The notes under the pieces were generated by a model. It saw nothing but the letters and a program-made list of their open reading frames with translations, did no database searches and was not told the origin of the DNA. A stretch of DNA of 64,000 nucleotides from positions 62,001-126,000 of the forward strand of contig NZ_CP133216.1 in NCBI RefSeq assembly GCF_030930995.1, in the 5' to 3' direction. The stretch is from Thiothrix subterranea. GTDB taxonomy: Bacteria > Pseudomonadota > Gammaproteobacteria > Thiotrichales > Thiotrichaceae. A program made the position numbers and the translations under genes. Numbering within the stretch: the first letter of the stretch is position 1; the number at the start of each line of letters is the position of its first letter. Shown here piece by piece: positions 1 through 64,000 of the stretch.

Positions 1-88
1 CGACATACCAGAACGTGTACCATGCATGATTGGCAATTTTGGTGGCAGGTTGGTTTTCAAGGTATAACCACACCAAGGTCAACAGGGT
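1..88 (-). pseudogene. DUF3147 membrane protein, 3' exon (split by group II intron, runs off window)
   Basis: Read on the minus strand from about 88 to 1, the sequence encodes TLLTLVWLYLENQPATKIAN and continues with HAWYTFWYV to the window edge. This is the middle of a DUF3147-type small membrane protein. The N-terminal half (MAWIITKYAVTAALVV...ALPL) lies at 2013-2123, on the far side of a group II intron, so the gene is interrupted rather than lost. The exact exon junction is uncertain by 1-3 nt. The protein's function is not established. It is the last visible gene of the metal efflux operon. The remaining C-terminus is outside the window. Confidence 0.75.
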
Positions 89-127
89 AATCGGGTAGCC
101 GGAGGTTTCTAACCCCCAGCCCCCACA

Positions 128-160
128 CCACCCTGCGTGCGGCTCCGCACAGGGCGGTTC
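128..160 (-). ncRNA. Group II intron domain V
   Basis: On the minus strand the segment begins ACCGCCCTGTGCGG and ends GCACGCAGGGTGGT. The two halves pair as a long hairpin of the size and position expected for the catalytic domain V, just 3' of the maturase stop. The following sequence with a G-rich stem (GGGGGTT-AGAA-ACCTCC) fits domain VI with its bulged adenosine region. Confidence 0.65.
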
Positions 161-161
161 A

Positions 162-1422
162 TCAGCCGTTGGGATAACGGCACTTGACCCATTGATCCTT
201 GAGCGACACTAACCCTTGTTCCTTCAGCCAGCGATTCGACAGCCCCATTTGCATGGCCTTGGTCTTTGCCAGCCGGTAGTAGCCTTTGGAACTCAACCCG
301 ATGCTGACCGCCAACCGTTCCGGGACGCCCAGCTTGATCAGGTTGCGGATGCGGGTGCGCGGTTTCCGCCATTGCTTGAGGTAGCACATGCGGATTCTGC
401 GCCGTATCCAGTAGTCCAGCCGTTCCACCGGGTCAAAGATGACCAGAGCAAAGTAGTTCATCCAGCCGGTGAGGTATTCCTTCAGCTTCCGGTAGCGGTA
501 TTCCCAACTGACGCCCCACGAGCGGTTGGTCAGTTGGCGAATACGGTGCTTGAAGGCTGCCAGACTCGCAGGACTCCAGATAAGGTGGAGTCCCCGGAAC
601 TGGTAGCCGAGGAAGCAGAGTTCGTTCATCGGCAGGACGCTGCTTTTGTCGGCGTTGACCGGCAACTTGAGGGTTTGCAGAAAGGTTTCGACTTCAGTTT
701 TGATGCGCTGCCCTTCTGCAAGGGTTTTTGCGCCAATCACGAAGTCGTCGGCGTAACGGGCGAACCGGTAGCCTTTACGTTCCAGAAACCGGTCAAGGTC
801 GTCGAGCAGGATGTTTGCCAACAGTGGCGACAGTGGACCACCTTGGGGGACACCCCGTGGGTGGCTTCGATGTTGCCGTGGTGGCTGACACCTGCCCGCA
901 GGTATTTGCCGATCAGGGTAAGAACATGCGGGTCGTTGACCCGTTTGCCCAGCCGGTGCATCAGCAGGTCGTGGTCTACGTTGTCGAAGAATTTCGACAG
1001 GTCGATGTCCACGGCGTAACGGTCGCCGCGCCGGATGAAGCCTTGTACCGCCCTGATGGCGTGGTGGGCTGAACGGTGCGGACGGAAGCCGTAGCTGTGT
1101 TCCGAGAAGCTGGGGTCAACCAACGGTTGCAGGCGTTGTACGATGGCTTGCTGGATCAGCCGGTCGTTGACGGTGGAATACCCAGCAAACGGACACCGCC
1201 GTTCGGTTTGGAACTCTACCCGTCTGACTGGCTGCGGGCAATAATAACCCGCCAGCAACCCGCGCCGGATGTTTGCCCAGTGGGCTTTCGCCCAGTCCGG
1301 GTAGGCGTCCAGCGTGATGCCGTCGATGCCTGCGCTGCCTTGTTCTGCCGCACATGTTTCCATGCCGGGTGCAGGTTGGTGGGCAACAAAATGTCATTCA
1401 GTAAGGTTTGTTCCATGTTCAT
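162..1422 (-). pseudogene. ltrA: Group II intron reverse transcriptase/maturase, two frameshifts
   Basis: Three successive minus-strand frames together encode one RT-maturase. The N-terminus starts at 1422 (MNMEQTLLNDILLPTNLHPA). A frame change near 1335-1350 leads to GSAGIDGITLD and the RT fingers (YGFRPHRSAHHAI, DIDLSKFFDNVDHD). A second change near 850-860 leads to GGPLSPLLANILLDDLDRF, with the catalytic YADD motif and the C-terminal maturase domain (YRKLKEYLTGWMNYF...). The last frame ends at 162. At the second site the frame VPQGGPLSPLL is one base away from the frame before it. Total length (about 420 codons) is near normal, so the gene was recently intact. Sequencing error is a competing explanation for either indel. 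Confidence 0.85.
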
Positions 1423-2012
1423 GGTTGCTCAATGGATGTTGTGGGAGGCTCGCTGCCACGTTGACCGCCTTTGGCATCGCTGCCGCCAAGGTCAGGTGGG
1501 CTGCTCCTCCCTGATGTTCCGGCCTTCACCGTGTCCCCGCCATTACGCCGGGCGTTGGGCTACTATGCCGTCTGCTGACTTCTGCTTAATCACGGTGAAG
1601 ATTGCTCCCGCCGCGCTGCCGTTTGTCATCCGGTTCGCTCGCTGCTGGCGGATGACATGCCAGAACGCCCAGACCTTTTCTATACCCGCGCCTGTACGGG
1701 TTCACGACGACCGCTGGTTAAGCAGATCTCCCCGAATAAGAACATGAACTGTCACTGCACAACCCCGTCATTTACTGTATCTCGCGAACCACTGGATTTC
1801 GTGACCTTGTGCCCACTCATCCCTGAGACTCAGCCTTGTATGACGTTTCTGTCCGTAGGCTCGCAGTTTTGCGCTTCGGCTTCCTTCCCACCAGCCCTCG
1901 CGGGGTGGCAGTTGCCGTCGGCTAGTAGTTATGCCGCTCTGAAAGCCAGAACGGTGGGTTCTCCTACAGGGGACTTGCACCCCATGAGTTCATGCCCATG
2001 TCGGGCGTACAC

Positions 2013-2123
2013 AAGTGGCAAAGCAGCGATAAACCCGCCGAGTTTATCGCTGCGTTTTGCCAGTTCGGAAATTAGCACCACCAAGGCGGCAGTTACCGCG
2101 TATTTTGTGATAATCCAAGCCAT
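2013..2123 (-). pseudogene. DUF3147 membrane protein, 5' exon
   Basis: This is the start of the split gene, ATG at 2123. It encodes MAWIITKYAVTAALVVLISE followed by LAKRSDKLGGFIAALPL, a first transmembrane helix and a polar loop typical of DUF3147 proteins. The reading frame then runs into the intron 5' end at about 2012. The gene starts 20 nt after the end of the upstream His-rich protein gene, so it belongs to the same leftward operon. Correct expression would require intron splicing. Confidence 0.75.
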
Positions 2124-2142
2124 GATGGTTGCCTCGCTGGTT

Positions 2143-2700
2143 TTATTGGGTGGATGTTTCCGCTGGAATCTCAAACTTCGCCATGCGTGGCTTGCCTTCG
2201 GCTGGCTGGATCATCGCTACTACCTTGTCACCGGCGACCAGTTTGACTTCGGCGGGCGCATCAAAGCGGTGTTCGTCGCCCTCCGCCAGTGCCATATCCG
2301 CTTCTTGCTTTTCCTTACCTTTCAAAATGGTCAGGCGAACGTTGACCGTCTTGAGTGCGTCACCTTCCGGCAAACCTTCGGCGTACAAGCTCACCTTGCC
2401 GTCTTCTGCGATGACTAACTCGTGATGGACTTCATCCACTACCGCGACGATACCACCGTGATGGGGCTTGTCATCATGGGCGTGGTCATGCCCTGCATGT
2501 TCATCCTGCCCATGTTGAGCGTGGTCTTCCGCCGCTTCGCCTTTGTGGGCATCCTCCGGTTTGGTTTCAGGCGTAGCTGTTTGCCCGTGATCTTTGGCAT
2601 GGTCATGTCCGGGTTCACCATGCTTGGGTTGTTCTTCCGCCAACACCATTGGGGAAGCCAGCAGACCGCAGGCGATTAACAACGTGGGTAACAATTTCAT
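2143..2700 (-). CDS. His-rich periplasmic metal-binding protein
   Basis: 185 aa. A clear signal peptide (MKLLPTLLIACGLLASPMVLA) is followed by a mature N-terminus dense in His, Asp and Glu (about residues 25-85: repeated GHDH, HAKDH, HGQDEHAGHDHAHDD). The C-terminal part (about 85-185) looks like a beta-rich domain. I infer a periplasmic metal buffer or chaperone feeding the adjacent RND pump. It lies 32 nt downstream of the czcA-like gene in the same operon. No enzymatic motif is visible. The metal cannot be told from sequence; Zn, Co, Ni or Cu are all possible. Confidence 0.75.
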   Translation of the reverse strand: MKLLPTLLIACGLLASPMVLAEEQPKHGEPGHDHAKDHGQTATPETKPEDAHKGEAAEDHAQHGQDEHAGHDHAHDDKPHHGGIVAVVDEVHHELVIAEDGKVSLYAEGLPEGDALKTVNVRLTILKGKEKQEADMALAEGDEHRFDAPAEVKLVAGDKVVAMIQPAEGKPRMAKFEIPAETSTQ

Positions 2701-2732
2701 GGGTTATCTCCTTGGTATTCAACAGTTAAAAA

Positions 2733-5700
2733 TTACAGGGCTTCATCGCTTGCCATATCCAACAGCTTTTCGGCGGGTTTGCGCCCAAACAGCCAGAACA
2801 TGGCGGGGGTCAAAAAGGTATCCAGCAAGGTGGAACTGATTAGCCCGGAGAAAATCACCACCGCTACCGGATGCAGAATTTCCGTCCCCGGCTGTTCTGC
2901 CTCAAACAGCAGCGGCATGAGCGCGAAAGCCGCTACCAGCGCAGTCATCAACACTGGTGACAAGCGTTCCAGTGACCCCCGGATAATCATCGCACGGGTA
3001 AAACTTTCCCCTTCGAGCCGCATCAGGTTGAGGTAATGGCTGGTTTTGAGGATGCCGTTACGGGTGGAAATCCCCGCCAATGTAATAAAACCGATCAGTG
3101 CCGCGACCGACAACGGTTGCCCCGACAGCCATAAGCCAATCACGCTGCCGACCAATGCCAGCGGAATATTCGCCATGATCAGCAATGCCAGTGTGGTGGA
3201 CTGGTAACGGCTATACAGGGTCAAAAACACCAGCAATGCCGCCACCGCCGCCAACAGCGTGATGCGTTGCGCCGCTTGCTCTTGCGCTTCAAACTGCCCA
3301 CCGATGGTGATGAAGTAGCCTTCGGGTAGCTGGAACTCAGCAACTTTTGCCCGCATATCCGCCACCACTTCTGACAATGCCCGCCCCTGCACGTTGGCGG
3401 ACAGCACAATACGCCGCTGTCCATTGTCTCGTGACACTTGGTTGGGGCCGTCACTTTCCTCAATCTGCGCCAGTTTGTTGAGCGGCACTTGCCCCAACGG
3501 GGTGTTGATGAGCAAATCCTGCAATTGCGTGGTGGAACGTGCCGCCTCCGGCAAGCGCAACACCAGCTTAAAACGGCGATTGCCATCCACGATTTCATTG
3601 ATGGTTGCGCCATCCACCAGCATTTGCAGTTCGCGCAACAACGCCGCACCCGACAAGCCGTATTGCCCCGCTACCGCATAATCCACGTACACCTTAATTT
3701 GTGGGGCAAGCACTTGTTTTTCCATGTTCAAGTCTGCCACGCCGTCAACGGTCGCCAGTGCTTGTTGCAAGCGTTCGCCCTGAGCGCGGAGCGTGTCGAG
3801 GTCATCACCAAACAGCTTGATGGCAATTTGCGCCTTGACACCCGACAGCATGTGATCAATACGGTGTGAAATGGGTTGCCCGATACTCACACTCACCGGC
3901 AAGGGCGCAAGGCGAGCGCGAATGTCGGCATACACCGCCTCCATTGGGCGTTCTGACGGTTTCAAGCCAATGTCCAGCTCACTGTTGTGTACCCCTTCCG
4001 CGTGTTCATCCAGTTCTGCCCGCCCAGAACGCCGCCCGACGTGGGCAATTTCTGGCACGTCTTGCAGCAAGGTTTCGGCTTTGGCGGCAATGCCTACCGA
4101 CTCCGCCAAGGTCACACCGGGGGTCAGACTCACGCTCACCAACAACGTGCCTTCATTGAACGGCGGCAAAAACGTGGTCGGGAACAACGGCACAAGGCTA
4201 CCCGCCAGCAATACCGCCACCGCGCCCATGCCGAGCAAGGTACGCGGGTAATCCAGCACGGTTTCCAGCGCCTTGGCATAACCACGCTTGAGCCAGCGCA
4301 CCAACCACGGTTCAGGGTGGTCAAGCTGTTTCATATTCGGTAACAGGTAATACGCCATCACGGGTGTGAGGGTCACAGACACCAGCATCGACACCAGAAT
4401 CGAGGTAATGTAGGCAATGCCCAACGGCACAAACAGTTTGCCCTCCATCCCCGGCAAGGCGAACAGCGGCAAAAATACCAGCACCACAATAATGGTGGCG
4501 TACACAATCGCTGAACGCACTTCCAGCGTGGCGTGCAACACGATCTTCAAGGGCGCAAGTTGGGTTTTGTGCAAACGGTTATTACGCAAGCGGCGAATCA
4601 CGTTTTCGACCCCCACCACCGCATCATCCACCAGTTCTCCTATCGCAATCGCCAAGCCGCCCAGCGTCATGGTATTGATCGACAAATCCAGATAGCGGAA
4701 TACCAGTACCGTACACAAAATCGACAGCGGAATTGCCATTAATGAAATTAACGTAGTACGGAAATTCCCCAAAAACAGGAACAAAACCACCATCACCAGC
4801 AGTGATGCCAATATCAACTTGTGTTCCAGATTGCCGATGGATGCCTCAATGAAACTGGCTTGGCGGAAGGTCACACGCGGCTCTGCCATGCCTTGCGGCA
4901 GGCTGGTTTTCATCGACTCCAACGCGGTTTCTATCGCTTGGGTAAGCTGGATAGTATCCGCATCGGGTTGTTTCTGAATACCCAATATCACCGCAGGCTG
5001 ACCGTTAAACCCCGCATCCCCGCGCTTGACCTTGGGGGCAAAGGTGACGCTTGCCACCTGTTTGAGCAAAATCGGTTGCCCCGCCGTGGCAGTAATCGCA
5101 AGGTTCTGCAAATCCTCAAGGCTGGAAGTGCGCCCAATGTGGCGGATCAGGTATTCCTTGCCGCTCAGTTCCATGAACCCGCCAGAGGTATTATTGGCAA
5201 ACCCTTCCAGCGCATCCGCCAACTGCGTAAGGCTAATTCCCAGATCGGTCATGCGGCGCATATCCGGCTGTACCTGAAACTGGCGCACTTCCCCACCAAT
5301 CGGGATGACTTGCGCCACGCCAGCAATCGACAACAGGCGCGGGCGTAACACCCAGTCGGCATACTCACGGACTGCCATTGGGTCAATTTTGGCGGGGTCA
5401 ATCGGCACTGCCACCATCATGATTTCGCCCATGATCGACGACACCGGCCCCATTTGCGGCACAATCCCAGCAGGCAAACCGCTTTCCATCGCGCCCAGCC
5501 GTTCGCTGACCATCTGGCGGGCGCGGTAAATGTCCGTATCCCAGTCAAACACCGCGTACACAAACGACAACCCGGCACTGGATACCGAGCGTACCGACTC
5601 AATCCCTGGCAAGCCGTTGAGGGTGGTTTCCAGTGGGAAACTGATCAGGCGTTCCACCTCTTCAGGAGCCATGCCACCCGCTTCGGTCATCAGTGTGACG

Positions 5701-5837
5701 GTGGGGCGATTGAGGTCGGGGAAGACATCCACGGCGGTTTGCGGCAGTTGCAACGCGCCGTAAATCATCAGCATGGCACTCGCCACCAGCACCAGCAGGC
5801 GGTTGCCGAGGCTGGCGTTCAATAACCAGTTAAACAT
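2733..5837 (-). CDS. czcA: CzcA-family heavy-metal efflux RND permease
   Basis: 1034 aa, full length for the HME-RND family. It begins with a first membrane helix (MFNWLLNASLGNRLLVLVAS) and has the usual two large periplasmic loops, each followed by a bundle of transmembrane helices. The TM4 region reads AIGELVDDAVVGVENVIRRL, the place where HME-RND proteins carry the proton-relay acidic residues. The protein forms the inner-membrane trimer that, with the adaptor encoded immediately upstream (9-nt gap), drives divalent or monovalent metal ions out of the periplasm using the proton gradient. No outer-membrane CzcC/TolC-like gene is visible in this window. It may lie further downstream, left of position 1, or be supplied elsewhere. 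Substrate metal is undetermined. Confidence 0.93.
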   Translation of the reverse strand: MFNWLLNASLGNRLLVLVASAMLMIYGALQLPQTAVDVFPDLNRPTVTLMTEAGGMAPEEVERLISFPLETTLNGLPGIESVRSVSSAGLSFVYAVFDWDTDIYRARQMVSERLGAMESGLPAGIVPQMGPVSSIMGEIMMVAVPIDPAKIDPMAVREYADWVLRPRLLSIAGVAQVIPIGGEVRQFQVQPDMRRMTDLGISLTQLADALEGFANNTSGGFMELSGKEYLIRHIGRTSSLEDLQNLAITATAGQPILLKQVASVTFAPKVKRGDAGFNGQPAVILGIQKQPDADTIQLTQAIETALESMKTSLPQGMAEPRVTFRQASFIEASIGNLEHKLILASLLVMVVLFLFLGNFRTTLISLMAIPLSILCTVLVFRYLDLSINTMTLGGLAIAIGELVDDAVVGVENVIRRLRNNRLHKTQLAPLKIVLHATLEVRSAIVYATIIVVLVFLPLFALPGMEGKLFVPLGIAYITSILVSMLVSVTLTPVMAYYLLPNMKQLDHPEPWLVRWLKRGYAKALETVLDYPRTLLGMGAVAVLLAGSLVPLFPTTFLPPFNEGTLLVSVSLTPGVTLAESVGIAAKAETLLQDVPEIAHVGRRSGRAELDEHAEGVHNSELDIGLKPSERPMEAVYADIRARLAPLPVSVSIGQPISHRIDHMLSGVKAQIAIKLFGDDLDTLRAQGERLQQALATVDGVADLNMEKQVLAPQIKVYVDYAVAGQYGLSGAALLRELQMLVDGATINEIVDGNRRFKLVLRLPEAARSTTQLQDLLINTPLGQVPLNKLAQIEESDGPNQVSRDNGQRRIVLSANVQGRALSEVVADMRAKVAEFQLPEGYFITIGGQFEAQEQAAQRITLLAAVAALLVFLTLYSRYQSTTLALLIMANIPLALVGSVIGLWLSGQPLSVAALIGFITLAGISTRNGILKTSHYLNLMRLEGESFTRAMIIRGSLERLSPVLMTALVAAFALMPLLFEAEQPGTEILHPVAVVIFSGLISSTLLDTFLTPAMFWLFGRKPAEKLLDMASDEAL

Positions 5838-5846
5838 GGCAGCCTC

Positions 5847-6953
5847 CTAACGGATTTGGTTAATCAGATTGGTGGCTTGCACCACCACGCGCTCACCGTC
5901 TGGCAAACCTGCGGTAATCATCACCCGTTCCCCGTCCAGCGGCTGGTATTGCACGACTCGCGGGGCGTACTGTTCCGGCGTGGTTTTGACCCATACCACC
6001 GTTTGGTTACTGGGGTTACGGGCGAGGGCTTCAGCGGGGACAGCGACACCTTGCAGCGTTTCACGGGTTTGCACGGTCACTTGGACGGGTGAACCTGCGG
6101 CGAGCTGGGCAAGTGTTTCACCTTCTACACTGAAGCGCAGGGGTAAGGCTTGTTGGCGTAATTGTTGGCTGTTGCCTTGATAGCGGAGTGCGAGGGTTTG
6201 CTTACCGATGGTGACGTTAGCTGCGGCAATGTTGGCGGGTAAGGCAGGGTCATAGGTGACGGCTTCCACCTGCAATTTGCTGGGGTCGATGATGTCCAGC
6301 AGTAAGTCGCCTGCTTGTACGGCTTGCCCGTTGGCGGCGTAACTGGCGGTGACAATGCCACTGATGGGGGAGCGCACGGTTTCAGTAACGCCTTTTGCCC
6401 CTTTGCGGAACACGGCGAGGCGGGCTTTCAGGCTGCGTACTGTGGCGGCGGCGGTATCCACGTCACGGCGTGGAATCAGTTCACCTAGCCCTTGCAGCCG
6501 CTGGTAATCCAGTTCCGCCAGCTTGAGTTGTTCCTGCAAATCGGCAGCTTCGGCGGCTTGGTTCGTGCCTTCTTGTGCGTCTTTTGTAAGCGTGATGGTG
6601 GCGAGGATTTGCCCCTTTTCTACCTTGTCGCCAATCGCTGGCAGGCTACCGTTGGCAATGTCGAGCCGTCCGGCTTGCAATGCCTGTACCTTGCTGCTGG
6701 CATCCATACCCGCGACCACCTGACCATTCAGGTTGAGGCTACGCGGCAAGGTTTCGAGTTTGGCAGGTTGGGTACGCACCTGAATGAAGCGTTGGGTTTT
6801 TTTCGGCAAGAATACACTGCCATCCGGCAGGCGTTGCGGGGCATTGGGGTTGGCAGCAGTCGGGGCAGCTTCGCCGTGGTCATGTCCATCACCCGCCGTT
6901 GCCAGCGTGGATAACAGCACTGTACCCATCAATAAAAATGCAGCTAGTTTCAT
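5847..6953 (-). CDS. czcB: RND efflux periplasmic adaptor (CzcB-like)
   Basis: 368 aa. The signal peptide (MKLAAFLLMGTVLLSTLATA) is followed by a GDGHDHGE metal-binding start to the mature protein. Next come a barrel-sandwich/lipoyl-like hybrid region (about 85-130 and 190-230), an alpha-hairpin (about 130-185, QAAEAADLQEQLKLAELDYQ) and beta-barrel and membrane-proximal domains. This is the membrane-fusion protein that links the CzcA-like permease to an outer-membrane channel. Its start overlaps the stop of the upstream gene by 4 nt (ATGA), indicating translational coupling. Confidence 0.92.
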   Translation of the reverse strand: MKLAAFLLMGTVLLSTLATAGDGHDHGEAAPTAANPNAPQRLPDGSVFLPKKTQRFIQVRTQPAKLETLPRSLNLNGQVVAGMDASSKVQALQAGRLDIANGSLPAIGDKVEKGQILATITLTKDAQEGTNQAAEAADLQEQLKLAELDYQRLQGLGELIPRRDVDTAAATVRSLKARLAVFRKGAKGVTETVRSPISGIVTASYAANGQAVQAGDLLLDIIDPSKLQVEAVTYDPALPANIAAANVTIGKQTLALRYQGNSQQLRQQALPLRFSVEGETLAQLAAGSPVQVTVQTRETLQGVAVPAEALARNPSNQTVVWVKTTPEQYAPRVVQYQPLDGERVMITAGLPDGERVVVQATNLINQIR

Positions 6954-7501
6954 GCCTGTACCCTCCGTTGGTGGCGGTCAAGCCGCAAAGTGAACACCAC
7001 GAGAGCCAAGGCAATGACCACCAAACCCAGCACCCACGGCAGGAAGCCCCAACCGCTGGCTGAGGTGGCGGTGGCGGGTTCAACGTGCATCGCTTCCGCC
7101 GCGTGTACATCCAGATCACCCGTCAGCAAGTCGCTGGTTTCACCGGCTAAAATGGTTGCCATCACCGCGTATTCCCCTTCTGGGAGCGGTTGCGCCAAGG
7201 CAGCATGGTAACTGCCATCCGCTTCCGCTTCGGCTTTGATACGTTGCCCTGCAATGTCCAGTTCCACACTGGCATCCGTTACCGGGGCGTTGCTGGCGTG
7301 ATCATCAAGGAACAGGTGCAAACCGTCACCCTCCAACGTGCCTACCAATTCAAACTGGGTAGACTCCATCACCAGACGCGGTGCAGCGGGGGAATCAGGG
7401 GCCGCAGCGGCTTTTTCTTCGCCGTGGTCATGCCCATCACCCGCAATAGCGGCACAGGCGAACAACAGGCTGCACACGCAACCCGCAAGTAACTTTCGCA
7501 T
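6950..7501 (-). CDS. Periplasmic/membrane-anchored His-rich accessory protein of metal efflux operon
   Basis: 183 aa. It has a signal peptide (MRKLLAGCVCSLLFACAAIA) and then the same GDGHDHGEE segment seen in the adaptor. A beta-rich middle (about 40-125) is followed by a single C-terminal transmembrane helix (GWGFLPWVLGLVVIALALVV) and a short basic tail (RLDRHQRRVQA). It is probably anchored with its sensor-like domain in the periplasm. The stop overlaps the adaptor start, so the two are co-translated. I do not recognise a characterised family. Position and His-rich motif suggest metal handling, which is inference. Confidence 0.7.
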   Translation of the reverse strand: MRKLLAGCVCSLLFACAAIAGDGHDHGEEKAAAAPDSPAAPRLVMESTQFELVGTLEGDGLHLFLDDHASNAPVTDASVELDIAGQRIKAEAEADGSYHAALAQPLPEGEYAVMATILAGETSDLLTGDLDVHAAEAMHVEPATATSASGWGFLPWVLGLVVIALALVVFTLRLDRHQRRVQA

Positions 7502-7513
7502 GGTGTTTCCGCC

Positions 7514-7915
7514 TTATTGTTGGTGGGTCTTGTCGTCCCAGACCAGCGTTGCATGGTGCAAACCGAGCTGCCACGCTTGCTTGAGCGGAATAGTAAAGCG
7601 CGAAGCGGTGCGCGGCTGGCGTTGTTTGATTGCGCCACTGTAGTTGGCTTTGCCTGACTCTAACACCTTGCCGCTGGCATCGGTCACGGTGTAATCCAGA
7701 TGCCCAAAGCGCACGGGGTCACGCCCAATACGCTCCAAATTTCCGCATATTTGGCTTGTGCCACTGGCGGTGTTTTCAAGGTGCACGTTCTGGAACGCTA
7801 CGGTGGACGCACCATCAGTGCTAATACCTTGCGCTTGCAGGGCGGTTTTTTCGGGGGTGGCGGCACAGCCGACAACCAGCAATGGCAGCAATGCCGCCAG
7901 CAGTTTCTTGTTCAT
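7514..7915 (-). CDS. Small lipoprotein (YcfL-like, uncertain)
   Basis: 133 aa. The N-terminus MNKKLLAALLPLLVVGCAAT has a lipobox (VVGC), so the mature protein should be a lipoprotein. The rest is a beta-rich domain with FQNVHLENTASGTSQICGNLERI and a conserved-looking DYTVTDASGKVLESG strand pattern, resembling the YcfL/DUF1425 group. That assignment is tentative. It sits 12 nt upstream of the His-rich anchored protein gene in the efflux operon. No metal-binding cluster is apparent. Confidence 0.6.
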   Translation of the reverse strand: MNKKLLAALLPLLVVGCAATPEKTALQAQGISTDGASTVAFQNVHLENTASGTSQICGNLERIGRDPVRFGHLDYTVTDASGKVLESGKANYSGAIKQRQPRTASRFTIPLKQAWQLGLHHATLVWDDKTHQQ

Positions 7916-7974
7916 GGTTTTTTCCTGAATCCGGTTTAAACAATCAAAAAATGTAAGGTTTGATGAAAACGCGG

Positions 7975-8343
7975 TCAGGCTATCGGTGGGCGGATCAGCA
8001 GGTCAGCCAGCGGGTTGCGGTAGGGTTCAGTGGAAAAAGCAGAGATCAGTGTGGCAGATTCCGCCTGTGGTAAAGGCAAGGATGCTACGGGTACGGCGAG
8101 GCTGCCCGGTGTCGTGTGGCAGCAATGGTGATGCTGTTCGCCGCGTTCATCGGTTTCTCCGGTATGGTCATGCCCACCCCAGACAGCAGCGTGTTGTCCC
8201 ATAACGGCACAATGTGCTGTGTGGGTATCCTGTGCAGAATGGGGAACGTCAAGATGCCAACCCGCCGCGCCCACAGCCACCTGTGCCAGCAGGACGCAGG
8301 CAAGCAGGAACGACAGTAAACGCTGGATGGTTGGTTTTTTCAT
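7975..8343 (-). CDS. CzcI-like small exported His-rich protein
   Basis: 122 aa from ATG at 8343 (MKKPTIQRLLSFLLACVLLA). A longer version from a non-ATG codon at 8469 lacks support. A hydrophobic leader is followed by a His/Cys-rich centre (HSAQDTHTAHCAVMGQH, GGHDHTGETDERGEQHHHCC). This composition and location next to a CDF transporter and RND pump match CzcI/CopL-like accessory proteins of metal resistance operons. It probably binds metal in the periplasm. The role in regulation known for some CzcI proteins is inference here. Confidence 0.65.
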   Translation of the reverse strand: MKKPTIQRLLSFLLACVLLAQVAVGAAGWHLDVPHSAQDTHTAHCAVMGQHAAVWGGHDHTGETDERGEQHHHCCHTTPGSLAVPVASLPLPQAESATLISAFSTEPYRNPLADLLIRPPIA

Positions 8344-8407
8344 AAGTGCAGCGTAAACCAGCACGGTGATACAACGCAAGCACTCAGAAGACCAGCGGAA
8401 AAATACA

Positions 8408-9040
8408 TCAGACAGCGGCGGCACGGTGCAAGTCCTGCTGGGCATAACCCCACATCTGCCACGCCCCACTCAAAGCCAAGGTAGCCATTACTCCCGCCAC
8501 CATCAAATCAGGCAAGCCAGAGCTTGTGCCAAACACCCCGACCGCCGCCAATACCACTGCCACATTGCCGATGGCATCATTACGGGAGCAAATCCACACG
8601 CTGCGCATATTGCTGTCACCCTCACGGTAAACGTACAGCATGGCGGCAACCGCCGCATTAGCCGCCAGCGCCAGCAGTGCGACACTGCCCATGGTCACGG
8701 CATCCGGTAAGTTTCCTGTCCATAGCCCCCAGCCAGTACGACCCAGTACCCACACCCCAAATACTGCCATCGTCGCGGCTTTCAACAAGGACGCTTTGGC
8801 GCGGATAGCCAGCCCCATACCCAGCACCCACAAGCTGATACCGTAGTTCGCAGCATCCCCGAAAAAGTCGAGCGAGTCCGCCAGCAGAGAAGCCGATTGC
8901 GCCCAGACCCCGAACAGCATTTCTACCCCAAACATGGCGGCATTGATGAGCAACGCCAGCCATAGAATCAGGCGGTAACGCCCATGCGGGGTTTTAGCTT
9001 CGGTGCTGCAACTGTGGTTACAACCGCATTGTGTACCCAT
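8408..9040 (-). CDS. CDF-family cation diffusion facilitator
   Basis: 210 aa from ATG at 9040, preceded by GGAG 8 nt upstream. The N-terminus is Cys-rich (MGTQCGCNHSC), a likely cytosolic metal-binding site. Six transmembrane helices follow. Helix 2 carries SLLADSLDFFGD (the CDF HxxxD/DxxxD-type site with DSLD) and helix 5 SRNDAIGN. There is no long cytoplasmic C-terminal domain, so it is a short CDF member. It exports Zn, Cd or similar ions into the periplasm, where the RND pump can take over. The promoter in front is controlled by the divergent MerR-type regulator (see 9070-9100). Confidence 0.88.
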   Translation of the reverse strand: MGTQCGCNHSCSTEAKTPHGRYRLILWLALLINAAMFGVEMLFGVWAQSASLLADSLDFFGDAANYGISLWVLGMGLAIRAKASLLKAATMAVFGVWVLGRTGWGLWTGNLPDAVTMGSVALLALAANAAVAAMLYVYREGDSNMRSVWICSRNDAIGNVAVVLAAVGVFGTSSGLPDLMVAGVMATLALSGAWQMWGYAQQDLHRAAAV

Positions 9041-9069
9041 ACATTTCTCCAAAGGGTTACGTTGGGGTT

Positions 9070-9100
9070 ATGCTAAACCCTGTAGCCGCTACAGGGTCAA
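9070..9100 (-). promoter_or_regulatory. MerR-type promoter/operator of the metal efflux operon
   Basis: On the minus strand, -35 TTGACC (9100-9095) and -10 TAGCAT (9075-9070) are separated by 19 bp, the long spacer diagnostic of MerR-family promoters. A perfect dyad ACCCTGTAGC-C-GCTACAGGGT (9077-9097) overlaps the -35 element and fills the spacer. It faces the CDF gene (start 9040), and the regulator gene starts at 9104 on the other strand. The sequence is close to CadR/ZntR/PbrR-type operators. Confidence 0.88.
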
Positions 9101-9103
9101 GCC

Positions 9104-9511
9104 ATGAACACAACACTGATGATTGGAAAACTGGGTCAAGCATCCGGGGTAAATATTGAAACCATCCGCTATTACGAGCGCAACGGCTTGTTGCCTGCGC
9201 CTGCACGTTCCAGCAGCGGTTATCGGCATTACCGTGAGGACGATGTAAAGCGGTTGCGTTTTATCCGGCGTGGGCGTGAGTTGGGCTTTGGTTTGGAGGA
9301 AATCCGCTCCCTGCTGCAACTGACCGATCAGCCACAACAGCCTTGTGATGCTGCCGACCAACTGGTGCAAAAACACATGGCGGAAGTGGATGCCAGAATC
9401 CGTGATTTACAGGCAATCCGGGCGGCATTGGGGCAACTTGCCGGATGCCAGAGCCAGACAGTGGCACATTGCCGTTTGCTGGAGGCATTGGAGGAGCGAT
9501 GGACTATGTAA
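9104..9511 (+). CDS. MerR-family metal-responsive regulator (CadR/ZntR/PbrR-like)
   Basis: 135 aa. The N-terminal winged helix-turn-helix (MIGKLGQASGVNIETIRYYE) is followed by the MerR beta-wing (RSSSGYRHYREDDVKRL) and the dimerisation helix. Metal-binding cysteines are at about residues 81, 115 and 123, the pattern of CadR/PbrR/ZntR-type sensors of divalent metals. It should twist the 19-bp-spacer promoter open when metal binds, turning on the CDF gene and probably the downstream efflux genes. ATG at 9104 lies only 6 nt after the dyad, so it may also repress itself. Confidence 0.92.
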   Translation: MNTTLMIGKLGQASGVNIETIRYYERNGLLPAPARSSSGYRHYREDDVKRLRFIRRGRELGFGLEEIRSLLQLTDQPQQPCDAADQLVQKHMAEVDARIRDLQAIRAALGQLAGCQSQTVAHCRLLEALEERWTM

Positions 9512-9554
9512 ATAGATCAATGCAACGCCACTGGAACGTGTCATGAATAGGCTT

Positions 9555-10226
9555 TTATTCCCCACTCCCGAAAAACACTGGTGCGGCATAAGCTGCCGCC
9601 TGTAAGTCCTGCACATTGGCCTGCGGCTGGTACTTTTGTCTGGGAAATGCCCCAGTAACGGATGCCTGAGTGGGCTGTGCCGATTCAGGCTGATAGTACA
9701 GCGGTGCATGGCTTGGGGATTCTGCAGCCGGTTCGCCCACTACGCCAGTGGCTCCAGCTATACCTGTTGTTTCTACGGCTCCCCCCAACCGAGCCATGAT
9801 TTTCCTAACGTAATTCTGTGTTTCCCTGTAAGGCGGTATTCCGGCATATTTGTCCACTGCCCCTTCCCCTGCATTGTAGCCTGCCAGTGCCAGAGGCCAG
9901 CTCTGGTAACGGTTGTACAGCCATGCCAGATACGTTGTCCCACCCCGGATGTTTTCTGCCGGGTCAAAAACATTGTATACCCCGAAACGGGCTGCCGTGC
10001 CGGGCATGAGCTGCATCAGCCCTTGCGCACCTTTGTGTGAGACAGCACCGGGGTTATGGGCAGATTCTTGCTGGATGACGGCACGGATGACGGATACGGG
10101 TACACCCGTCTGTTGGGCTGCTGCCTGTACGATACCGTCCAGATGCTGTTCGGCCTGCACGGGCAGGCAGCAGGCCAGTACCAGCCATAACAGGCCAATT
10201 TGCCGGATCAACAGATGCACCCTCAC
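9555..10226 (-). CDS. Lytic transglycosylase of the conjugation system (VirB1-like)
   Basis: 223 aa. The signal peptide ends at about residue 25 (PVQAEQ). The goose-lysozyme/SLT domain follows (about 28-150), with the catalytic Glu at about residue 54 (AVIQQESAHNPGAVSHKGAQ), GLMQLMPGTA and AGYNAGEGAV motifs. The C-terminal about 70 aa are low complexity. It cuts peptidoglycan locally to let the T4SS cross the wall. It is the last gene of the leftward trb operon and overlaps the preceding gene by 4 nt. Confidence 0.9.
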   Translation of the reverse strand: MRVHLLIRQIGLLWLVLACCLPVQAEQHLDGIVQAAAQQTGVPVSVIRAVIQQESAHNPGAVSHKGAQGLMQLMPGTAARFGVYNVFDPAENIRGGTTYLAWLYNRYQSWPLALAGYNAGEGAVDKYAGIPPYRETQNYVRKIMARLGGAVETTGIAGATGVVGEPAAESPSHAPLYYQPESAQPTQASVTGAFPRQKYQPQANVQDLQAAAYAAPVFFGSGE

Positions 10227-10597
10227 ACGCCGTGGTGTCCTGTTTGCCAGTGCTGCGCTTCCTGGTCATGTTCGTGCCTTGCTTCTGCCAGCATCACCGG
10301 CTGGTTTCCTGCCTCTGCGGGTGTTGACTGGTTGCCATTGTCAGGTGTGCTGGGGTGGCTATCGCCCTGCCCGTCCTGGGGCTGGTGTTTGCGGTGTTTC
10401 TTCAGCCAGCTACGGAAGTCCCGGTCTTTTTTCAGGGCATCATCCAGCAGTTGTTCCACCACCATGTCCAGTTGCAGCCACGGATAGGTTTCCTTGGCGC
10501 AGGCCAGGTAAAGCTCCAGCTCCTGAAAAACGTTTTCGTTGATGTCCACCCGCAGCTTTTTCTTTTCCGGGGTTGGGGTGAATTTCATGCTGACCAT
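10223..10597 (-). CDS. DUF2274-like small protein of the trb operon
   Basis: 124 aa from ATG at 10597, chosen because AAGGAG lies 6 nt upstream (10604-10609). The N-terminal half (MKFTPTPEKKKLRVDINENV, then FQELELYLACAKETYPWLQL) resembles the short helix-rich protein (DUF2274) that follows trbI in Tn4371-like operons, which look like ribbon-helix-helix proteins. The second half is charged low complexity (KKHRKHQPQDGQGD). The family assignment rests on position plus general resemblance. Function unknown. Confidence 0.6.
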   Translation of the reverse strand: MVSMKFTPTPEKKKLRVDINENVFQELELYLACAKETYPWLQLDMVVEQLLDDALKKDRDFRSWLKKHRKHQPQDGQGDSHPSTPDNGNQSTPAEAGNQPVMLAEARHEHDQEAQHWQTGHHGV

Positions 10598-10622
10598 GCG
10601 TGTCTCCTTGTCATTGGGTAAA

Positions 10623-11909
10623 TTAGTAAACGGCATCCAGTGCCGGGTCTGCTGTCTGGGTGTAGGGCTTCAGTACCATGTCCTTATGCACCAGGATATT
10701 GACGGGGAAGCCTTGACGGATTTCGAGGGTTGGCTGGATGTCGAGGTTTTTGCGGGTGATGCGTTGTCCGGTACGGTTGATCTCGGAACCCACGTTGCTG
10801 TAGAAACGCCCCTCAAAATCGCCATCGTCATACTGGGACTGAGCAGTGCCTGCGAGCAGTGACGACAGCAGTACGCCACCCGCCAGCTTGCCCCAGTGGT
10901 TATCAACCTGGTCAGTGAAGCCGGATTGCCCGCCAGTATCCACACCGGGCATCCCTTCCAGGGCGATAGAGGAGCCATCCGGGAGAATCATCCGGTTCCA
11001 TACCACCCGTACCCGTTCCTGCCCGTAATTGACGCTGTTTTCGTATTGGCCGAGGATCCTTGTCCCCTGCGGGATCAGCAAGTAACGTCCGCTGACCGTA
11101 TCAAACACCTGTTCACTGACCTGGGCGATGATCATCCCCGGCAATTGTGAGTTAATGCCGGTGATCAGGACTGCCGGGATCAGTGTCCCGGCCTTGACTT
11201 CATACGGGCTGCGCGGGGCTTGTAGCCTACCTTGCAGGTAGGCTTTGTCCTGCCCGAATGCAGTCTGCTGTAGGGATGTACCATCCCCTTGCATGGTGTA
11301 GGCTGTACCTGCTTGCCCATCCGCCACCCCAGCATCCGGTAAGCCATGATTGCCCGCAGCACCCCCGCTGGCTGGCAGTGCGGCACTTTGCCCGCCTGCC
11401 TGGCTGCCCTCAAAAAACAGGTTGGCGGTGAGTGCCTTGTTGTGTGCTTCCCTTGCCAGTTGTTCACGCCGTAGCCGTTCCAGTTCTTCCGGTGAAGGCT
11501 GTTTGGGTGCAGGTGCTGGGGTAAAAGCCGGTGTGACTGGCTTTTGCAGCATCAGCCCGCCAGCATCCCCTGGCAAAGGTTTCCCCAGCACGGGTATGTC
11601 GGGTTTGGGCGGTTCCGGGTAGTCCAGTTGCCCATAATCATTGGCAGCCCCGCGTAAGGCATCCGGCATGGAGCGTTTGACCGAATCGGGGTCAATGCGG
11701 GCCTGTTGGGTGTCTGCGACGGTCATCGCTCTGGGTTTCAGTGCCAGATAGATGGTGGCAACCAGCAGCAAGCCAACACCTGCCACCAACAGGATGATGG
11801 GGCCTTTCTTCAACTGGCGTGCGCGTGACCGTTCCAGCGACAGACGTGGGTCATCCGGGTTGAGCTTGCTGTCAGATGCTTGCCCGCCTTGGTATTGCGA
11901 TTCTGTCAT
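10623..11909 (-). CDS. trbI: TrbI/VirB10 T4SS core protein
   Basis: 428 aa. A cytoplasmic N-terminus (about 1-37) is followed by one inner-membrane helix (about 38-56, GPIILLVAGVGLLLVATIYL), a Pro-rich periplasmic linker (about 75-170) and the C-terminal VirB10/TrbI domain (VKAGTLIPAVLITGINSQLP, SGRYLLIPQGTRILGQYENS, PVNILVHKDMVL). It spans both membranes, forms the outer-membrane core with TrbG and passes energy from the ATPases. Length is normal for TrbI. Confidence 0.95.
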   Translation of the reverse strand: MTESQYQGGQASDSKLNPDDPRLSLERSRARQLKKGPIILLVAGVGLLLVATIYLALKPRAMTVADTQQARIDPDSVKRSMPDALRGAANDYGQLDYPEPPKPDIPVLGKPLPGDAGGLMLQKPVTPAFTPAPAPKQPSPEELERLRREQLAREAHNKALTANLFFEGSQAGGQSAALPASGGAAGNHGLPDAGVADGQAGTAYTMQGDGTSLQQTAFGQDKAYLQGRLQAPRSPYEVKAGTLIPAVLITGINSQLPGMIIAQVSEQVFDTVSGRYLLIPQGTRILGQYENSVNYGQERVRVVWNRMILPDGSSIALEGMPGVDTGGQSGFTDQVDNHWGKLAGGVLLSSLLAGTAQSQYDDGDFEGRFYSNVGSEINRTGQRITRKNLDIQPTLEIRQGFPVNILVHKDMVLKPYTQTADPALDAVY

Positions 11910-11918
11910 TATTTACCC

Positions 11919-12953
11919 CTACCCCACCCTTGCAATCCTGACCACATCGGCAGCATCACTGCCTACTCGCAATTCGGCGGTGGAGAACAGCCGGTCGACG
12001 ATGTAATGCCCATTCCTGACCCGGTAATTGACCATCTGGCTCTGCCCATTCCGTGCCGTCACAAACAGTGCCGGGGCTTCACCTTGCTGGAATCCAGACG
12101 GGAAGCGGATAAAGACCCGTCGCCCGTCATCAAACACCCGTGTGGGTGTCCAGTGCGGGTTGCCCTGGCGTGCTTCCACCCGGTAGGCAAAGTTGAGGTT
12201 GTCGAGGTCAACACTGGGAGGGGCTGGCTGGCGCAAGGCTTGCGCCCTGAGCCTGTCCAGGGATGCCCGCTGAACCCGTTGCGGGTACTGCCAACTGACC
12301 GCCGCCATGTAGGTTTCCTTGTGGCTGGTCAGTTCCAGCAGGTAAGTGCGTCGGTTGGTGTTGATGACCAAGGTGGTAGCAAGGCCAGATGCTACCGGCT
12401 TGATCAGCACATGCTGTTGGGGCAGGCCATCCTGCACTGATTTGTTGACCCCCAACACCCAGCGCACGGTGTCACCTGCTGCGGGTTTGCCAATGATTTC
12501 TTCCCCCGGTTCAAGCTGGATGTCGGTCAGGCGCAAGGGGGCAGTATGGATTTGGTACAAAGCCCCGCTGGTGTAGCCATAGTTCATGATGGCATTGGTA
12601 TAGCTTGCCTCATCCGGGGATTGACGCGCACTCTGGTTGGCATCCTCAATGGCTTGCAGGGGGCCGCTGGCGTGTTTGGCCTTGCGCTTTGCCTTGGGTT
12701 TGGTGACGGGTTTCGGTGGTGGTTCTGGTGTCCAGCCGGTGGCGGCAGGCTCGTGGGTATACGTGGCTTGCTCCGGTTCGGCTGCTGCTGCCATTGCCGC
12801 CTGCACTTCTGGCAAGGGCAGGCCATTGCCATAGCGGAAACTCCCCGAACGGGAAAACTCCCTGTTGCTGGATGACGGCTGGGTATCCAGCATGGCACAT
12901 CCGTGCATCAGGGCGGAGGCGGTAACGATCAGGGTCAGCTTTGTTGTATCCAT
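11919..12953 (-). CDS. trbG: TrbG/VirB9 T4SS outer-membrane core protein
   Basis: 344 aa from ATG at 12953 (GGAAG upstream); a TTG start 30 nt further up is possible but has no ribosome site. The signal sequence ends in LMHGC, which looks like a degenerate lipobox, so this TrbG may itself be lipid-modified. A Lys/Pro-rich linker (about 85-105) precedes the VirB9/CagX-type beta domains (TVRWVLGVNKSVQDGLPQQH, DDGRRVFIRFP). The separate VirB7/TrbH lipoprotein is not found in this operon, which could be compensated by that Cys; this is inference. Confidence 0.93.
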   Translation of the reverse strand: MDTTKLTLIVTASALMHGCAMLDTQPSSSNREFSRSGSFRYGNGLPLPEVQAAMAAAAEPEQATYTHEPAATGWTPEPPPKPVTKPKAKRKAKHASGPLQAIEDANQSARQSPDEASYTNAIMNYGYTSGALYQIHTAPLRLTDIQLEPGEEIIGKPAAGDTVRWVLGVNKSVQDGLPQQHVLIKPVASGLATTLVINTNRRTYLLELTSHKETYMAAVSWQYPQRVQRASLDRLRAQALRQPAPPSVDLDNLNFAYRVEARQGNPHWTPTRVFDDGRRVFIRFPSGFQQGEAPALFVTARNGQSQMVNYRVRNGHYIVDRLFSTAELRVGSDAADVVRIARVG

Positions 12954-13007
12954 AAAGTGTCTGCTTCCAAACCGGAAAATCAAAGGGGTAACTGGCGATA
13001 AGACAAC

Positions 13008-13700
13008 CTACTCCGCCTGTGTCCAGCTAAACGAATCAATGTACATACCGATGGGGTTCACCTTGAGTTGTGCATCGGTGGTGGGTTCCTGGAAGGTCAG
13101 GTTGAAAATGCCCTTCCATTTGTGTGTGCCGTTATTGCCGCCACGGGTGTTCCAGTAAGTCTCTTCCCATTCCGCACTCCAGGAGTTCTCGGAAATCGGG
13201 ATCAGGGTCAGGTTGTTGAGGGTAATGCGCTCTTCCTTCATGCGGTCGGTCGGCACGTACTTGCGGGCGTAATCACTCAGCATATTGGCGGCAGCCGGTG
13301 TCACCAGTGCATAGGCATCTTCCCACTGGCGCTTGACCACGATGGGGTCAGCCGGGAGGGAGCGCACATCTTCGATGAAGCGGGTCAGGTGGTATTTGCG
13401 CGAGGCTTCATTGACCTTGTATTGCACCCCGGAGGTTCCAGCCTCCCCCTGGTAGGCTGCGTGTCCCAGCTTGTCCACTTCAATCACATGGATGGCTTTC
13501 TTGGGTAAGGTGCCGAGGTACACCATCCCCAGCATGGACAGCATCAGCAAACCCAGCAGGAAGAATGACAGGTAGCGCCAGTTCAGCGCCTGCATCCGCG
13601 CACTGCCATAGCGGTCATCCCATTCCATCCGGGCTTTCAGGTAACGGTCAAGCTCCTGCTTTTCCCGCCCAAGGTCGTGCTGTACGTTGTGTGTGGTCAT
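13008..13700 (-). CDS. trbF: TrbF/VirB8 inner-membrane T4SS protein
   Basis: 230 aa. A short cytoplasmic segment, one transmembrane helix (about 42-62, WRYLSFFLLGLLMLSMLGMV) and the periplasmic NTF2-like VirB8 domain (ALVTPAAANMLSDYARKYVP, WSAEWEETYWNTRGGNNGTH). It nucleates assembly of the inner-membrane complex. It lies between trbL and trbG, the order of Ti/Tn4371-type trb operons rather than RK2. Confidence 0.94.
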   Translation of the reverse strand: MTTHNVQHDLGREKQELDRYLKARMEWDDRYGSARMQALNWRYLSFFLLGLLMLSMLGMVYLGTLPKKAIHVIEVDKLGHAAYQGEAGTSGVQYKVNEASRKYHLTRFIEDVRSLPADPIVVKRQWEDAYALVTPAAANMLSDYARKYVPTDRMKEERITLNNLTLIPISENSWSAEWEETYWNTRGGNNGTHKWKGIFNLTFQEPTTDAQLKVNPIGMYIDSFSWTQAE

Positions 13701-13762
13701 GGTGTCCCTTGTCTGGTTATGTCCATCATCCTGGCTTTAAATACCTTCTTTTCCTGCCAGCC

Positions 13763-14983
13763 CTACAGGCTGGCCTGCATCCCGCCGCTGGGGTGTGCCT
13801 CATGCGGGACACGGTGTCCGGTTGTCAGCAATTTACCCGCCCAGCCCGGACGGGTTGCCGGGGCATTACCCGCTGTCAGTGGTGCGCCCGTCATGGCGCT
13901 ATAACTTTCCGCCTTGCCCTGTTGCCAGGCAGAGCGCACCCCTTGGGTCATGCGCTGGGTACTGCTCCTGACCAGACTCTCCCCCGCACCTGCCACACCC
14001 CCCAGCACTTTTTGTCCGGCATTGCCGTGGGTAAAAGCACTGCCCCGCTGGTAGCCTGCGGTGGCATTCCCGGCAAGGCGTGCCGTTGCTCCGGCAGCCG
14101 CACGGGTAGCGCCCAAGGCTGTGCCGACGGCAGCACTCCCGGCAGCCATGCCGACCATGCTGTTCTGGGTGGCCGTGCCTGCGGACAGTGACGGCGAGCC
14201 TGACACCAGCCCGGCAGCGACACCGGGGGCATTCCATGACAGCAGGGCGATTGCCCAGGCAATCACCATCACCGAGAAAATTTCATTCCACTCCACATTC
14301 CCGTCCACCACCGTGAAGGTCAGTGAACCCGTCAGGGTCGGTTCCGTCACGGAGAGGATGAAAGCCAGCACCATCAGGCGCACCCCGTAGTTCACCACCC
14401 CGCCCAGGGTTTTCTCGGCGATGAACTTGGTGTGCTTGTTGATGCCAAACGGCAACAGGATGGCGGACAGCCCCATGAACAGGTAAAACTCCAGCACCGT
14501 CAGGAAAACCTGGATGGCGACGATGGCAAAAGCAATCAGAATGATGAAAGCTGAAATCCACAGGATGATGACCTGCCCGACCTGATCCCAGTCGTCCATG
14601 GTTTCAATCATGGTCATGATCGGGGTGATGGCATTGACACCGGCAGTGAATATCCGGCTGGGGTCAAGGATGATGGCATGGCCACCCGCCGCACCCCCTG
14701 CCCCACTGATCCCCGCATCCACCATTGAGTAGACGAAGACCGGGGCGAGGGCTGCAAAGTTTGTCACCAGCCACAACCAGAACATCATGAACAGCAGCTT
14801 CTTGATGACATCCATGGTTTGGGCATTGCCACCCAATGCCCACCACAAGGCCACCAGCACCAGTTCAATGCCTGCCAGCACCCACAGCAAGGCTTGCCCG
14901 CCGTTTGCCCAAATCAGCCCATAGGCCGCATTGAATACAGTCAGGAACTGGTTCAGCGAGTTGGTGAGGATGGCGGTGTCCAT
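13763..14983 (-). CDS. trbL: TrbL/VirB6 polytopic T4SS protein
   Basis: 406 aa. At least five to six hydrophobic segments lie within the first 260 residues (ALLWVLAGIELVLVALWWAL; LLFMMFWLWLVTNFAALAPV; VIILWISAFIILIAFAIVAI). They are followed by a long Ala/Gly/Ser-rich hydrophilic tail (about 270-406) that probably lies in the cytoplasm. It forms the inner-membrane part of the channel that receives the DNA substrate. Typical TrbL length and composition. Confidence 0.93.
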   Translation of the reverse strand: MDTAILTNSLNQFLTVFNAAYGLIWANGGQALLWVLAGIELVLVALWWALGGNAQTMDVIKKLLFMMFWLWLVTNFAALAPVFVYSMVDAGISGAGGAAGGHAIILDPSRIFTAGVNAITPIMTMIETMDDWDQVGQVIILWISAFIILIAFAIVAIQVFLTVLEFYLFMGLSAILLPFGINKHTKFIAEKTLGGVVNYGVRLMVLAFILSVTEPTLTGSLTFTVVDGNVEWNEIFSVMVIAWAIALLSWNAPGVAAGLVSGSPSLSAGTATQNSMVGMAAGSAAVGTALGATRAAAGATARLAGNATAGYQRGSAFTHGNAGQKVLGGVAGAGESLVRSSTQRMTQGVRSAWQQGKAESYSAMTGAPLTAGNAPATRPGWAGKLLTTGHRVPHEAHPSGGMQASL

Positions 14984-14995
14984 GCAGTACCCCGG

Positions 14996-15730
14996 TTACG
15001 GCAGGTGGGATAACGGGGCAGTGTCATACTCTGCCTTACCGAGGTTTTGCATCATTTTGGTCTTGCGTGCGCGGGCTGCTTCACGGGATTTCTCCTGTTG
15101 TGCGGCAAGTGCTGCTTCCAGACGCCCATTGGCTGCCAGCAATTGCAGCGAGTCATTCATCTGTTGTGCCAGTATCCCCATGCTCTGGTTCAGGAGCTGG
15201 AGCTGGCGCACTTCCCCATCCGCCGTCTGGCTCTCCGCCAACAGGGCATTGACGTTGGTGACGTTGAGGGCAGCCCGTTGCACGATACCTTGGGCGGTCA
15301 TGGCCTCAATCGTGGCATTGTCGATTTCGGTACTCCATTCATCCAGCTTGTTGCCAAAGTTGCTGAAGTCGTAGTTGTCCCAACTGGCTTGATCTGGGAA
15401 CAGGGTGTTGAACTCGTTCTGGATATTGCCTACCGATTGGGAAACCTGTGTCAGTGTCCCCAGGGTATTTTGCATCTCCTGCAATTGCCCGTTGAGGCCA
15501 CCTGCCACACTGGCGTACTGGCTGCCACCGAGGGTTTGCAGGGTCTGTGCCATCTGGTTGATCTGCTGGATCTGGTTCTGGATTTGGGTGACGGCATGGG
15601 TCACTTGCAACAGGCTTTGGGTCAGGTTGCCGTAATCAACCACGGGCAAGGCTGCCCTGCCTTGGGTACTGGTTAATACCAGCAGTGCTACCGCCAGCAT
15701 CAGCACCTTCAGGTTGAACGTCCTGTTCAT
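14996..15730 (-). CDS. trbJ: TrbJ/VirB5 pilus-associated protein
   Basis: 244 aa. The signal peptide (KVLMLAVALLVLTSTQGRAA) is followed by a mostly alpha-helical Gln-rich mature protein (VTQIQNQIQQINQMAQTLQT, LAEQ-like coiled-coil segments), as in the TrbJ/VirB5 family of minor pilus proteins that contact recipient cells. Its start overlaps the end of trbE by 4 nt. No TrbK entry-exclusion lipoprotein follows, although TrbK usually sits between trbJ and trbL. Confidence 0.93.
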   Translation of the reverse strand: MNRTFNLKVLMLAVALLVLTSTQGRAALPVVDYGNLTQSLLQVTHAVTQIQNQIQQINQMAQTLQTLGGSQYASVAGGLNGQLQEMQNTLGTLTQVSQSVGNIQNEFNTLFPDQASWDNYDFSNFGNKLDEWSTEIDNATIEAMTAQGIVQRAALNVTNVNALLAESQTADGEVRQLQLLNQSMGILAQQMNDSLQLLAANGRLEAALAAQQEKSREAARARKTKMMQNLGKAEYDTAPLSHLP

Positions 15731-18261
15731 GCAGCTTTCCTCCGTGGTGGTTCGAGCAGCTCCACTGCCCAGTCCAGATGGTTGTACTTAAGGATGGCGG
15801 CAGCCCAGCGGCTGGCTGGCAACTTCTTTTCGATGGTATCGAGGAACACTTGCTGTTTGGGGTTGGAGAACCCAGCAAATGCCAGTGCAACCGGCCCCAT
15901 ATCAAGGGTAAACAAGCGCCTGCCCTTGATGCTGCGGTAGTAGTAATCCCGTTTCTGTTGGGCGTTGGCAATAATGTGCAGTTCGGCATCCGTCAGGCCG
16001 AAGGTTTTGTAATACTTCGCCACCTCTGGGACGGTGGCTTCCGCATCGGGGAGGAAAATCCGGGTTGGGCAGGCGCTGATAATGGTGGGGCTGATGCTGG
16101 ATTCCGCCGCATCCGCCGGTTCCTGGGTGGCAAACACCACGTACACGTTGCGTTTGCGCAGGGTTTTCAACCAGCTTTGCAGGCGGCTGGCAAAAATGCC
16201 GTGGCGCAGGAATAGCCAGCACTCGTCCAGCACCAGCAGGGTTGGGCGGCCGTCAAAGCGTTTTTCGATACGGTGGAACAGGTAAGACAAGGTGGGGATG
16301 ACAACCTGTTCCCCCATCTCCATCACATGGGTCATCTCAAACATCAGCCAGAAGCTGCTTTTGAGTTCGTCCTGGTCGGCATCAAACAGTTGCCCGTAAG
16401 CACCTGACAGCGTGTACAAGTGCAGGGCATCGCGGATGTCGGCATTCTGGCACAATGCGTGCAAGCCGGTCAGGGTGCGCTGTTCGGGTGGTGCGTCTGC
16501 CAGTGAACGTAACGCACCTTCCACTTCCTGGGTAATCGCAGGGGTCAATGTCAGGTTCTGGAGTTCCAGCATGTCGCACACATAACGCAATGCCCAGTTG
16601 CGTTCCCCTTCGCGGTCAATCTGTGCCAGCGGCTGGAAGGCCACGGCAGCATCCTCATTGCCCGGTTCATAATAGCGTCCACCGGCTGCCATCGTGGCGG
16701 CGCGTGCCGAACGGTCTTTATCGAAAATGATCACTTGGGCATTCGGATACTTCAGCCATTGCAGTTCCAGCATCGCCAACAGGGTGGACTTGCCGGAGCC
16801 AGTCGGCCCCAAAATCACGGTATGCCCCACATCGCCAACATTGAGGTTAAGGCGGAACGGGGTCGAGCCGGTGGTGCTGCACACCATGTGCGGGTTGCCT
16901 TCACCGCAGGCCGCCAGCAAGTGTGGGTTGGACACATCCCCAGCCCAGATCGAGGACACCGGCATCATGTGGGCAAGGTTGATGGTGTTGACCAGCGGGC
17001 GGCGCACATTGGCACGGATTTCACCTGGCAGGCTGCCTTTCCATGCTTCAAACGCATACATGCGTTCGTCCTTGACCACAAAGCCGCTGGCATTGAGGAT
17101 TTTCTTGATCTCGTGCAGCTTGTTCATGGCCTGTTGCAAGTTCTTGTCCCACACCGTCACGGTGGTGGTGTACTGCCCGTAAGCCACCAGATCCATGCCC
17201 AGTTCCTGGGATGCGGCATCGGCATCATCGGCCTTGTTCTGGGCATCGGTGTTCAACAAACGGCTGGGTTCACCCGCAGCGGTTTCCTTGAGCATGATCC
17301 AGATGTTTTTCACCTTGCCTGTCCAGTAGCGGCGCTGGCGCAGGATGGTGGACATCGCCTCACCCTTGTCGAGGCAGATGAAGCGGTTGACCCAGCGGTA
17401 TTCGATATTCAGGTAATTGAGCTTGTCGAGGACGCCGGGTGTGGTGGTGTGCGGGAAACCTGTCACTGACAGGGTGGGCATGTAGTAATCGCCCACCATC
17501 GCCACTTCCCCCGCCATGAATGGCTGGTCAGGGATATAGGCATCCAGGTACATCGGCAGGTCAGGGGCTGCTACCGGATGGGCTTGGGCTGACAGGGTGG
17601 AATGCAGGTAAGACAGCAGTTGCCCGTCATCCAGCACGCCAACACTGGGGAACACCGTGTCGAGGATGGTGGTGATTTCGGTGGTGGCACGGATGAAATA
17701 GTCCAGATCCCGCGCAAACCCGTCTTCCAGTTTGGCGTTCTTGGGGTTTTCGTAGAACAGGTCTACCAGCTTCTTTTCCAGCGGTTGCGGACGTTCCCAC
17801 ACGAAACTCAGGTAGTAGGAAGATTCGAAATGTTCTGCCTTTTCCTCAAAGTTGCCCTGACGTTCGCGGTCAACCAGCCAGGCGACCGCCACAGGCCAGC
17901 GTGATTGGGGGTAAACGTCCTGCTGGAAGCGTTGGGCTTCAATGAAGTATGTCCAGCCTGTGCCGAGGCGTTTCAGGGCATTATTCACCTTGGCTGTCAC
18001 CACCATCATTTCCTCATCGGAGGAGGCTGCCAAATCCGGGCCACGGAAGGCGATGGTGCGCAACAGGGTGCGGTTTTTGTTGAGGATAATGCCGGGGGCT
18101 ACCAGCGCACCCCATTGCAGGTGGTCGGCCAGTGCCTCATGCTGCCCAGGCTTGCGCTCAGCCATGCCTTGACGGGCGACAATGAAAAAACCAAACCCCA
18201 GCAGCAGGAAAAAGGTCAGCAGGATGGCAATTAGCAGGTAATCACTGTGCAGGAAGGTCAC
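15727..18261 (-). CDS. trbE: TrbE/VirB4 T4SS ATPase
   Basis: 844 aa, full length. It has one or two N-terminal membrane helices (DYLLIAILLTFFLLLGFGFF), the CagE/TrbE N-terminal domain, then the RecA-like ATPase with Walker A GPTGSGKSTLLAML, Walker B LLVLDECWLF and a Gln-containing ATQEPADAAESS motif. It powers pilus biogenesis and substrate transfer at the cytoplasmic face. It overlaps both trbD (4 nt) and trbJ (4 nt). Confidence 0.96.
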   Translation of the reverse strand: MTFLHSDYLLIAILLTFFLLLGFGFFIVARQGMAERKPGQHEALADHLQWGALVAPGIILNKNRTLLRTIAFRGPDLAASSDEEMMVVTAKVNNALKRLGTGWTYFIEAQRFQQDVYPQSRWPVAVAWLVDRERQGNFEEKAEHFESSYYLSFVWERPQPLEKKLVDLFYENPKNAKLEDGFARDLDYFIRATTEITTILDTVFPSVGVLDDGQLLSYLHSTLSAQAHPVAAPDLPMYLDAYIPDQPFMAGEVAMVGDYYMPTLSVTGFPHTTTPGVLDKLNYLNIEYRWVNRFICLDKGEAMSTILRQRRYWTGKVKNIWIMLKETAAGEPSRLLNTDAQNKADDADAASQELGMDLVAYGQYTTTVTVWDKNLQQAMNKLHEIKKILNASGFVVKDERMYAFEAWKGSLPGEIRANVRRPLVNTINLAHMMPVSSIWAGDVSNPHLLAACGEGNPHMVCSTTGSTPFRLNLNVGDVGHTVILGPTGSGKSTLLAMLELQWLKYPNAQVIIFDKDRSARAATMAAGGRYYEPGNEDAAVAFQPLAQIDREGERNWALRYVCDMLELQNLTLTPAITQEVEGALRSLADAPPEQRTLTGLHALCQNADIRDALHLYTLSGAYGQLFDADQDELKSSFWLMFEMTHVMEMGEQVVIPTLSYLFHRIEKRFDGRPTLLVLDECWLFLRHGIFASRLQSWLKTLRKRNVYVVFATQEPADAAESSISPTIISACPTRIFLPDAEATVPEVAKYYKTFGLTDAELHIIANAQQKRDYYYRSIKGRRLFTLDMGPVALAFAGFSNPKQQVFLDTIEKKLPASRWAAAILKYNHLDWAVELLEPPRRKAA

Positions 18262-18530
18262 GGCAACTTGTCCTTTGTGTGGCGCAGGCCAGCACGGACA
18301 ACTGCCATGAAATGCGGGTCAAACCGGGTCAGGCGGGCAAGCCCCCAATGCCCCAGCATGGCTACCGGGAGAATCCACAACTGGTGCATCCCGATGGTCA
18401 GGGCAGCCACGATAGTCCAGTAAATGAACCCCACCGTGCGGGGCAGGCCAGCCACCAGCACCGGCTCCACCAGTGACAGGTGGACAGGGGCTTCATAGCC
18501 TTCGGGGTGGTTGGCCTGCCGTTGGCTCAT
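18258..18530 (-). CDS. trbD: TrbD/VirB3 T4SS inner-membrane protein
   Basis: 90 aa. Two adjacent hydrophobic stretches (VGFIYWTIVAALTIGMHQLW and ILPVAMLGHWGLARL) follow a polar N-terminus (EAPVHLSLVEPVLVAGLPRT), the classic VirB3/TrbD signature. It partners VirB4/TrbE in the inner membrane. The 4-nt overlaps with trbC and trbE show a tightly packed operon. Confidence 0.94.
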   Translation of the reverse strand: MSQRQANHPEGYEAPVHLSLVEPVLVAGLPRTVGFIYWTIVAALTIGMHQLWILPVAMLGHWGLARLTRFDPHFMAVVRAGLRHTKDKLP

Positions 18531-18862
18531 ACGCTGGCACCACCGCCAAAGCCGAGGAAGGTCAGACCCCAGGTGGTTGCAGCAAACGCAATGGACAGGC
18601 CGAACACGACCCAGAGGGCTTTACGCATGATGCCGCCACCTTCGGAGAAAGCCAGGCCAAGGCCAACGAACACGATGGCGATTGTGCCGAGTACCTGTGC
18701 CACCGGGCCGGTCAGGGAGGCCAGCAGGTTCTGGAGCGGGGTTTCCCACGGCAAACCGGCACCGCCGCCACCAGCAGCAAATGCATCAGCACCCGCCAGC
18801 ATCAGCAAGGCAAATAACAGGGGGGATTTCAGGCGGGATAAATGACGGGCATAGTGCGGCAC
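18527..18862 (-). CDS. trbC: TrbC/VirB2 major pilin
   Basis: 111 aa. A long signal peptide ends near FAAGGGGAG (about 28-35). Two hydrophobic helices follow (NLLASLTGPVAQVLGTIAIV; ALWVVFGLSIAFAATTWGLT), separated by the short polar SEGGGIMRK loop, as in TrbC pilins. In IncP systems TrbC is cyclised by the TraF peptidase; a TraF homologue is present at 52944-53453. CAAGGAGCC precedes the start. It is the first gene of this trb block. The normal upstream neighbour trbB is 40 kb away, on the other strand. Confidence 0.93.
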   Translation of the reverse strand: MPHYARHLSRLKSPLLFALLMLAGADAFAAGGGGAGLPWETPLQNLLASLTGPVAQVLGTIAIVFVGLGLAFSEGGGIMRKALWVVFGLSIAFAATTWGLTFLGFGGGASV

Positions 18863-18983
18863 TGCTCAGGCTCCTTGTGCAGGTTAATCAGGGTTTGTGT
18901 GGTGTGGGCGATTCCTGTGTGGGATGGATGCCCTATGCCCGTCCGCCCTTTATCCGGGAAAACAGATGGACGGATGGAGATTA

Positions 18984-19013
18984 ACCTTATTTTTTGAATG
19001 ACGTGAGTGTAAA
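18984..19013 (-). promoter_or_regulatory. Possible promoter for the trbC-I operon
   Basis: On the minus strand TTTACA (19013-19008) and TAAGGT (18989-18984) are 18 bp apart, upstream of trbC (start 18862). Only sequence resemblance supports this. The rest of 18863-19050 contains the trbC ribosome site and no other clear signal. Confidence 0.35.
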
Positions 19014-19050
19014 CCCGATGAACTGATAACAGTTGTTTATGAACGGAATG

Positions 19051-20403
19051 TTACATTCTTCCTCGTTGCCACGCTTCCAGATCTCTCAGGGAAATCCCCA
19101 TACCCGCGATGCTGAATGGGGCAAGGTTGGCAAGGTCGGTGTGCAAGTCTGAGGTGAACTTTTCCCGGTGGCATTCCGGGACACATTTTTCTACTTGTGC
19201 CTGGATGTAAGCATTCAGGAGATCCCCATGCAGGCATTGCTGCACAATGTCCCGGATCATGTCCCTGCGGGCTTGCCGGTACTGTACACGTAGCGGGTCA
19301 ATGCCCAAGGCTTCTGCGGTGGCACTGTAAAGTTTGCAGGAACGCAGGTAGGAGCTGACATACAGTTCCGCCAGGGGAATTACATCGTTCTGTTCATAGG
19401 TCACGATGACGGCAGAGGCATAGTCATCCTTGTCAATGTCATTGAACGACAGCGGGACAAGGTTATGACGCACCAGTGGAATGTTACAAGCTAGTCGTGA
19501 AGTGCGTTTGTTCACGTCGATGAAGGCTTGCAGGTAAGCAATGTGGACGAGCAGGAAGAAGCTTTGTTCAAATGGGTCGGTAATTGCTTGGGCTTTGGCA
19601 GTGATCAGCCCCATTTGCCGTGCCAGCCTCTCTTGGTTATCCATCGGGATGTAGGTGGTGGAGGAAATGCGCACTGCGTCACTGCGTATGTGTCCAGCAG
19701 CACCGGGAGCTACCAGCCCATCCGCCAGCAGGTAATGAATGGAACGGATATTGTCTGTGGTGATTTCCAGACGGTTGATACCCTCGACCAAGAAGCGGAT
19801 AGCCTCCTTGTGGTTGAGCAGCATGATCCGCTCTGCATCCAGTTTGTTGTCTGCTGCAACCCCTTCCAGCAACAGTTTTTCCGTATCCGGCAACGAATAG
19901 GTGTTGCCTTCCAGACGTGAAGAGTTATACGACAAGTCGATCAGAAGGCGGTTGAAAATGCGCTGGGCATAAGTGCCAGCAGGCAGTTCGGCACTGACTT
20001 GCCTGCCCTGTTGCATGAGCAGTTGGCGTTGCCCTGCTGGCAGGTAGAATGTCTGGTTGGGTTGGTAGGCATCGAACCAGGCTGTATTGTAAGTACAGGG
20101 ATCACGGGTAATCAGGGGTTGCCTGACCCGGTTGATGCATTGAAGTGTAAAATCTGAAAACAGGGGATGGTTTGCCGATGAGGGCAGTATGGTCGGAACT
20201 TGTTGTGGCAACTGGTAACGGCGTCCCCGTTTCTGGCCTGTTGCCTGTACCTGCCCCGCCTCCACCAGTTTTGCCAGCCAGCGGTTGAGTGTCCGCTCAG
20301 GTACATCCAGTCTGGTCATGAGATCAGACAATGCCACAGGTTTCCCCAGATCCTGGAGTATCTGAAGGACAGTTTTGTGATTATCGGCCATGTTATCCGC
20401 CAC
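19051..20403 (-). CDS. Fic-domain protein with N-terminal HTH and degenerate Fic motif
   Basis: 450 aa. A winged-helix domain at about 1-66 (TLNRWLAKLVEAGQVQATGQ) suggests self-regulation. The inhibitory alpha-helix motif SSRLEGN sits at about 161-167 ([S/T]xxxE[G/N]), followed by the Fic core. The Fic signature reads LQAFIDVNKRTSRLACN (about 291-307). The catalytic His-Pro of HPFxxGNxR is replaced by Gln-Ala and the first Gly by Val, so AMP transfer by the normal mechanism is doubtful. My recollection is that this LQxFxDVNKRTSR form recurs in a Fic subgroup, so it is probably not a recent mutation. Could be a regulator or toxin-like nucleotidyl-modifying protein. Confidence 0.85.
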   Translation of the reverse strand: MADNMADNHKTVLQILQDLGKPVALSDLMTRLDVPERTLNRWLAKLVEAGQVQATGQKRGRRYQLPQQVPTILPSSANHPLFSDFTLQCINRVRQPLITRDPCTYNTAWFDAYQPNQTFYLPAGQRQLLMQQGRQVSAELPAGTYAQRIFNRLLIDLSYNSSRLEGNTYSLPDTEKLLLEGVAADNKLDAERIMLLNHKEAIRFLVEGINRLEITTDNIRSIHYLLADGLVAPGAAGHIRSDAVRISSTTYIPMDNQERLARQMGLITAKAQAITDPFEQSFFLLVHIAYLQAFIDVNKRTSRLACNIPLVRHNLVPLSFNDIDKDDYASAVIVTYEQNDVIPLAELYVSSYLRSCKLYSATAEALGIDPLRVQYRQARRDMIRDIVQQCLHGDLLNAYIQAQVEKCVPECHREKFTSDLHTDLANLAPFSIAGMGISLRDLEAWQRGRM

Positions 20404-20460
20404 CTTGGCTGAAAACTCTAATATCAGCCAGTTATCAGCCAGTAGTCAAGTTATCCGCCA
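20381..20460 (-). promoter_or_regulatory. fic promoter with five direct repeats of TTATCnGCCA
   Basis: The 10-mer (T/A)TATC(C/A/G)GCCA occurs at 20381, 20393, 20421, 20432 and 20451, all in the same orientation. The first two encode the protein's own start (MADN-MADN). The rest cover a good minus-strand promoter: -35 TTGACT (20449-20444), 17-bp spacer and -10 TGATAT (20426-20421). This is a likely operator array for the protein's own HTH domain, giving autorepression. The repeated start also leaves the second ATG (20391) as an alternative start. Confidence 0.65.
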
Positions 20461-20856
20461 TAATTTCTCCTTGCTATCGGGCATCCCCTGCGGGACGGGC
20501 TGTTACGGGTTCCGCTGTCGCTGCATCCCTACGGGACTTTTGCCCTCCTCATCCCTGATGCCTCCAAAACCACCGTTCGTTCCTCACGCAGGTTTTTCCG
20601 CGCTCCGCTTGGGTTTGGGTAGCCAGACCCGTGCCGGGACTGGCTGGGTGTTTGTACTTTTTGGGGCGCTGCCCCCCGCTGCTTCCATGACAGGCTGCGT
20701 GTCCGGTGGGGTTTCCCCAATCTTCCGCGCTGCGCTTGTGCAGGCCGGGTGATCCCCCTCCCCACCGTCCATCATGGATGCCGCTACCCCCGTTCTCGCC
20801 GAAGGGCATAGCCGCCAGGCGGCAGTGACCTGATTTTTTTAAGGAGGACGGAAGAC
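20461..20856. other. Intergenic region upstream of radC with repeated segment
   Basis: About 400 nt without a supportable gene. A segment at about 20482-20530 (ATCCCCTGCGGGACGGGCTG...) is related to sequences at about 32410-32455 and 34285-34330. A segment at about 20560-20614 (CTCCAAAACC...TTTTTCCGCGCTCCGCTTGG) recurs in diverged form at about 21670-21724 on the other side of radC. The radC ribosome site AAGGAGGAC is at 20841-20849. Confidence 0.5.
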
Positions 20857-21525
20857 ATGAAAGCAGCAATGGAAGGACGACCACAAATCCCGGTTTTTGA
20901 TACACCGGCTTACAAATTACTGGGCAGGGGTTCACAAGCCCTGTCGGATGCTGAATTGCTCAGCCTGTTCATGGGGGAGAACGTGGAGCTGGCACGCACC
21001 ACGTTATTGTTTAACTTCCAGTCATTACGGGAATTGTTCCTTGCCGATGAGGAGGATTTTAAGGCATTAGGGGTCAGCCAGATGACCTATGTGCAATTGC
21101 GGGCAGTGCTGGAACTGTGCCAGCGGTGGCTAGGGGAAAAGTTGCAACGGGGTGAGCCGCTGAGTGACCCGGATGCCGTGCGGTTTTACCTCAGTTCACG
21201 TTTGCGTGATCTGCCATCAGAGCGGTTTTGTGTGTTGTTCATGGATAACCGTCACCGGATGATTGCGTTTGAAGAGCTGTTTAATGGCACGATTGACGGG
21301 GCAAGCGTACACCCCCGCGAAGTGGTGAAACGTTGTTTGCACCACAATGCCGCAGCGGTTATTTTTGCCCATAATCACCCTTCGGGTGTACCTGAACCCA
21401 GTCAGGCGGATGAGCGCATTACCCAGAAACTCAAAGAGGCACTGAAACTGATTGATGTGCGGGTGTTGGATCATTTTGTGGTAGGGGATTCGGTGGTGTC
21501 TTTTGCGGAACGTGGCCTGTTGTAG
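20857..21525 (+). CDS. radC: RadC/MPN+ (JAB1) domain protein
   Basis: 222 aa. A helical N-terminal region (HhH-like, [20 protein letters not shown]) is followed by the JAB/MPN domain, with the metalloprotease-like signature [14 protein letters not shown] and an upstream Glu ([11 protein letters not shown]). RadC proteins are common on mobile elements, and their cellular role remains poorly defined. It stands alone with its own strong ribosome site and is flanked by diverged direct repeats. Confidence 0.93.
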
Positions 21526-21669
21526 GCCGCTACCCTGCCCTGCTTTGTCCTGCTGCTGGAGAGTGGCGGGATTTTGGGCGGGGAAGGCTAAGGTCTCACT
21601 GCGTGAGGCCGCGTTGCGGCGGAGCTGGATGCTGCCCTGCCCGCTGGTTGGGCAACACGGTGCTGCGCC

Positions 21670-21724
21670 GGGGACTCCAAAACAGATGTTCGTGCCTCAC
21701 AACTGTTTTTCCGCGCTACGCTTG
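21670..21724. repeat. Diverged direct repeat flanking radC (second copy)
   Basis: Aligns without gaps to about 20560-20614 (CTCCAAAAC, TTCGT, CCTCAC, TTTTTCCGCGCT and CGCTTGG blocks conserved, about 80% identity by eye). The two copies bracket the radC gene and its leader. The 21526-21783 gap holds no supportable gene. Confidence 0.45.
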
Positions 21725-21783
21725 GTGGGGGATAATTTCCATTCAGTGACTGCCGTTGCAGCAGGACAAGCCTGACCATTCGT

Positions 21784-22617
21784 TTACAACACTGCCCTGT
21801 TTTTGTCGGTCACAGTGGTATAGAGAGTTTCCATCACCCCAATAAACGAGTTGTCCCGCTCCCAGAATGCGGGGTAATCCCCACCTTTTTTGACCAGGAC
21901 CGCCGGGGTTGCCGCTTTGCCGCTGGCATTGACCAATGGCAATGGGGCTGATCCCTGCCAGAAGGCTTTCAGGCCAGTGGCTGCCAAGGGTTGCCGGGGC
22001 GGGTCAGGATAGCGGTGGGTCTGGTATTCCAGTGCTTGCCCACCCTCCCCAAGCTGCTCCAGCAAGGCTTTGCCCAAGGGGGAGGCAGCCAGCTTTTCCT
22101 GTAGCCTGACGGGATCCATCCCGCGTAGCTGGAACAGCAGCAGCGGGTCACGGTCAAGCAACGAGGCTAGCTTGTAATAGACACCTGCCACATGTTTGCA
22201 GGGCGAGGCGTAATCGGGGCATGAACACTGGCTAATCAGGTCAGTGCTGCGTTGGGGCAACAGGTGCAGGTTTTGTTGGGCAAAAACGTTTTCAATCGCC
22301 GTGGGCATTTCATTCAGCAGCAACTGTGACAAACACGCTGCATTCTGGCTGATGGCGTCAATCAGCTTGTCCCAGTCTTGGGCGGAAAACGGTTTCAGCT
22401 TTACCTCAACCTGATAACGGGGTTCTTTGTAGACCCCAAAATACGGGTTGACGTTGCCGCGCACCGTGGCTTTGGCAACCGCGCCATGGATGGCGAACGT
22501 CAGTAGCCGGTTGGGGCCGGAATACGCCCTGCCGCGCCCCAACCGCCGGCTGTCCATGCTGATGGCAAGCACGTTGAGGAATTTCTCCCCCCACCAAGTA
22601 CGGGTAAGTTTAGCCAT
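21784..22617 (-). CDS. SWIM zinc-finger protein
   Basis: 277 aa. The SWIM motif CxCx(n)CxH is visible as CSCPDYASPCKHVAGVYYKL (about residues 128-147). The N-terminal MAKLTRTWWGEKFLNVLAIS start is typical of SWIM proteins paired with SNF2 helicases. It starts 2 nt after the stop of the SNF2 gene, so the two form a unit. It probably helps the helicase bind nucleic acid or protein; the biological role of this pair in bacteria is not well established. Confidence 0.88.
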   Translation of the reverse strand: MAKLTRTWWGEKFLNVLAISMDSRRLGRGRAYSGPNRLLTFAIHGAVAKATVRGNVNPYFGVYKEPRYQVEVKLKPFSAQDWDKLIDAISQNAACLSQLLLNEMPTAIENVFAQQNLHLLPQRSTDLISQCSCPDYASPCKHVAGVYYKLASLLDRDPLLLFQLRGMDPVRLQEKLAASPLGKALLEQLGEGGQALEYQTHRYPDPPRQPLAATGLKAFWQGSAPLPLVNASGKAATPAVLVKKGGDYPAFWERDNSFIGVMETLYTTVTDKNRAVL

Positions 22618-22619
22618 GT

Positions 22620-25600
22620 TTAAGCCTCCATAATGGTGCTGCGGTTTAACTGAATGAGCTGCCGGAAAGCGGCATTGTCCATTTCGGTCAGCCAGTTCTC
22701 ATCCGTGCCGATAATGCTGTTTGCCAGCGCTTGTTTGTCTTCGAGCATTTTGTCGATGCGTTCTTCCAGTGTGCCGAGTGTCACCATTTTATGGGCAAAC
22801 ACCGTCTTTTGCTGACCGATACGGTAAGCACGGTCAGTGGCTTGGTTTTCAACTGCCGGGTTCCACCAACGGTCAAAATGGAACACATGGTTTGCCCGTG
22901 TCAGGGTGATGCCGACACCCCCTGCTTTCAAGGACAGGATGAAAATGCCTGCCGGGGTGTCAGGGTCTTGAAAACTCCCGATCATCTGTTCGCGGCGTTG
23001 GCGGCTGGTGCCACCGTGCAGGTAGTAAACGGGGCAGGTATGTTTTTCACGCAACAATTTTTCCAGTTGGCTGCCGACTTCAGTGAATTGGGTAAAGAGC
23101 AGCAAGCTGTCGGACTCCTCCAGTGCTTCCTCGACCATTTCACTCAGGCGGGTCAGCTTGTGTGAACGGGTTTCCGTGAAGGCACTGCCGTCCTGCAAGA
23201 ACTGGGCGGGATGGTTGCAAATCTGCTTGAGTTTCATCAGTGTTGACAAGATCAAGCCTTTACGCTGGATGCCCTCGGCATCCTCAAGCTGTTGCTGCAC
23301 ATCATCCACCACCGCCTGATACAGCGAAGCCTGTTCCTTGGTCAGGTTGCAGTAAACCTTTTGTTCAACCTTGTCGGGCAGGTCATCAATAATCGACTTG
23401 TCGGTTTTCAGGCGGCGCAAAATGAACGGCTGGATCAGGCGCTGTAATTGGCTGGAACGCTGCGTGTCGCCTTCGCGCTGGATCGGGGTTTCATACGCCC
23501 GTTTGAACTGGGTGGCATTGCCCAGATAGCCGGGGTTGAGGAAGTGGAACAACGACCACATGTCCATCAGGCGGTTTTCTATCGGTGTGCCAGTCATGGC
23601 AATGCGGTGCGGGGCATCCAGTGCATAAATGGCCTTGGCTTGGGCGGACTTGGGGTTTTTGATGTTTTGCGCTTCGTCCACCACGATACGCTGCCAGTGT
23701 TGTTGTTTGAGCAAGGCGCTGTCCTTGCGGGCGATGGTGAAGGAGGTGATCACCACGTCATGGGCGGCAGCGCCTTCCTTGAAGGGCTTGGGCTTGTCAG
23801 GGCGGTCACTGCCATGATGGATCAGGCTGCGCAGTGATGGGGCAAACTTTTCCATTTCCTTTTGCCAGTTGCTCAACACCGAGGTTGGCGCAATCAGCAA
23901 GGTAGGCGGCAAGCTTGCCTGCTGTTCGGGGGTTAGCCGGTTGCGTTCGTGCAGCAATAGCGCGATGACCTGAATCGTTTTACCCAGACCCATGTCGTCC
24001 GCCAAACAAGGGTTAAGCCCCAAGGATTCCTGTGCCACCAGCCATGACAAGCCCTGTTTTTGGTAAGCCCTTAACTGACCTTGCAAACCGGCGGGGTTAT
24101 CCAGCAGTTCAATGCCACGTTGCTGTTGCAGCCGCCCCAGCAGGTCGTCCAATACCTCATCAAAGACAAATTCGGTGGTATGGTCATCGGCTTCAGCGAT
24201 CTGTTTGAGTAGGTCACTGATCGTGGCTGCACCACGATCCTGTTCCTGTTGTTGCCACAAGGCCAACAGTTGTTCCATCTGGGCGCTGTCCAACTCCATC
24301 CATTCACCCCGGAACTGCACCAACGGGGTTTTGGCATTCACCAGTGCTTGCCATTCCTGCGCAGTGACGGTTTCGCCACCGACGGACAGTTCGTACTGGT
24401 ATTGCACCAGCGAAGGCAGGGAAAAGTAACCCGTACCGCTGTCCTTTTCTTGTGCCGGTGCTGACTTGCCGGAAGCCTTGATGCGGATACGTGCCCGTTT
24501 GCGGCCTTGCGGTGTCCACCAGCTTGGCAAGGCAATCTTGAACCCGGCAGACTCCAGCACGGCGGCATCGTTTTTCAGGAACTCGTAGGCGGTCTGCAAA
24601 TCAAGGCTCAGGCCAGTGGGCTGGGGGGATTCCATGCCTTGCCACAGTAAGGGGCACATCCGCGCTGCGTGTCCCATGCTGACCAGCAGGTTACGCTCGA
24701 ACTGTTGGCCGAAATGTTGCTGCCATTGTTTTTGTTGGGTGCTGGATAAGGCCCACCACTCGGACAGTTCCATTTTCAGGGAAGGGTCATGACTGGACTC
24801 GACAAAGAAACCCAGCCACCACGCTGCATTCGCACTGTTGTCGGCTGGATGTAAACGCAAGCCCAGCACAAAACCGGCATCCTGTGTTTGACCCACGATA
24901 CCGCGTTGCCAAGCGTACCATTGCTGCCATTGTTCAGCCGTCAGGCCGCTATCAGCACCCACCATTTTGCGGATGCCGCTGACGGTATAGCCTGCCGCGT
25001 CCAGTAACCAGCTATCCCCCAGTTGTTGCAGTACCTGTTTGGTGATGCTGGTGCTTGCTACCAGCTCCTCCAGTTGCTGTTCGGAAAAATGCCGGAGTAA
25101 TGTTAACGCTTCCCAACCGGACGGTTGGTTGGGGGGTGTTGTCTGTGTGGGGGCTTGGCTACTGACTGTTGTGCAAATACCGGGCATAGCGGCGGCAAAA
25201 TCCTGTAGGCCACGTTCATACAGGCTGCCTACCGGCGACCACCCGGTATCAATGTTTAAACGCGCCTTTTTGCCGCTGGGCTGGTGGCATTTCATCACCG
25301 GCAAGAATTGGTGTTGGCGGATCACATTGCGCAACTGCTGGGCGTATTGCATCCAGAACAGCAAATCACTGCCCAAGCGAAAACCGGGTTGTTTCGTGCT
25401 GGCAATAAACTGTAATTCGCGCAGGAACAGCAACGGTTTGCCGATGGCCTTGCTGTTGATGACCCACGTCTGCCAGGTGTACTCATCCGGTGGGTATTCA
25501 CCGGTCAGTTGCGCCATTTCCATGCTGGGCAAGGGCTGCCCTGCATGGGTGGGCAAGGTGGCATGGAAAGTGGCGGGTTTTGGCTGGAGAGCCAGTAATG

Positions 25601-25793
25601 TGGCCTTATTGAGGGCTAAAGCTGAGATCAGGAAATCGCCTAAGGCAGCGTCTTTGGCGAGGTGGTTCGGGTGAATGCCTTCCTTGATTTTCCTGCCTGG
25701 TTGGGAGGGTGTCTCAACCCAGAAAATGAACTGACCGCGATTGTTGAAATCACTATCGCTGGCGGGAACCCATGCTCCATGACAAACATCCAT
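22620..25793 (-). CDS. SNF2/RapA-family DEAD-like helicase
   Basis: 1057 aa. The N-terminal half is a large bacterial SNF2-associated region of unknown role. The C-terminal half is the SNF2 ATPase: motif I DDMGLGKTIQVIALLL, motif II VDEAQNIKNPKSA, motif III MTGTPIENRL, and a helicase-C domain with LSLKAGGVGITLTRA and DRAYRIGQQKTV. It is a double-stranded-DNA translocase that remodels protein-DNA complexes. It forms an operon with the SWIM protein. Such pairs occur in many bacteria, including on mobile elements. A defence role is possible but is not shown. Confidence 0.92.
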   Translation of the reverse strand: MDVCHGAWVPASDSDFNNRGQFIFWVETPSQPGRKIKEGIHPNHLAKDAALGDFLISALALNKATLLALQPKPATFHATLPTHAGQPLPSMEMAQLTGEYPPDEYTWQTWVINSKAIGKPLLFLRELQFIASTKQPGFRLGSDLLFWMQYAQQLRNVIRQHQFLPVMKCHQPSGKKARLNIDTGWSPVGSLYERGLQDFAAAMPGICTTVSSQAPTQTTPPNQPSGWEALTLLRHFSEQQLEELVASTSITKQVLQQLGDSWLLDAAGYTVSGIRKMVGADSGLTAEQWQQWYAWQRGIVGQTQDAGFVLGLRLHPADNSANAAWWLGFFVESSHDPSLKMELSEWWALSSTQQKQWQQHFGQQFERNLLVSMGHAARMCPLLWQGMESPQPTGLSLDLQTAYEFLKNDAAVLESAGFKIALPSWWTPQGRKRARIRIKASGKSAPAQEKDSGTGYFSLPSLVQYQYELSVGGETVTAQEWQALVNAKTPLVQFRGEWMELDSAQMEQLLALWQQQEQDRGAATISDLLKQIAEADDHTTEFVFDEVLDDLLGRLQQQRGIELLDNPAGLQGQLRAYQKQGLSWLVAQESLGLNPCLADDMGLGKTIQVIALLLHERNRLTPEQQASLPPTLLIAPTSVLSNWQKEMEKFAPSLRSLIHHGSDRPDKPKPFKEGAAAHDVVITSFTIARKDSALLKQQHWQRIVVDEAQNIKNPKSAQAKAIYALDAPHRIAMTGTPIENRLMDMWSLFHFLNPGYLGNATQFKRAYETPIQREGDTQRSSQLQRLIQPFILRRLKTDKSIIDDLPDKVEQKVYCNLTKEQASLYQAVVDDVQQQLEDAEGIQRKGLILSTLMKLKQICNHPAQFLQDGSAFTETRSHKLTRLSEMVEEALEESDSLLLFTQFTEVGSQLEKLLREKHTCPVYYLHGGTSRQRREQMIGSFQDPDTPAGIFILSLKAGGVGITLTRANHVFHFDRWWNPAVENQATDRAYRIGQQKTVFAHKMVTLGTLEERIDKMLEDKQALANSIIGTDENWLTEMDNAAFRQLIQLNRSTIMEA

Positions 25794-25860
25794 ACGTTAC
25801 CTTGTTTCCTCGACAATACGGGGAATCTCCCCCGACCTCTGGGTGGGACTGGCAGGAACT

Positions 25861-26703
25861 TTAGTTGTCTAACTGTTTTTTCTTACGATGCTCCAGTCCG
25901 GCAATACTCTCATCAGGGGTCGGTAGGTCTTCTGGCATAGTTCCGCCAATATCCTTGATGGTCTGGCGTACCTTTTGACCAACTTGAAAATGGACATGAT
26001 TGGCTTCCTGCTTACCTTGAGTCCCATCCCGCCGTAGTTTATCTTCCGTTTGGGTAGCACGGAACAGATTAGCTGCCATCTCGGTTGAACCCATGTGATC
26101 CAGTATTTTCTGGCTTGGCTTCAGCCCCTTGCGCTTATGCAGTTCTTTGGCTCCAAGACCACCGTACAAACCCTGATAGCCATGGTTCTGGAAAATGGCA
26201 AAATCCAGATTGCTTTCTACACCAGCCTGTTTGGCGGCCTCAACCAGTTGTTTGTTATGTTCCCGCAGTTCACGCCGAAGAAACAGACGCTTTTCGTTTT
26301 CATCCAGTTCCTGAAACTTGTCATCATCCTCCAGTTCCTGCCGCCGGGTCTGCACGGCAAAATAGGTTTGCCCGTTGGCAATCACAGGCTTGGAGGGGTC
26401 GGCATTCTGGACTACCAGGTAGCAGGCATAGCGTGAGAGGCAATAATCCTGAATTTTGCGTGATGCACCAGACCCTAATCCAACCGCCTTATCAACCGGG
26501 TAGAAATGGTGCTCCACCAGATGACCTGAGTTCCCACAAGCCGTCATGGCCTTGTTCAGAACGTTCTGGAAGCGTTCCCACTTGCTGTATTCCAGTACAG
26601 GCTGCAATTCACGGGCATACCAGAATTCATTACCGTCCTCACCCATATGTTTGATGGATTCAAAGTTTTGCTGGTGCTTGCTGGGATCTAATTCGTCTTT
26701 CAT
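25861..26703 (-). CDS. dinD: DinD-like DNA damage-inducible protein
   Basis: 280 aa from ATG at 26703 with GAGG upstream; a TTG 12 nt further up is less likely. BRO/KilA-like N-terminal region (HMGEDGNEFWYARELQPVLE, YSKWERFQNVLNKAMTACGN), then a DinD/RecX-inhibitor-type C-terminal half (RRELREHNKQLVEAAKQAGV). E. coli DinD binds and inhibits RecA filaments. No obvious LexA box was noticed upstream. It lies downstream of parB but 42 nt away, so it may be co-transcribed with replicon 1 parAB. Confidence 0.9.
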   Translation of the reverse strand: MKDELDPSKHQQNFESIKHMGEDGNEFWYARELQPVLEYSKWERFQNVLNKAMTACGNSGHLVEHHFYPVDKAVGLGSGASRKIQDYCLSRYACYLVVQNADPSKPVIANGQTYFAVQTRRQELEDDDKFQELDENEKRLFLRRELREHNKQLVEAAKQAGVESNLDFAIFQNHGYQGLYGGLGAKELHKRKGLKPSQKILDHMGSTEMAANLFRATQTEDKLRRDGTQGKQEANHVHFQVGQKVRQTIKDIGGTMPEDLPTPDESIAGLEHRKKKQLDN

Positions 26704-26757
26704 ATTTTGCCTCAAGTTAGTCCGACTACCACCATTTTCCCAGCTCCGGGAAAATGG

Positions 26758-27792
26758 TCAGCGTAGGGTGACTTTTTCAAGCTTTAACTGATTAGCCGGT
26801 ATCCTGATGATTTGTTGGTCGTGAAGCTCAACCCAAACATGGGACGTATCTTGGTCAACCCTATCGGTGAGAAGATGCCCTTTAATGACCTCCCCATCCA
26901 ATGCGACTGATACCACAAAGCGCAGTTGGGAAGATTTGGCAGGTCGCCATTCGGTAGGTTCTGGGGTGTTAGTTTCTACCTGGGTAACTGTAGTTAACGC
27001 AATGTCTGCCGATGTTGGGTGTGCTTCTGGGGTATTCGTTTCTACCGGGATAACCGTAGGTATTTCATCTTGTACTTTGTCTTGCTTTGGTTTTAGGGTT
27101 TCGCTGGTCAATTCTTCTTTAGGTTTCTTCACTGCATTGAGAGCTTCACGGCTGTATAGGCGGCTGATGCCATCGGTCAATGCTGTTGAACAAAGCTGTT
27201 CGCAACGTTGGGGGTTAAGGTCAAACAACAGGCGCAGGTTGTTCAGCGTTTCTGGGTCTTGGGTTACATTTTGTTGGTAAAGTGTCAGCACGGTGTCCGG
27301 CAGTTTTAGCAGGCTCAGATGGGAAGAAACAAAGGGGACTGTTTTGCCAATGCGTTTAGCAATATCCTTTTGTTTCCAGCCCCCATCAACAAACCGCTGT
27401 AGTGCTGCGGCAATCTCCAGCGGGGTCAGGTCGTCACGTTGGATATTTTCAATCAGTTCCCCGGCTGTTGCATCGAGATCGGACAGATCACCCTCATTGA
27501 CAATGGCTTCCACCGTTTGAAGCCCTGCGTCCCGGCAGGCACGCCAGCGCCGTTCACCTTTCTGAATTTCGTACAATCCGTCATCCCCTCGCGGAGAAAC
27601 GATAATGGGTTGTATCTGTCCTTCTTGTAACAGGGAATCTGCCAATTCCTGAATGCCGGTAAACGATTTCCGTACCTGGTCGGGTTTGGATTTTACCTCA
27701 TCCAGGTTGAGCTTCAGCACTTGCTTCCCGCTTAGCGGGATTTTTGCGGCCTGTGCCAGGCTGGCCAGGTTCTTCAGGTTACCCAATGCCAT
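26758..27792 (-). CDS. parB: ParB/KorB-like partition protein (replicon 1)
   Basis: 344 aa. The ParB N-terminal CTPase domain carries EGQIQPIIVSPRG and GERRWRACRDAGL (about 55-90), and ENIQRDDLTPLEIA follows. A central HTH (KQKDIAKRIGKTVPFVSSHL, about 136-158) precedes a Pro/Thr-rich linker containing VETNTPE twice and a C-terminal SH3-like KorB domain (VWVELHDQQIIRIPANQL). It starts on the base after the parA stop. It should bind a centromere, the best candidates being the palindromes at 28606-28619 and 34385-34406. Confidence 0.93.
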   Translation of the reverse strand: MALGNLKNLASLAQAAKIPLSGKQVLKLNLDEVKSKPDQVRKSFTGIQELADSLLQEGQIQPIIVSPRGDDGLYEIQKGERRWRACRDAGLQTVEAIVNEGDLSDLDATAGELIENIQRDDLTPLEIAAALQRFVDGGWKQKDIAKRIGKTVPFVSSHLSLLKLPDTVLTLYQQNVTQDPETLNNLRLLFDLNPQRCEQLCSTALTDGISRLYSREALNAVKKPKEELTSETLKPKQDKVQDEIPTVIPVETNTPEAHPTSADIALTTVTQVETNTPEPTEWRPAKSSQLRFVVSVALDGEVIKGHLLTDRVDQDTSHVWVELHDQQIIRIPANQLKLEKVTLR

Positions 27793-28572
27793 TTAGTTTG
27801 CCCTCAGCAGAATTTCATTAAGGACAGCCTTCACTTCCCGTGCTGCCTCACTGGCTGCACCAGAGCGTATTTTCCAGACGGGAATACCCAGATTGGTGGC
27901 ATTGTCCAGTGGAGCGCGACTAGCAATGCCGTGCTTGAAAATCAGGTCGGGAATTTCAGCTTGTAGTTGTTTCAATGCTTTCAGATGCGTCATGGAACGG
28001 CTGTTCATGTTGTTGATAATGATGCCCAGTATTTCAATGGAAGGGTTCAAGGTGTTTTTCACGGAAATGATGGTATTTAACAAGCCCTCTACACCATCTA
28101 CCGCAAACCCGGATAACTGTACCGGGCAAGCGACGTGTGTGGACATTGCCAATGCCGCCACTAACTTGCGCCCCAAGGAAGGCGGGCAATCCAATAACAC
28201 ATAGTCATAGTTGGGAAACAGCGGGAACACGTTCCGTCTGGGGTTGATTGCCTGATCCAATGGGATGGCTTCCATTTCAAACAGGTCAGGGTCATTTTTG
28301 GGTGTATGGATCAAGTCCATTCCGTAAGGGCAGTGCATCACCTTGATGTTTTTTAGTTTGGGGGCAAACAGTTCACTGGTTTTTGTGCCGTAGTATTCGG
28401 CTTCATCCTCTCCTTCCCGTCGGGCTAGCCGGGAAGAGGTATTACCTTGCCCGTCCATATCAATTACCAGAACACGATGCCCACGTTCCATAAGGTAAAA
28501 AGCCATCTGGATACAGAGTGTACTTTTGCCGACACCGCCCTTCTGGTTGGCGAAACTGATTATCTTGGTCAT
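27793..28572 (-). CDS. parA: ParA partition ATPase (replicon 1)
   Basis: 259 aa. Deviant Walker A QKGGVGKSTLCIQMAFYLME at the N-terminus, with DMDGQGNTSSRL and YVLLDCPPSLGRKL (switch/Walker B regions). It is a small ParA without an N-terminal HTH (type Ib-like or IncC-short-like). It drives plasmid positioning together with ParB. A perfect 14-bp palindrome lies 34 nt upstream of its start and may be both centromere and operator. Confidence 0.94.
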   Translation of the reverse strand: MTKIISFANQKGGVGKSTLCIQMAFYLMERGHRVLVIDMDGQGNTSSRLARREGEDEAEYYGTKTSELFAPKLKNIKVMHCPYGMDLIHTPKNDPDLFEMEAIPLDQAINPRRNVFPLFPNYDYVLLDCPPSLGRKLVAALAMSTHVACPVQLSGFAVDGVEGLLNTIISVKNTLNPSIEILGIIINNMNSRSMTHLKALKQLQAEIPDLIFKHGIASRAPLDNATNLGIPVWKIRSGAASEAAREVKAVLNEILLRAN

Positions 28573-28605
28573 GCTAATCCTTCATACCCACCGTTTGTAA
28601 CTCAC

Positions 28606-28619
28606 TTTCACATGTGAAA
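28606..28619. promoter_or_regulatory. parS-like palindrome TTTCACATGTGAAA, upstream of replicon 1 parA
   Basis: Perfect 14-bp palindrome just upstream of parA. It resembles chromosomal parS (TGTTTCACGTGAAACA) with an extra AT at the centre. The same core is found in a 22-bp perfect palindrome at 34385-34406. Confidence 0.6.
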
Positions 28620-28726
28620 ATGTACCGTCATCGGTGCAATATGGGCATTGATACAAGAGTTTTGCCTGATACACAAGGTTTTTCTGCTAAAAATTACGGG
28701 TGTTCAAAAGGATGGTTTGATTGAGC

Positions 28727-29095
28727 GGTGTCTTTCCCTATAGTTTTCCTGGGTAGCGTTAGTTTCCGATAGCCGGTATGTATCCGATGATTAGAGGAAA
28801 ACAACAACAGCACATTAAACAATGTTGTAATTGTTTAATACATGTTTAAATATGTTTAGGTGTCAATTTCACTACTATTATCAAGTAATTACAGAGATAA
28901 AAGACACCGTTTGTGTGCTGTAAAGACACCATCTGTGTGATGGGAAGACACCGTTTGTGTGCTGTAAAGACACCATCTGTGTGATGGGAAGACACCGTTT
29001 GTGTGCTGAAGACACCGTTTGTGTGATAGACAAGGTTTTGCAGGGGCAACAGGCATCATGAAATGACACCTTGGTATGTCGCATCGGTGTCTTTT
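28727..29095. other. Origin region of replicon 1 (iteron ori)
   Basis: The 28573-29152 gap holds the origin. A single inverted half-iteron GGTGTCTTT is at 28727-28735. An AT-rich stretch lies at about 28795-28900 with an inverted repeat TTAAACAAT/ATTGTTTAA (28815-28838), followed by six tandem iterons (28901-29030). Facing half-iterons GACACC (29065-29070) and GGTGTC (29086-29091) lie in front of rep, the usual arrangement of an operator for Rep autorepression. No DnaA box was noticed here. Confidence 0.8.
28901..29030 (+). repeat. Six tandem 22-bp iterons (replicon 1)
   Basis: Copies start at 28901, 28923, 28945, 28967, 28989 and 29009. Two variants mostly alternate: AAGACACCGTTTGTGTGCTG and AAGACACCATCTGTGTGATG. 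The spacing is 22 bp, except 20 bp before the last copy. These are binding sites for the Rep protein encoded at 29153. Two more copies lie downstream of rep. Confidence 0.92.
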
Positions 29096-29152
29096 GCGGG
29101 TATTTGTTCTATACTCCTGTTTTTTCTTACCATTGTTAATGAAGTCCTAAGT

Positions 29153-30427
29153 ATGCCACCTACCCAACTTGCCAAGGACGTTAAGAAGCACGTTGCAGCT
29201 ATCCGTATTTCCAATGACATTGGCCTGATGGCAAGAAAGATGTGGAATATCCTGTTGTTGAATGCTTACGATGCTTTGCTTACCCGTCAGCAGCATGTCA
29301 TCAACCTGAGCGTATTGTCCGAGGCTATGGGGTCTAACAGCCGGAATTATGTCCGTTTACGTGAGTCCCTGGAGAAGCTGGCGACGACTGCCGTTACTTG
29401 GGATGTGGGGGGGGCTGCCAGTTCCGCAGGTCAGTGGAACAAGAATTTCTCCGTCTCATCCCTGTTGGCTTGGGGAAAAGTTGATGATGGTGTGCTGTAT
29501 TATGGCTTTTCCCCTATTCTCGCCGAGCTGTTGTATAACCCGGAAATCTATCAGCGCATCAATATTGCCCAGCAGCGCCTGTTTAAGACATCCTACGGGT
29601 TGGCCTTGTGGGAGAACTGTATGCGTTATTGTAATACTGGCTCCACAGGTATGCTGGCGGTTGAGGATTGGCGCAAATTATTGGGGGCTACAGCCAAAAC
29701 TTATGATGAATACCGGCGTTTCTCACAGAAGGTGTTGATGCCTGCTATTCGGGAGGTTAATGCCGTATCCAATATTGAACTGCAACTGAAAATAAAACGT
29801 ACTGACCGCAGGGTCACGCAATTGGGGTTTCTGGTGACACGCAAGGAAGCTTCTCCCGTCCCTACCCCGGAAGCGCCGGGGGCTATTGCGGATAGTGGGG
29901 AGTTCCGCCAGTTGGTTCAGCATGGGATCACCGATGTTCAGGCGAAGTTCTGGATTCAGGAGCATGGCTATGATTATGTGCGTGAAAAGCTGGCATTACT
30001 GGAAGAAAAGCTGCTGAACAGGAGCATCACCAGTAGTGTGTCAGGTTTTCTTGCTGCTGCTATCCGTAACGATTTTAAGAGTGAAAAGTTGATCCAGAAA
30101 GTCAGTGAGGATGCCGCACGCAAGAAACAACAGGTGGAAGAAAAAGAAAGGAAGATCAAGAAGCTGCGTGAAGAATTGGCACGTAATTTTGCACAGCAAG
30201 CGAAAAAAGATTTCTTGTTGGGGCTTTCGGAGCAGGCGCACCAGCAATTGTTGCAAGAAATTATGGCTGAAAAGCAGGATGACTTGTTCATCCGGGAAGA
30301 GCTGTTGCGTCTTGGGTTGGATAGCCCATTTGTTGGTCTTGAAGTAATCAGGCGCATCCCTGATTACAAGCGCCGTTGTGACAAGTTCGTCAAAAATGCT
30401 TTAAAAGAGCAAGGACTGGTGGATTGA
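29153..30427 (+). CDS. Rep_3-like replication initiator (replicon 1)
   Basis: 424 aa from ATG at 29153; a longer frame from 29063 would run through the operator region and is rejected. It has two winged-helix domains as in RepE/RepB-type initiators: about 1-130 with MARKMWNILLLNAYDALLTR, and about 150-250 with LFKTSYGLALWENCMRYCNT and KTYDEYRRFSQKVLMPAIRE. A long Lys/Glu-rich coiled coil (about 335-400, KKQQVEEKERKIKKLREELA) makes it longer than most family members. It should bind the adjacent iterons and melt the AT-rich region. Confidence 0.9.
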   Translation: MPPTQLAKDVKKHVAAIRISNDIGLMARKMWNILLLNAYDALLTRQQHVINLSVLSEAMGSNSRNYVRLRESLEKLATTAVTWDVGGAASSAGQWNKNFSVSSLLAWGKVDDGVLYYGFSPILAELLYNPEIYQRINIAQQRLFKTSYGLALWENCMRYCNTGSTGMLAVEDWRKLLGATAKTYDEYRRFSQKVLMPAIREVNAVSNIELQLKIKRTDRRVTQLGFLVTRKEASPVPTPEAPGAIADSGEFRQLVQHGITDVQAKFWIQEHGYDYVREKLALLEEKLLNRSITSSVSGFLAAAIRNDFKSEKLIQKVSEDAARKKQQVEEKERKIKKLREELARNFAQQAKKDFLLGLSEQAHQQLLQEIMAEKQDDLFIREELLRLGLDSPFVGLEVIRRIPDYKRRCDKFVKNALKEQGLVD

Positions 30428-30458
30428 CTCCCTGTTTTGTTTAGGCGGGTATTTGGAA

Positions 30459-30573
30459 AAGACACCGTTTGTGTGCTGACGGGCTGCTAACAAGTTCATG
30501 GGGGTAGACATGACAGCAATGTTTGAGGTGTGGGTTTGTTTTGCCGGGGAAAAGACACCGTTTGTGTGCTGTA
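30459..30573 (+). repeat. Two further replicon 1 iterons downstream of rep
   Basis: Exact copies of AAGACACCGTTTGTGTGCTG at 30459-30478 and 30552-30571, 93 bp apart, in the same orientation as the main array. They may act as incompatibility or copy-control (handcuffing) sites. The 30428-30648 gap shows nothing else clear. Confidence 0.85.
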
Positions 30574-30648
30574 CGCTGGCATGGAAAAGAAAAAGGGGTT
30601 CTTCCGCTGGGCTGTTCTAGGTTCGTTGCCCTTTCATCTTTAAGCCGA

Positions 30649-32355
30649 CTATTTTGACGGGTGTGTTTCTACGTGCACTGCTTCCACCCTTTCCCCATCG
30701 GTCAGTACCAGCCATGCACTGAGTTTCATTAGTGCGTTAATCCCTGTCAGTTTTAGGTAGCCGGATACCTGTGTGATACCCTCTTGCCGTTTGGCTTCCC
30801 AGCCCTTTTCCCCATCACTTTTTTTGCTGTATTTCAGTTCGATCAGGTGTTGGTGGCCGACCTTATACGGGCTACGCTCCAGCAGCAGGATGTCGGGGTA
30901 CTTGCGGTTTATTTCCGGTTCGCTTTGGATGAAGTAAACGGAAGACTGGTACAGCAGTGTGAGCAGCAGCACCTTGATGTGTTTCTCATCCATGCCGATA
31001 GCATCGCGGTTGGAAAGCAGTTGTAATGCACGAGCCATTTCTGCCACCAGCGGCTGGATGTCGTTATGCAAGGCCAGTGCGGCAACCGCCTCTTCCAGCG
31101 CCCGGTTAGGGATGCTGATTTGGTTGCGCCGCTCCAGTTCTACCTTGAAATATTGGAAGTACAGTTCCTGCATCACATGGTTGGGGATGGCGAACACTTC
31201 GCCGGAGAGGTTTTCCCCTCGCAAGGAGGTAAAGCCCATGTAAGCCAGCAGGCTGATGAAGTCGTCGCGGTCAAAGCCTTTGTCGAAGTCAAATTTGCGC
31301 TGTTGTTGGGCAACCACTTCCCCAGTATTGATCAGCTCGTCCAATACCGCGTAGTTTTCATCGGGGTTTCCGATCTTAAACAAGCCCATCAACTTGCCGT
31401 AATCCGAGGCGATGTTGTCATCCAGCATCCGTTTGGGGTAAGCGCATTCCTCACGGTCAAAATTATCAATAAAGTACAACACCATGTTAGCGTTATAGAC
31501 TGTTTCCTGTGCCTTCGCATGGAAGCGATAACCGTTGTACCAGCGCGTCACGTCCGCCATCAATTTGTCCGTGTCCAGTTGGCAGGTTTCCGTCAGCGGC
31601 TGGAGCAGGCCAGCCACCTCCGCCTTGGTGAATCCCATGACTGTGTTGAAGCCTTTATCAAAGGACAGGTTCTTACCAATGTTGAAGCCGCTGGTCAGGC
31701 TGTCAAGCATCAGGGGAGTAACTCCAGTGATAAACAGACGGTCTACTATTCCCCGCTGGGTGGCAGTCTTGATGGTTTCGTAGAAGCTGCGTACAAAGCC
31801 GCCCTTCCCAACGATGCTGTGGAATAATTTAAGGTCTTGCGACAAAATGGTGTTGGCAAAGTGGTCGTATTCGTCAATCAGCAACAGGATTTTCTGTCCG
31901 GCTGTGACCCTAAAGAAATATTTCATCTTGGATTGGGGGGATGGTTCCCGTTCGACACCTGCCAACGTGCTTTCTGGGTAACCGTAGCGGCTGAGAAATT
32001 TTTGCAGGGCATTGGCTATTTCCCGATTGAAATCTTCATAGAGCTGCTCGAACCCCTGTTCGGTGGCAATCCCACTAAATTCCATGAATAGCACTGGGTA
32101 GCTGCTTTTGAGTGGGGTGGGGTGTTTGCCGATATAAAGTGTTGAAAATAGCGCGTCAAAATCCGCTTGGTAGCCGATGTCGTAATAATGTTCCAATACT
32201 GACAGGAACAGGCTCTTTCCGAAGCGGCGTGGGCGCAGCAGGATGTGGTAGCTGCCAGCCGCTTCCAGCTTGGCGATGTAATCCGTCTTGTCGATGTAGG
32301 TGTAACCTTGGGTCATCACCTTTTTGAAGTTACTCTCGCCGTAGGGGATTTTCAT
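30649..32355 (-). CDS. AAA-ATPase-like / PD-(D/E)XK nuclease-like protein
   Basis: 568 aa. An N-terminal AAA-ATPase-like domain (MKIPYGESNFKKVMTQGYTY, P-loop LLRPRRFGKSLFLSVLEHYY, Walker B ILLLIDEYDHFAN) is followed by a helical middle and a C-terminal PD-(D/E)XK-like fold with the acidic/ELK core (PDILLLERSPYKVGHQHLIE, then LKYSKK). This architecture (PF09820 plus PF08011 type) is abundant in bacteria, has no settled function and is suspected to act in defence or genome maintenance. It is transcribed alone. An 80-100 nt leader-like segment in front resembles one at 34230-34330. Confidence 0.87.
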   Translation of the reverse strand: MKIPYGESNFKKVMTQGYTYIDKTDYIAKLEAAGSYHILLRPRRFGKSLFLSVLEHYYDIGYQADFDALFSTLYIGKHPTPLKSSYPVLFMEFSGIATEQGFEQLYEDFNREIANALQKFLSRYGYPESTLAGVEREPSPQSKMKYFFRVTAGQKILLLIDEYDHFANTILSQDLKLFHSIVGKGGFVRSFYETIKTATQRGIVDRLFITGVTPLMLDSLTSGFNIGKNLSFDKGFNTVMGFTKAEVAGLLQPLTETCQLDTDKLMADVTRWYNGYRFHAKAQETVYNANMVLYFIDNFDREECAYPKRMLDDNIASDYGKLMGLFKIGNPDENYAVLDELINTGEVVAQQQRKFDFDKGFDRDDFISLLAYMGFTSLRGENLSGEVFAIPNHVMQELYFQYFKVELERRNQISIPNRALEEAVAALALHNDIQPLVAEMARALQLLSNRDAIGMDEKHIKVLLLTLLYQSSVYFIQSEPEINRKYPDILLLERSPYKVGHQHLIELKYSKKSDGEKGWEAKRQEGITQVSGYLKLTGINALMKLSAWLVLTDGERVEAVHVETHPSK

Positions 32356-32358
32356 CTG

Positions 32359-32460
32359 CTGTTCCTGTGAAATGCCAACTGCCTAATCATAGCATAGCGG
32401 TCAATCTTGGGGCTTACCCTGCGGGGCGGGTTGCTACGGTGTTTCTGCTACCATCCGTGC
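32359..32460. repeat. Diverged direct repeat, copy 1
   Basis: CTGTTCCTGTGAAATGCCAA and the following about 80 nt (AATCATAGCATAG, TTGGGGCTTACCCTGCGGGG, TTGCTACGGTGTTTC) align with about 34230-34330. Copy 2 lies beyond the J-domain and 33692 genes, so the two copies bracket that pair. Confidence 0.5.
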
Positions 32461-33566
32461 AGGTCAAAAAACGGGTCAGGCTGTGGGATACGGTACTGGT
32501 TGATCCATTGCTTGAGTAATTTCACGTTTTGGAACAGGTGCAGGTCATGGCGGATACGTTGTATTTCCATCTCCAGCGTACCGATGTCTTCATGCAGTAG
32601 CCCAAACAGGTGTTCAGGTGTCAGGGGGGCATGGGGGGATAGCCCCGCCATGCCCCTAAGCTGTACTTCCAGCATCATGGTTTCATCTTCGAGTTCCTGC
32701 AATTGGCTTTGCAGTACCTTGTTATAATGCTTTAGGCGGTCTTCTGCGATGTTGTTGATGTTTATCTGGTTGATTTGTTCTACCGCCATTTGCAGTTCCA
32801 GCAATTGCAGTAAATCCTTGTTGCCGTAGGCTACCGTCACCTTCTGCATCAGTTCAGTTTTGCGCTCACGTTCCTGAATGTCTTGCTCCCTGTCAGGGTG
32901 CAAAGCACTTACCAATTGCCGGTAGACAGCTTGAATGGATTTGCTGGCATGGGCTTCCTCTTCTTGTTCCCGCACTGCTGCTGCCAGTTGTTTGGTGGTT
33001 TTTTTGCGTTTGGGACGGGCTGCTTCTGCTTGTTCCTGTTGCTCCTGTACTTTCTCGGCTAATCGTTCGGCGGTGGCTTGTGGGTTGGATAAGTCGAATT
33101 CACCATCATCGAGTGCTATGCCGAATTCCTGCTCCAGCATGGATTTTATCATCTCCTGCATCATCTGGTTTTCTTCTTCTGTTTCGGCATCAAAGTTACC
33201 GCCACTGTAGCGGTTATAGAGCAGTTTCAGGTCTTCATGCCCGTGGGCTATGGCTGCTTGGCAGAGGGTACAAATCAGATGACTGATTTTCTCCTGTTGG
33301 TTGCGGGTAAATTTGTGTGTCAGGAATGCCTTGTCCAGTACTGCCGCCATTTCTGCCTGTTGCCCGGCAAATTCTTTTTGTAGGGGATACAGTTCCCCGG
33401 CAATTTCTTGACGGTATTGCGGCAGTACCGTTTGCCATGCGACCAAGCGCTTTTTCTGCGTGCCGATTTTCTTGAGCAAGGCATTGAACTTTTTTTGTGT
33501 CGGGGACAGGCGAATTTGCGGGGTTTTGCCTGCAATGCGGATAATGCGGGTATTCTGGGATGTCAT
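32448..33566 (-). CDS. J-domain (DnaJ-like) coiled-coil protein
   Basis: 372 aa. The J-domain is C-terminal of centre. The HPD tripeptide is at about residues 223-225 (VYRQLVSALHPDREQDIQER), and KTELMQKVTVAYGNKDLLQL matches helix III-IV of J-domains. Long charged coiled-coil segments flank it (about 160-215 and 260-340). The N-terminus is basic (RLSPTQKKFNALLKKIGTQK). It should recruit and stimulate a DnaK-type chaperone; on plasmids such partners can act on Rep proteins, but that is inference. Confidence 0.8.
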   Translation of the reverse strand: MTSQNTRIIRIAGKTPQIRLSPTQKKFNALLKKIGTQKKRLVAWQTVLPQYRQEIAGELYPLQKEFAGQQAEMAAVLDKAFLTHKFTRNQQEKISHLICTLCQAAIAHGHEDLKLLYNRYSGGNFDAETEEENQMMQEMIKSMLEQEFGIALDDGEFDLSNPQATAERLAEKVQEQQEQAEAARPKRKKTTKQLAAAVREQEEEAHASKSIQAVYRQLVSALHPDREQDIQERERKTELMQKVTVAYGNKDLLQLLELQMAVEQINQININNIAEDRLKHYNKVLQSQLQELEDETMMLEVQLRGMAGLSPHAPLTPEHLFGLLHEDIGTLEMEIQRIRHDLHLFQNVKLLKQWINQYRIPQPDPFFDLHGW

Positions 33567-33691
33567 GGCTGTTGGGGGCTGTTACGTGTTAAAGGCCGAA
33601 ATTGTAGCAGGTTATCCGCTGGGTTTTTACAGGGGAATGGCTTGGCTTAAAGGTTTTAGGTCAAGCGAAACAACTGACAGGTACGCAAAAG

Positions 33692-34111
33692 TCATATGGG
33701 GCGTTTAAGTTTACCCGACAGGAATGCTACGGCCAGTTCTGCATCATCCATTGCCATGATTTTGTCAATGGTTGCATGGCTAATGCTTTTTGCAATACCG
33801 AGGATCGTTTCATTGGCTGTTTTCAGTTTGGCTAATTGCTGGATCAGGCGCTCAACTTCTGCCAGGTCGGTGGCACACAGGCCAGTTTTTTTCCATCGGT
33901 TAAATTGTTCCTGAAACGCCCCGTGGTTTTGTAATTGTTCACTATACAGGGCGATAACCCGCCCCAAGATGCTGTCATCCAACACATGGGGCTTGTCTTT
34001 AACGGCTTGCATGTTCTGCAACTGTTCCAAGGAGGATTCCAGCATCCCATCAATCATGTCGGTGAATACGGGTAACATGCTGATGGGTTGCCACTGCGGT
34101 TGTCCATTCAT
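33692..34111 (-). CDS. Hypothetical helical protein
   Basis: 139 aa from ATG at 34111, chosen because GGAGG lies 7 nt upstream (ATTGGAGGCATCCGA); 45 nt more is possible. No family recognised. It is entirely helical and rich in Leu, Gln and Glu, with no signal peptide, membrane helix or Cys. It precedes the J-domain protein gene in the same direction with a 125-nt gap, so the two may be functionally linked. Confidence 0.6.
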   Translation of the reverse strand: MNGQPQWQPISMLPVFTDMIDGMLESSLEQLQNMQAVKDKPHVLDDSILGRVIALYSEQLQNHGAFQEQFNRWKKTGLCATDLAEVERLIQQLAKLKTANETILGIAKSISHATIDKIMAMDDAELAVAFLSGKLKRPI

Positions 34112-34484
34112 TCGGATGCCTCCAATGTCCTGTTGGCTCCCATCTGTGCATTCCATCTGTCTATAGTTTCTGACATGAGCAAGTCATCCATTAAAGTTCA
34201 TTGGTGGCAGTTTGGTTGACGGTATCAGGCTGTTCTTGTGAAGTGCCAACTGTCTCAATCATAGCATGGCAATCAAGTTTTGGGGCTTCCCCTGTGGGAC
34301 GGGCTGCTCCGGGTTTCGCTACGCTGCATCCCCGCACGCGGGGACAAGCCCTGCACATCCCTAAGCCGGATACCGCTGCCTGCGAAACTTTCACATGTGA
34401 AAGTTTTCCTGTCCTTGTCTGCACTGGTTGATAACAACTGTCCCTTCGGCATCCTGATTTCGGGGAGTCATTTCGGGACAGTTC
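34112..34484. other. Intergenic region with repeat copy 2, a long palindrome and an inverted repeat
   Basis: No supportable gene. It contains the diverged repeat copy 2 (about 34230-34330), the 22-bp palindrome (34385-34406) and the 14-mer GTTGATAACAACTG (34427-34440), shared exactly with 40249-40262. An inverted repeat AACTGTCCC (34436-34444) / GGGACAGTT (34475-34483) lies immediately after the stop of the type III Res gene and may act as its terminator, although no U-run follows. Confidence 0.6.
34385..34406. promoter_or_regulatory. 22-bp perfect palindrome with replicon 1 parS-like core
   Basis: AAACTTTCACATGTGAAAGT plus TT, perfectly palindromic over 22 bp. It has the same TTTCACATGTGAAA core as 28606-28619. 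Candidate second ParB binding site of replicon 1. Confidence 0.6.
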
Positions 34485-37160
34485 CTAAAACCCTTCCAGC
34501 AGTTTCAGTGCATCCGCCAGATTGTCCGCCCCTTCAATCACGTTATTGTTGAACACCATCATGTAGCGGAATTCGCGCCCTGCTTCTTTTTCCCATGCTT
34601 TACCAAGTTTCAGTTTTGCGGCTGAATCGCTGTTGTCGCGGTCATCACCCTTGGTTTCCAATACAACCACTCTACCGCTTGCCATCTGGATGATGAAATC
34701 GGGGTAATGGTTGCGGCTGCCATTGATGCAAAAGCCTTTACGTGATGGGTTTTTGTGCCACCACAACACGTTATCGAGATTGGCAATGTTGTTAATCATG
34801 GTTTGTTCAAATGGCCCGATGTTCTCCTCGTGCTGGTAAAGGCTCTTGGGGATGTGTGGCGCATTTTGTTTGGGGGTGATGCTGTTAGGCAGGGTGTAAC
34901 TGGGTTGTAGGAAGATGCGTTCTAATTCCAGTTCCCGGTAAAACGCCTTGTTGATGTGACGGTCTGACAGTTCGTCCACTTTCTCCCTGATTTTGCGCAT
35001 ATAGGTTGCGTCATGTTCCAGCGCATCCACGATTTGCTCTTGGGTGAAGTCATCGACAATACGCCGGATGTAGTTTTTTATCTCCGGTTCAGTGATCGGG
35101 TAGAGGTTGCCAATGCCCTTCGCCAACAGACCGCTTAAATCCCGTTTTTGGGAGGCAATCGGGTTTTTCAGGATCATTTCATAAAGGGTCGCCCGTTTCC
35201 TCTGGTCGATTTTCAGGTAAGTCGCCTGATAGTCGGGGTTGTCATCTTTGCCAACATTTTTAAGGTCAATGCGGTAAATCTGCTCGTCCACGGCTTCAAA
35301 GTTGATGGCGGTTTCTTGTTGGGACAAGCGGAATTCTTTCAGCAGTTCGCGCCGTTCAAAGCGTTGCAAGGCTTCTTCTTCACTGAAAAATCCCCCCGTT
35401 GGCACACGGATAAAGAATTGGGGGAGCTGTAGCTTGCTTGCCTGTTCCTGCCAGCGTTCTTGCATCTTTTGGCGGTTCATGTGCTTTTCCTGTTCTTCGG
35501 GTACGGGATCAGGGTCTTTATCGGCTTCCGCCTCGTAGTCACGGTTAGCCTGTTCTGCCTGTGCTTTCAGATCGTCCAGCAGCGGGTCGTTGGGCGGGGT
35601 GTCATCGCTGGAATCAGGGGTTTCGGTGTTTCCGGTGCGGGTTATCACACCCACGTTAATTTTGCCGGGGTCGATGCTGTCCCCGTCGTCATCGGTGGTG
35701 TTGGGTTGGGTGTTGTCTGGTGCTGGCGGGTTAAGGTTAAGCGGCAGCGTTCCACCTGTCAGGTTCAATGATGGCGCAGGTTCGGGCTGTTTGGGTTCTG
35801 CTGTCCGAAAGTCCCGCTGTGAGAATCCGGCACGGTTCAGGGCTTTAACGATGTTTTGCAACGTATCCATGAAACGGCTGGAAGCGGTGAAAACGTAACT
35901 CAGATTAAGCAGGTCATGGGTATGGGTTTGGACATAAGGCATCCTCAACACCCGCCCTAAAATTTGTTCCACGTCCACCGGGGCGGACTTGTCAGCCAGT
36001 GACGCGAGGATATAGGCAAACGGACAATCCCAACCCTCTTTCAGGGCGTTGACGGTGATGATGTAGCGCACCGGGCAATCACGGCTTAACAGGTCGGTGT
36101 CTTTCAGTTCGTTGATTTGCGCTGTTTTGATTTTGATTTGCTCCCTCGGAATCTTGAGGGCTAACAGGTCATCACGCAGTTTTTCAAAGGTGGTGTTGTC
36201 GTCAGCAGTGCGGGGTTGTGCCTGGAACAACACGATGGGGCGGATGTATTTGCCGCCGTCTTTTTCTTGCTGGATGGCGAGGTGTTCCAGTTCACGCCGC
36301 ATCTTGATAGCACTTTCGATCACGCGGTTTTTGTTGGGCTGGTTGCTCACGATCACGGGCAACTTAACCATGTGCTGCTTCTTCAACTGCATGGCATCCA
36401 CGTAGCTGATGATATTGCTATTTTTACGCGGTGTGGCGGTCAGATCGAGGATGAAGGCGGGGTTGAGGTTGCCCAGCATTTCCACGGAAAGGGCAGATTC
36501 GGCGTTGTGGCTTTCATCTACCACCACCAACGGGCGCAACTGGCGCAGCACGTTGATGAGGGAATCCGGGGCGTGTTCTGGTAGCAGGCAATCCGCATCG
36601 TTCCAAGTGGCTTGCAGGAAGTTAGCAAGGTAGCCGTTTTCTTGGTAAATCTTGCGGTCGTCTTTATTGCGGGCGCGGAAACTGTCGAAGCTCATCACCA
36701 CGATAGAGAGCTGACCCCGCGTGGTGTCAGCAGAGAAATTGGCGGCAGTGAGCAGGTCTTGTTTTTGGTAAACCGCTACCCTGCCATTGAATAGCCGATT
36801 CAGGCGTTGGCGGTAGGGGTGTTGTGGGTCATCCAGTTGGCGGTAGGTTTGCTCCAAGATGGTGAGTGATGGCACGAGCCAGACAACCAATTGTGGGCGT
36901 TGTGGGTCAACCCGTTGGATTGCGCCAAAGATGGGGGCAAGCGCATTCACCGCAATAAAGGTTTTGCCGCCAGCCGTGGGGACTTTAACGCAAACGTGCG
37001 GCACACCCTTGACGTTGTTCTGATAAGCAGGCATTCCGGTTGCGCCCTGCTCTGCCCAGTATTCGCGGAAGGCAACTCTCAAATCCGGGTGTTGTTCCAG
37101 CGTTGCCAGAAAGGTGTTGAGGTTCTCAATGACCGTTTCTTGGTACTTTTTCAGTTCCAT
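34485..37160 (-). CDS. res: Type III restriction endonuclease Res subunit
   Basis: 891 aa. An SF2 helicase with Walker A PTAGGKT at residues 61-67 and motif II VVVDESHNAESAL, followed by motif VI region EQILGRVLRMP. A PD-(D/E)XK nuclease lies at the C-terminus (YPDFIIQMASGRVVVLETKG, about 830-850). Together with Mod, Res translocates or slides from unmethylated sites and cuts. Full length with no visible lesion. The acidic Pro-rich spacer (about 485-565) is unusual but not disabling. If mod is OFF this nuclease should be inactive, since Res needs Mod to recognise DNA. Confidence 0.92.
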   Translation of the reverse strand: MELKKYQETVIENLNTFLATLEQHPDLRVAFREYWAEQGATGMPAYQNNVKGVPHVCVKVPTAGGKTFIAVNALAPIFGAIQRVDPQRPQLVVWLVPSLTILEQTYRQLDDPQHPYRQRLNRLFNGRVAVYQKQDLLTAANFSADTTRGQLSIVVMSFDSFRARNKDDRKIYQENGYLANFLQATWNDADCLLPEHAPDSLINVLRQLRPLVVVDESHNAESALSVEMLGNLNPAFILDLTATPRKNSNIISYVDAMQLKKQHMVKLPVIVSNQPNKNRVIESAIKMRRELEHLAIQQEKDGGKYIRPIVLFQAQPRTADDNTTFEKLRDDLLALKIPREQIKIKTAQINELKDTDLLSRDCPVRYIITVNALKEGWDCPFAYILASLADKSAPVDVEQILGRVLRMPYVQTHTHDLLNLSYVFTASSRFMDTLQNIVKALNRAGFSQRDFRTAEPKQPEPAPSLNLTGGTLPLNLNPPAPDNTQPNTTDDDGDSIDPGKINVGVITRTGNTETPDSSDDTPPNDPLLDDLKAQAEQANRDYEAEADKDPDPVPEEQEKHMNRQKMQERWQEQASKLQLPQFFIRVPTGGFFSEEEALQRFERRELLKEFRLSQQETAINFEAVDEQIYRIDLKNVGKDDNPDYQATYLKIDQRKRATLYEMILKNPIASQKRDLSGLLAKGIGNLYPITEPEIKNYIRRIVDDFTQEQIVDALEHDATYMRKIREKVDELSDRHINKAFYRELELERIFLQPSYTLPNSITPKQNAPHIPKSLYQHEENIGPFEQTMINNIANLDNVLWWHKNPSRKGFCINGSRNHYPDFIIQMASGRVVVLETKGDDRDNSDSAAKLKLGKAWEKEAGREFRYMMVFNNNVIEGADNLADALKLLEGF

Positions 37161-37169
37161 GTTGCCCCC

Positions 37170-38889
37170 TTACAAGCGTGTGATGTCACGCGGAATTTTT
37201 TTGAATACCAGCCCGTGACGTTGCAGGAATTCTGGTGACAACAGGCAGGCATCGGCATACACCACCACCAGCGCGGGACGTTTGCCGCCAAATTGGAGGC
37301 TTCCCAGAAAATCCATGTCTAGCAGCGTGGCGCGGTCGGGTTCGTAGTGGAATAGCCATGCAGCATCCGGCGTTTGCCCCAGTAGGTAGGGTGAAACGGG
37401 GTTATCCGTGGTGGTGCGTGATTCTTGGGGGATGTTTTCGGTATACGCTACGTAGTCGCGGATCACTTGTACCCCGACGGCTTCATTGAGGTTGTCATCG
37501 GGCAGGAAGAGCGGTTCGCCTACGGTGTAGTAGCTGAAAGCACCGCCTAGCCCTGCGGTTGCCTTGTTGCCTTCCCCGTAACCTGCCATGACACGGCGCA
37601 CACGCTCGGCGGTGATGGTTTCGGCGTAGTCCATCATTTCACAAAGGATAAAGCGGCGGTTGCCACCGTCTTGGGCGTTGAGTTTCAACACTGCATGGGC
37701 AGTTGTGCCACTCCCCGCGAAGGAGTCCAGCACCAGCGCATCTTTCCCCGTCGCAATCTGCAATATCCGTTCAATTAAAGTGCTTGGCTTCGGGGTAACA
37801 AAGTCATCTATTCCATTGCCTTCCGCCATGATTGCACGAATTTCTTTTTTTGCTGCATCGGTATGCCCACAAAACTCATGCGTCCACCATGTTTGAGGAA
37901 CTACACCACCTGCATTTTTTAACGAGTCACGATAACGTTTGAATGATGGCGTTTTACCTATTCCCTCTTTTCCCCAATAAATAAGATTATCCTGAATATT
38001 TTGAGCATGTCTTTCCTGTGAATAACGCCAAACTGCGTTGCGTTTAGGCCAGATTTCCTCACCTGTATTTGGTTGCATAATCGGGTAATAGAGGTTTGGA
38101 CGCTCATCGGCAGATTTGTTGCAAGTGTAATCACTTGTTCTAAAAATACCATTTGTATCCTCAAGTCGATACTGTCGATCTTTGTCTTCAGTTCTTGGAA
38201 GTAGCAAGCGTTCCCAATTAGCTGTCTTTCTGAAAACAAAAATATGGTCGTGCATTGGTGCAATACTTTTGTGGTCGTTGGCAACAGCATATTTTTTCTG
38301 CCAAAGAATATTTGCAACGAAATTAGTTGCGCCGAAAATCTCATCCATGATTAGGCGCAAATTAGCGGCTTCGTTGTCGTCGATGGAGATGAAAATCACG
38401 CCGTCTTTAGCAAGCAGGCGGTGAAGGAGTTTTAGGCGCGGGTACATCATACACAGCCACTTGTCATGGCGGGTGAGGTCTTCGCCTTCTTTGCCGACCA
38501 CTTGCCCCAGCCATTTCTTGATGCGCGGATCGTTCACTGCATCGTTGTAGACCCAACCTTCGTTGCCCGTGTTGTACGGCGGGTCAATGTAGATGCAGTT
38601 CACCCGTCCCTCAAATTCGGGCAGCAGGCTTTTTAACGCTTCGAGGTTGTCACCGTGGATGATGCGGTTATCATGGCTGTTGGCTGTTGGCTGTTGGCTG
38701 TTGGCTGTTGGCTGTTGGCTGTTGGCTGTTGGCTGTTGGCTGTTGGCTGTTGGCTGTTGGCTGTTGGCTGTTGGCTGTTGGCTGTTGGCTGTTGGCTATG
38801 TAAGTGTATTCGTGCCGCAGTACCCGCAGCGGTACATCGTGGTGATGGTTGACGACTTTATCTTTGCCTGTCCAAGTCAGGGTGGGCAT
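37170..38889 (-). CDS. mod: Type III DNA methyltransferase Mod, phase-variable (7-bp repeats, out of frame here)
   Basis: The true start is ATG at 38889 (MPTLTWTGKDKVVNHHHDVP), the standard type III Mod N-terminus. After EYTYIA the gene enters 17 copies of a 7-bp repeat read as repeats of NSQQPTA. With 17 copies the frame then hits TGA at 38673-38671. With 16 or 19 copies it would join directly to HDNRIIHGDNLEALKSLLPE and the rest of the enzyme: DPPYNTGNEGWVYND, then FAGSGTTAHAVLKL, the beta-class order of an N6-adenine methyltransferase. The ON form with 16 repeats would be 570 aa. It lies 9 nt from res. Phase variation of Mod would switch restriction and any genes controlled by methylation. 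Confidence 0.9.
38675..38797. repeat. Heptanucleotide tandem repeat (GGCTGTT)17 within mod
   Basis: 17 perfect copies of GGCTGTT (38675-38793) plus a partial GGCT on the plus strand; AACAGCC on the coding strand. Because 7 is not a multiple of 3, each gain or loss shifts the mod frame. No frame of the repeat contains a stop, so all three frames read the same heptapeptide. Expected ON at 16 or 19 copies, OFF at 17 or 18. Confidence 0.95.
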
Positions 38890-38961
38890 GAAGGCTGTTC
38901 CAAAAACTGAAAGCCGCAAGGATAACAGGAAAGCAGCAGCTTGGCAGTTTTGCAGGCAGTC

Positions 38962-38981
38962 GAGTTTTACATGTAAAACTC
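38962..38981. promoter_or_regulatory. Palindrome AGTTTTACATGTAAAACT, site 1
   Basis: 20-bp perfect palindrome including flanking G/C. It supplies the last codons and stop of the 38967 gene (EFYM-stop). First of eight such sites between 38.9 and 49.5 kb. Confidence 0.75.
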
Positions 38982-40127
38982 AGTCTCATCATTTCCAGTG
39001 GTGTGCAATAATTCATGAATGTTTTTGGTATAGTAATCAGCCGGAAATCCAAGCAATTCGTTGAGCAGAATATGCTCCAATATGCTTTCGGGGTTATTCG
39101 GGTGTCGCGGGTAATTCTTCATTGCCATCGGCTCCTCAAGAGCGTAGCCAACCCGCTTGATGAAAATGTTGATGCTATGGTTGAGGTCATTAAGCCGGTT
39201 TTGCTGGTATTGAGCTTTTGCATATTTTGCATGGCTGTTGATAATTCCTGCCGTTTGGCTGATGGTGTATTTCAACAATAAGGACTCCACCAGTTTCCTC
39301 AAACGCTTTTGTTGGTATTTTTCCAGCCTGCCATCATAAATCTGGTTACAGGCAAAAGATGTCGTGCTTGTGACCAATACCTGTACCGCATACTCTTCCA
39401 GCTTTTCTCTGTCCGGGCTTTCTGCTAGCAATTGTAGGTCTACCCATAACAATCGCTGAAGCTTTTCCATCTCCATACGATGGCTGCCATCACGCGAAAC
39501 ATTTGGTATGAACAATAAAGCGTTCTCGCCAGTAGTCAACAGTGTTTTTGGCAAGCCATGCGCCATTTTCTGGATCATTCCCCGCATGTTTTCGCTCAGG
39601 AGATTGGGTGAGGGAATGATTATTCGTGTATCTGCCATCTCCCTGATGACTTGTAAAGTGTACTGTTTGTCGGGTGTCAGGTGAGGAGTATCCGTATATT
39701 GGGGATTCAATATATCGCCATACTTGGATTTCGATTGCATCAAGACGAACAGGATAAGGCATTGCTCTATGGATAAGGCTTCATAACGGACAGTCTCAAT
39801 CTCAAGCATCTGCTGTGCCTGCTGCTTGATGCAGTGTTCACATTGGCAATCTCCACTCAAGTGATGATTGCATGAAGGGCAAACGACAGGAGGTGTGTAT
39901 TTTTGGTTTTTCCGTACCCTTTCCTGATAAGTGGAACTACCGCAGAATGGGCAGTCACCCTGCTTTTGGGGCGGAATCGCTTTGATGAGAAGCCTCGGAT
40001 CTTTAATCTGAATGCTATATTTATCAACAAGATCAACATTTTTCACACCATTCATGTATTCAGTGTAAAGGCTCTCGATTGCCTCTTCGGAAAGGTGTGA
40101 AGTCAGTTGGGTATAGGGTTCAGTCAT
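38967..40127 (-). CDS. Hypothetical zinc-ribbon protein
   Basis: 386 aa from ATG at 40127; a TTG 15 nt upstream is also possible. I do not recognise the family. Near residues 60-100 there are three CxxC pairs (CPFCGS; CPSCNH; CQCEHC), indicating one or two structural zinc ribbons. The N-terminal segment (LYTEYMNGVKNVDLVDKYSI) looks like a helix-turn-helix, and the remainder is helical. Zinc ribbon plus possible HTH suggests nucleic-acid binding. Its last codons are part of the palindrome at 38962-38981 and its start lies 65 nt from another copy (40192), so it is tied to that operator network. Confidence 0.6.
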   Translation of the reverse strand: MTEPYTQLTSHLSEEAIESLYTEYMNGVKNVDLVDKYSIQIKDPRLLIKAIPPQKQGDCPFCGSSTYQERVRKNQKYTPPVVCPSCNHHLSGDCQCEHCIKQQAQQMLEIETVRYEALSIEQCLILFVLMQSKSKYGDILNPQYTDTPHLTPDKQYTLQVIREMADTRIIIPSPNLLSENMRGMIQKMAHGLPKTLLTTGENALLFIPNVSRDGSHRMEMEKLQRLLWVDLQLLAESPDREKLEEYAVQVLVTSTTSFACNQIYDGRLEKYQQKRLRKLVESLLLKYTISQTAGIINSHAKYAKAQYQQNRLNDLNHSINIFIKRVGYALEEPMAMKNYPRHPNNPESILEHILLNELLGFPADYYTKNIHELLHTTGNDETEFYM

Positions 40128-40191
40128 TGGCTGCTTGTGCAAGTCTGATAATAGCTGTCAATTTTACCATCTGTTTCATGATTGGATACAA

Positions 40192-40209
40192 AGTTTTACA
40201 TGTAAAACT
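40192..40209. promoter_or_regulatory. Palindrome AGTTTTACATGTAAAACT, site 2
   Basis: Perfect 18-bp palindrome between the divergent genes at 40127 (minus) and 40463 (plus). It is followed at 40249-40262 by GTTGATAACAACTG, the same pairing of palindrome and 14-mer seen at 34385/34427. Confidence 0.75.
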
Positions 40210-40270
40210 CCCCACCCCTTGCATTCTCCCCTGCCCTCACTTATTCTCGTTGATAACAACTGAACGGGAC

Positions 40271-40411
40271 ACCTATCCCACTTCTAGGCGGACAATCCGC
40301 CGCTTTCTTGAGCGGTTTTTTTATGTCCACAATCCGGCTTTCCGGGTGTGCGTGGCATACAAGACCGCCAATGGCGGAAATAAGCGCGTCGCTTCCTAGA
40401 AGGCGATAGGT
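40271..40411 (+). ncRNA. Structured leader/possible small RNA with long-range stem and internal terminator
   Basis: The ends pair over 15 bp: ACCTATC-cca-CTTCTAGG (40271-40288) with CCTAGAAG-gc-GATAGGT (40395-40411). Nested inside are GGCGGA-CAA-TCCGCC (40287-40301), an intrinsic terminator CCGCT-TTCTTG-AGCGG with seven Ts (40300-40322) and CCGCCA-A-TGGCGG (40365-40377). The second hairpin overlaps the first terminator base pairs, so the two folds compete. It lies 52 nt upstream of the 40463 gene, so it may be an attenuator or an independent RNA. No known riboswitch family recognised. Confidence 0.5.
40300..40322 (+). terminator. Intrinsic terminator/attenuator
   Basis: 5-bp GC-rich stem CCGCT/AGCGG with a 6-nt loop followed by TTTTTTT. 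No gene ends just upstream on the plus strand, which favours attenuation of the operon that starts at 40463. Confidence 0.6.
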
Positions 40412-40462
40412 TCACCCGGTACTCTTGTTACCTAAACCTAAAACTTCTATGGAGAGCTGCGT

Positions 40463-40837
40463 ATGTCAGAAACGCTGCCTGTTTATGCCCTGCCGTCAGG
40501 CACGGGGCAGTTGCCGCATTCCGCCTTGTTGGAATGGCCTGGTCTCACGGCTGAACAAATTGCCGTGTATGTGCAGATTGCCCGTGAACTGGGCTTTTGC
40601 CTCAATACCCTCCCCCCTACCCTTACCCCGCGTCAAACGGCTGTTGTGCTGGATGTGTCTGAAGGCACGTTGGAGCAATGGCGTTGTGTGTCGGCGGAGT
40701 TGCGTCCCAATTGCCCGGTGTTGCCGTTCCAGAAAACGGGCAGGTCGGTGCGTTATCCGGTCTGGGAAGTGGCGAAGTTTATCCGCCTGCATACCTTTGT
40801 GCGTTCCGGCCAACGGCTGGAGGGGGTGTGTGCATGA
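40463..40837 (+). CDS. Small helix-turn-helix DNA-binding protein
   Basis: 124 aa. The C-terminal half has an excisionase/MerR-like HTH (LTPRQTAVVLDVSEGTLEQW, about 54-73) followed by a wing-like segment (GRSVRYPVWEVAKFIRL). The N-terminus is a short helical region. It overlaps the next gene by 4 nt (ATGA), so it is co-translated with the O-like replication protein. Probably a regulator or accessory replication factor of the second replicon; the exact role is unknown. Confidence 0.7.
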   Translation: MSETLPVYALPSGTGQLPHSALLEWPGLTAEQIAVYVQIARELGFCLNTLPPTLTPRQTAVVLDVSEGTLEQWRCVSAELRPNCPVLPFQKTGRSVRYPVWEVAKFIRLHTFVRSGQRLEGVCA

Positions 40838-41889
40838 ATTCATTAGTCACCATTCTGGATGCCGCACTTGCTGCTGATCTGGGCAAACGCCAATGGGCAA
40901 TGTTTGTCGCTGTACTGCGCCAGACACTGGGCTACCGCAAGGTATCTGATGACCTGTCGTCCGGGCGGTTGTCACAGTTGACGGGAATACAGCGCAATCA
41001 TATCTGGCAGGCCAAACAGGAGTTGGTGGATATGGGCTTGCTGGTCAGTGTGCCGGGGAAGTTTGGGGAGGTGCTGGGGTTTGCAGTTTTACATGAAAAA
41101 CTTTCAGGTGTATCTGCTACACATTCCGGCTTACCCGTTCGCCCCGTGCCATCTGCTACAGATTCCGGCTTACCGGATAGGGTAGTGCAGGAAGTTTTAC
41201 ATGAAAAACTCACCCCTGCGGTTACTACCGCTATTCCGCCTGATTTGGGCGTGCCAGCGTCCCAATTTAGGCCGGAAACCGTCCCAAAACAGGACACATC
41301 ACTAAGTAACCATACACAAAGCAACCACAACAACAGTAAACCACCCTTGCCTGCCGTGTCTGGCATTCTGTTGGGTGAGGCTGGTATAGGGTTATCTGCT
41401 ACAGATTCCGGGTTGTGCCGCCCGTCTGTTTTTTCTTGCCGTTCATCTGCTACAGATTCCGGGTGTGCCAGATTGCCTGCTTTGGCGGGGGAACTGGAGT
41501 GGCCTGCGGGTCTGGATGCGGGAATGCGTCAGGACATGGCGGGGTTGTTGTGTGGCCTTGCGGTGCAGACGGCTCAATCGGTGCTGGATGTGCTGGCGAT
41601 GGGGCTGGAGGCCGGGAAGGTACGCAAGCCCTTGGCTTACCTGCGGGTATTGGTGCGTTCAGCCCACAACGGGGAACTGGTGGTTGCAGAAGCACAGGCA
41701 TGGCGTGAAAAACGCTCGCGTGAACGTGCCATACAGGTTCCAACATCGGTGTTTGAACGTGCCGGGGAATTGGCATGGATACAGCAGCTTGCCGATTTGC
41801 AGGGGCTTCCTGTGGATGTGGTGGCTTCCCAGCTAGGTGTGAAGGTGCGGCATCCCACGGGATCACACTGGCAGTCGCAGGGAGGATAG
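40834..41889 (+). CDS. Phage-O-like replication protein with origin boxes inside its gene
   Basis: 351 aa. The N-terminal winged helix (RQWAMFVAVLRQTLGYRKVS, then LSQLTGIQRNHIWQAKQELV; about 20-70) resembles the origin-binding domain of phage replication protein O. The middle (about 84-215) is low complexity and consists of peptide repeats VLHEKL (2 copies) and SATDSGL (3 to 4 copies). These are simply translations of DNA boxes: two GTTTTACATG-type palindromes and four TGCTACAGATTCCGG iterons. The C-terminal domain (about 220-351) is helical and presumably contacts other replication proteins. Placing origin boxes inside the O gene is exactly the lambda arrangement. Confidence 0.75.
   Translation: MNSLVTILDAALAADLGKRQWAMFVAVLRQTLGYRKVSDDLSSGRLSQLTGIQRNHIWQAKQELVDMGLLVSVPGKFGEVLGFAVLHEKLSGVSATHSGLPVRPVPSATDSGLPDRVVQEVLHEKLTPAVTTAIPPDLGVPASQFRPETVPKQDTSLSNHTQSNHNNSKPPLPAVSGILLGEAGIGLSATDSGLCRPSVFSCRSSATDSGCARLPALAGELEWPAGLDAGMRQDMAGLLCGLAVQTAQSVLDVLAMGLEAGKVRKPLAYLRVLVRSAHNGELVVAEAQAWREKRSRERAIQVPTSVFERAGELAWIQQLADLQGLPVDVVASQLGVKVRHPTGSHWQSQGG
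41085..41102. promoter_or_regulatory. Palindrome AGTTTTACATGAAAAACT, site 3 (intragenic)
   Basis: One mismatch from the 18-bp consensus, within the O-like gene, encoding VLHEKL. Confidence 0.65.
41115..41462 (+). repeat. Four replicon 2 iteron-like boxes inside the O-like gene
   Basis: TGCTACAGATTCCGG occurs at 41154-41168, 41397-41411 and 41448-41462, and with one mismatch at 41115-41129. It is the exact complement of the core of the iterons at 48905-49005. Between the second and third boxes, about 41266-41345 is relatively A-rich (ACCATACACAAAGCAACCAC...). The arrangement resembles an embedded origin. Confidence 0.85.
41193..41210. promoter_or_regulatory. Palindrome AGTTTTACATGAAAAACT, site 4 (intragenic)
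   Basis: Second one-mismatch copy within the O-like gene, 108 bp from the first, again encoding VLHEKL. Confidence 0.65.
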
Positions 41890-41893
41890 ACGC

Positions 41894-42184
41894 ATGACTG
41901 AGACAAGTGCAATGCCCTCCCCTGCCCTCGATCAGCCTCCCATCCCGGTACGTGCCGTGCTGCGTTTTGTGCTGGGGCTTTGGGATGGTTTGGTTTGGCT
42001 GCTGTTGGTGGCTTTGCCCGGTGTGTGGCAGAGCCTGAACCTTGCCGGGTTTGCCCTGCACTTTCCCTACGTGCTGATTGGTCTGGTGATCCTGGGTGGT
42101 GTGTATTACGCCATCCGTGCTTGGGCTGACGGGCATCTGTTGTGGTTCAGTGCAGTGCTGTTCCTGTTGGGTACATGGATGTAA
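41894..42184 (+). CDS. Small membrane protein, unknown function
   Basis: 96 aa with about three hydrophobic helices (VLGLWDGLVWLLLVALPGVW; LHFPYVLIGLVILGGVYYAI; HLLWFSAVLFLLGTWM) and a short polar N-terminus. It starts 4 nt after the O-like gene stop and ends 13 nt before the next gene, so it belongs to the same operon. Family not recognised. Confidence 0.7.
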   Translation: MTETSAMPSPALDQPPIPVRAVLRFVLGLWDGLVWLLLVALPGVWQSLNLAGFALHFPYVLIGLVILGGVYYAIRAWADGHLLWFSAVLFLLGTWM

Positions 42185-42197
42185 CAAGGAGTTTGTG

Positions 42198-43790
42198 ATG
42201 ATTACATTGGAAAAACTGGATACCTTACGCGGTAAGCCGGAAGAACTGAAAGACATGAAATCTGTCCGCCAATTGGTGGATGACCTGACCAAAGCCAACT
42301 GGCTGTTATGGCTGGCTGGGGTTGCGGCCTTTCTCGCTTCTGCCATGTTTGTGGTGAAGTATTTTGTCGGCGGCGACCTGACCCCATCCGTCTGGACGGG
42401 GGAGCAATGGGCCAATGCGTGGCTGGGTTTGGGCATCACCCTGGTGGTGACGTTTGGGCAAGGGCTGCTGTATGCCAGTGGCTACAAAGGGCCTGCTGCG
42501 CTGGTGGCTGTCTGCATTGTGGTGTTCTTCGGATTGTTCTCCGAGGTATCGCAATCCATGGAACGCGAAGATGCCACCGTGCGCCACCGTTCCGAGAACT
42601 CACCCGTGTTCCAGACGGCACTGGGCAGTATCGGCAAACTGACCGATAAAGCGGCAGCGCCCTCCCCTGCCCAACAAGCATTAGCAGCCGCCCAAGGGGA
42701 AGTGCATCGCTGGGAAGCCGAGCAGCAAAAGAAAGCCCAATGCCATACCTGTAGTGAATATAGTACCCGCACCATCGGCAGCAAACTGGCAGAAGCCCAA
42801 GGGAGGGTAGCCGCTGCGCGTGAACAGATAGCGGCTTACCAGACCAGTAACGCCTCTGCCCTGTCCACCGCCATTGCCCAAGCCAAGGCGTTGGAATATG
42901 ACGAGGACAAACATTACGGCATGATCCGCTTGCTGAAACATATGTTCAGCGTGGAAGGCATCGTGGCATCTTTCCTGTTCTCAGTGGTGGTGATCGGTAC
43001 GTTTGAGTACATCTTCCATTTCATTGGCACGTATGTCGGCAACCATCGCAAAGCACTGCAATTGCTGGGGCTGAATGCCGATGGTTCCCCGTTTGAACCT
43101 GCCCCCTCTTTACCTGCCCTACCCTCATCTGCCATGCCCATGCCATCACCTACCCTACCTGTTGCCACAGGTACGGGTGGTACAGGGCAACCGGCAGTGT
43201 CTGGTACGGGTGCGGGTACGGCAAGTGGTGCAGGTGTGCGTCCCCTACCCGGTATGATCCCTGCTGACCATTTCGCACGGGACTGGCTGCGCATGGACTA
43301 TTCCACCACTAACCCTACCTGCCCTATGCCCGGTTTTGCCCCGCCTGTTCCCCCTGTCCCACCCGGTGTTGTCGGTAGCCTGTCCAGCCTTACGGGTAAG
43401 GTGAAGAACCGGGATCAGGGTGGTCAGCGTACAGGTACGCAGCACCCCGGTACGGCAGGTGCAAAACAGGTAACGGGTAAGTACCTTACGGGTAAAGCCG
43501 GTGAGGGCAATGAGGTGCAGGTGGCCGAGTCTGTCTACCTGACCTTGTGCAAACTGGTCAGGGGAGGGCAGTTGCGTCCCAGCCGTCCGGGCTTGAAAAA
43601 GGCGCTTCAGAAAATGCAGGTTGGCAGCAATCAGGTGGAACGGCAGGCAATGGCCGACTTGATCCTGCGGCACATGGAACAGGATGGCGTGGTGTACCGC
43701 AATCCGGCGTACACTGGCCCCAGTTGTGGGCTGGGTGAATTCCTGCCTGTATTGGAAGTCAAACAGGCGGCGCTGGCTTTGGCTGGGTAG
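42198..43790 (+). CDS. Large membrane protein with coiled coil and Pro/Gly/Thr-rich linker
   Basis: 530 aa from ATG at 42198 (AAGGAG at 42186-42191). There are three hydrophobic segments near the N-terminus (WLLWLAGVAAFLASAMFVVK; LGLGITLVVTFGQGLLYASG; GPAALVAVCIVVFFGLFSEV). A helical, probably coiled-coil region with one CHTC pair follows (about 155-250), then another hydrophobic helix (GIVASFLFSVVVIGTFEYIF). A long Pro/Thr/Gly linker (about 295-450) and a C-terminal folded domain that looks like a winged helix (VYLTLCKLVRGGQLRPSRPG) complete it. A membrane protein with a possible DNA-binding tail could tether the plasmid or sense envelope contact; this is inference and no family was recognised. 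Confidence 0.7.
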   Translation: MITLEKLDTLRGKPEELKDMKSVRQLVDDLTKANWLLWLAGVAAFLASAMFVVKYFVGGDLTPSVWTGEQWANAWLGLGITLVVTFGQGLLYASGYKGPAALVAVCIVVFFGLFSEVSQSMEREDATVRHRSENSPVFQTALGSIGKLTDKAAAPSPAQQALAAAQGEVHRWEAEQQKKAQCHTCSEYSTRTIGSKLAEAQGRVAAAREQIAAYQTSNASALSTAIAQAKALEYDEDKHYGMIRLLKHMFSVEGIVASFLFSVVVIGTFEYIFHFIGTYVGNHRKALQLLGLNADGSPFEPAPSLPALPSSAMPMPSPTLPVATGTGGTGQPAVSGTGAGTASGAGVRPLPGMIPADHFARDWLRMDYSTTNPTCPMPGFAPPVPPVPPGVVGSLSSLTGKVKNRDQGGQRTGTQHPGTAGAKQVTGKYLTGKAGEGNEVQVAESVYLTLCKLVRGGQLRPSRPGLKKALQKMQVGSNQVERQAMADLILRHMEQDGVVYRNPAYTGPSCGLGEFLPVLEVKQAALALAG

Positions 43791-43822
43791 TCGCTTCAGG
43801 GGAAATAGGGACGGGGGAGGGG

Positions 43823-43840
43823 AGTTTTACATGTAAAACT
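43823..43840. promoter_or_regulatory. Palindrome AGTTTTACATGTAAAACT, site 5
   Basis: Perfect 18-bp copy between convergent gene ends (43790 plus, 43844 minus). There is no promoter here, which argues for a centromere or spreading role rather than a simple operator. Confidence 0.75.
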
Positions 43841-43843
43841 TCT

Positions 43844-44698
43844 CTATTGCCAAGGCAGGGATTCATAAAAGCCTACAACTTGTTCGTAGGCTTCCTCAAA
43901 AGGCGGTAAGGGTTGTGAAACCTCATTACGCAGCAGGGTATACTCCTTGCCGGAGGCTTCCATAATGTCTGATCTGCGCAAAATGTCCCGCTGAAGCAGT
44001 TCAGGCTCAAGGCGGCCTGTGGCCTTTTTGTGAAACGTGTCCAGCACCTGCTGTTTTTCCCGATGGGTCAGGGGAGGGCAGGTGTCCAACAGATACCAGA
44101 TGTCATACACGTCCTGACGGCGGTTACGCTTACGTACCACCTGCTGAATGATGGAGCGCAGCTTTTCCGCCAGCAGGTCGGTCAGGCCGTAAGCCTGAAT
44201 GGTTTCTTCTCCATCCAACGATAAGGCTTCCAGCTCGTAGCTGGCTTCATTGAAGCTGTAATCAATCTTGACCGTGGTTGGTGCTGCACCCCGTTCCAGC
44301 CGTTTTACGGCATTGCTATCCTGGGTGTTGGCATAACCCAACTGTAACTTGAAAGAGGGGAAAGTGCCTCCTGTGCGGGGTTGCAGTTTGAGGGACTGGA
44401 GACGGCAAACAACCGGGTAGGGGAGTTCATCAGCGGCAACCACCAGTGCTTCCCGCAGGTGTGCTTCAAACTCCGTCCGGTCAATCTCAGGCAAGGTCTT
44501 GTGGGTCGAGAAGTCAATGTCTTCCGTAAAGCGGGAACTGCTGTAACGGATACCCAGCAACATGCCACCCTTCATAATCATGCGTAACCGCAGGTAATTG
44601 TCACCCGCAATCGCGTGCAGGATCAGGTGGACAGCTTGCCTGAAGGTGGTACGGTCAGGGGTGGCAGCCCTGACCCAATCATCAATTTTGGTTTCCAT
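43844..44698 (-). CDS. abiEii: AbiEii-type nucleotidyltransferase toxin
   Basis: 284 aa. DUF1814/AbiEii nucleotidyltransferase: GGMLLGIRYSSSRFTEDIDF (the Gly and the DxD-like EDIDF metal site, about 45-65), KIDYSFNEASYE and TDLLAEKLRSIIQQVVRKRN (conserved Lys). AbiEii proteins block growth by nucleotidylating tRNA or similar targets and abort phage infection. It overlaps the antitoxin gene by 17 nt, the classic type IV pair. Confidence 0.92.
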   Translation of the reverse strand: METKIDDWVRAATPDRTTFRQAVHLILHAIAGDNYLRLRMIMKGGMLLGIRYSSSRFTEDIDFSTHKTLPEIDRTEFEAHLREALVVAADELPYPVVCRLQSLKLQPRTGGTFPSFKLQLGYANTQDSNAVKRLERGAAPTTVKIDYSFNEASYELEALSLDGEETIQAYGLTDLLAEKLRSIIQQVVRKRNRRQDVYDIWYLLDTCPPLTHREKQQVLDTFHKKATGRLEPELLQRDILRRSDIMEASGKEYTLLRNEVSQPLPPFEEAYEQVVGFYESLPWQ

Positions 44699-45605
44699 CG
44701 GACAAGTTTACGGATATGCACCAGGTTTCTGAATAAGAATCTTTGTAAGGTTCAGTCGCCAGCAGTTTGCGGGAGCCACCGCGCTGTACCAAGGCTTTCC
44801 AGCCATCAATGGTGGGGTGCTGGTGTCCTAGCCGCTCTTGCAGGATATAACCGACCCTTACCTTGTCGATGGCCTTACCTTCCTTGTCTATGGTCTTGAG
44901 GATGACGGGGAGGTAATGCCCCGCATATTCGGTGAACACTTCCAGCACATGGCTGAAACCACCACAATAGTCGGGTTCCTGAAGCATATCCAGGAAGGTG
45001 CGCCCTATGGGCGCAACCCGTATGCCACCACTACCGTGTTGTTCCGGGTAAGGGCGGTAGTCCTTGCGGGTATGTTCCTGTATGGTTTTCGCCTGAATCT
45101 CCCCGCCGGGTTTATGGTGCTTGCATGGAATGTCCGCCAGGGCAGGGAGGGAATGGAAATCCTGTTTGGCCTTTTCTTCTGCCAGCCGCCTGAATTCACT
45201 GGCAGTGCAGGTGGTCACATGGACAGTGTGGGGGATGCGGTCAGTCAGGTGATGCCATTCCATTGCACTCAGGTGTGACAGGTAGCAAAACGGGTTCAGT
45301 GTGCAAATGACCTGTTGCGCTGTCGGTGCTGTCAGGCCAGCAACAGCAAACACTGGCAGGTTAGCGAACTGGGTCAGTATGCCTTTGTTGACCAGACTAT
45401 CCAGATTGCGCTCAATGACGGTTTGCTGGGGCAGGTCGGATGTTAGCTTGCCAATAGGTAAACCGGCATAGGTTTTGGTGTGGTAGAGTTTTACCATGTA
45501 CCCTACCAGTTCATAGCGGCTTATCACGGGTTTGGGATGTTCCGTGAGTATCAGCCGTTGCAGGGCTGTAGAAAAGGGGATACTGGCTTTCACATCACTT
45601 CTCAT
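44682..45605 (-). CDS. abiEi: AbiEi-type antitoxin/transcriptional regulator
   Basis: 307 aa. An N-terminal winged helix (SRYELVGYMVKLYHTKTYAG to VIERNLDSLVNKGILTQFAN) is followed by a long AbiEi C-terminal domain (CYLSHLSAMEWHHLTDRIPH; GRTFLDMLQEPDYCGGFSHV). It represses its own operon by binding inverted repeats at the promoter and neutralises AbiEii. The start codon at 45605 lies inside a 41-bp perfect palindrome (45603-45643), the obvious operator. Confidence 0.9.
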   Translation of the reverse strand: MRSDVKASIPFSTALQRLILTEHPKPVISRYELVGYMVKLYHTKTYAGLPIGKLTSDLPQQTVIERNLDSLVNKGILTQFANLPVFAVAGLTAPTAQQVICTLNPFCYLSHLSAMEWHHLTDRIPHTVHVTTCTASEFRRLAEEKAKQDFHSLPALADIPCKHHKPGGEIQAKTIQEHTRKDYRPYPEQHGSGGIRVAPIGRTFLDMLQEPDYCGGFSHVLEVFTEYAGHYLPVILKTIDKEGKAIDKVRVGYILQERLGHQHPTIDGWKALVQRGGSRKLLATEPYKDSYSETWCISVNLSDGNQN

Positions 45606-45643
45606 AATAAGATATATGTCCTTAGGACATATATCTTATTATG
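45603..45643. promoter_or_regulatory. 41-bp perfect palindrome overlapping the abiEi start
   Basis: 20-bp arms, starting CATAATAAGATATATGTCCT on the plus strand, around a single central T. It is perfectly symmetric and includes the abiEi start codon. It is AT-rich and may also contain the promoter -10. It should be the AbiEi autoregulatory operator; in mRNA it would also fold over the start codon. Confidence 0.85.
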
Positions 45644-45759
45644 ATTCATAAGTCAAGTATGGATATTCTTGATATTGGTTTCAGGTACATGAAATAGAAG
45701 GAGTTTAGTCGATATTATGCATACTGTCTGTAGATGTGTCAGGGTGATGGCTGGATAGA

Positions 45760-45777
45760 AGTTTTACATGTAAAACT
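45760..45777. promoter_or_regulatory. Palindrome AGTTTTACATGTAAAACT, site 6
   Basis: Perfect 18-bp copy upstream of the abiE operon. Confidence 0.75.
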
Positions 45778-45880
45778 GTGCTGTTGGCAGGACAAGGCGG
45801 GAACAGGGGAGTTGTCCGTATCCATAAATTTATCCGTATTTATTCATTGGCTGTAACTGTCTGGACAAATGGTAGGGACG

Positions 45881-45896
45881 GTTTTACATGTAAAAC
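45881..45896. promoter_or_regulatory. Palindrome GTTTTACATGTAAAAC, site 7
   Basis: Perfect over 16 bp, 121 bp from site 6. Confidence 0.7.
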
Positions 45897-46282
45897 TGCG
45901 ATTGCTTTTATAATGGCTTTCCCGGCCTGTCAGGCAAGGTATCCAGGTCGTTTCCGGCAAGTATTCTGACCAGGACAAGATGGTGTTGTCCGTGTTACCA
46001 ATGGGGTGGCATCGTTTTGTGGCTGGCAGGGCGGGGATTTGCTGGGGCAGTCAGTAGACGGACATTGGGGTTACGCCTTGGGGGCAAGGGTGCGAAGGCT
46101 GCGGTGAACAGGGATGGAAAAACTGTTGTGGGGCAGGGAACTTGGTCTGTAAAAAATGTCGTTCAGTTTTAGTTAAGTTTTCTGTTCACTTTGGATTTTG
46201 CTTGTGCCAGAATGCGCCCAGCCCTTTAGAAAAGACCCCTCTTGTAGACACGGAAGTCTCACGATAACAATAAGGAAAGCAT

Positions 46283-46322
46283 GGCGACTGGTTCCCCCCT
46301 GACCAGTCGCCTTTATTTTTTT
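46283..46322 (+). terminator. Strong intrinsic terminator, possibly ending a small RNA
   Basis: 10-bp perfect stem GGCGACTGGT/ACCAGTCGCC (46283-46292, 46302-46311), 9-nt loop, then TTTATTTTTTTT. It faces plus and has no plus-strand gene within 600 nt upstream, so it probably ends an untranslated transcript starting near 46200. An AAGGA site and ATG occur just before the stem, but the frame would have to read through the terminator. Confidence 0.65.
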
Positions 46323-46389
46323 GGGTGTCCTGCCTGTCTTATTTCAGCTTGCCTTTACCTTGCCTTGACCCGCTGCCTTGCCGGGGATT

Positions 46390-46689
46390 TCATTCATCCA
46401 CAGACAATGCGACAAACCTGCCATCGGGATTCCGGCAACCTTGGAATGGGTCTTGGGTGTGGGTATTGAACTGTGCCAGCAGGGTAGGTGGGACGCTAAA
46501 GCCTAGCCTGACATTATCCGGTTCACCGTTGGTGGGGTACAACTCCAGCAACAGCCCGCCGAGGTAAGTGGAATAGTGGACTGGGCCGCTACCGTGTTGT
46601 TCCCGTGTGAACGTCAACCCAAGTTGGGTGTAAAAGGTTCTGGTGGCCTCAATGTCGCGGCAACGCAGTACCAGCAGGTTCAGGTGCAT
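46390..46689 (-). CDS. VOC-family (glyoxalase/bleomycin-resistance-like) protein
   Basis: 99 aa, shorter than the usual 120-130 of the family but with a good N-terminal betaalphabeta module (MHLNLLVLRCRDIEATRTFY, TQLGLTFTREQHGSGPVHYS) and the second strand set (GLLLELYP, Glu as metal ligand; NPDGRFVALSVDE). Could be a metal-dependent isomerase, dioxygenase or antibiotic-sequestering protein; the substrate cannot be inferred. It stands alone. Confidence 0.85.
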   Translation of the reverse strand: MHLNLLVLRCRDIEATRTFYTQLGLTFTREQHGSGPVHYSTYLGGLLLELYPTNGEPDNVRLGFSVPPTLLAQFNTHTQDPFQGCRNPDGRFVALSVDE

Positions 46690-46767
46690 TCTGGTTCCTC
46701 TTGTCTGGGTTGGTCTCGCCTGACATGTTACCTGACAGGGAACTGGATGCAGATGTTGCCGATACTA

Positions 46768-47173
46768 GGGTGTGTTTAAACAAACGGCATCAAAGTTCCA
46801 CAGGATTTTAAGCAAGATGCTAATTTATAAAGAATATAGATCGTTTCCAACTTCCCATCTTTAGGCACGTCGCCAACCTGTTTTTTGAGAAAGTGATTAA
46901 GGCGAAGGCAGAAAATGAAAACAGAATAGAAGTGTGGGTAAGGCGCGATTGAAACGGTGGTTTCTTGGAAACGGTGGTTTGCGAGAAGATCAGCCAGACT
47001 AGCTACACACACGTAAAATCAATGTCTTGGGGTTCTTTGAAACAGTTCTTGAAACCGTATTCTCAATAGGCCGACCTATCCCCGTTTGTGAGAATATCAA
47101 TAGCACACGCATTAGGGAGCACGGGGGTGCGAGAAATCTATGGAACTTTGATGCCTTTTGTTTAAGTTCACCC
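46768..47173. mobile_element. 406-bp element with 32-bp terminal inverted repeats (MITE/IS remnant)
   Basis: The left end GGGTGTGTTTAAACAAACGG... (46768-46799) and the complement of the right end GGGTGAACTTAAACAAAAGG... (47142-47173) match at 28 of 32 positions. The element is flanked by TA on both sides, suggesting a TA target. The interior has no intact transposase; a broken minus-strand frame (46776-47012) may be a remnant. It directly abuts an ArdC-like fragment. Confidence 0.65.
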
Positions 47174-47305
47174 TACATTGCCCATTATGTAAAAATGCTG
47201 GAAGACGACCACAAAGCCATTTTCCGGGCATCAACGCTGGCACAGCGGGCTACTGATTACCTCATCGGGCTGGCCTCACCTGTCCTGACAAGGGAAAGCG
47301 CCTGA
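47174..47305 (+). pseudogene. ArdC-like antirestriction protein, C-terminal remnant
   Basis: The segment YIAHYVKMLEDDHKAIFRAS followed by TLAQRATDYLIGLASP resembles the C-terminal end of ArdC-type antirestriction proteins (ssDNA-binding plus zincin). Only about 43 codons remain, starting exactly at the right end of the 406-bp element. No continuation was found on the element's left side, so the 5' part is deleted rather than merely interrupted. Confidence 0.5.
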
Positions 47306-47417
47306 AGGTAATACCAAACCTGCCACAATACCGTAGAGGGTTGTGGCAGGCCAAAGGAGCAGCAGACAGCCCGACCCAAGTGCTGGGACACACGGCAAGC
47401 AGAAACAGGACAAAACC

Positions 47418-47834
47418 ATGACGGATGAAACAGTAAAAGAACCTATCAATGCCCACAAAGTCGCTGAAACTGAACGTATGAAGGTGATGCCTGCCTTGTT
47501 CGGGATGCGCTTCGCCCAAGTAGAACAAACGGTCTACCAATTGATGGACGGACTATGCAGCGCCTACCAAGGAGGACAATGGGAACTCTACACCCTACCA
47601 AACAGCAGCTTTTACATGGCTCCACGCAGGGCGGAAAAACTGCTTATCCAATGGGATGGAAACGGGTTTACAGGGGAAATGAGCGCGGATGCTGCCGGTA
47701 TTGTCGCTTGCCTGTTTACCTACTCAGCCCTTTCTTTCCAAGGGTGCGAAACCTGTGGCGACATGTACCACCTGCTGCTGGATTATGCCGAACAACACCC
47801 GGAAGCCAGCCTGATCTTCAGTGCCATCGACTAA
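47418..47834 (+). CDS. ardB: ArdB/KlcA-family antirestriction protein
   Basis: 138 aa from ATG at 47418 (ACAGGAC upstream). Family features: MKVMPALFGMRFAQVEQTVY, YQGGQWELYTLPNSSFYMAP, an ACLFTYSALSF segment and a C-terminal LLDYAEQHPEASLIFSAID. KlcA/ArdB proteins relieve type I restriction of incoming plasmid DNA, probably without binding DNA directly. Normal length. It lies next to the replicon 2 rep gene, as klcA often does near plasmid control regions. Confidence 0.9.
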   Translation: MTDETVKEPINAHKVAETERMKVMPALFGMRFAQVEQTVYQLMDGLCSAYQGGQWELYTLPNSSFYMAPRRAEKLLIQWDGNGFTGEMSADAAGIVACLFTYSALSFQGCETCGDMYHLLLDYAEQHPEASLIFSAID

Positions 47835-47999
47835 AAACGTACTCAAGTGGAGTAAAGCTGGACGAACGTCACAAAATACCAGCAGGACGGCAAAATATCA
47901 GGATTCAGGAAAATGCGGACGATGTGCTATAGTCATAAGTGCGGTACAGGCTGAGGAGCCGATGACCGCCCAGGGTGATGCGGAAGCGTCCCACATGCA

Positions 48000-48019
48000 A
48001 GGGTGTCTTCGGACACCCT
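48000..48019. terminator. UUCG hairpin between ardB and rep
   Basis: 8-bp stem AGGGTGTC/GACACCCT closed by TTCG, followed by ATATTATT on the plus side. It lies between convergent ardB (end 47834) and rep (end 48052) and may terminate either. An iteron-like box CCGGAATTTGTAGCA lies at 48036-48050, touching the rep stop. Confidence 0.6.
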
Positions 48020-48051
48020 ATATTATTCAGGCAACCCGGAATTTGTAGCAA

Positions 48052-48789
48052 TTAGGCTGCTTCACTCTCGTCCAAATCTTCCACCACTGGCAACAAGGGC
48101 AATTCTTCTTGTTGCGATGCCTTTGTGAAACGGAAGTCAATCGCCACCACCGAACGTTGTTCCCTGATTGCTACCCAAGATACGCGCAAGTCTGTATGCG
48201 AGTTAATCTGCTCAACGGCTGGAACCAGAATACGTGCCTTGAAGTTGGCAAAACGCATATAAGAATCTGACAACTCCAGCATTTCCTTGAAATCTACCAG
48301 CGTCACACGAATAGAAGACCGCAGTTTCACGTACTGCTTAAGATACTCATAAACCCGGATAGCATAAGTACTGGTCAGATGTGATATGTAGCGCAGGTCA
48401 TAACTGGTAAAACGCTCATTCAACAGCGTTAAAAATGGCAGTATCTCCGGGGAAAAATTCACCGTAACCCGACCATTACCCCTGTCATACGTCGCCTTAC
48501 TAACCCAACGAACCTTCTCAACCCTGCCATCTTCAAACCGGGTCTTTACTTCCCGGTTCCACAGCCTTTCTGTTGCATCCTCTAAGGCTTCATAAGCATG
48601 GCGAGTCTCAAGCGTATAGGCAGCCGCAAAAGCAGCCGCAGTCACCGCCTTGATACGAGAAAAAGGCTTGCTCGAATCAATTTGGGCAATACAAAACAAG
48701 ATCAGACGTTGTTCATTCAAACTCAACGTATAACCTGCTTTCACCAATTCATTGGATTTGGTAACTTTCCAGTTAGTAATGTCATCCAC
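48052..48789 (-). CDS. Rep_3-family replication initiator (replicon 2)
   Basis: 245 aa, typical RepB/RepA (PF01051) size. First winged helix: KVTKSNELVKAGYTLSLNEQ, then RLILFCIAQIDSSKPFS. The ERLWNREVKTRFEDGRVEKV segment is followed by the second winged helix SHLTSTYAIRVYEYLKQYVK. It binds the five iterons upstream on its own side and, by inverted half-sites at 48811-48834, should repress its own gene. Distinct from the replicon 1 initiator in length and iteron sequence. Confidence 0.95.
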   Translation of the reverse strand: MDDITNWKVTKSNELVKAGYTLSLNEQRLILFCIAQIDSSKPFSRIKAVTAAAFAAAYTLETRHAYEALEDATERLWNREVKTRFEDGRVEKVRWVSKATYDRGNGRVTVNFSPEILPFLTLLNERFTSYDLRYISHLTSTYAIRVYEYLKQYVKLRSSIRVTLVDFKEMLELSDSYMRFANFKARILVPAVEQINSHTDLRVSWVAIREQRSVVAIDFRFTKASQQEELPLLPVVEDLDESEAA

Positions 48790-48810
48790 GTGCTGTATCC
48801 TTCCCTATCT

Positions 48811-48834
48811 GCTACAACTACAAAAATTTGTAGC
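48811..48834. promoter_or_regulatory. Inverted half-iterons in front of replicon 2 rep
   Basis: GCTACAA (48811-48817) and TTGTAGC (48828-48834), facing copies of the iteron core, 22 nt upstream of the rep start. This is the usual autorepression operator of Rep_3 dimers. Confidence 0.8.
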
Positions 48835-48872
48835 AATAGCAGGAGGATAGCACAAAAATCAGTGAGTAAGTC

Positions 48873-49125
48873 TGTGGATATGCTGTGGATAAAATGTGGA
48901 CGTGCGGAATCTGTAGCACGAACAGCCGGAATCTGTAGCACTGAACCCGGAATCTGTAGCACGAACAGCCGGAATCTGTAGCACGAACAGCCGGAATCTG
49001 TAGCAGATAACCGCTATAACCCAATGATAAAAAAGAAGAAATTTAATGCTAAAACATTAAAATCTTAAAACAAGAGTAAATATTTAAAAACAAGTAATAG
49101 TAGGCACAAAAAAATCTGTGGATAA
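48873..49125. other. Origin region of replicon 2 with DnaA boxes
   Basis: TGTGGATAA (complement of TTATCCACA) occurs at 48884-48892 and 49117-49125, and TGTGGATAT at 48873-48881. They bracket the five iterons. An AT-rich block (about 49016-49115, with runs such as AAATTTAATGCTAAAACATT) between iterons and the distal DnaA box is the probable melting region. The following 49126-49614 holds a GC palindrome (49227-49250), one iteron box (49430-49444), palindrome site 8 and the parA leader. Confidence 0.85.
48905..49005 (+). repeat. Five iterons of replicon 2
   Basis: The core CGGAATCTGTAGCA starts at 48905, 48927, 48948, 48970 and 48992 (spacing 22, 21, 22, 22), usually followed by CGAACAGC. Single copies with 0-1 changes also occur at 48036, 49430, 51092 and 52204, and in a group of four at 41115-41462. 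Confidence 0.93.
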
Positions 49126-49226
49126 CCAAGCACTTCAAGGTAAAAAGACCCAACCCTTCGCACCTAAAGGTGCTTCGCCCTGTCCTACGGACAGCCTACA
49201 AGGAATTCCCTTCGGTCATACACTCT

Positions 49227-49268
49227 TTGTCTTGGGGCTTTGCCCCAAACCCCAAGGTATTTATACCA
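49227..49268. repeat. Palindromic element CTTGGGG...CCCCAAGGTATTTA, copy 1
   Basis: CTTGGGGCTTTGCCCCAAAC followed by CCCAAGGTATTTATACC. The complement TAAATACCTTGGGGT recurs at 53706-53720, followed by the perfect inverted repeat CTGGGGTGACACCCCAG (53721-53737). Probably a shared transcription-stop or REP-like element. Confidence 0.5.
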
Positions 49269-49429
49269 GGATGATGATGTATTTCTTCTCCTGACCGACG
49301 ATTTTGGGAAATTAAAGGGCGATATGAGCATTATTTTGCAGTAGTGATGGCAGAATGATTTTACATTGGCTGGATTTTAAGCCGGGAAAGTTATTCCAAT
49401 CAGGAATTGGGTGACTGATTCCGGTTTCG

Positions 49430-49444
49430 TGCTACAAATTCCGG
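49430..49444 (+). repeat. Solitary iteron box upstream of replicon 2 parA
   Basis: TGCTACAAATTCCGG, one change from the iteron core complement, 12 bp before palindrome site 8. This repeats the box-plus-palindrome pairing seen inside the O-like gene. Confidence 0.7.
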
Positions 49445-49455
49445 GTTGGAATTCG

Positions 49456-49473
49456 AGTTTTTCATGTAAAACT
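49456..49473. promoter_or_regulatory. Palindrome AGTTTTTCATGTAAAACT, site 8
   Basis: One mismatch from consensus, 142 nt upstream of parA. Confidence 0.65.
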
Positions 49474-49545
49474 TCCCCGCTTAACCCTTTGAAGGTTGTT
49501 TTTTCGGTTATTAGGTCTAAGATACTGCTAAAGTCAATGACATGC

Positions 49546-49557
49546 ACCTATATAGGT
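49546..49557. promoter_or_regulatory. Palindrome ACCTATATAGGT in the parA leader
   Basis: Perfect 12-bp palindrome 58 nt upstream of parA, close to where a promoter is expected, and of the size of KorA operators (GTTTAGCTAAAC in RK2). Candidate operator for the TrfB/KorA-like protein at 51352 or for ParA. Confidence 0.45.
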
Positions 49558-49614
49558 TGTTATAAAGGTTGTATTTACGGCTTTAAATAAAAACCTGACT
49601 ACACGAGGACATCC

Positions 49615-50382
49615 ATGGGAAAAATCCTGACGGTGGCGATCCACAAAGGGGGGACAGGAAAAACCACCCTTGTATCACACCTTGCCCTGTATGCACGTAG
49701 CAAGAAGCTATCTGTCCTGATCATCGACATGGATGCCCAAGGTAATATCAGTGCTTTCTTCAATGTTGAGTCACCTACAGCCGGAGCATCAGCCCTGTTC
49801 CTGGAAGGGCAGGAAGCACCGATGCATAGCATTGACGGTGAAAACTTCAAACTAATACCCGCTGACAACGGATTATTGGGAATTGAACGTCTGCCTTTTG
49901 AGAGTGTGCAGCTATATCGGCAACGGTTGCGCAGCTTCGCTGCCACTTTTGATCTGGTGATCCTGGACACGCCTCCATCCATGGGATTCTCCATGCTGGC
50001 ACCGTTAATTGCGTCTGATTTTGCCGTAGCTCCTGTTATCCCTGATGCGTACAGCATCCGTGGGGTCAAGTCCCTGTACGCCAAAATCAAGGCGGTACGT
50101 AGCAAGTACAACCCATCCCTGAAATTTCTCGGACTGGTGCTAAACCGCTGGAACAGCCGGAATTCACAACAGGTGGAAATGGTGAAGAAATTCCAGGAAC
50201 TGCTGCCGGGACAGTTGATTGCTAATCCACTGGCAGACCGCTCAGCTATTGCCAATGCTGCCTACGATAGCAAGGCTGTATGGGATAAACCCAACGGTGG
50301 TGCTGCACGGGTAGCCGCAGTCGAGATGCTGGAAGTCATGGCTGAAATTATGGAAAAAATGGGCATGAGGAACAAAGGATGA
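49615..50382 (+). CDS. parA: ParA/IncC-like partition ATPase (replicon 2)
   Basis: 255 aa. Deviant Walker A HKGGTGKTTLVSHLALYARS at residues 7-26, DMDAQGNISAFFN, and LVILDTPPSMGFSMLAPLIA. Small ParA without HTH. ACGAGGAC lies just before the start. It overlaps parB by 4 nt. Together with parB and a TrfB-like gene it forms a control operon similar in content to korA-incC-korB of IncP plasmids, with korA moved to the end. Confidence 0.94.
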   Translation: MGKILTVAIHKGGTGKTTLVSHLALYARSKKLSVLIIDMDAQGNISAFFNVESPTAGASALFLEGQEAPMHSIDGENFKLIPADNGLLGIERLPFESVQLYRQRLRSFAATFDLVILDTPPSMGFSMLAPLIASDFAVAPVIPDAYSIRGVKSLYAKIKAVRSKYNPSLKFLGLVLNRWNSRNSQQVEMVKKFQELLPGQLIANPLADRSAIANAAYDSKAVWDKPNGGAARVAAVEMLEVMAEIMEKMGMRNKG

Positions 50383-51365
50383 AACAGGATGATTTCGGGT
50401 TAGGTTCCCTAGCCGCAGAACTGGAAGCAGACACTACCGTCATTGCCGAGTTGCTATTGCACCAGATTTCCCCTGACCCAGAACAACCCCGCAAGTCGAT
50501 TGACCCCGAAAAGTTGCAGCAACTGGCGGATTCCATCAAGGCACAAGGTGTCATTCAACCGATTGTGGTACGTAATGGGAATGCGTTTGACAGCTACATC
50601 ATTGTGGCCGGTGAACGTCGCTGGCGGGCTGCACAGATTGCTGGTCTGAATACCATTCCTGCTGTAGTACGCGAATTTGAACAAACTGCCCTAGCAGCAG
50701 CCCAGATCATTGAGAACATTGACCGGGAAGGCTTCACTCTGTTGGATGAAGTGCGGGCAGTCATGAAAATGTGTGAGCTTTGTGGATCAGCCAAGTCTGC
50801 CGGGGAGGCACTGGGAAAACCCAAAGCATGGATCTCGCAGCGGGTCAAAATTGGCACTGTTGGCGGCATTATCGAAACCTTCATTGAAGAGGGGGACAGC
50901 ACCGATGTGATGGGTACTTATCAGCTTGCCCGTTTCACGGAAAAGCACCCGGAAGAGGGTAAACAATTCATTGAAAACTGGATCCAGCACCCGGAATCAC
51001 GCGGCAGTTTGCGGGAGAAAGTAGCCGAGTTGTTTTTCCAGATGGACAGACCAAAGTCAGCCGTTGCTAACCAGGATGAAACCCCCGTATCTGCTACAAA
51101 TTCCGGGTCAATGGAGGCCGTTACGCCTGTTCAGACCGAACCAAAACCGGCTGTAGCCACTGTTGTGGCCCCAGTTGAACCCAAGGCAGTGCCTACAAGT
51201 GTGCAACAGGACGGAAGCAAACCCAAGGCTGCCCCAAAGGCAGAACACAAGCCGGAAAATGTAGTCAATTTCCGGGTGGGGGACGAAGAGGTTTTCCTAC
51301 AAACACCAACCCGCACGATTGTCCTCAACAAAGCGATGTTAAAGGTCATTCATGATCAACTGTAG
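50379..51365 (+). CDS. parB: ParB/KorB-like partition protein (replicon 2)
   Basis: 328 aa. ParB CTPase domain (LLHQISPDPEQPRKSIDPEK, AQGVIQPIVVRNG, GERRWRAAQIAGLNTIPAVV, ENIDREGFTLLDEV), HTH region (EALGKPKAWISQRVKIGTVG), and a Pro/Lys-rich linker. A short C-terminal segment (VNFRVGDEEVFLQTPTRTIV) resembles the KorB SH3-like end. An iteron box (51092-51106, TGCTACAAATTCCGG) lies inside the gene. It is the prime candidate to bind the eight GTTTTACATGTAAAAC palindromes. Confidence 0.92.
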   Translation: MKQDDFGLGSLAAELEADTTVIAELLLHQISPDPEQPRKSIDPEKLQQLADSIKAQGVIQPIVVRNGNAFDSYIIVAGERRWRAAQIAGLNTIPAVVREFEQTALAAAQIIENIDREGFTLLDEVRAVMKMCELCGSAKSAGEALGKPKAWISQRVKIGTVGGIIETFIEEGDSTDVMGTYQLARFTEKHPEEGKQFIENWIQHPESRGSLREKVAELFFQMDRPKSAVANQDETPVSATNSGSMEAVTPVQTEPKPAVATVVAPVEPKAVPTSVQQDGSKPKAAPKAEHKPENVVNFRVGDEEVFLQTPTRTIVLNKAMLKVIHDQL

Positions 51366-51768
51366 GTTGTCAGAGGAGGATTTCAGACGGACAGTTGCCA
51401 CCCTGAAACGTTTTAGGGAACGTCCCCAACAAGCAGCATGGCGGGTACTGGTTGCAGGGGAAACGCTGGAGACAGCCGCCGCTGTACTGGATATTTCCAA
51501 AGAGGCCGTCAGGAAATCCGTTGGTAGGGTTGCCACTGCATGGCAACACCTAAACCTCTCGGAACTGGATGCCGCCCGTGAAGCCGCTATTGGTCTGATG
51601 CGGGAAATCATGCCGGGACAAGGTATCCCAAAGGGTTGGGAACCTGTGGTTGTTTACCTGCCTCGCAGCATGGCAAAAAGTATCCGTGAACTGGAAATCC
51701 AACAACTTGCTGCGGTACAAAAGAATAATAACAGCAATCCTGTAAACACCCAGACAGCACACCATTAA
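51352..51768 (+). CDS. TrfB/KorA-like transcriptional repressor
   Basis: 138 aa. The HTH region GETLETAAAVLDISKEAVRK (about residues 36-55) and the segment WEPVVVYLPRSMAKSIRELE match the TrfB-related family (KorA of IncP: LTxxxF... plus a VTAVLP-like strand). It overlaps parB by 14 nt. KorA-type proteins bind short palindromes and repress replication, partition and transfer promoters. Candidate targets here are ACCTATATAGGT and the GTTTTACATGTAAAAC family. Confidence 0.75.
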   Translation: MINCRLSEEDFRRTVATLKRFRERPQQAAWRVLVAGETLETAAAVLDISKEAVRKSVGRVATAWQHLNLSELDAAREAAIGLMREIMPGQGIPKGWEPVVVYLPRSMAKSIRELEIQQLAAVQKNNNSNPVNTQTAHH

Positions 51769-52193
51769 TGCCGGACGTATACCCAAATCTGCTGCTGACA
51801 GGCAAACATGGGCTGTATTCACTACGTCTGGTGGCAGGCCGTCCCGCACAGATTGTGGCAGGAAAGCAGCACAAAGGGCTGATGTTTGAAGCAGGGCAGA
51901 CCTTCTGTTATGTGCTGGCAGGCGGTGGTCAGGCTAGTGCCTGGGTGGTACGCAACCGGGCAGGTCAGCATTCATTACCGGGGCTGGAAAAGCCGGTGGT
52001 ACTGTTGCTGGAGGCTGCCGGGAAACTGCGAGTACAACGCCTGTTGAAAACCTTCAAATTGCTCAAGGATAACCAGACCAATCTTACCGCCATCCCTTTG
52101 GAAACATTCATCCAGTGGGATTCCCTGTTGGCAGGAAAACGTTACCAAACAGACTGGATACTGACAAAGCTACCTGCTGTTGATGGGAGCTAA
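51768..52193 (+). CDS. Hypothetical protein of the control operon
   Basis: 141 aa. It begins within the stop of the previous gene (TAATG), so it is translationally coupled to it. No signal peptide, membrane helix or recognised motif. Composition suggests a small mixed alpha/beta domain (LLLTGKHGLYSLRLVAGRPA; PVVLLLEAAGKLRVQRLLKT). Function unknown; its place after parA-parB-trfB suggests plasmid maintenance or transfer control. Confidence 0.65.
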   Translation: MPDVYPNLLLTGKHGLYSLRLVAGRPAQIVAGKQHKGLMFEAGQTFCYVLAGGGQASAWVVRNRAGQHSLPGLEKPVVLLLEAAGKLRVQRLLKTFKLLKDNQTNLTAIPLETFIQWDSLLAGKRYQTDWILTKLPAVDGS

Positions 52194-52203
52194 CCGGACT
52201 TCG

Positions 52204-52218
52204 TGCTACAGATTCCGG
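52204..52218 (+). repeat. Solitary iteron box between control operon and deoxyribosyltransferase gene
   Basis: TGCTACAGATTCCGG, exact, touching the 3' end of the minus-strand gene at 52219. Confidence 0.75.
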
Positions 52219-52695
52219 CTATCGCTGGCGGGCTGATGGTAGCCCCAATGCCTGCAAGACAACGCCTACCAGATCATCCCGATCATGCACAATCTTGTCA
52301 CACGCCATCTCAATCATGGCATTGACAATGGCGGTGGCGGATTCACCGGCTTTACGGAAATCGGTGCGGATACCGATGATGGTTTGCCCTGCTGATTTGC
52401 GGCTGAAGAAGTAACCTATCTCCCAAGCTGTGCCATCGTCCACCTGCGTCCCATCCAGCAAGGCCACCACGATATGGGCATTGTCCAGACCGTCCTTGCA
52501 GCGCCGGAATATCTCCTGCCGGGCAGCACTGCCCAACGTGGCTATCTCTTCGCTCGTGATCAGTTCATAAGGCCAGATGACATCCAAAGCCATGTCCCGT
52601 TGTGCCGCTGACTGCAACAGCAATGCTTTCGTCTGGGTGTGCCAGATGCGTTCTGCTTCTGTGAACAATGGCCCGGCGAGGTAAATGCAGGTCAT
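52219..52695 (-). CDS. Nucleoside 2-deoxyribosyltransferase-like protein
   Basis: 158 aa from ATG at 52695 (AAGGA about 11 nt upstream); starts at 52707 or further up are possible. Family motifs: IYLAGPLFTEAERIWHTQTK at the N-terminus, VVALLDGTQVDDGTAWEIGY (the DG...DxGTxxE substrate/catalytic region) and TIIGIRTDFRK. Members exchange bases on deoxynucleosides or cleave N-glycosidic bonds. On mobile elements a nucleotide-signal or defence role is conceivable but not shown. Confidence 0.88.
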   Translation of the reverse strand: MTCIYLAGPLFTEAERIWHTQTKALLLQSAAQRDMALDVIWPYELITSEEIATLGSAARQEIFRRCKDGLDNAHIVVALLDGTQVDDGTAWEIGYFFSRKSAGQTIIGIRTDFRKAGESATAIVNAMIEMACDKIVHDRDDLVGVVLQALGLPSARQR

Positions 52696-52943
52696 GCAGG
52701 TGTACATCCTTGGTGATTTGGAGAGCGGCCTACTATAGCAGCCCGGATGGGGTTTCCGTTCACGGTGAATGACCATTTGTAGCAGCAAAAGGACAGGGTA
52801 GTCTGGCGATTGTGGCGCAACCAGACCAGGCATTTTAGGGTACATATCGCCCGTTACGTGACGGGGAATGGATGGCAGATAAGGGGTTGGCTTGTATCAG
52901 CCAACAGGACATGGGTTGGGATTTATTCGGGAAGGAGGGTGAT

Positions 52944-53453
52944 ATGCACTGGCGTGGACGCATCGTGCTGTTGTTGTTGGTAATGGGATGTGTGCTGGCA
53001 ACCATTGCGGTGGCACAAATGAAAACCCCGCTGCTGATCTGGAACACCACCAGCAGTTTGTCGAAAGGTTTTTACAAGGTCGAACCCGGTTATACCTACG
53101 GTGACATTGTGGCATTCGACATCCCGGCACATTTCCGTCCGTTGGTGCAGGAACGCGGCTGGATCCCGTTGTATGACCGATTATTGAAACGGATTGTGGG
53201 CAGGGCAGGGGATACCATTTGCATCCACCAGACAGACATTACCCTGAACGGTGAATGGTTTGATAAAACCAGTCTAAGCGACTCGAAAGGCAGACCCATG
53301 CCGCAACTGGATGGTTGCCATACTGTGCAAACTGGACACCTTTGGGTGATGCTGAAAGACAACCCGTTGTCGCTGGATTCGCGCTATTTTGGGGAAGTGG
53401 ATGAAGCGACAGTTTACGGCAAGGCAAGCCTTGTCTGGGGCTATCAAAACTGA
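52944..53453 (+). CDS. traF: TraF conjugal transfer signal peptidase (S26)
   Basis: 169 aa from ATG at 52944, preceded by a strong AAGGAGG (52932-52938); the frame is open further up but without support. Membrane anchor GRIVLLLLVMGCVLATIAVA, catalytic Ser region WNTTSSLSKGFYKVEPGYTY and Lys region LLKRIVGRAGDTICI, as in the S26 TraF family. TraF processes and cyclises the TrbC pilin in IncP-type systems. The target pilin gene is 34 kb away in this arrangement. Confidence 0.93.
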   Translation: MHWRGRIVLLLLVMGCVLATIAVAQMKTPLLIWNTTSSLSKGFYKVEPGYTYGDIVAFDIPAHFRPLVQERGWIPLYDRLLKRIVGRAGDTICIHQTDITLNGEWFDKTSLSDSKGRPMPQLDGCHTVQTGHLWVMLKDNPLSLDSRYFGEVDEATVYGKASLVWGYQN

Positions 53454-53480
53454 GAATGGTGCAGCGTTTGTTGCATCACA

Positions 53481-53530
53481 TTTTGCAGGTGTCCTGCATT
53501 TCCGCTGCAAAACCTTTTGCAATCCTGCTG
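53481..53530 (+). other. Candidate oriT
   Basis: In the 53454-53940 gap, nested inverted repeats TTTTGCAG/CTGCAAAA (53481-53488, 53505-53512), TGCAGG-TGT-CCTGCA (53484-53498) and TGCAAAA-CC-TTTTGCA (53506-53521) lead directly into AATCCTGC (53521-53528). This is one base from the MOBP nic consensus YATCCTGY. It is upstream of the relaxase gene, where oriT is expected. A second, perfect match CATCCTGT lies on the minus strand at 53938-53931 but lacks adjacent inverted repeats. The rest of the gap holds palindrome copy 2 (53706-53737). Confidence 0.5.
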
Positions 53531-53705
53531 CAACCGTTCTGCGGTTTTTGCCCTGAACGGATATAAAAGCATACCTTACCCCCGTTGCCTTACCTGCCTG
53601 CCCGCTAAACCTCTCCTGTATCAGGGCTACCCAGCACAGCAAGAGCCTGTCCACCCAGACGGCTTGCAGTTACCTTGGGTATTCCTTGTCCCATCATCCT
53701 GGTGG

Positions 53706-53737
53706 TAAATACCTTGGGGTCTGGGGTGACACCCCAG
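53706..53737. repeat. Palindromic element, copy 2
   Basis: TAAATACCTTGGGGT then the perfect 17-bp inverted repeat CTGGGGTGACACCCCAG. See copy 1 at 49227. Confidence 0.5.
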
Positions 53738-53940
53738 CTAAATCCTGTAGTAGTGGAAAAGATACCGCTCGTCAGCGGTTAGCTTGTGGGGAAATGGGTA
53801 GTGCAAGATAAAGGTGTTGTAGCAGGTACTTTTCAAGTCCCTGAAAACCCACACTAAATGATGCTACAACGGTGTGTAGGTTTGTAGCTTGCTGATAACA
53901 ACTTATTGTATTTAAAGCAATAACCATTCTACAGGATGTC

Positions 53941-55884
53941 ATGATGGGTAAAAAGGACACTTACGACGACCTCCCACTTCGGGTTGACCTGCGGGCGAAA
54001 AAGAAGGGGGAACCTGCGGTTTCCTTGCGCCGTGGTGGTGCGAAGCCTAAACGTCTTTCCAACCTGAAACCCTCGCGCATTGGTCCCATTCGTGGTGTAT
54101 CAGCCCCTGCAACCCGTACCCCTGAACGCCTAGGATCCCGCCGGGTGGTGGTCAAAGCAAGAGTCATCAAAATGACCGCTTACGGGGTTGGCGCTGCCAA
54201 ACTTCACCTGCGTTACCTTGACCGTGAAGGGACAGGGCAGGGTGCAGAACGTGAGGGTTTTTTTGACCGCGAAGGGGAGGGGATCCAGCGTCAGGAAGTG
54301 GATGCTATTCGTGAAGGTGAGCCGCACCAGTTCCGTTTGATTGTTTCACCGGAAGATGCGGAACGTCTGGATCTGAAAGCGTACACCCGCAAGCTGATGG
54401 GACAGGTGGAGTCAGACCTTGGACGCAAGCTGGACTGGAAGGCCATTAACCACTACAACACCGATAACCCCCACACCCATATTGTGATCCACGGTCTTGA
54501 CCAAAAAGGTGAGGAAGTTTTCATTGACCGTGAGTACATCTCTAACGGTATCCGCCATCGTGCCGCCGAGCTGGCAACCCAGGAACTTGGCCACCGGCTG
54601 GAACACGAAATCCGTGACTCCATCCAGAAAGAAATCAAGGCGAAGTCATTCACCCGCGCCGACCGTGAACTGATCCAGCAATCCCAAGATAACCGCATTA
54701 CCTTTGATGTTGCCGGGGATACCCCGGCTGCCCGGCTGCAACGCTCGCGGTTATTGGGGCGTTTGCAGGAACTGGAGCGTTTTGGCTATGCAGAAAAGGT
54801 TGCCGGGCAACAATGGCGTTTGGCAGACCACCTGCCGGACAAACTGAAACAACTGGGACAATACGATGAGGCGATGACCCGGCTAAAACGTGCAGAACAG
54901 CAGTTGGGGTATCCAGCCAATGGCTACCGCTTGCATGATTCTACTATTGGTAATCCATTGGAGGGGGTAGTTCTTGACCGTGGCCTTAGTGATGAAATGT
55001 CCGAGCGAGGCTATCTCATTTTGGGAAGCCGTGATGGCGTTTTACATCAAGTTCCTGTCAGTAACCTCTCACAAGAGGAAACCAGGGTCGGGCAGGTTAT
55101 CCGGGTGCAGGTACTGGAGGAAAAGTCCGTCAAGGCTGCTGACTGGAATATTGCCGGTTACGCTGCTGCGCATGACGGGATTTACCATGCCGAATCCCAT
55201 GCAACCTGGGCGATAGAGGCGGGGAAGATTACCCCCGCACAGCAAGAGAGTTACCTTCACGCTCACCAGCTCCGTTTGAACACGCTCTCCAATCTGGGTG
55301 TGGTGAAGTCCATTGAGGGTAATCGCTGGCAAATCCCGGAAAACCTGCCTGACCAAGTGCAAGCATTGGCACAAAAAGACAGCCGTACTACCCGCGCCGT
55401 GTTCGTTGCCCAGCACCAACTCCCTATAGATACCCAAGTCACTTACCGTGGTCGTACTTGGCTAGATGAGCATTATCACGAGCTGATAGAAGACAGTAGG
55501 CCGCAAGGTGTCGCCATCAAGTTGCGCAATACTGCTGTTTTACGAGCGCAATGGCTAGCGGGGCAAGGGCTGGAAGCCGGGACACAGGCTTCCCGTTCGG
55601 CACTGGACAACATGGAACGCCAGACACTGGCAGCGCAGGTCAGGCAAAAGACGGGGCTACCTTTCCGCCCGTTGGCAGCCGGTGAATCCATGCAAGGCAA
55701 GGTGTTGGGGGTGGTCGATGTCCCATCCAACCGCCGTTATGCGGTGATCGCCAACAGCAAGGAATTTTCCATGGTTCCGTGGAAACAGGAACCCCTGCCG
55801 CCCAAAGGCATGAACATGGCTATTGGCATCAACCCGCAGGGTAGGGCGTGGAGTAAACAGATTCAGAAAGGGATCGCACGATGA
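53941..55884 (+). CDS. Relaxase (VirD2-like with DUF3363, MOBP)
   Basis: 647 aa. A basic N-terminus (VDLRAKKKGEPAVSLRRGGA) is followed by a relaxase domain with the HxH metal motif NPHTHIVIHGLDQKGEEVFI (about residues 175-195). A long C-terminal DUF3363 region (ADHLPDKLKQLGQYDEAMTR and further repeats of similar units) completes it. It nicks oriT, stays covalently bound to the 5' end and pilots the strand into the recipient. It is the first gene of a tightly coupled relaxase-traG-RHH-trbB operon. Confidence 0.92.
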   Translation: MMGKKDTYDDLPLRVDLRAKKKGEPAVSLRRGGAKPKRLSNLKPSRIGPIRGVSAPATRTPERLGSRRVVVKARVIKMTAYGVGAAKLHLRYLDREGTGQGAEREGFFDREGEGIQRQEVDAIREGEPHQFRLIVSPEDAERLDLKAYTRKLMGQVESDLGRKLDWKAINHYNTDNPHTHIVIHGLDQKGEEVFIDREYISNGIRHRAAELATQELGHRLEHEIRDSIQKEIKAKSFTRADRELIQQSQDNRITFDVAGDTPAARLQRSRLLGRLQELERFGYAEKVAGQQWRLADHLPDKLKQLGQYDEAMTRLKRAEQQLGYPANGYRLHDSTIGNPLEGVVLDRGLSDEMSERGYLILGSRDGVLHQVPVSNLSQEETRVGQVIRVQVLEEKSVKAADWNIAGYAAAHDGIYHAESHATWAIEAGKITPAQQESYLHAHQLRLNTLSNLGVVKSIEGNRWQIPENLPDQVQALAQKDSRTTRAVFVAQHQLPIDTQVTYRGRTWLDEHYHELIEDSRPQGVAIKLRNTAVLRAQWLAGQGLEAGTQASRSALDNMERQTLAAQVRQKTGLPFRPLAAGESMQGKVLGVVDVPSNRRYAVIANSKEFSMVPWKQEPLPPKGMNMAIGINPQGRAWSKQIQKGIAR

Positions 55885-57950
55885 GTCAAATGCGTGGCAC
55901 CACCATCTTGTGGGGACAGTTCATCGTGGCCTTCATCGGAGCCATGATTGCCCTGCAAACTGCGACCCAGTTTGTGGCACATAAACTGGGGTATCAGGAG
56001 GCGCTGGGGGAGCCTGCCTACCATGTGTTCGGGACACCGTGTTACTGGCCATGGAAATATTGGGCATGGCTGTACCAGTACGACTATTATGCCAAGACCG
56101 TTTTCTTTCAGGGTTCCCTGATCATTTATGGCGGGGTGTTCGCCATTTTCATGGTGATTGTGTTCATGTCGGTGAACCGCGCCAAACGTAACCAACACCC
56201 GGATGCTTATGGCACTGCCCGTTGGGCAACACTGAAAGACATGAAAAAGGCGGGGGTGCTGGTGGACGAGGGGATTGTGCTGGCACAAACGCATGACCGT
56301 GAGCGCACCTTGTTACGGCACAATGGCCCGGAACACTGTTTTGTGTTTGCACCCACCCGCAGTGGTAAAGGAGTGGGGATTGTTATCCCGACCTTGCTAA
56401 GCTGGCGGGCATCGGTGCTGGTCTATGACATGAAACGCGAGAACTGGGACATTACCGCCGGTTGGCGCAAACAGTTTTCCCATGTACTGCGGTTTGAACC
56501 GACCGCTTCTTTTTCGGTGCGTTTCAATCCGTTGTTGGAAGTACGCAAAGGGGAAAATGAAGTCCGTGATGTGCAGAACATTGCCGACATCCTGGTGGAT
56601 CCCGATGGCAGCAAGGATCGCATGGATCATTGGGAAAAGACCGGGCATTCCCTGCTAGTCGGGGCTATCCTGCACGTCCTTTATGCTGAACCGGACAAAA
56701 CCCTGACGGGGGTAGCCAAGTTCCTGAGTGACCCTGACCGGACATTTTTCAAGACCCTGAACCACATGCTCCAATGCAGACATCTGGGTGACCGGGTACA
56801 TCCAGTGGTGGCTTCTGCCGCCCGCGAGTTGCTGAACAAGAGTGAGAATGAGCTGTCCGGTGTTCTGTCCACGGCGATGAGTTTCTTGGGGCTATACCGT
56901 GACCCGATCATTTCCCGTAACACTGCCGTCAGCGACTTTACGATTGTTGACCTGATGAATGCCAAGAACCCGGTCAGCCTTTATATCGTTGTCCCGCCGA
57001 GTGATGCTGACCGTACCCGCCCGTTGATACGCCTGATGCTCAACCAGATAGGCCGCCGCCTGACGGAAAGCATGGGGCAGGATGGCAAACCGCACCGTCA
57101 TGACTTGCTAATGTTGTTGGATGAGTTCCCGACCTTGGGACGCTTGACGTTTTTTGAAAGTGAGCTGGCCTACATGGCAGGTTACGGTATCCGCGCCTTG
57201 CTGATTGCGCAGTCCCTCAACCAGATTGAAAAAGCCTACGGGCCGAACAACTCCATTCTCGACAACAGCCATATCCGGGTCACTTACGGCACACTGGATG
57301 ACCGCACCGCCAAACGTATCTCGGAAATGCTGGGGACGGCGACCGAAAACCGGCGGCAAACCAACTATGCGGGTCACCGGCTTGCACCTTGGCTGGGACA
57401 CGTCATGGTCAGTGAACAGGAATCCCCGCGTGCCTTGCTGACACCGGGTGAAGTGCTACAGTTTCCGGCTAATGAAGCCTTGGTGATGGTGGGCGGAAAC
57501 CCACCTTATCGGGGATTGAAGGTCAGGTACTACGAAGACAGGCGATTTATGAACAGGGCAAGGTTGCCACGCCCTGATGCCGCCGAATGGCAGGGAAAAG
57601 AACTCAAGGGGCTGGGTCTTCCCAGTTCCTGGTTACATCTGCCAGCCCCGGCAGTGGAGCCAGAGCAACCGTCAGGCGCTAACGGTAATGCTGCATCAGC
57701 GGGGATTGCTGGTGGTGTAGTGCTGGAGGGTGAAATCCAGCATAACCCGGAATGGGGAATATCTGTTGATGACCGGCAACAGCCAGAAAAATCAAAACCC
57801 AAGCTGGAAATGGATGATGGCCATCAGGATGCGGAAAAACGCAAAATGCGCGAACTGGAGCAGCAACGCACGGAACGCAACCGGCAACTGGGCAGGCAGC
57901 GGGCTATCGAACAATCACGCCAGCCGAGTGGGGGAGGGATGCCACTATGA
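55881..57950 (+). CDS. traG: TraG/VirD4 coupling protein
   Basis: 689 aa. Two N-terminal membrane helices (FIVAFIGAMIALQTATQFVA; GSLIIYGGVFAIFMVIVFMS), Walker A FAPTRSGKGVGIVIPTLLSW, Walker B LLMLLDEFPTLGRLTFFESE, and conserved AGYGIRALLIAQSLNQIEKA. It couples the relaxosome to the T4SS. The C-terminal 90 residues are charged and variable, probably substrate-recognition. It overlaps both neighbours by 4 nt. Confidence 0.96.
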   Translation: MSQMRGTTILWGQFIVAFIGAMIALQTATQFVAHKLGYQEALGEPAYHVFGTPCYWPWKYWAWLYQYDYYAKTVFFQGSLIIYGGVFAIFMVIVFMSVNRAKRNQHPDAYGTARWATLKDMKKAGVLVDEGIVLAQTHDRERTLLRHNGPEHCFVFAPTRSGKGVGIVIPTLLSWRASVLVYDMKRENWDITAGWRKQFSHVLRFEPTASFSVRFNPLLEVRKGENEVRDVQNIADILVDPDGSKDRMDHWEKTGHSLLVGAILHVLYAEPDKTLTGVAKFLSDPDRTFFKTLNHMLQCRHLGDRVHPVVASAARELLNKSENELSGVLSTAMSFLGLYRDPIISRNTAVSDFTIVDLMNAKNPVSLYIVVPPSDADRTRPLIRLMLNQIGRRLTESMGQDGKPHRHDLLMLLDEFPTLGRLTFFESELAYMAGYGIRALLIAQSLNQIEKAYGPNNSILDNSHIRVTYGTLDDRTAKRISEMLGTATENRRQTNYAGHRLAPWLGHVMVSEQESPRALLTPGEVLQFPANEALVMVGGNPPYRGLKVRYYEDRRFMNRARLPRPDAAEWQGKELKGLGLPSSWLHLPAPAVEPEQPSGANGNAASAGIAGGVVLEGEIQHNPEWGISVDDRQQPEKSKPKLEMDDGHQDAEKRKMRELEQQRTERNRQLGRQRAIEQSRQPSGGGMPL

Positions 57951-58408
57951 GTAAGCCAGTCCCTTATGCGGCTTTGAATATCAGGATACAGCACGATACC
58001 AAGAAACGATTGGAAGCCTATGCTGCTGCCAAAGGTCAATCACAGGGCAGTATTGTGGAGGCTGCCTTGCGTGAATACCTGGATGACTCCAGCCAGGCAA
58101 CCCTGATCTTGCGGGAGCTGGGCAGGTTACGGCGTGGGGTAGGGCGGATGGAGCGCAACCTGGATGTCATGGACGCGGGTTTAGCGGGTTTTGTGCAGAT
58201 GTGGCTGGCCTATAACCCACCGTTGCCGGGAGGGCAGAAAGAAGCAGCACAGGCCATGGCGGCAGAGCGGTTTGACCAGTTCATTACCTTTATCCAGCAT
58301 CAGATCAGGCAACACAAGACTTTCATTGCCCAAGTGGCTGAAGACAACCTGTTAAAGAACGAGGACATCCGTGCTTTGCTGGACATGGAAGGGGAGGGCA
58401 AGGCATGA
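57947..58408 (+). CDS. Ribbon-helix-helix (CopG-like) protein
   Basis: 153 aa. An N-terminal RHH motif (ALNIRIQHDTKKRLEAYAAA to SIVEAALREYLDDSSQATLI) is followed by a helical C-terminus. This gene, between traG and trbB, is the CopG-family regulator found in the same position in Tn4371-type conjugation modules, probably regulating or aiding the relaxosome. ATGA overlaps on both sides. Confidence 0.88.
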   Translation: MSKPVPYAALNIRIQHDTKKRLEAYAAAKGQSQGSIVEAALREYLDDSSQATLILRELGRLRRGVGRMERNLDVMDAGLAGFVQMWLAYNPPLPGGQKEAAQAMAAERFDQFITFIQHQIRQHKTFIAQVAEDNLLKNEDIRALLDMEGEGKA

Positions 58409-59307
58409 GCGAATCCGCCAAACGCCGTCTGGATATGCTCAAGTCAGCGCTGGGGCCGATTACACCCTGGCTGGAGAAAGACACCATTACCGAGATCATG
58501 CTCAACCCGGATGGCAAGGTGTGGGTGAATGAGCAGGGTGTGGGGATGTACAAAACCGGGATTATCCTCAATAGCGAAGCGGCTAACCGGATTATCCGGC
58601 TGATTGCGACCGAGGCAGGGATGGAAATCACCCCGGACAAGCCAAGCCTTGCCGCCAAACTTCCGCATTGGGGGGCAAGGGTGCAGGCATCCATCCCACC
58701 TTACAGTGTGGATGGGCCGACGTTCAACTTCCGATTGCCAGCTCGACGCATCTACACGCTGGACGCGTATGTGGGGCAGGGGATCATGACCCCAGAACAG
58801 GCAGAGACCCTGAAACAGGCCGTGCAGGAAAAGAAGAATATATTAGTGGCAGGTGGTACGGGTTCCGGCAAAACTACGCTGGTGAATGCCTTGCTGCATG
58901 AGATTGCGGGTTCCAATGACCGGGTGGTGTTGATTGAGGACAACCTGGAATTGCAGTGTCCTGTAGAGAATCTGGTAAGGAAGCTGGTCAATCCGCCGGA
59001 ACTGACGCTTTCTAAAGCAATATTTGACTCGTTGCGGGAGTATCCGAGCCGGATTATTGTGGGGGAGGTACGTGATCGTAGTGCCTATGACTTGATTTCG
59101 ATCTGGAATACCGGGCATCCGGGGAATATTTGCACTATCCATGCGTCCAGTGCGGAGGATGCACTGCACCGGCTAAACCGTTTGGCTCAGCAGGCACAGC
59201 CGCAGTTTGATTTTATGCCGGAAATACGGCGGATGGTGGGAATGGTGGTGCATTTGGCTGAAGATGTGCGGCATCCTGCCAAGCGACGGATAACAAAAAT
59301 TATCTGA
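58405..59307 (+). CDS. trbB: TrbB/VirB11 T4SS ATPase
   Basis: 300 aa. The N-terminal domain (GPITPWLEKDTITEIMLNPD) is followed by a RecA-like domain with Walker A VAGGTGSGKTTLVNALLHEI, Asp box IEDNLELQCP, Walker B IIVGEVRDRSAYDLI and His box TIHASSAEDALHRL. It is a hexameric ATPase for pilus biogenesis and transfer. It normally continues directly into trbC; here the operon stops, and trbC is at 18862 on the other strand. The C-terminus (RHPAKRRITKII) may be slightly shorter than usual. Confidence 0.94.
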   Translation: MSESAKRRLDMLKSALGPITPWLEKDTITEIMLNPDGKVWVNEQGVGMYKTGIILNSEAANRIIRLIATEAGMEITPDKPSLAAKLPHWGARVQASIPPYSVDGPTFNFRLPARRIYTLDAYVGQGIMTPEQAETLKQAVQEKKNILVAGGTGSGKTTLVNALLHEIAGSNDRVVLIEDNLELQCPVENLVRKLVNPPELTLSKAIFDSLREYPSRIIVGEVRDRSAYDLISIWNTGHPGNICTIHASSAEDALHRLNRLAQQAQPQFDFMPEIRRMVGMVVHLAEDVRHPAKRRITKII

Positions 59308-59417
59308 GTTGGTAACAGTGATGCGTGCTGATCGAAAGCTGGCTACAATCAGCCGTTCTTCTGTGGTTTGCATCCAACAGTATCCCGCAGACGTATAACA
59401 AAAGTAGAAGGATGATC

Positions 59418-59960
59418 ATGGAACCACTGAACGAATTGCTTCAGCGCAGCGGGCGAGGTGATGCAGCCGCCTTCCGGCAGTTGTACGACCTTGCTTCCCC
59501 ACGCCTGTTTGCCTTGTGCAAACGCTTGTTGCGGGATGAGGCGCAGGCGGAGGATGTCTTGCAGGAAGGCTTTGTAAAAATCTGGCATCATGCCGGGCAG
59601 TTTATGCCGGGCAAAGCCAGTGCCATGACCTGGATGACGACCATCGTGCGTAACCAGGCGCTGGATAAACTCCGGCAGGCGCAAAGCCGCCCGGCAGTGG
59701 TCGATGATGTGGAATACGAGTCGCTGGAATTTGCCTCGCTGGAACCGGGGCCGGACGCATTACAGCAGATGGGTGAAGATGCCCAGCAACTGTTGCAGTG
59801 TCTGGAACACCTGAAACCTGAACAGCGGGAATGTATTCTGCAAGCCTTCTATCACGGGCAAACCCATGAGGAGCTTGCCCATACCTTGGGAAAACCGTTA
59901 GGGACGGTAAAAGCATGGATACGTCGTGGACTGGAACAATTGAGGGGGTGTTTACAATGA
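59418..59960 (+). CDS. ECF RNA polymerase sigma factor
   Basis: 180 aa from ATG at 59418 (AGAAGG 6 nt upstream). Region 2 RQLYDLASPRLFALCKRLLR, DVLQEGFVKIWHHAGQF and WMTTIVRNQALDKLRQAQ; region 4 LKPEQRECILQAFYHGQTHE and GKPLGTVKAWIRRGLEQL. An RpoE/SigK-like ECF factor co-transcribed with its anti-sigma factor (ATGA overlap). It lies just right of the trbB end and probably belongs to the flanking, non-transfer DNA. Confidence 0.94.
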   Translation: MEPLNELLQRSGRGDAAAFRQLYDLASPRLFALCKRLLRDEAQAEDVLQEGFVKIWHHAGQFMPGKASAMTWMTTIVRNQALDKLRQAQSRPAVVDDVEYESLEFASLEPGPDALQQMGEDAQQLLQCLEHLKPEQRECILQAFYHGQTHEELAHTLGKPLGTVKAWIRRGLEQLRGCLQ

Positions 59961-60670
59961 AGCGTTATCAAAACCCGGACATTTTTGAACACCTTGCCAT
60001 GTCCTATGCGCTAGGCACATTGCAGGGCAGGGCACGCCTGCGGTTTGAGAAATTACAGGCAAAACACTTGTACCTGCGGGCAGTGACGGATGCCTACCAG
60101 CAACAGTTTGCCCCGCTGGCGCAGATGTTGCCGGGCGAACAGCCGCCTGCCAGGGTCTGGGCTGCCATCAGCCGGGAACTTAAGCTCGGCAAGCAGACTA
60201 CAATCCAACCCGCAGGATGGCTGGCAAGGTTGCAGGATTACCTGCCTTGGTCGGTGGCGGCTTTTGCTTCCGTGGCGGCTTCGGTTATGACGGTGTTGCT
60301 ACTGACAGCTAACAGCCAGCCCGCTGCCTATATGGCAACCATGAAATCCCCTGAAGCAGCTCAGATGATTGTCGCCACCGTCAGCCGCGAAACCATGCAG
60401 GTTGCCTTTGATATGCCTGCCAATGTGTTGCCAGCAGAAAGTGGCATGACCCCGACTTTTTGGTGTATCCCCAAAGACAAAGCTATGCCGCTGATGCGCA
60501 TGGGGACGCTTGCCAATCATGACGGGATGAAAATGCCCATCGACAAAAAGGTATGGAAGGAATTGGCTGGCGTTGGCGAGTTTGCCATCAGCATGGAGCC
60601 AATGGACAAGCCACCCGCCGACAAGCCGATGGGAAAAGTTGTGTTCAGTGGTGAACTGGCGGCACTTTAA
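59957..60670 (+). CDS. Anti-sigma factor (RskA/anti-sigma-K family)
   Basis: 237 aa. The N-terminal cytoplasmic domain (IFEHLAMSYALGTLQGRARL to AVTDAYQQQFAPLAQMLP) binds the sigma factor. A central transmembrane helix (SVAAFASVAASVMTVLLLTA, about 108-127) precedes a periplasmic RskA domain (YMATMKSPEAAQMIVATVSR...). It holds the ECF factor inactive until an envelope signal arrives. The C-terminus overlaps the remnant universal stress protein gene on the other strand by about 4 nt. Confidence 0.92.
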   Translation: MKRYQNPDIFEHLAMSYALGTLQGRARLRFEKLQAKHLYLRAVTDAYQQQFAPLAQMLPGEQPPARVWAAISRELKLGKQTTIQPAGWLARLQDYLPWSVAAFASVAASVMTVLLLTANSQPAAYMATMKSPEAAQMIVATVSRETMQVAFDMPANVLPAESGMTPTFWCIPKDKAMPLMRMGTLANHDGMKMPIDKKVWKELAGVGEFAISMEPMDKPPADKPMGKVVFSGELAAL

Positions 60671-60836
60671 CGGAGTAGCAAGACCGGGATACGTGACAAT
60701 CCCAACAAATCATTGGTCTTGCTACCAAACAACCAGCTACGTAGCGACGAATGCGTATACGAACCCATGATCAGCATATCAATGTTATGCTCTTTCACTT
60801 GGGCGGCAATGCGGATGCCTCGTTCCACATTGCCGC
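60667..60836 (-). pseudogene. Universal stress protein, C-terminal remnant
   Basis: On the minus strand: GNVERGIRIAAQVKEHNIDM, then LIMGSYTHSSLRSWLFGSKT and NDLLGLSRIPVLLLR before a stop at 60669-60667. This is the C-terminal third of a UspA protein with its nucleotide-binding G-S-x(n)-S region partly present. An in-frame TAG lies just upstream (near 60840) and the N-terminal part is missing, so it is a decayed fragment. Confidence 0.8.
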
Positions 60837-60923
60837 CCTAAATCACGTTGGCTCCCCCGATAAGGGGAGAGGTTTCTTGGTTTGCGGAAACCGAAAATTC
60901 GGATGCAATGGGTATAACCATGC

Positions 60924-62243
60924 CTACATTACGGCGGCATTAATCCATAAATGCGCCCAGATACTCACCACATAACCCAACGCCACTGCCCATGTCCACT
61001 TAAGGTGCGAAGCAAAGGTGTAAATGCCCCGCGCTTGCCCCATCAAGGCAACCCCCGCCGCCGAACCAATGGAAAGCAAAGACCCACCGACCCCAGCCGT
61101 CAACGTCACCAATAACCATTGCCCGTGCGACATCTCTGGCTGCATGGTCAGCACCGCAAACATCACCGGAATATTATCCACCAGTGCGGACAGGATGCCT
61201 ACCAGCACATTTGCCCATGTTGCGCCCATATCGGTATACAGCAGTTCCGAAACCAGTGCCAAATACCCGAATGCCCCCAAACCACCTACGCACAGAATGA
61301 CCCCATAGAAAAACATCAGCGTATCCCATTCCGACCGCTGCAACTGGCTGAAAATATCGAACCGACCAATGCTCCCCTCGCCAATATCATTACGCGGGTC
61401 GCGGTCAGTCATTTTCAAATGCCAACCGTATAATTTCAGCACACCTAAGCCCGTCATCATGCCCAGCACGGGCGGCAAATGCAGCGAGTTGTGGAAGATG
61501 ACCGCCATCGCAATGGTGGCAATAAATAACCCCAGCACCACAAAACCACCTTGCTTAACCGTTGCCGAGTCACTCCTGGCAGCCGGTTTACCTTGTTCAA
61601 CAAAGAACGACATGATCACAGCAGGCACAAGCCAGTTCAGCACCGATGGGAGAAACAAGGCGAAGAACTCTGTAAATTTAACCCAACCCGCTTGCCAGAC
61701 CATCAGGGTAGTAATATCACCAAACGGACTCCAAGCCCCGCCTGCATTCGCTGCCACCACGATATTGACACAGCCCATCGCCACAAATTTAGGTCGGTCG
61801 GCGGCTACTGATACCAATACGGCTGCCATCAGCAAAGCGGTGGTCAGGTTATCGGCTATCGGCGAAATGAAGAACGCCAGTATCCCCGTCGTCCAAAAAA
61901 TGCCGTAAAGCGAAAAGCCTTTCGACACCAGCTTTGAACGTAACGCCGCAAACACCTGTCGTTCTTCCAGCGTATTGATGAAGGTCATTGCCGCCAGCAA
62001 GAACAGGAACAGCTTGCCGTATTCCAACAAGTTATGGTCGAGGATTTCCTCCACCTTGTCCGTTTGCCCAATGCTTGCGTAAGCGATTGCCACCAATACC
62101 CAAATAACGCCAGCCACGACCATGACGGACTTGGATTTGCGCATGTGCAGGTATTCTTCGCCAATCACCAGTGCGTAGGCGAATACGAACAGGATCAGCG
62201 CAGTAATGCCGAAACCTGTGCCAGTGAGATCTAGGTTTTCCAT
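60924..62243 (-). CDS. nhaD: NhaD-family Na+/H+ antiporter
   Basis: 439 aa, about 12 hydrophobic helices. Typical NhaD/ArsB-fold segments: FWTTGILAFFISPIADNLTT, ANAGGAWSPFGDITTLMVWQ, GILSALVDNIPVMFAVLTMQ and LLSIGSAAGVALMGQARGIY. Exchanges cytoplasmic Na+ or Li+ for H+ and supports growth at alkaline pH. Transcribed alone, leftwards. The 60837-60923 gap has a small hairpin (CTCCCC/GGGGAG), possibly its terminator. Confidence 0.93.
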   Translation of the reverse strand: MENLDLTGTGFGITALILFVFAYALVIGEEYLHMRKSKSVMVVAGVIWVLVAIAYASIGQTDKVEEILDHNLLEYGKLFLFLLAAMTFINTLEERQVFAALRSKLVSKGFSLYGIFWTTGILAFFISPIADNLTTALLMAAVLVSVAADRPKFVAMGCVNIVVAANAGGAWSPFGDITTLMVWQAGWVKFTEFFALFLPSVLNWLVPAVIMSFFVEQGKPAARSDSATVKQGGFVVLGLFIATIAMAVIFHNSLHLPPVLGMMTGLGVLKLYGWHLKMTDRDPRNDIGEGSIGRFDIFSQLQRSEWDTLMFFYGVILCVGGLGAFGYLALVSELLYTDMGATWANVLVGILSALVDNIPVMFAVLTMQPEMSHGQWLLVTLTAGVGGSLLSIGSAAGVALMGQARGIYTFASHLKWTWAVALGYVVSIWAHLWINAAVM

Positions 62244-62405
62244 CTATAAAAACTTTTTAATGGTTAAAAATAAAAAGATCCTAACAGATTTTGCTGATAC
62301 TTGTTTCGTTGTCCACTTCAACCTGTCATCCATAAGGTTTTGTATATATATCATCCCTCAAAAATATAACATCGCCTTAATCTTATTTTTAATCAGCGGC
62401 ACTCC

Positions 62406-63377
62406 ATGTTGTTATTTAGCGTTGCCATTTTAGTGGGTTTGGTATTACTGGCATGGAGTTCCGAGCGTTTTGTGGACGGGGCTTCCAGCCTCGCCCGTCA
62501 CTGGGGCATCCCCCCCTTGGTGGTGGGAATAGTAGTGGTGGGGTTTGGCACCTCTGCCCCAGAAATGCTGGTGTCACTGACCGCAGCAATGCAAGGCAAC
62601 CCCGGCATTGCCTTGGGGAATGCGGTTGGCTCCAATATCACCAATATTGCGTTGGTTCTGGGCGTGACTGCCCTATTGATGCCCTTGAGCGTGCATTCAC
62701 GCGTGGTCAAGCGCGAATTACCACTGGTATTGCTGGCGGGGTTATTCTCTTGGGTATTGTTGCGTGACGGCAGCTTGTCGCAATGGGATGGCATTCTGCT
62801 CGTCAGTACCTTGGTGGGGTTATTGGGGTGGATGGTTCACACCGCACGGGCAGCAGTCACAGCCGGGGATGACACCTTGTTACAGGAAATTGCTGCTGAA
62901 ATGCCCGCTACACTGTCACAAAAATACGCCATTTTATGGACAGTGCTTGGTTTGCTTGTCTTGATCCTCAGTTCGCGCTTGCTGGTGTGGGGTGCTACTG
63001 GCATCGCCCAAGCCTTCGGTGTGAGTGATTTGATCATCGGCTTAACCATCGTTGCCATCGGCACTAGCTTACCCGAACTGGCAGCTTCTATTGCCAGCGT
63101 GCGCAAGGGCGAATCGGATATGGCAGTAGGCAATATCGTCGGCTCCAACCTGTTTAATAATTTAGCGGTTATCGGCTTGCCTGCGCTGTTAAGCCCCATC
63201 GCCGTGCCGGATGATTTCCTCAGCCGTGACCTGCCCATCATGCTGGGGTTGACGGTATTGTTGTTGCTGTTTAATTTCACACCGCCCAAACGCAATGTCA
63301 TTGCCCGACCGGAAGGGGCTGTGTTGCTGCTGGCCTTTATTGCCTATCAAATACTGCTCTATACTCAATCTACTTAA
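62406..63377 (+). CDS. CaCA-family Ca2+(Na+)/H+ antiporter (YrbG-like)
   Basis: 323 aa, ten helices in two homologous halves. The alpha repeats read GFGTSAPEMLVSLTAAMQGN/GNAVGSNITNIALVLG and AIGTSLPELAASIASVRKGE/GNIVGSNLFNNLAVIG, with the conserved Glu in each. Probably exports Ca2+. It is divergent from nhaD and 16 nt before the MBL-fold gene, so it is likely co-transcribed with the latter. The 62244-62405 gap is AT-rich and should hold the divergent promoters. Confidence 0.93.
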   Translation: MLLFSVAILVGLVLLAWSSERFVDGASSLARHWGIPPLVVGIVVVGFGTSAPEMLVSLTAAMQGNPGIALGNAVGSNITNIALVLGVTALLMPLSVHSRVVKRELPLVLLAGLFSWVLLRDGSLSQWDGILLVSTLVGLLGWMVHTARAAVTAGDDTLLQEIAAEMPATLSQKYAILWTVLGLLVLILSSRLLVWGATGIAQAFGVSDLIIGLTIVAIGTSLPELAASIASVRKGESDMAVGNIVGSNLFNNLAVIGLPALLSPIAVPDDFLSRDLPIMLGLTVLLLLFNFTPPKRNVIARPEGAVLLLAFIAYQILLYTQST

Positions 63378-63393
63378 CAGGGAGATTTACAAC

Positions 63394-64000
63394 ATGAGTA
63401 TCGAACTACAAATATTGGGTGCAGCGAATGAAGTCACCGGCTCGTGCCACCTGTTGAAGGTCGGCGAATACCGCATCTTGCTGGATTGCGGGCTGATACA
63501 AGGTTCGCGGCAGGAGGAGGCGCGAAACAGTGCGCCATTCCCGTTTGACCCCAAGACCCTTGATGCTGTCATCCTCAGCCATGCCCATATCGACCATTCT
63601 GGGCGGCTGCCCTTGCTGGTCAAACAAGGGTTTCGGGGCGACATTTACACCCACAAAGCCACCGCTGATTTATGCCGCATCATGCTACGGGATGCCGCCT
63701 ACCTGAATGAAAAAGATGCACGGCTGGAAAACCGCAAGCGTGAACGCAAGGGCTTGAAGCGCGTCGAACCGCTCTACACCGTGCAAGAGGCCGAAGCCGT
63801 GTTTGCGCATTTCCAACCACTGGATTACGCCGAACGGGTGGAAATATTGCCACGGGTGGCGGTCAGGCTCAGCGATGCAGGGCATATCCTCGGTTCAGCC
63901 ATCGTCGAACTATGGCTACACAGCGACAAGCAAGACCGTAAATTGGTGTTCAGCGGCGACTTGGGGCGTTCAGGAATGCCAGTGCTGGAAGACCCCGCCA
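63394..64000 (+). CDS. MBL-fold beta-CASP RNA-processing exonuclease, 5' part
   Basis: 202 codons visible from ATG at 63394; the gene runs off the window. Metallo-beta-lactamase core ILGAANEVTGSCHLLKVGEY, LLDCGLIQG, zinc motif SHAHIDHSGRLPLL, RLSDAGHILGSAIVEL and VFSGDLGRSGMP, as in YsiA/CPSF-73-like ribonucleases. It probably processes or degrades RNA. The beta-CASP insertion is outside the window. Confidence 0.9.
   Translation, partial: MSIELQILGAANEVTGSCHLLKVGEYRILLDCGLIQGSRQEEARNSAPFPFDPKTLDAVILSHAHIDHSGRLPLLVKQGFRGDIYTHKATADLCRIMLRDAAYLNEKDARLENRKRERKGLKRVEPLYTVQEAEAVFAHFQPLDYAERVEILPRVAVRLSDAGHILGSAIVELWLHSDKQDRKLVFSGDLGRSGMPVLEDPA

Follow-up and report, generated by a model that had tools for sequence, protein, structure and literature searches.

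Iterons of a Rep_3 initiator lie inside the phage O-like replication gene of a Thiothrix plasmid and may serve to regulate a second replication system

Introduction

Why should the gene of a phage O-like replication protein, carried on a plasmid of Thiothrix subterranea, contain within its reading frame several copies of the very repeat that makes up the origin of another, unrelated initiator of the same plasmid? A first-pass annotation of this DNA had suggested an accessory origin served by the Rep_3 initiator and/or the O-like protein itself or, failing that, a device for titrating Rep. The stretch analyzed here (the window, 64,000 nucleotides) comprises positions 62001–126000 of the 151,453-base contig NZ_CP133216.1 from a 4.4 Mb two-contig genome, and its closest counterpart among annotated records is the Thiothrix fructosivorans plasmid pTfr153 (NZ_CP072750), on which trb genes and a traG are found along with a parA-parB-korA row. 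The backbone is common to T. lacustris DSM 21227 (G011) and a Thiothrix MAG (G019), and partly to one Rhodoferax-binned contig. Comparisons were made among three Rep-bearing plasmids (those of the window, T. lacustris and the Thiothrix MAG) and the Rep-less pTfr153, so that the orthologous O-like genes number four only, all of them from close relatives.

Results

The O-like gene (40834–41889, + strand, ATG at 40834) encodes 351 aa arranged as a winged-helix N-terminus, a linker and a C-terminal domain. The O-type N-terminal domain seen by the first-pass annotation is borne out by a PF04492 (Phage_rep_O) match at 2.1e-11, above the gathering score, and by the PHROG "replication initiation O-like", while the TIGR01610 match (44.6) falls just under its cut-off of 45.5; the C-terminal domain shows a weak similarity to the STY4528 family, and the linker is, judging by a low-confidence structural model (pLDDT < 50 at residues 67–216), probably disordered. 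No lambda P-like helicase loader was recognized beside the gene, as neither of the two genes downstream (41894–42184 and another that ends at 43790) matches a Pfam family of replication type or is annotated as replication-type in pTfr153. No viral relative of the O-like gene was confirmed, the phage matches spanning little beyond the N-terminal domain.

Four copies of a 15-base box, TGCTACARATTCCGG, lie in the part of this gene encoding the linker, all on the + strand: one with a single mismatch (TGCTACACATTCCGG, 41115–41129) and three exact ones (41154–41168, 41397–41411 and 41448–41462), spaced 39, 243 and 51 bp apart, just as had been reported in the first-pass annotation. A search allowing up to three mismatches returned 17 matches in the window, where 1.3 would be expected and the maximum in 100 shuffles was six, and chance can thus be rejected as their source; across the whole 4.4 Mb genome, every match except one is on this plasmid. 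Single exact boxes also occur in chromosomal genes of several Thiothrix genomes (L043 2926–2940, in the gene of a 578-aa protein, and L044 3170–3184, in a topoisomerase-like gene), in another frame or on the other strand, and these were set aside as probably reflecting chance within coding sequence. Among 84,980 species genomes, paired boxes were found only in Thiothrix and in one Rhodoferax-binned contig, 94–96% identical. That contig (MTEI01000030, L164) holds 8 kb with this level of identity to the Rep_3 and parA-parB-korA part of the Thiothrix plasmids, which represents either horizontal transfer or a mis-binned contig; the O-like gene was not found in the Rhodoferax bin, which may be incomplete.

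The in-gene boxes match, as the first-pass annotation had noticed, the iterons of a small Rep_3 initiator of the RepE/pPS10-RepA type, encoded at 48052–48789 on the − strand (PF01051 8.7e-38, PF21205 1.6e-17), in which both the WH1 and WH2 domains are present (PDB matches 1hkq and 1rep). Its array (48904–49005, − strand) consists of five copies, four exact and one with one mismatch, at a spacing of 21–22 bp, and is flanked by DnaA boxes at 48884–48892 and 49117–49125; inverted half-iterons (TGCTACA...TGTAGCA) upstream of rep at 48810–48835, a layout repeated in the relatives, are likely to form an autorepression operator. With tandem iterons at about 21–22 bp, a DnaA box, an AT-rich stretch and a half-iteron operator at rep, this origin has the layout of a RepE/pPS10-type iteron replicon. 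Rep_3 proteins 42–46% identical to this one, from Sedimenticola, Thioflavicoccus and Methylomagnum, have variant boxes (TGCTACARATTYRCGG, TGCTACAGATTTATGG and TGCTACAAAAATACGG, respectively) at their own origins and, within the stretches read, nowhere else, and the viral contigs L100, L116 and L123 carry boxes upstream of genes that are Rep_3-like by their translations. As such variants sit at the origins of Rep_3 relatives outside Thiothrix and in viral contigs, sequence comparison indicates that the box is the iteron of this Rep_3 group, and the copies away from the origin in the Thiothrix plasmids look derived.

Such copies are not confined to the O-like gene, and the first-pass inventory, although correct for the in-gene set, had missed four of them: a box just past the rep stop codon (48036–48050, − strand), one upstream of parA (49430–49444, + strand), 11 bp from a palindrome at 49456–49473, one in frame in the parB/korB linker (51092–51106, + strand), where it is translated as SATNSG in the phase used by the boxes of the O-like gene, and an intergenic one where the parA-parB-korA operon ends (52204–52218, + strand). 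The plasmid thus has extra copies of the Rep_3 iteron outside the minimal origin, as expected of an ex-origin control locus of the incA/incC type, and the single ones mark the 3′ end of rep, the region upstream of parA, parB itself and the far end of the korA operon. The plasmid has yet another replicon at 26758–30568, shared with pTfr153, with its own parA/parB and a 454-aa Rep_3-family initiator, Rep1 (29063–30427); the iterons of Rep1, AAGACACCRTYTGTGTG, are found at 28901–29025, 30459 and 30552 and nowhere else, and Rep1 was accordingly dismissed as a reader of the O-like gene. GC skew did not point to a clear single origin.

Interleaved with the boxes are two operator-like palindromes, AGTTTTACATGAAAAACT, translated as VLHEKL (41085–41102 and 41193–41210, + strand); both are real, as the first-pass annotation had it, while it had overlooked six more, which are spread over 38963–49473 but do not fall within the O-like gene. 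In pTfr153 the second palindrome reads AGTTTCACATGTGAAACT, with both arms altered, the symmetry now perfect and the peptide changed from VLHEKL to VSHVKL; since the arms changed together while the peptide changed, this may be taken as a sign of constraint at the DNA level. The parA, KorB-domain parB and KorA genes stand in a row at 49615–51768 (PF13614, PF02195+PF08535 and PF16509), as in an IncP-like operon. In a comparison of 63 genomes from the family, more than one palindrome was present solely in the four that have the KorA homologue, one other genome having a single one-mismatch match; as the same four also hold the close O-like homologues, however, the distribution does not single out KorA as the binder. 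The region also contains, at 38674–38797, a tandem array of the 7-base unit TGGCTGT, perfect over 17.7 copies (100% matches), just upstream of a DNA methyltransferase-like gene (37170–38603, − strand), and this tract is possibly phase-variable.

The box-in-gene layout is present in all three Rep-bearing plasmids, at four or five boxes each: in both T. lacustris and the Thiothrix MAG, the orthologous O-like gene carries five exact boxes, and the three sites around the parA-parB-korA row are kept. Between these two, none of the 75 box nucleotides and none of the 36 palindrome nucleotides differ, whereas 28 of the remaining 296 linker nucleotides do (Fisher p 0.002 for the boxes), and the Ala, Thr and second Ser codons have a single spelling in 14/14 in-gene boxes of the Rep-bearing plasmids. 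The identity of the Rep_3 protein itself with its counterparts in T. lacustris and the MAG is 99%, as against only 83–85% for the O-like proteins.

A different picture is seen in pTfr153, where neither the plasmid nor the genome has a close homologue of this Rep_3 (best 35% identity). Its O-like gene retains one exact box and a degenerate one (TCA GCG ACA GAT TCC GGC, synonymously changed with the SATDSG peptide intact), the remaining boxes being missing; the parB box (peptide ATDSG) and the post-operon box have two mismatches each, and the box upstream of parA is intact despite the absent Rep. That last box and its palindrome (window 49430–49473; L038 15885–15928) form conservation islands between the window and pTfr153. 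Exact boxes make up 2/5 in the Rep-less pTfr153 versus 26/27 of the ex-origin boxes in the Rep-bearing plasmids (p 0.008, with copies that are not independent), and the three boxes around parA-korA in pTfr153, with 5/45 differences at a 27% background (p 0.009), are better kept than that background. The boxes therefore seem, on these comparisons, to follow Rep and not the O-like protein, as far as can be told from one Rep-less plasmid in which two boxes persist. As intact boxes are found there without Rep, the loss of Rep may be recent in pTfr153, or the box may be recognized by a further protein as well. The loss of a box by synonymous changes with SATDSG kept, which the first-pass annotation had named as the sign against its own proposal, does occur, then, in pTfr153; the sole relative showing it lacks the cognate Rep, however, so that it agrees with the DNA being constrained in a Rep-dependent way.

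Between the boxes and palindromes, which flank it, lies a segment (41236–41345, + strand) that is a candidate for the O-like protein's own origin, intragenic and of the lambda type: short, imperfect CCTGATTTGGG-type repeats in both orientations (41239–41293) are followed by a 40% GC stretch (41294–41345). Third positions are nearly frozen here, differing between the window and pTfr153 at 1/37 sites compared with 65/208 in the two terminal domains (p 8e-5), and, at codons for the same residue in all four plasmids, varying at 2/27 compared with 63/161 (p 0.0008); as the segment was picked after viewing the alignment, the weaker longest-run permutation p of 0.035 should be read alongside these values. 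The lambda origin likewise lies inside the O gene, with iterons beside an AT-rich tract (PMC7466680), and this core is, on its layout and conservation, probably a better candidate than the boxes for the O-like protein's own origin. No DnaA box was found in or near the in-gene segment, whereas the main Rep_3 origin has two.

Discussion

What, then, are the in-gene boxes for? In the reading that we favor, at about even chances of being correct as a whole, they are ex-origin Rep_3 sites flanking the O-like origin, at which Rep restrains the second replication system, with the palindromes under a KorA/KorB-type network. Rep_3 would bind in vivo to the boxes on either side of the probable O-like origin and would most likely hold the O-like system back, whether by handcuffing (pairing with the main iteron array), by titration of Rep and/or as a roadblock that hinders transcription of the O-like gene or firing of its origin. 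Titration of Rep, or copy control, is the part of the first-pass proposal that stays plausible. The interleaved operator-like palindromes would probably bring this stretch, too, into the plasmid's KorA/KorB-type network. That the control is negative is what we infer, and a rather unlikely variant is that of a composite intragenic origin, in which flanking Rep_3 licenses or blocks the O-like core, so that two unrelated initiators would act at one site and the plasmid would switch between replication modes.

Other explanations were weighed against the same data. That the boxes arose by recombination or slippage, which copied iteron-like DNA into tolerant linkers where it has no function in the gene, is unlikely: all in-gene boxes do fall in the indel-rich, probably disordered linker and in the SATDSG phase, box copy number varies and the parB box is in the same phase, yet the boxes are unchanged islands of the linker among the Rep-bearing plasmids, and each of these plasmids has its intergenic copies at the same control sites. 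Somewhat less likely still is the second origin of the first-pass annotation, at which Rep, alone or with the O-like protein, would open the DNA at the boxes. Four to five iterons flanking a conserved AT-rich stretch within an initiator gene would suit it, and initiator-mediated looping to distant origins is known, Miron et al. (1992, cited in PMC4980987) having reportedly shown that distant origins of R6K are activated through initiator DNA looping; the conserved core persists, however, in the Rep-less pTfr153, and regulatory sites are to be favored over a Rep-driven origin because the box spacing is off the 21–22 bp phase of the main array, no DnaA box is near and single boxes stand at control points.

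The O-like protein might, on the other hand, bind the boxes itself, one iteron being common to two unrelated initiators, as the first-pass annotation had also entertained. Lambda O does bind iterons inside its own gene (PMC7466680), and the boxes occupy the equivalent linker. This is nevertheless a very unlikely account, and it was rejected as the leading explanation since the boxes seem to go with Rep and not with the O-like protein: most are gone or degenerate in pTfr153, where the O-like DNA-binding domain is little changed, the family's other O-like genes lack boxes and have different short repeats in their linkers, the box is found at Rep_3 origins of plasmids without an annotated O-like gene (in the stretches read), and it is another conserved segment of the linker that probably serves as the O-like origin. 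Least probable of all is that the peptide (SATDSG, VLHEKL) is the conserved unit, for instance as a docking motif of the O-like protein and ParB, and that the identity of the DNA is incidental; the shared phase in both genes and the SATDSG kept in pTfr153 although its codons changed would agree with it, but the same 15-mer occurs at non-coding positions and on the other strand, one codon spelling is used in 14 boxes and the second palindrome of pTfr153 changes the peptide while retaining the symmetry of the DNA. Conservation of the peptide alone was rejected on the strength of the non-coding copies and the codon uniformity.

The regulatory reading combines known kinds of element, namely, ex-origin iterons and an origin within an initiator gene, in an arrangement that is real and conserved, and of which no description was found in the open-licence literature searched. 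Ex-origin iteron control sites include incA of P1 and incC of F. In Vibrio cholerae, ex-origin RctB sites of Chr2 similarly lie away from the origin, where they can titrate or handcuff the initiator (PMC6090056). The Thiothrix sites differ from all of these in being placed inside the coding region of an unrelated second initiator, around its probable origin. Distant origins served by one initiator are found in R6K, which, like the Thiothrix plasmid, combines one Rep-type initiator with a main iteron array and with sites far from it on the same molecule; there is no sign, however, of Rep-driven initiation at the distant Thiothrix site, and the gene hosting it is O-like. To our knowledge, repL of phage P1, which with oriL also offers an origin inside an initiator gene beside a Rep/iteron replicon, does not carry the iterons of the plasmid replicon. 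Synonymous changes in an AT-rich part of repL inhibit replication (PMC9948254). With lambda O, the Thiothrix gene shares the PF04492 N-terminal domain and, as a candidate, a repeat block beside an AT-rich stretch in the linker, and in Stx phages the number of O-gene repeats varies via in-frame insertions (PMC7466680); unlike lambda O, however, the Thiothrix gene is on a plasmid with conjugation genes, its in-gene iteron boxes belong to another initiator, Rep_3, and no P-like gene was identified beside it. The parA, KorB-domain parB and KorA row (PF08535, PF16509) and the scattered palindromic operator-like sites recall the KorA/KorB network of the IncP plasmid RK2, whereas the palindrome differs in sequence from the RK2 operators and has two copies inside the O-like gene.

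Large plasmids often have more than one replication system, and little is understood of how these avoid firing against one another. If the regulatory reading is true, the wiring between two of them would be readable in the sequence itself, the sites of one initiator being written in frame into the gene of the other, around its probable origin, and the fact that this layout is kept in related plasmids suggests that one replication system monitors the other.
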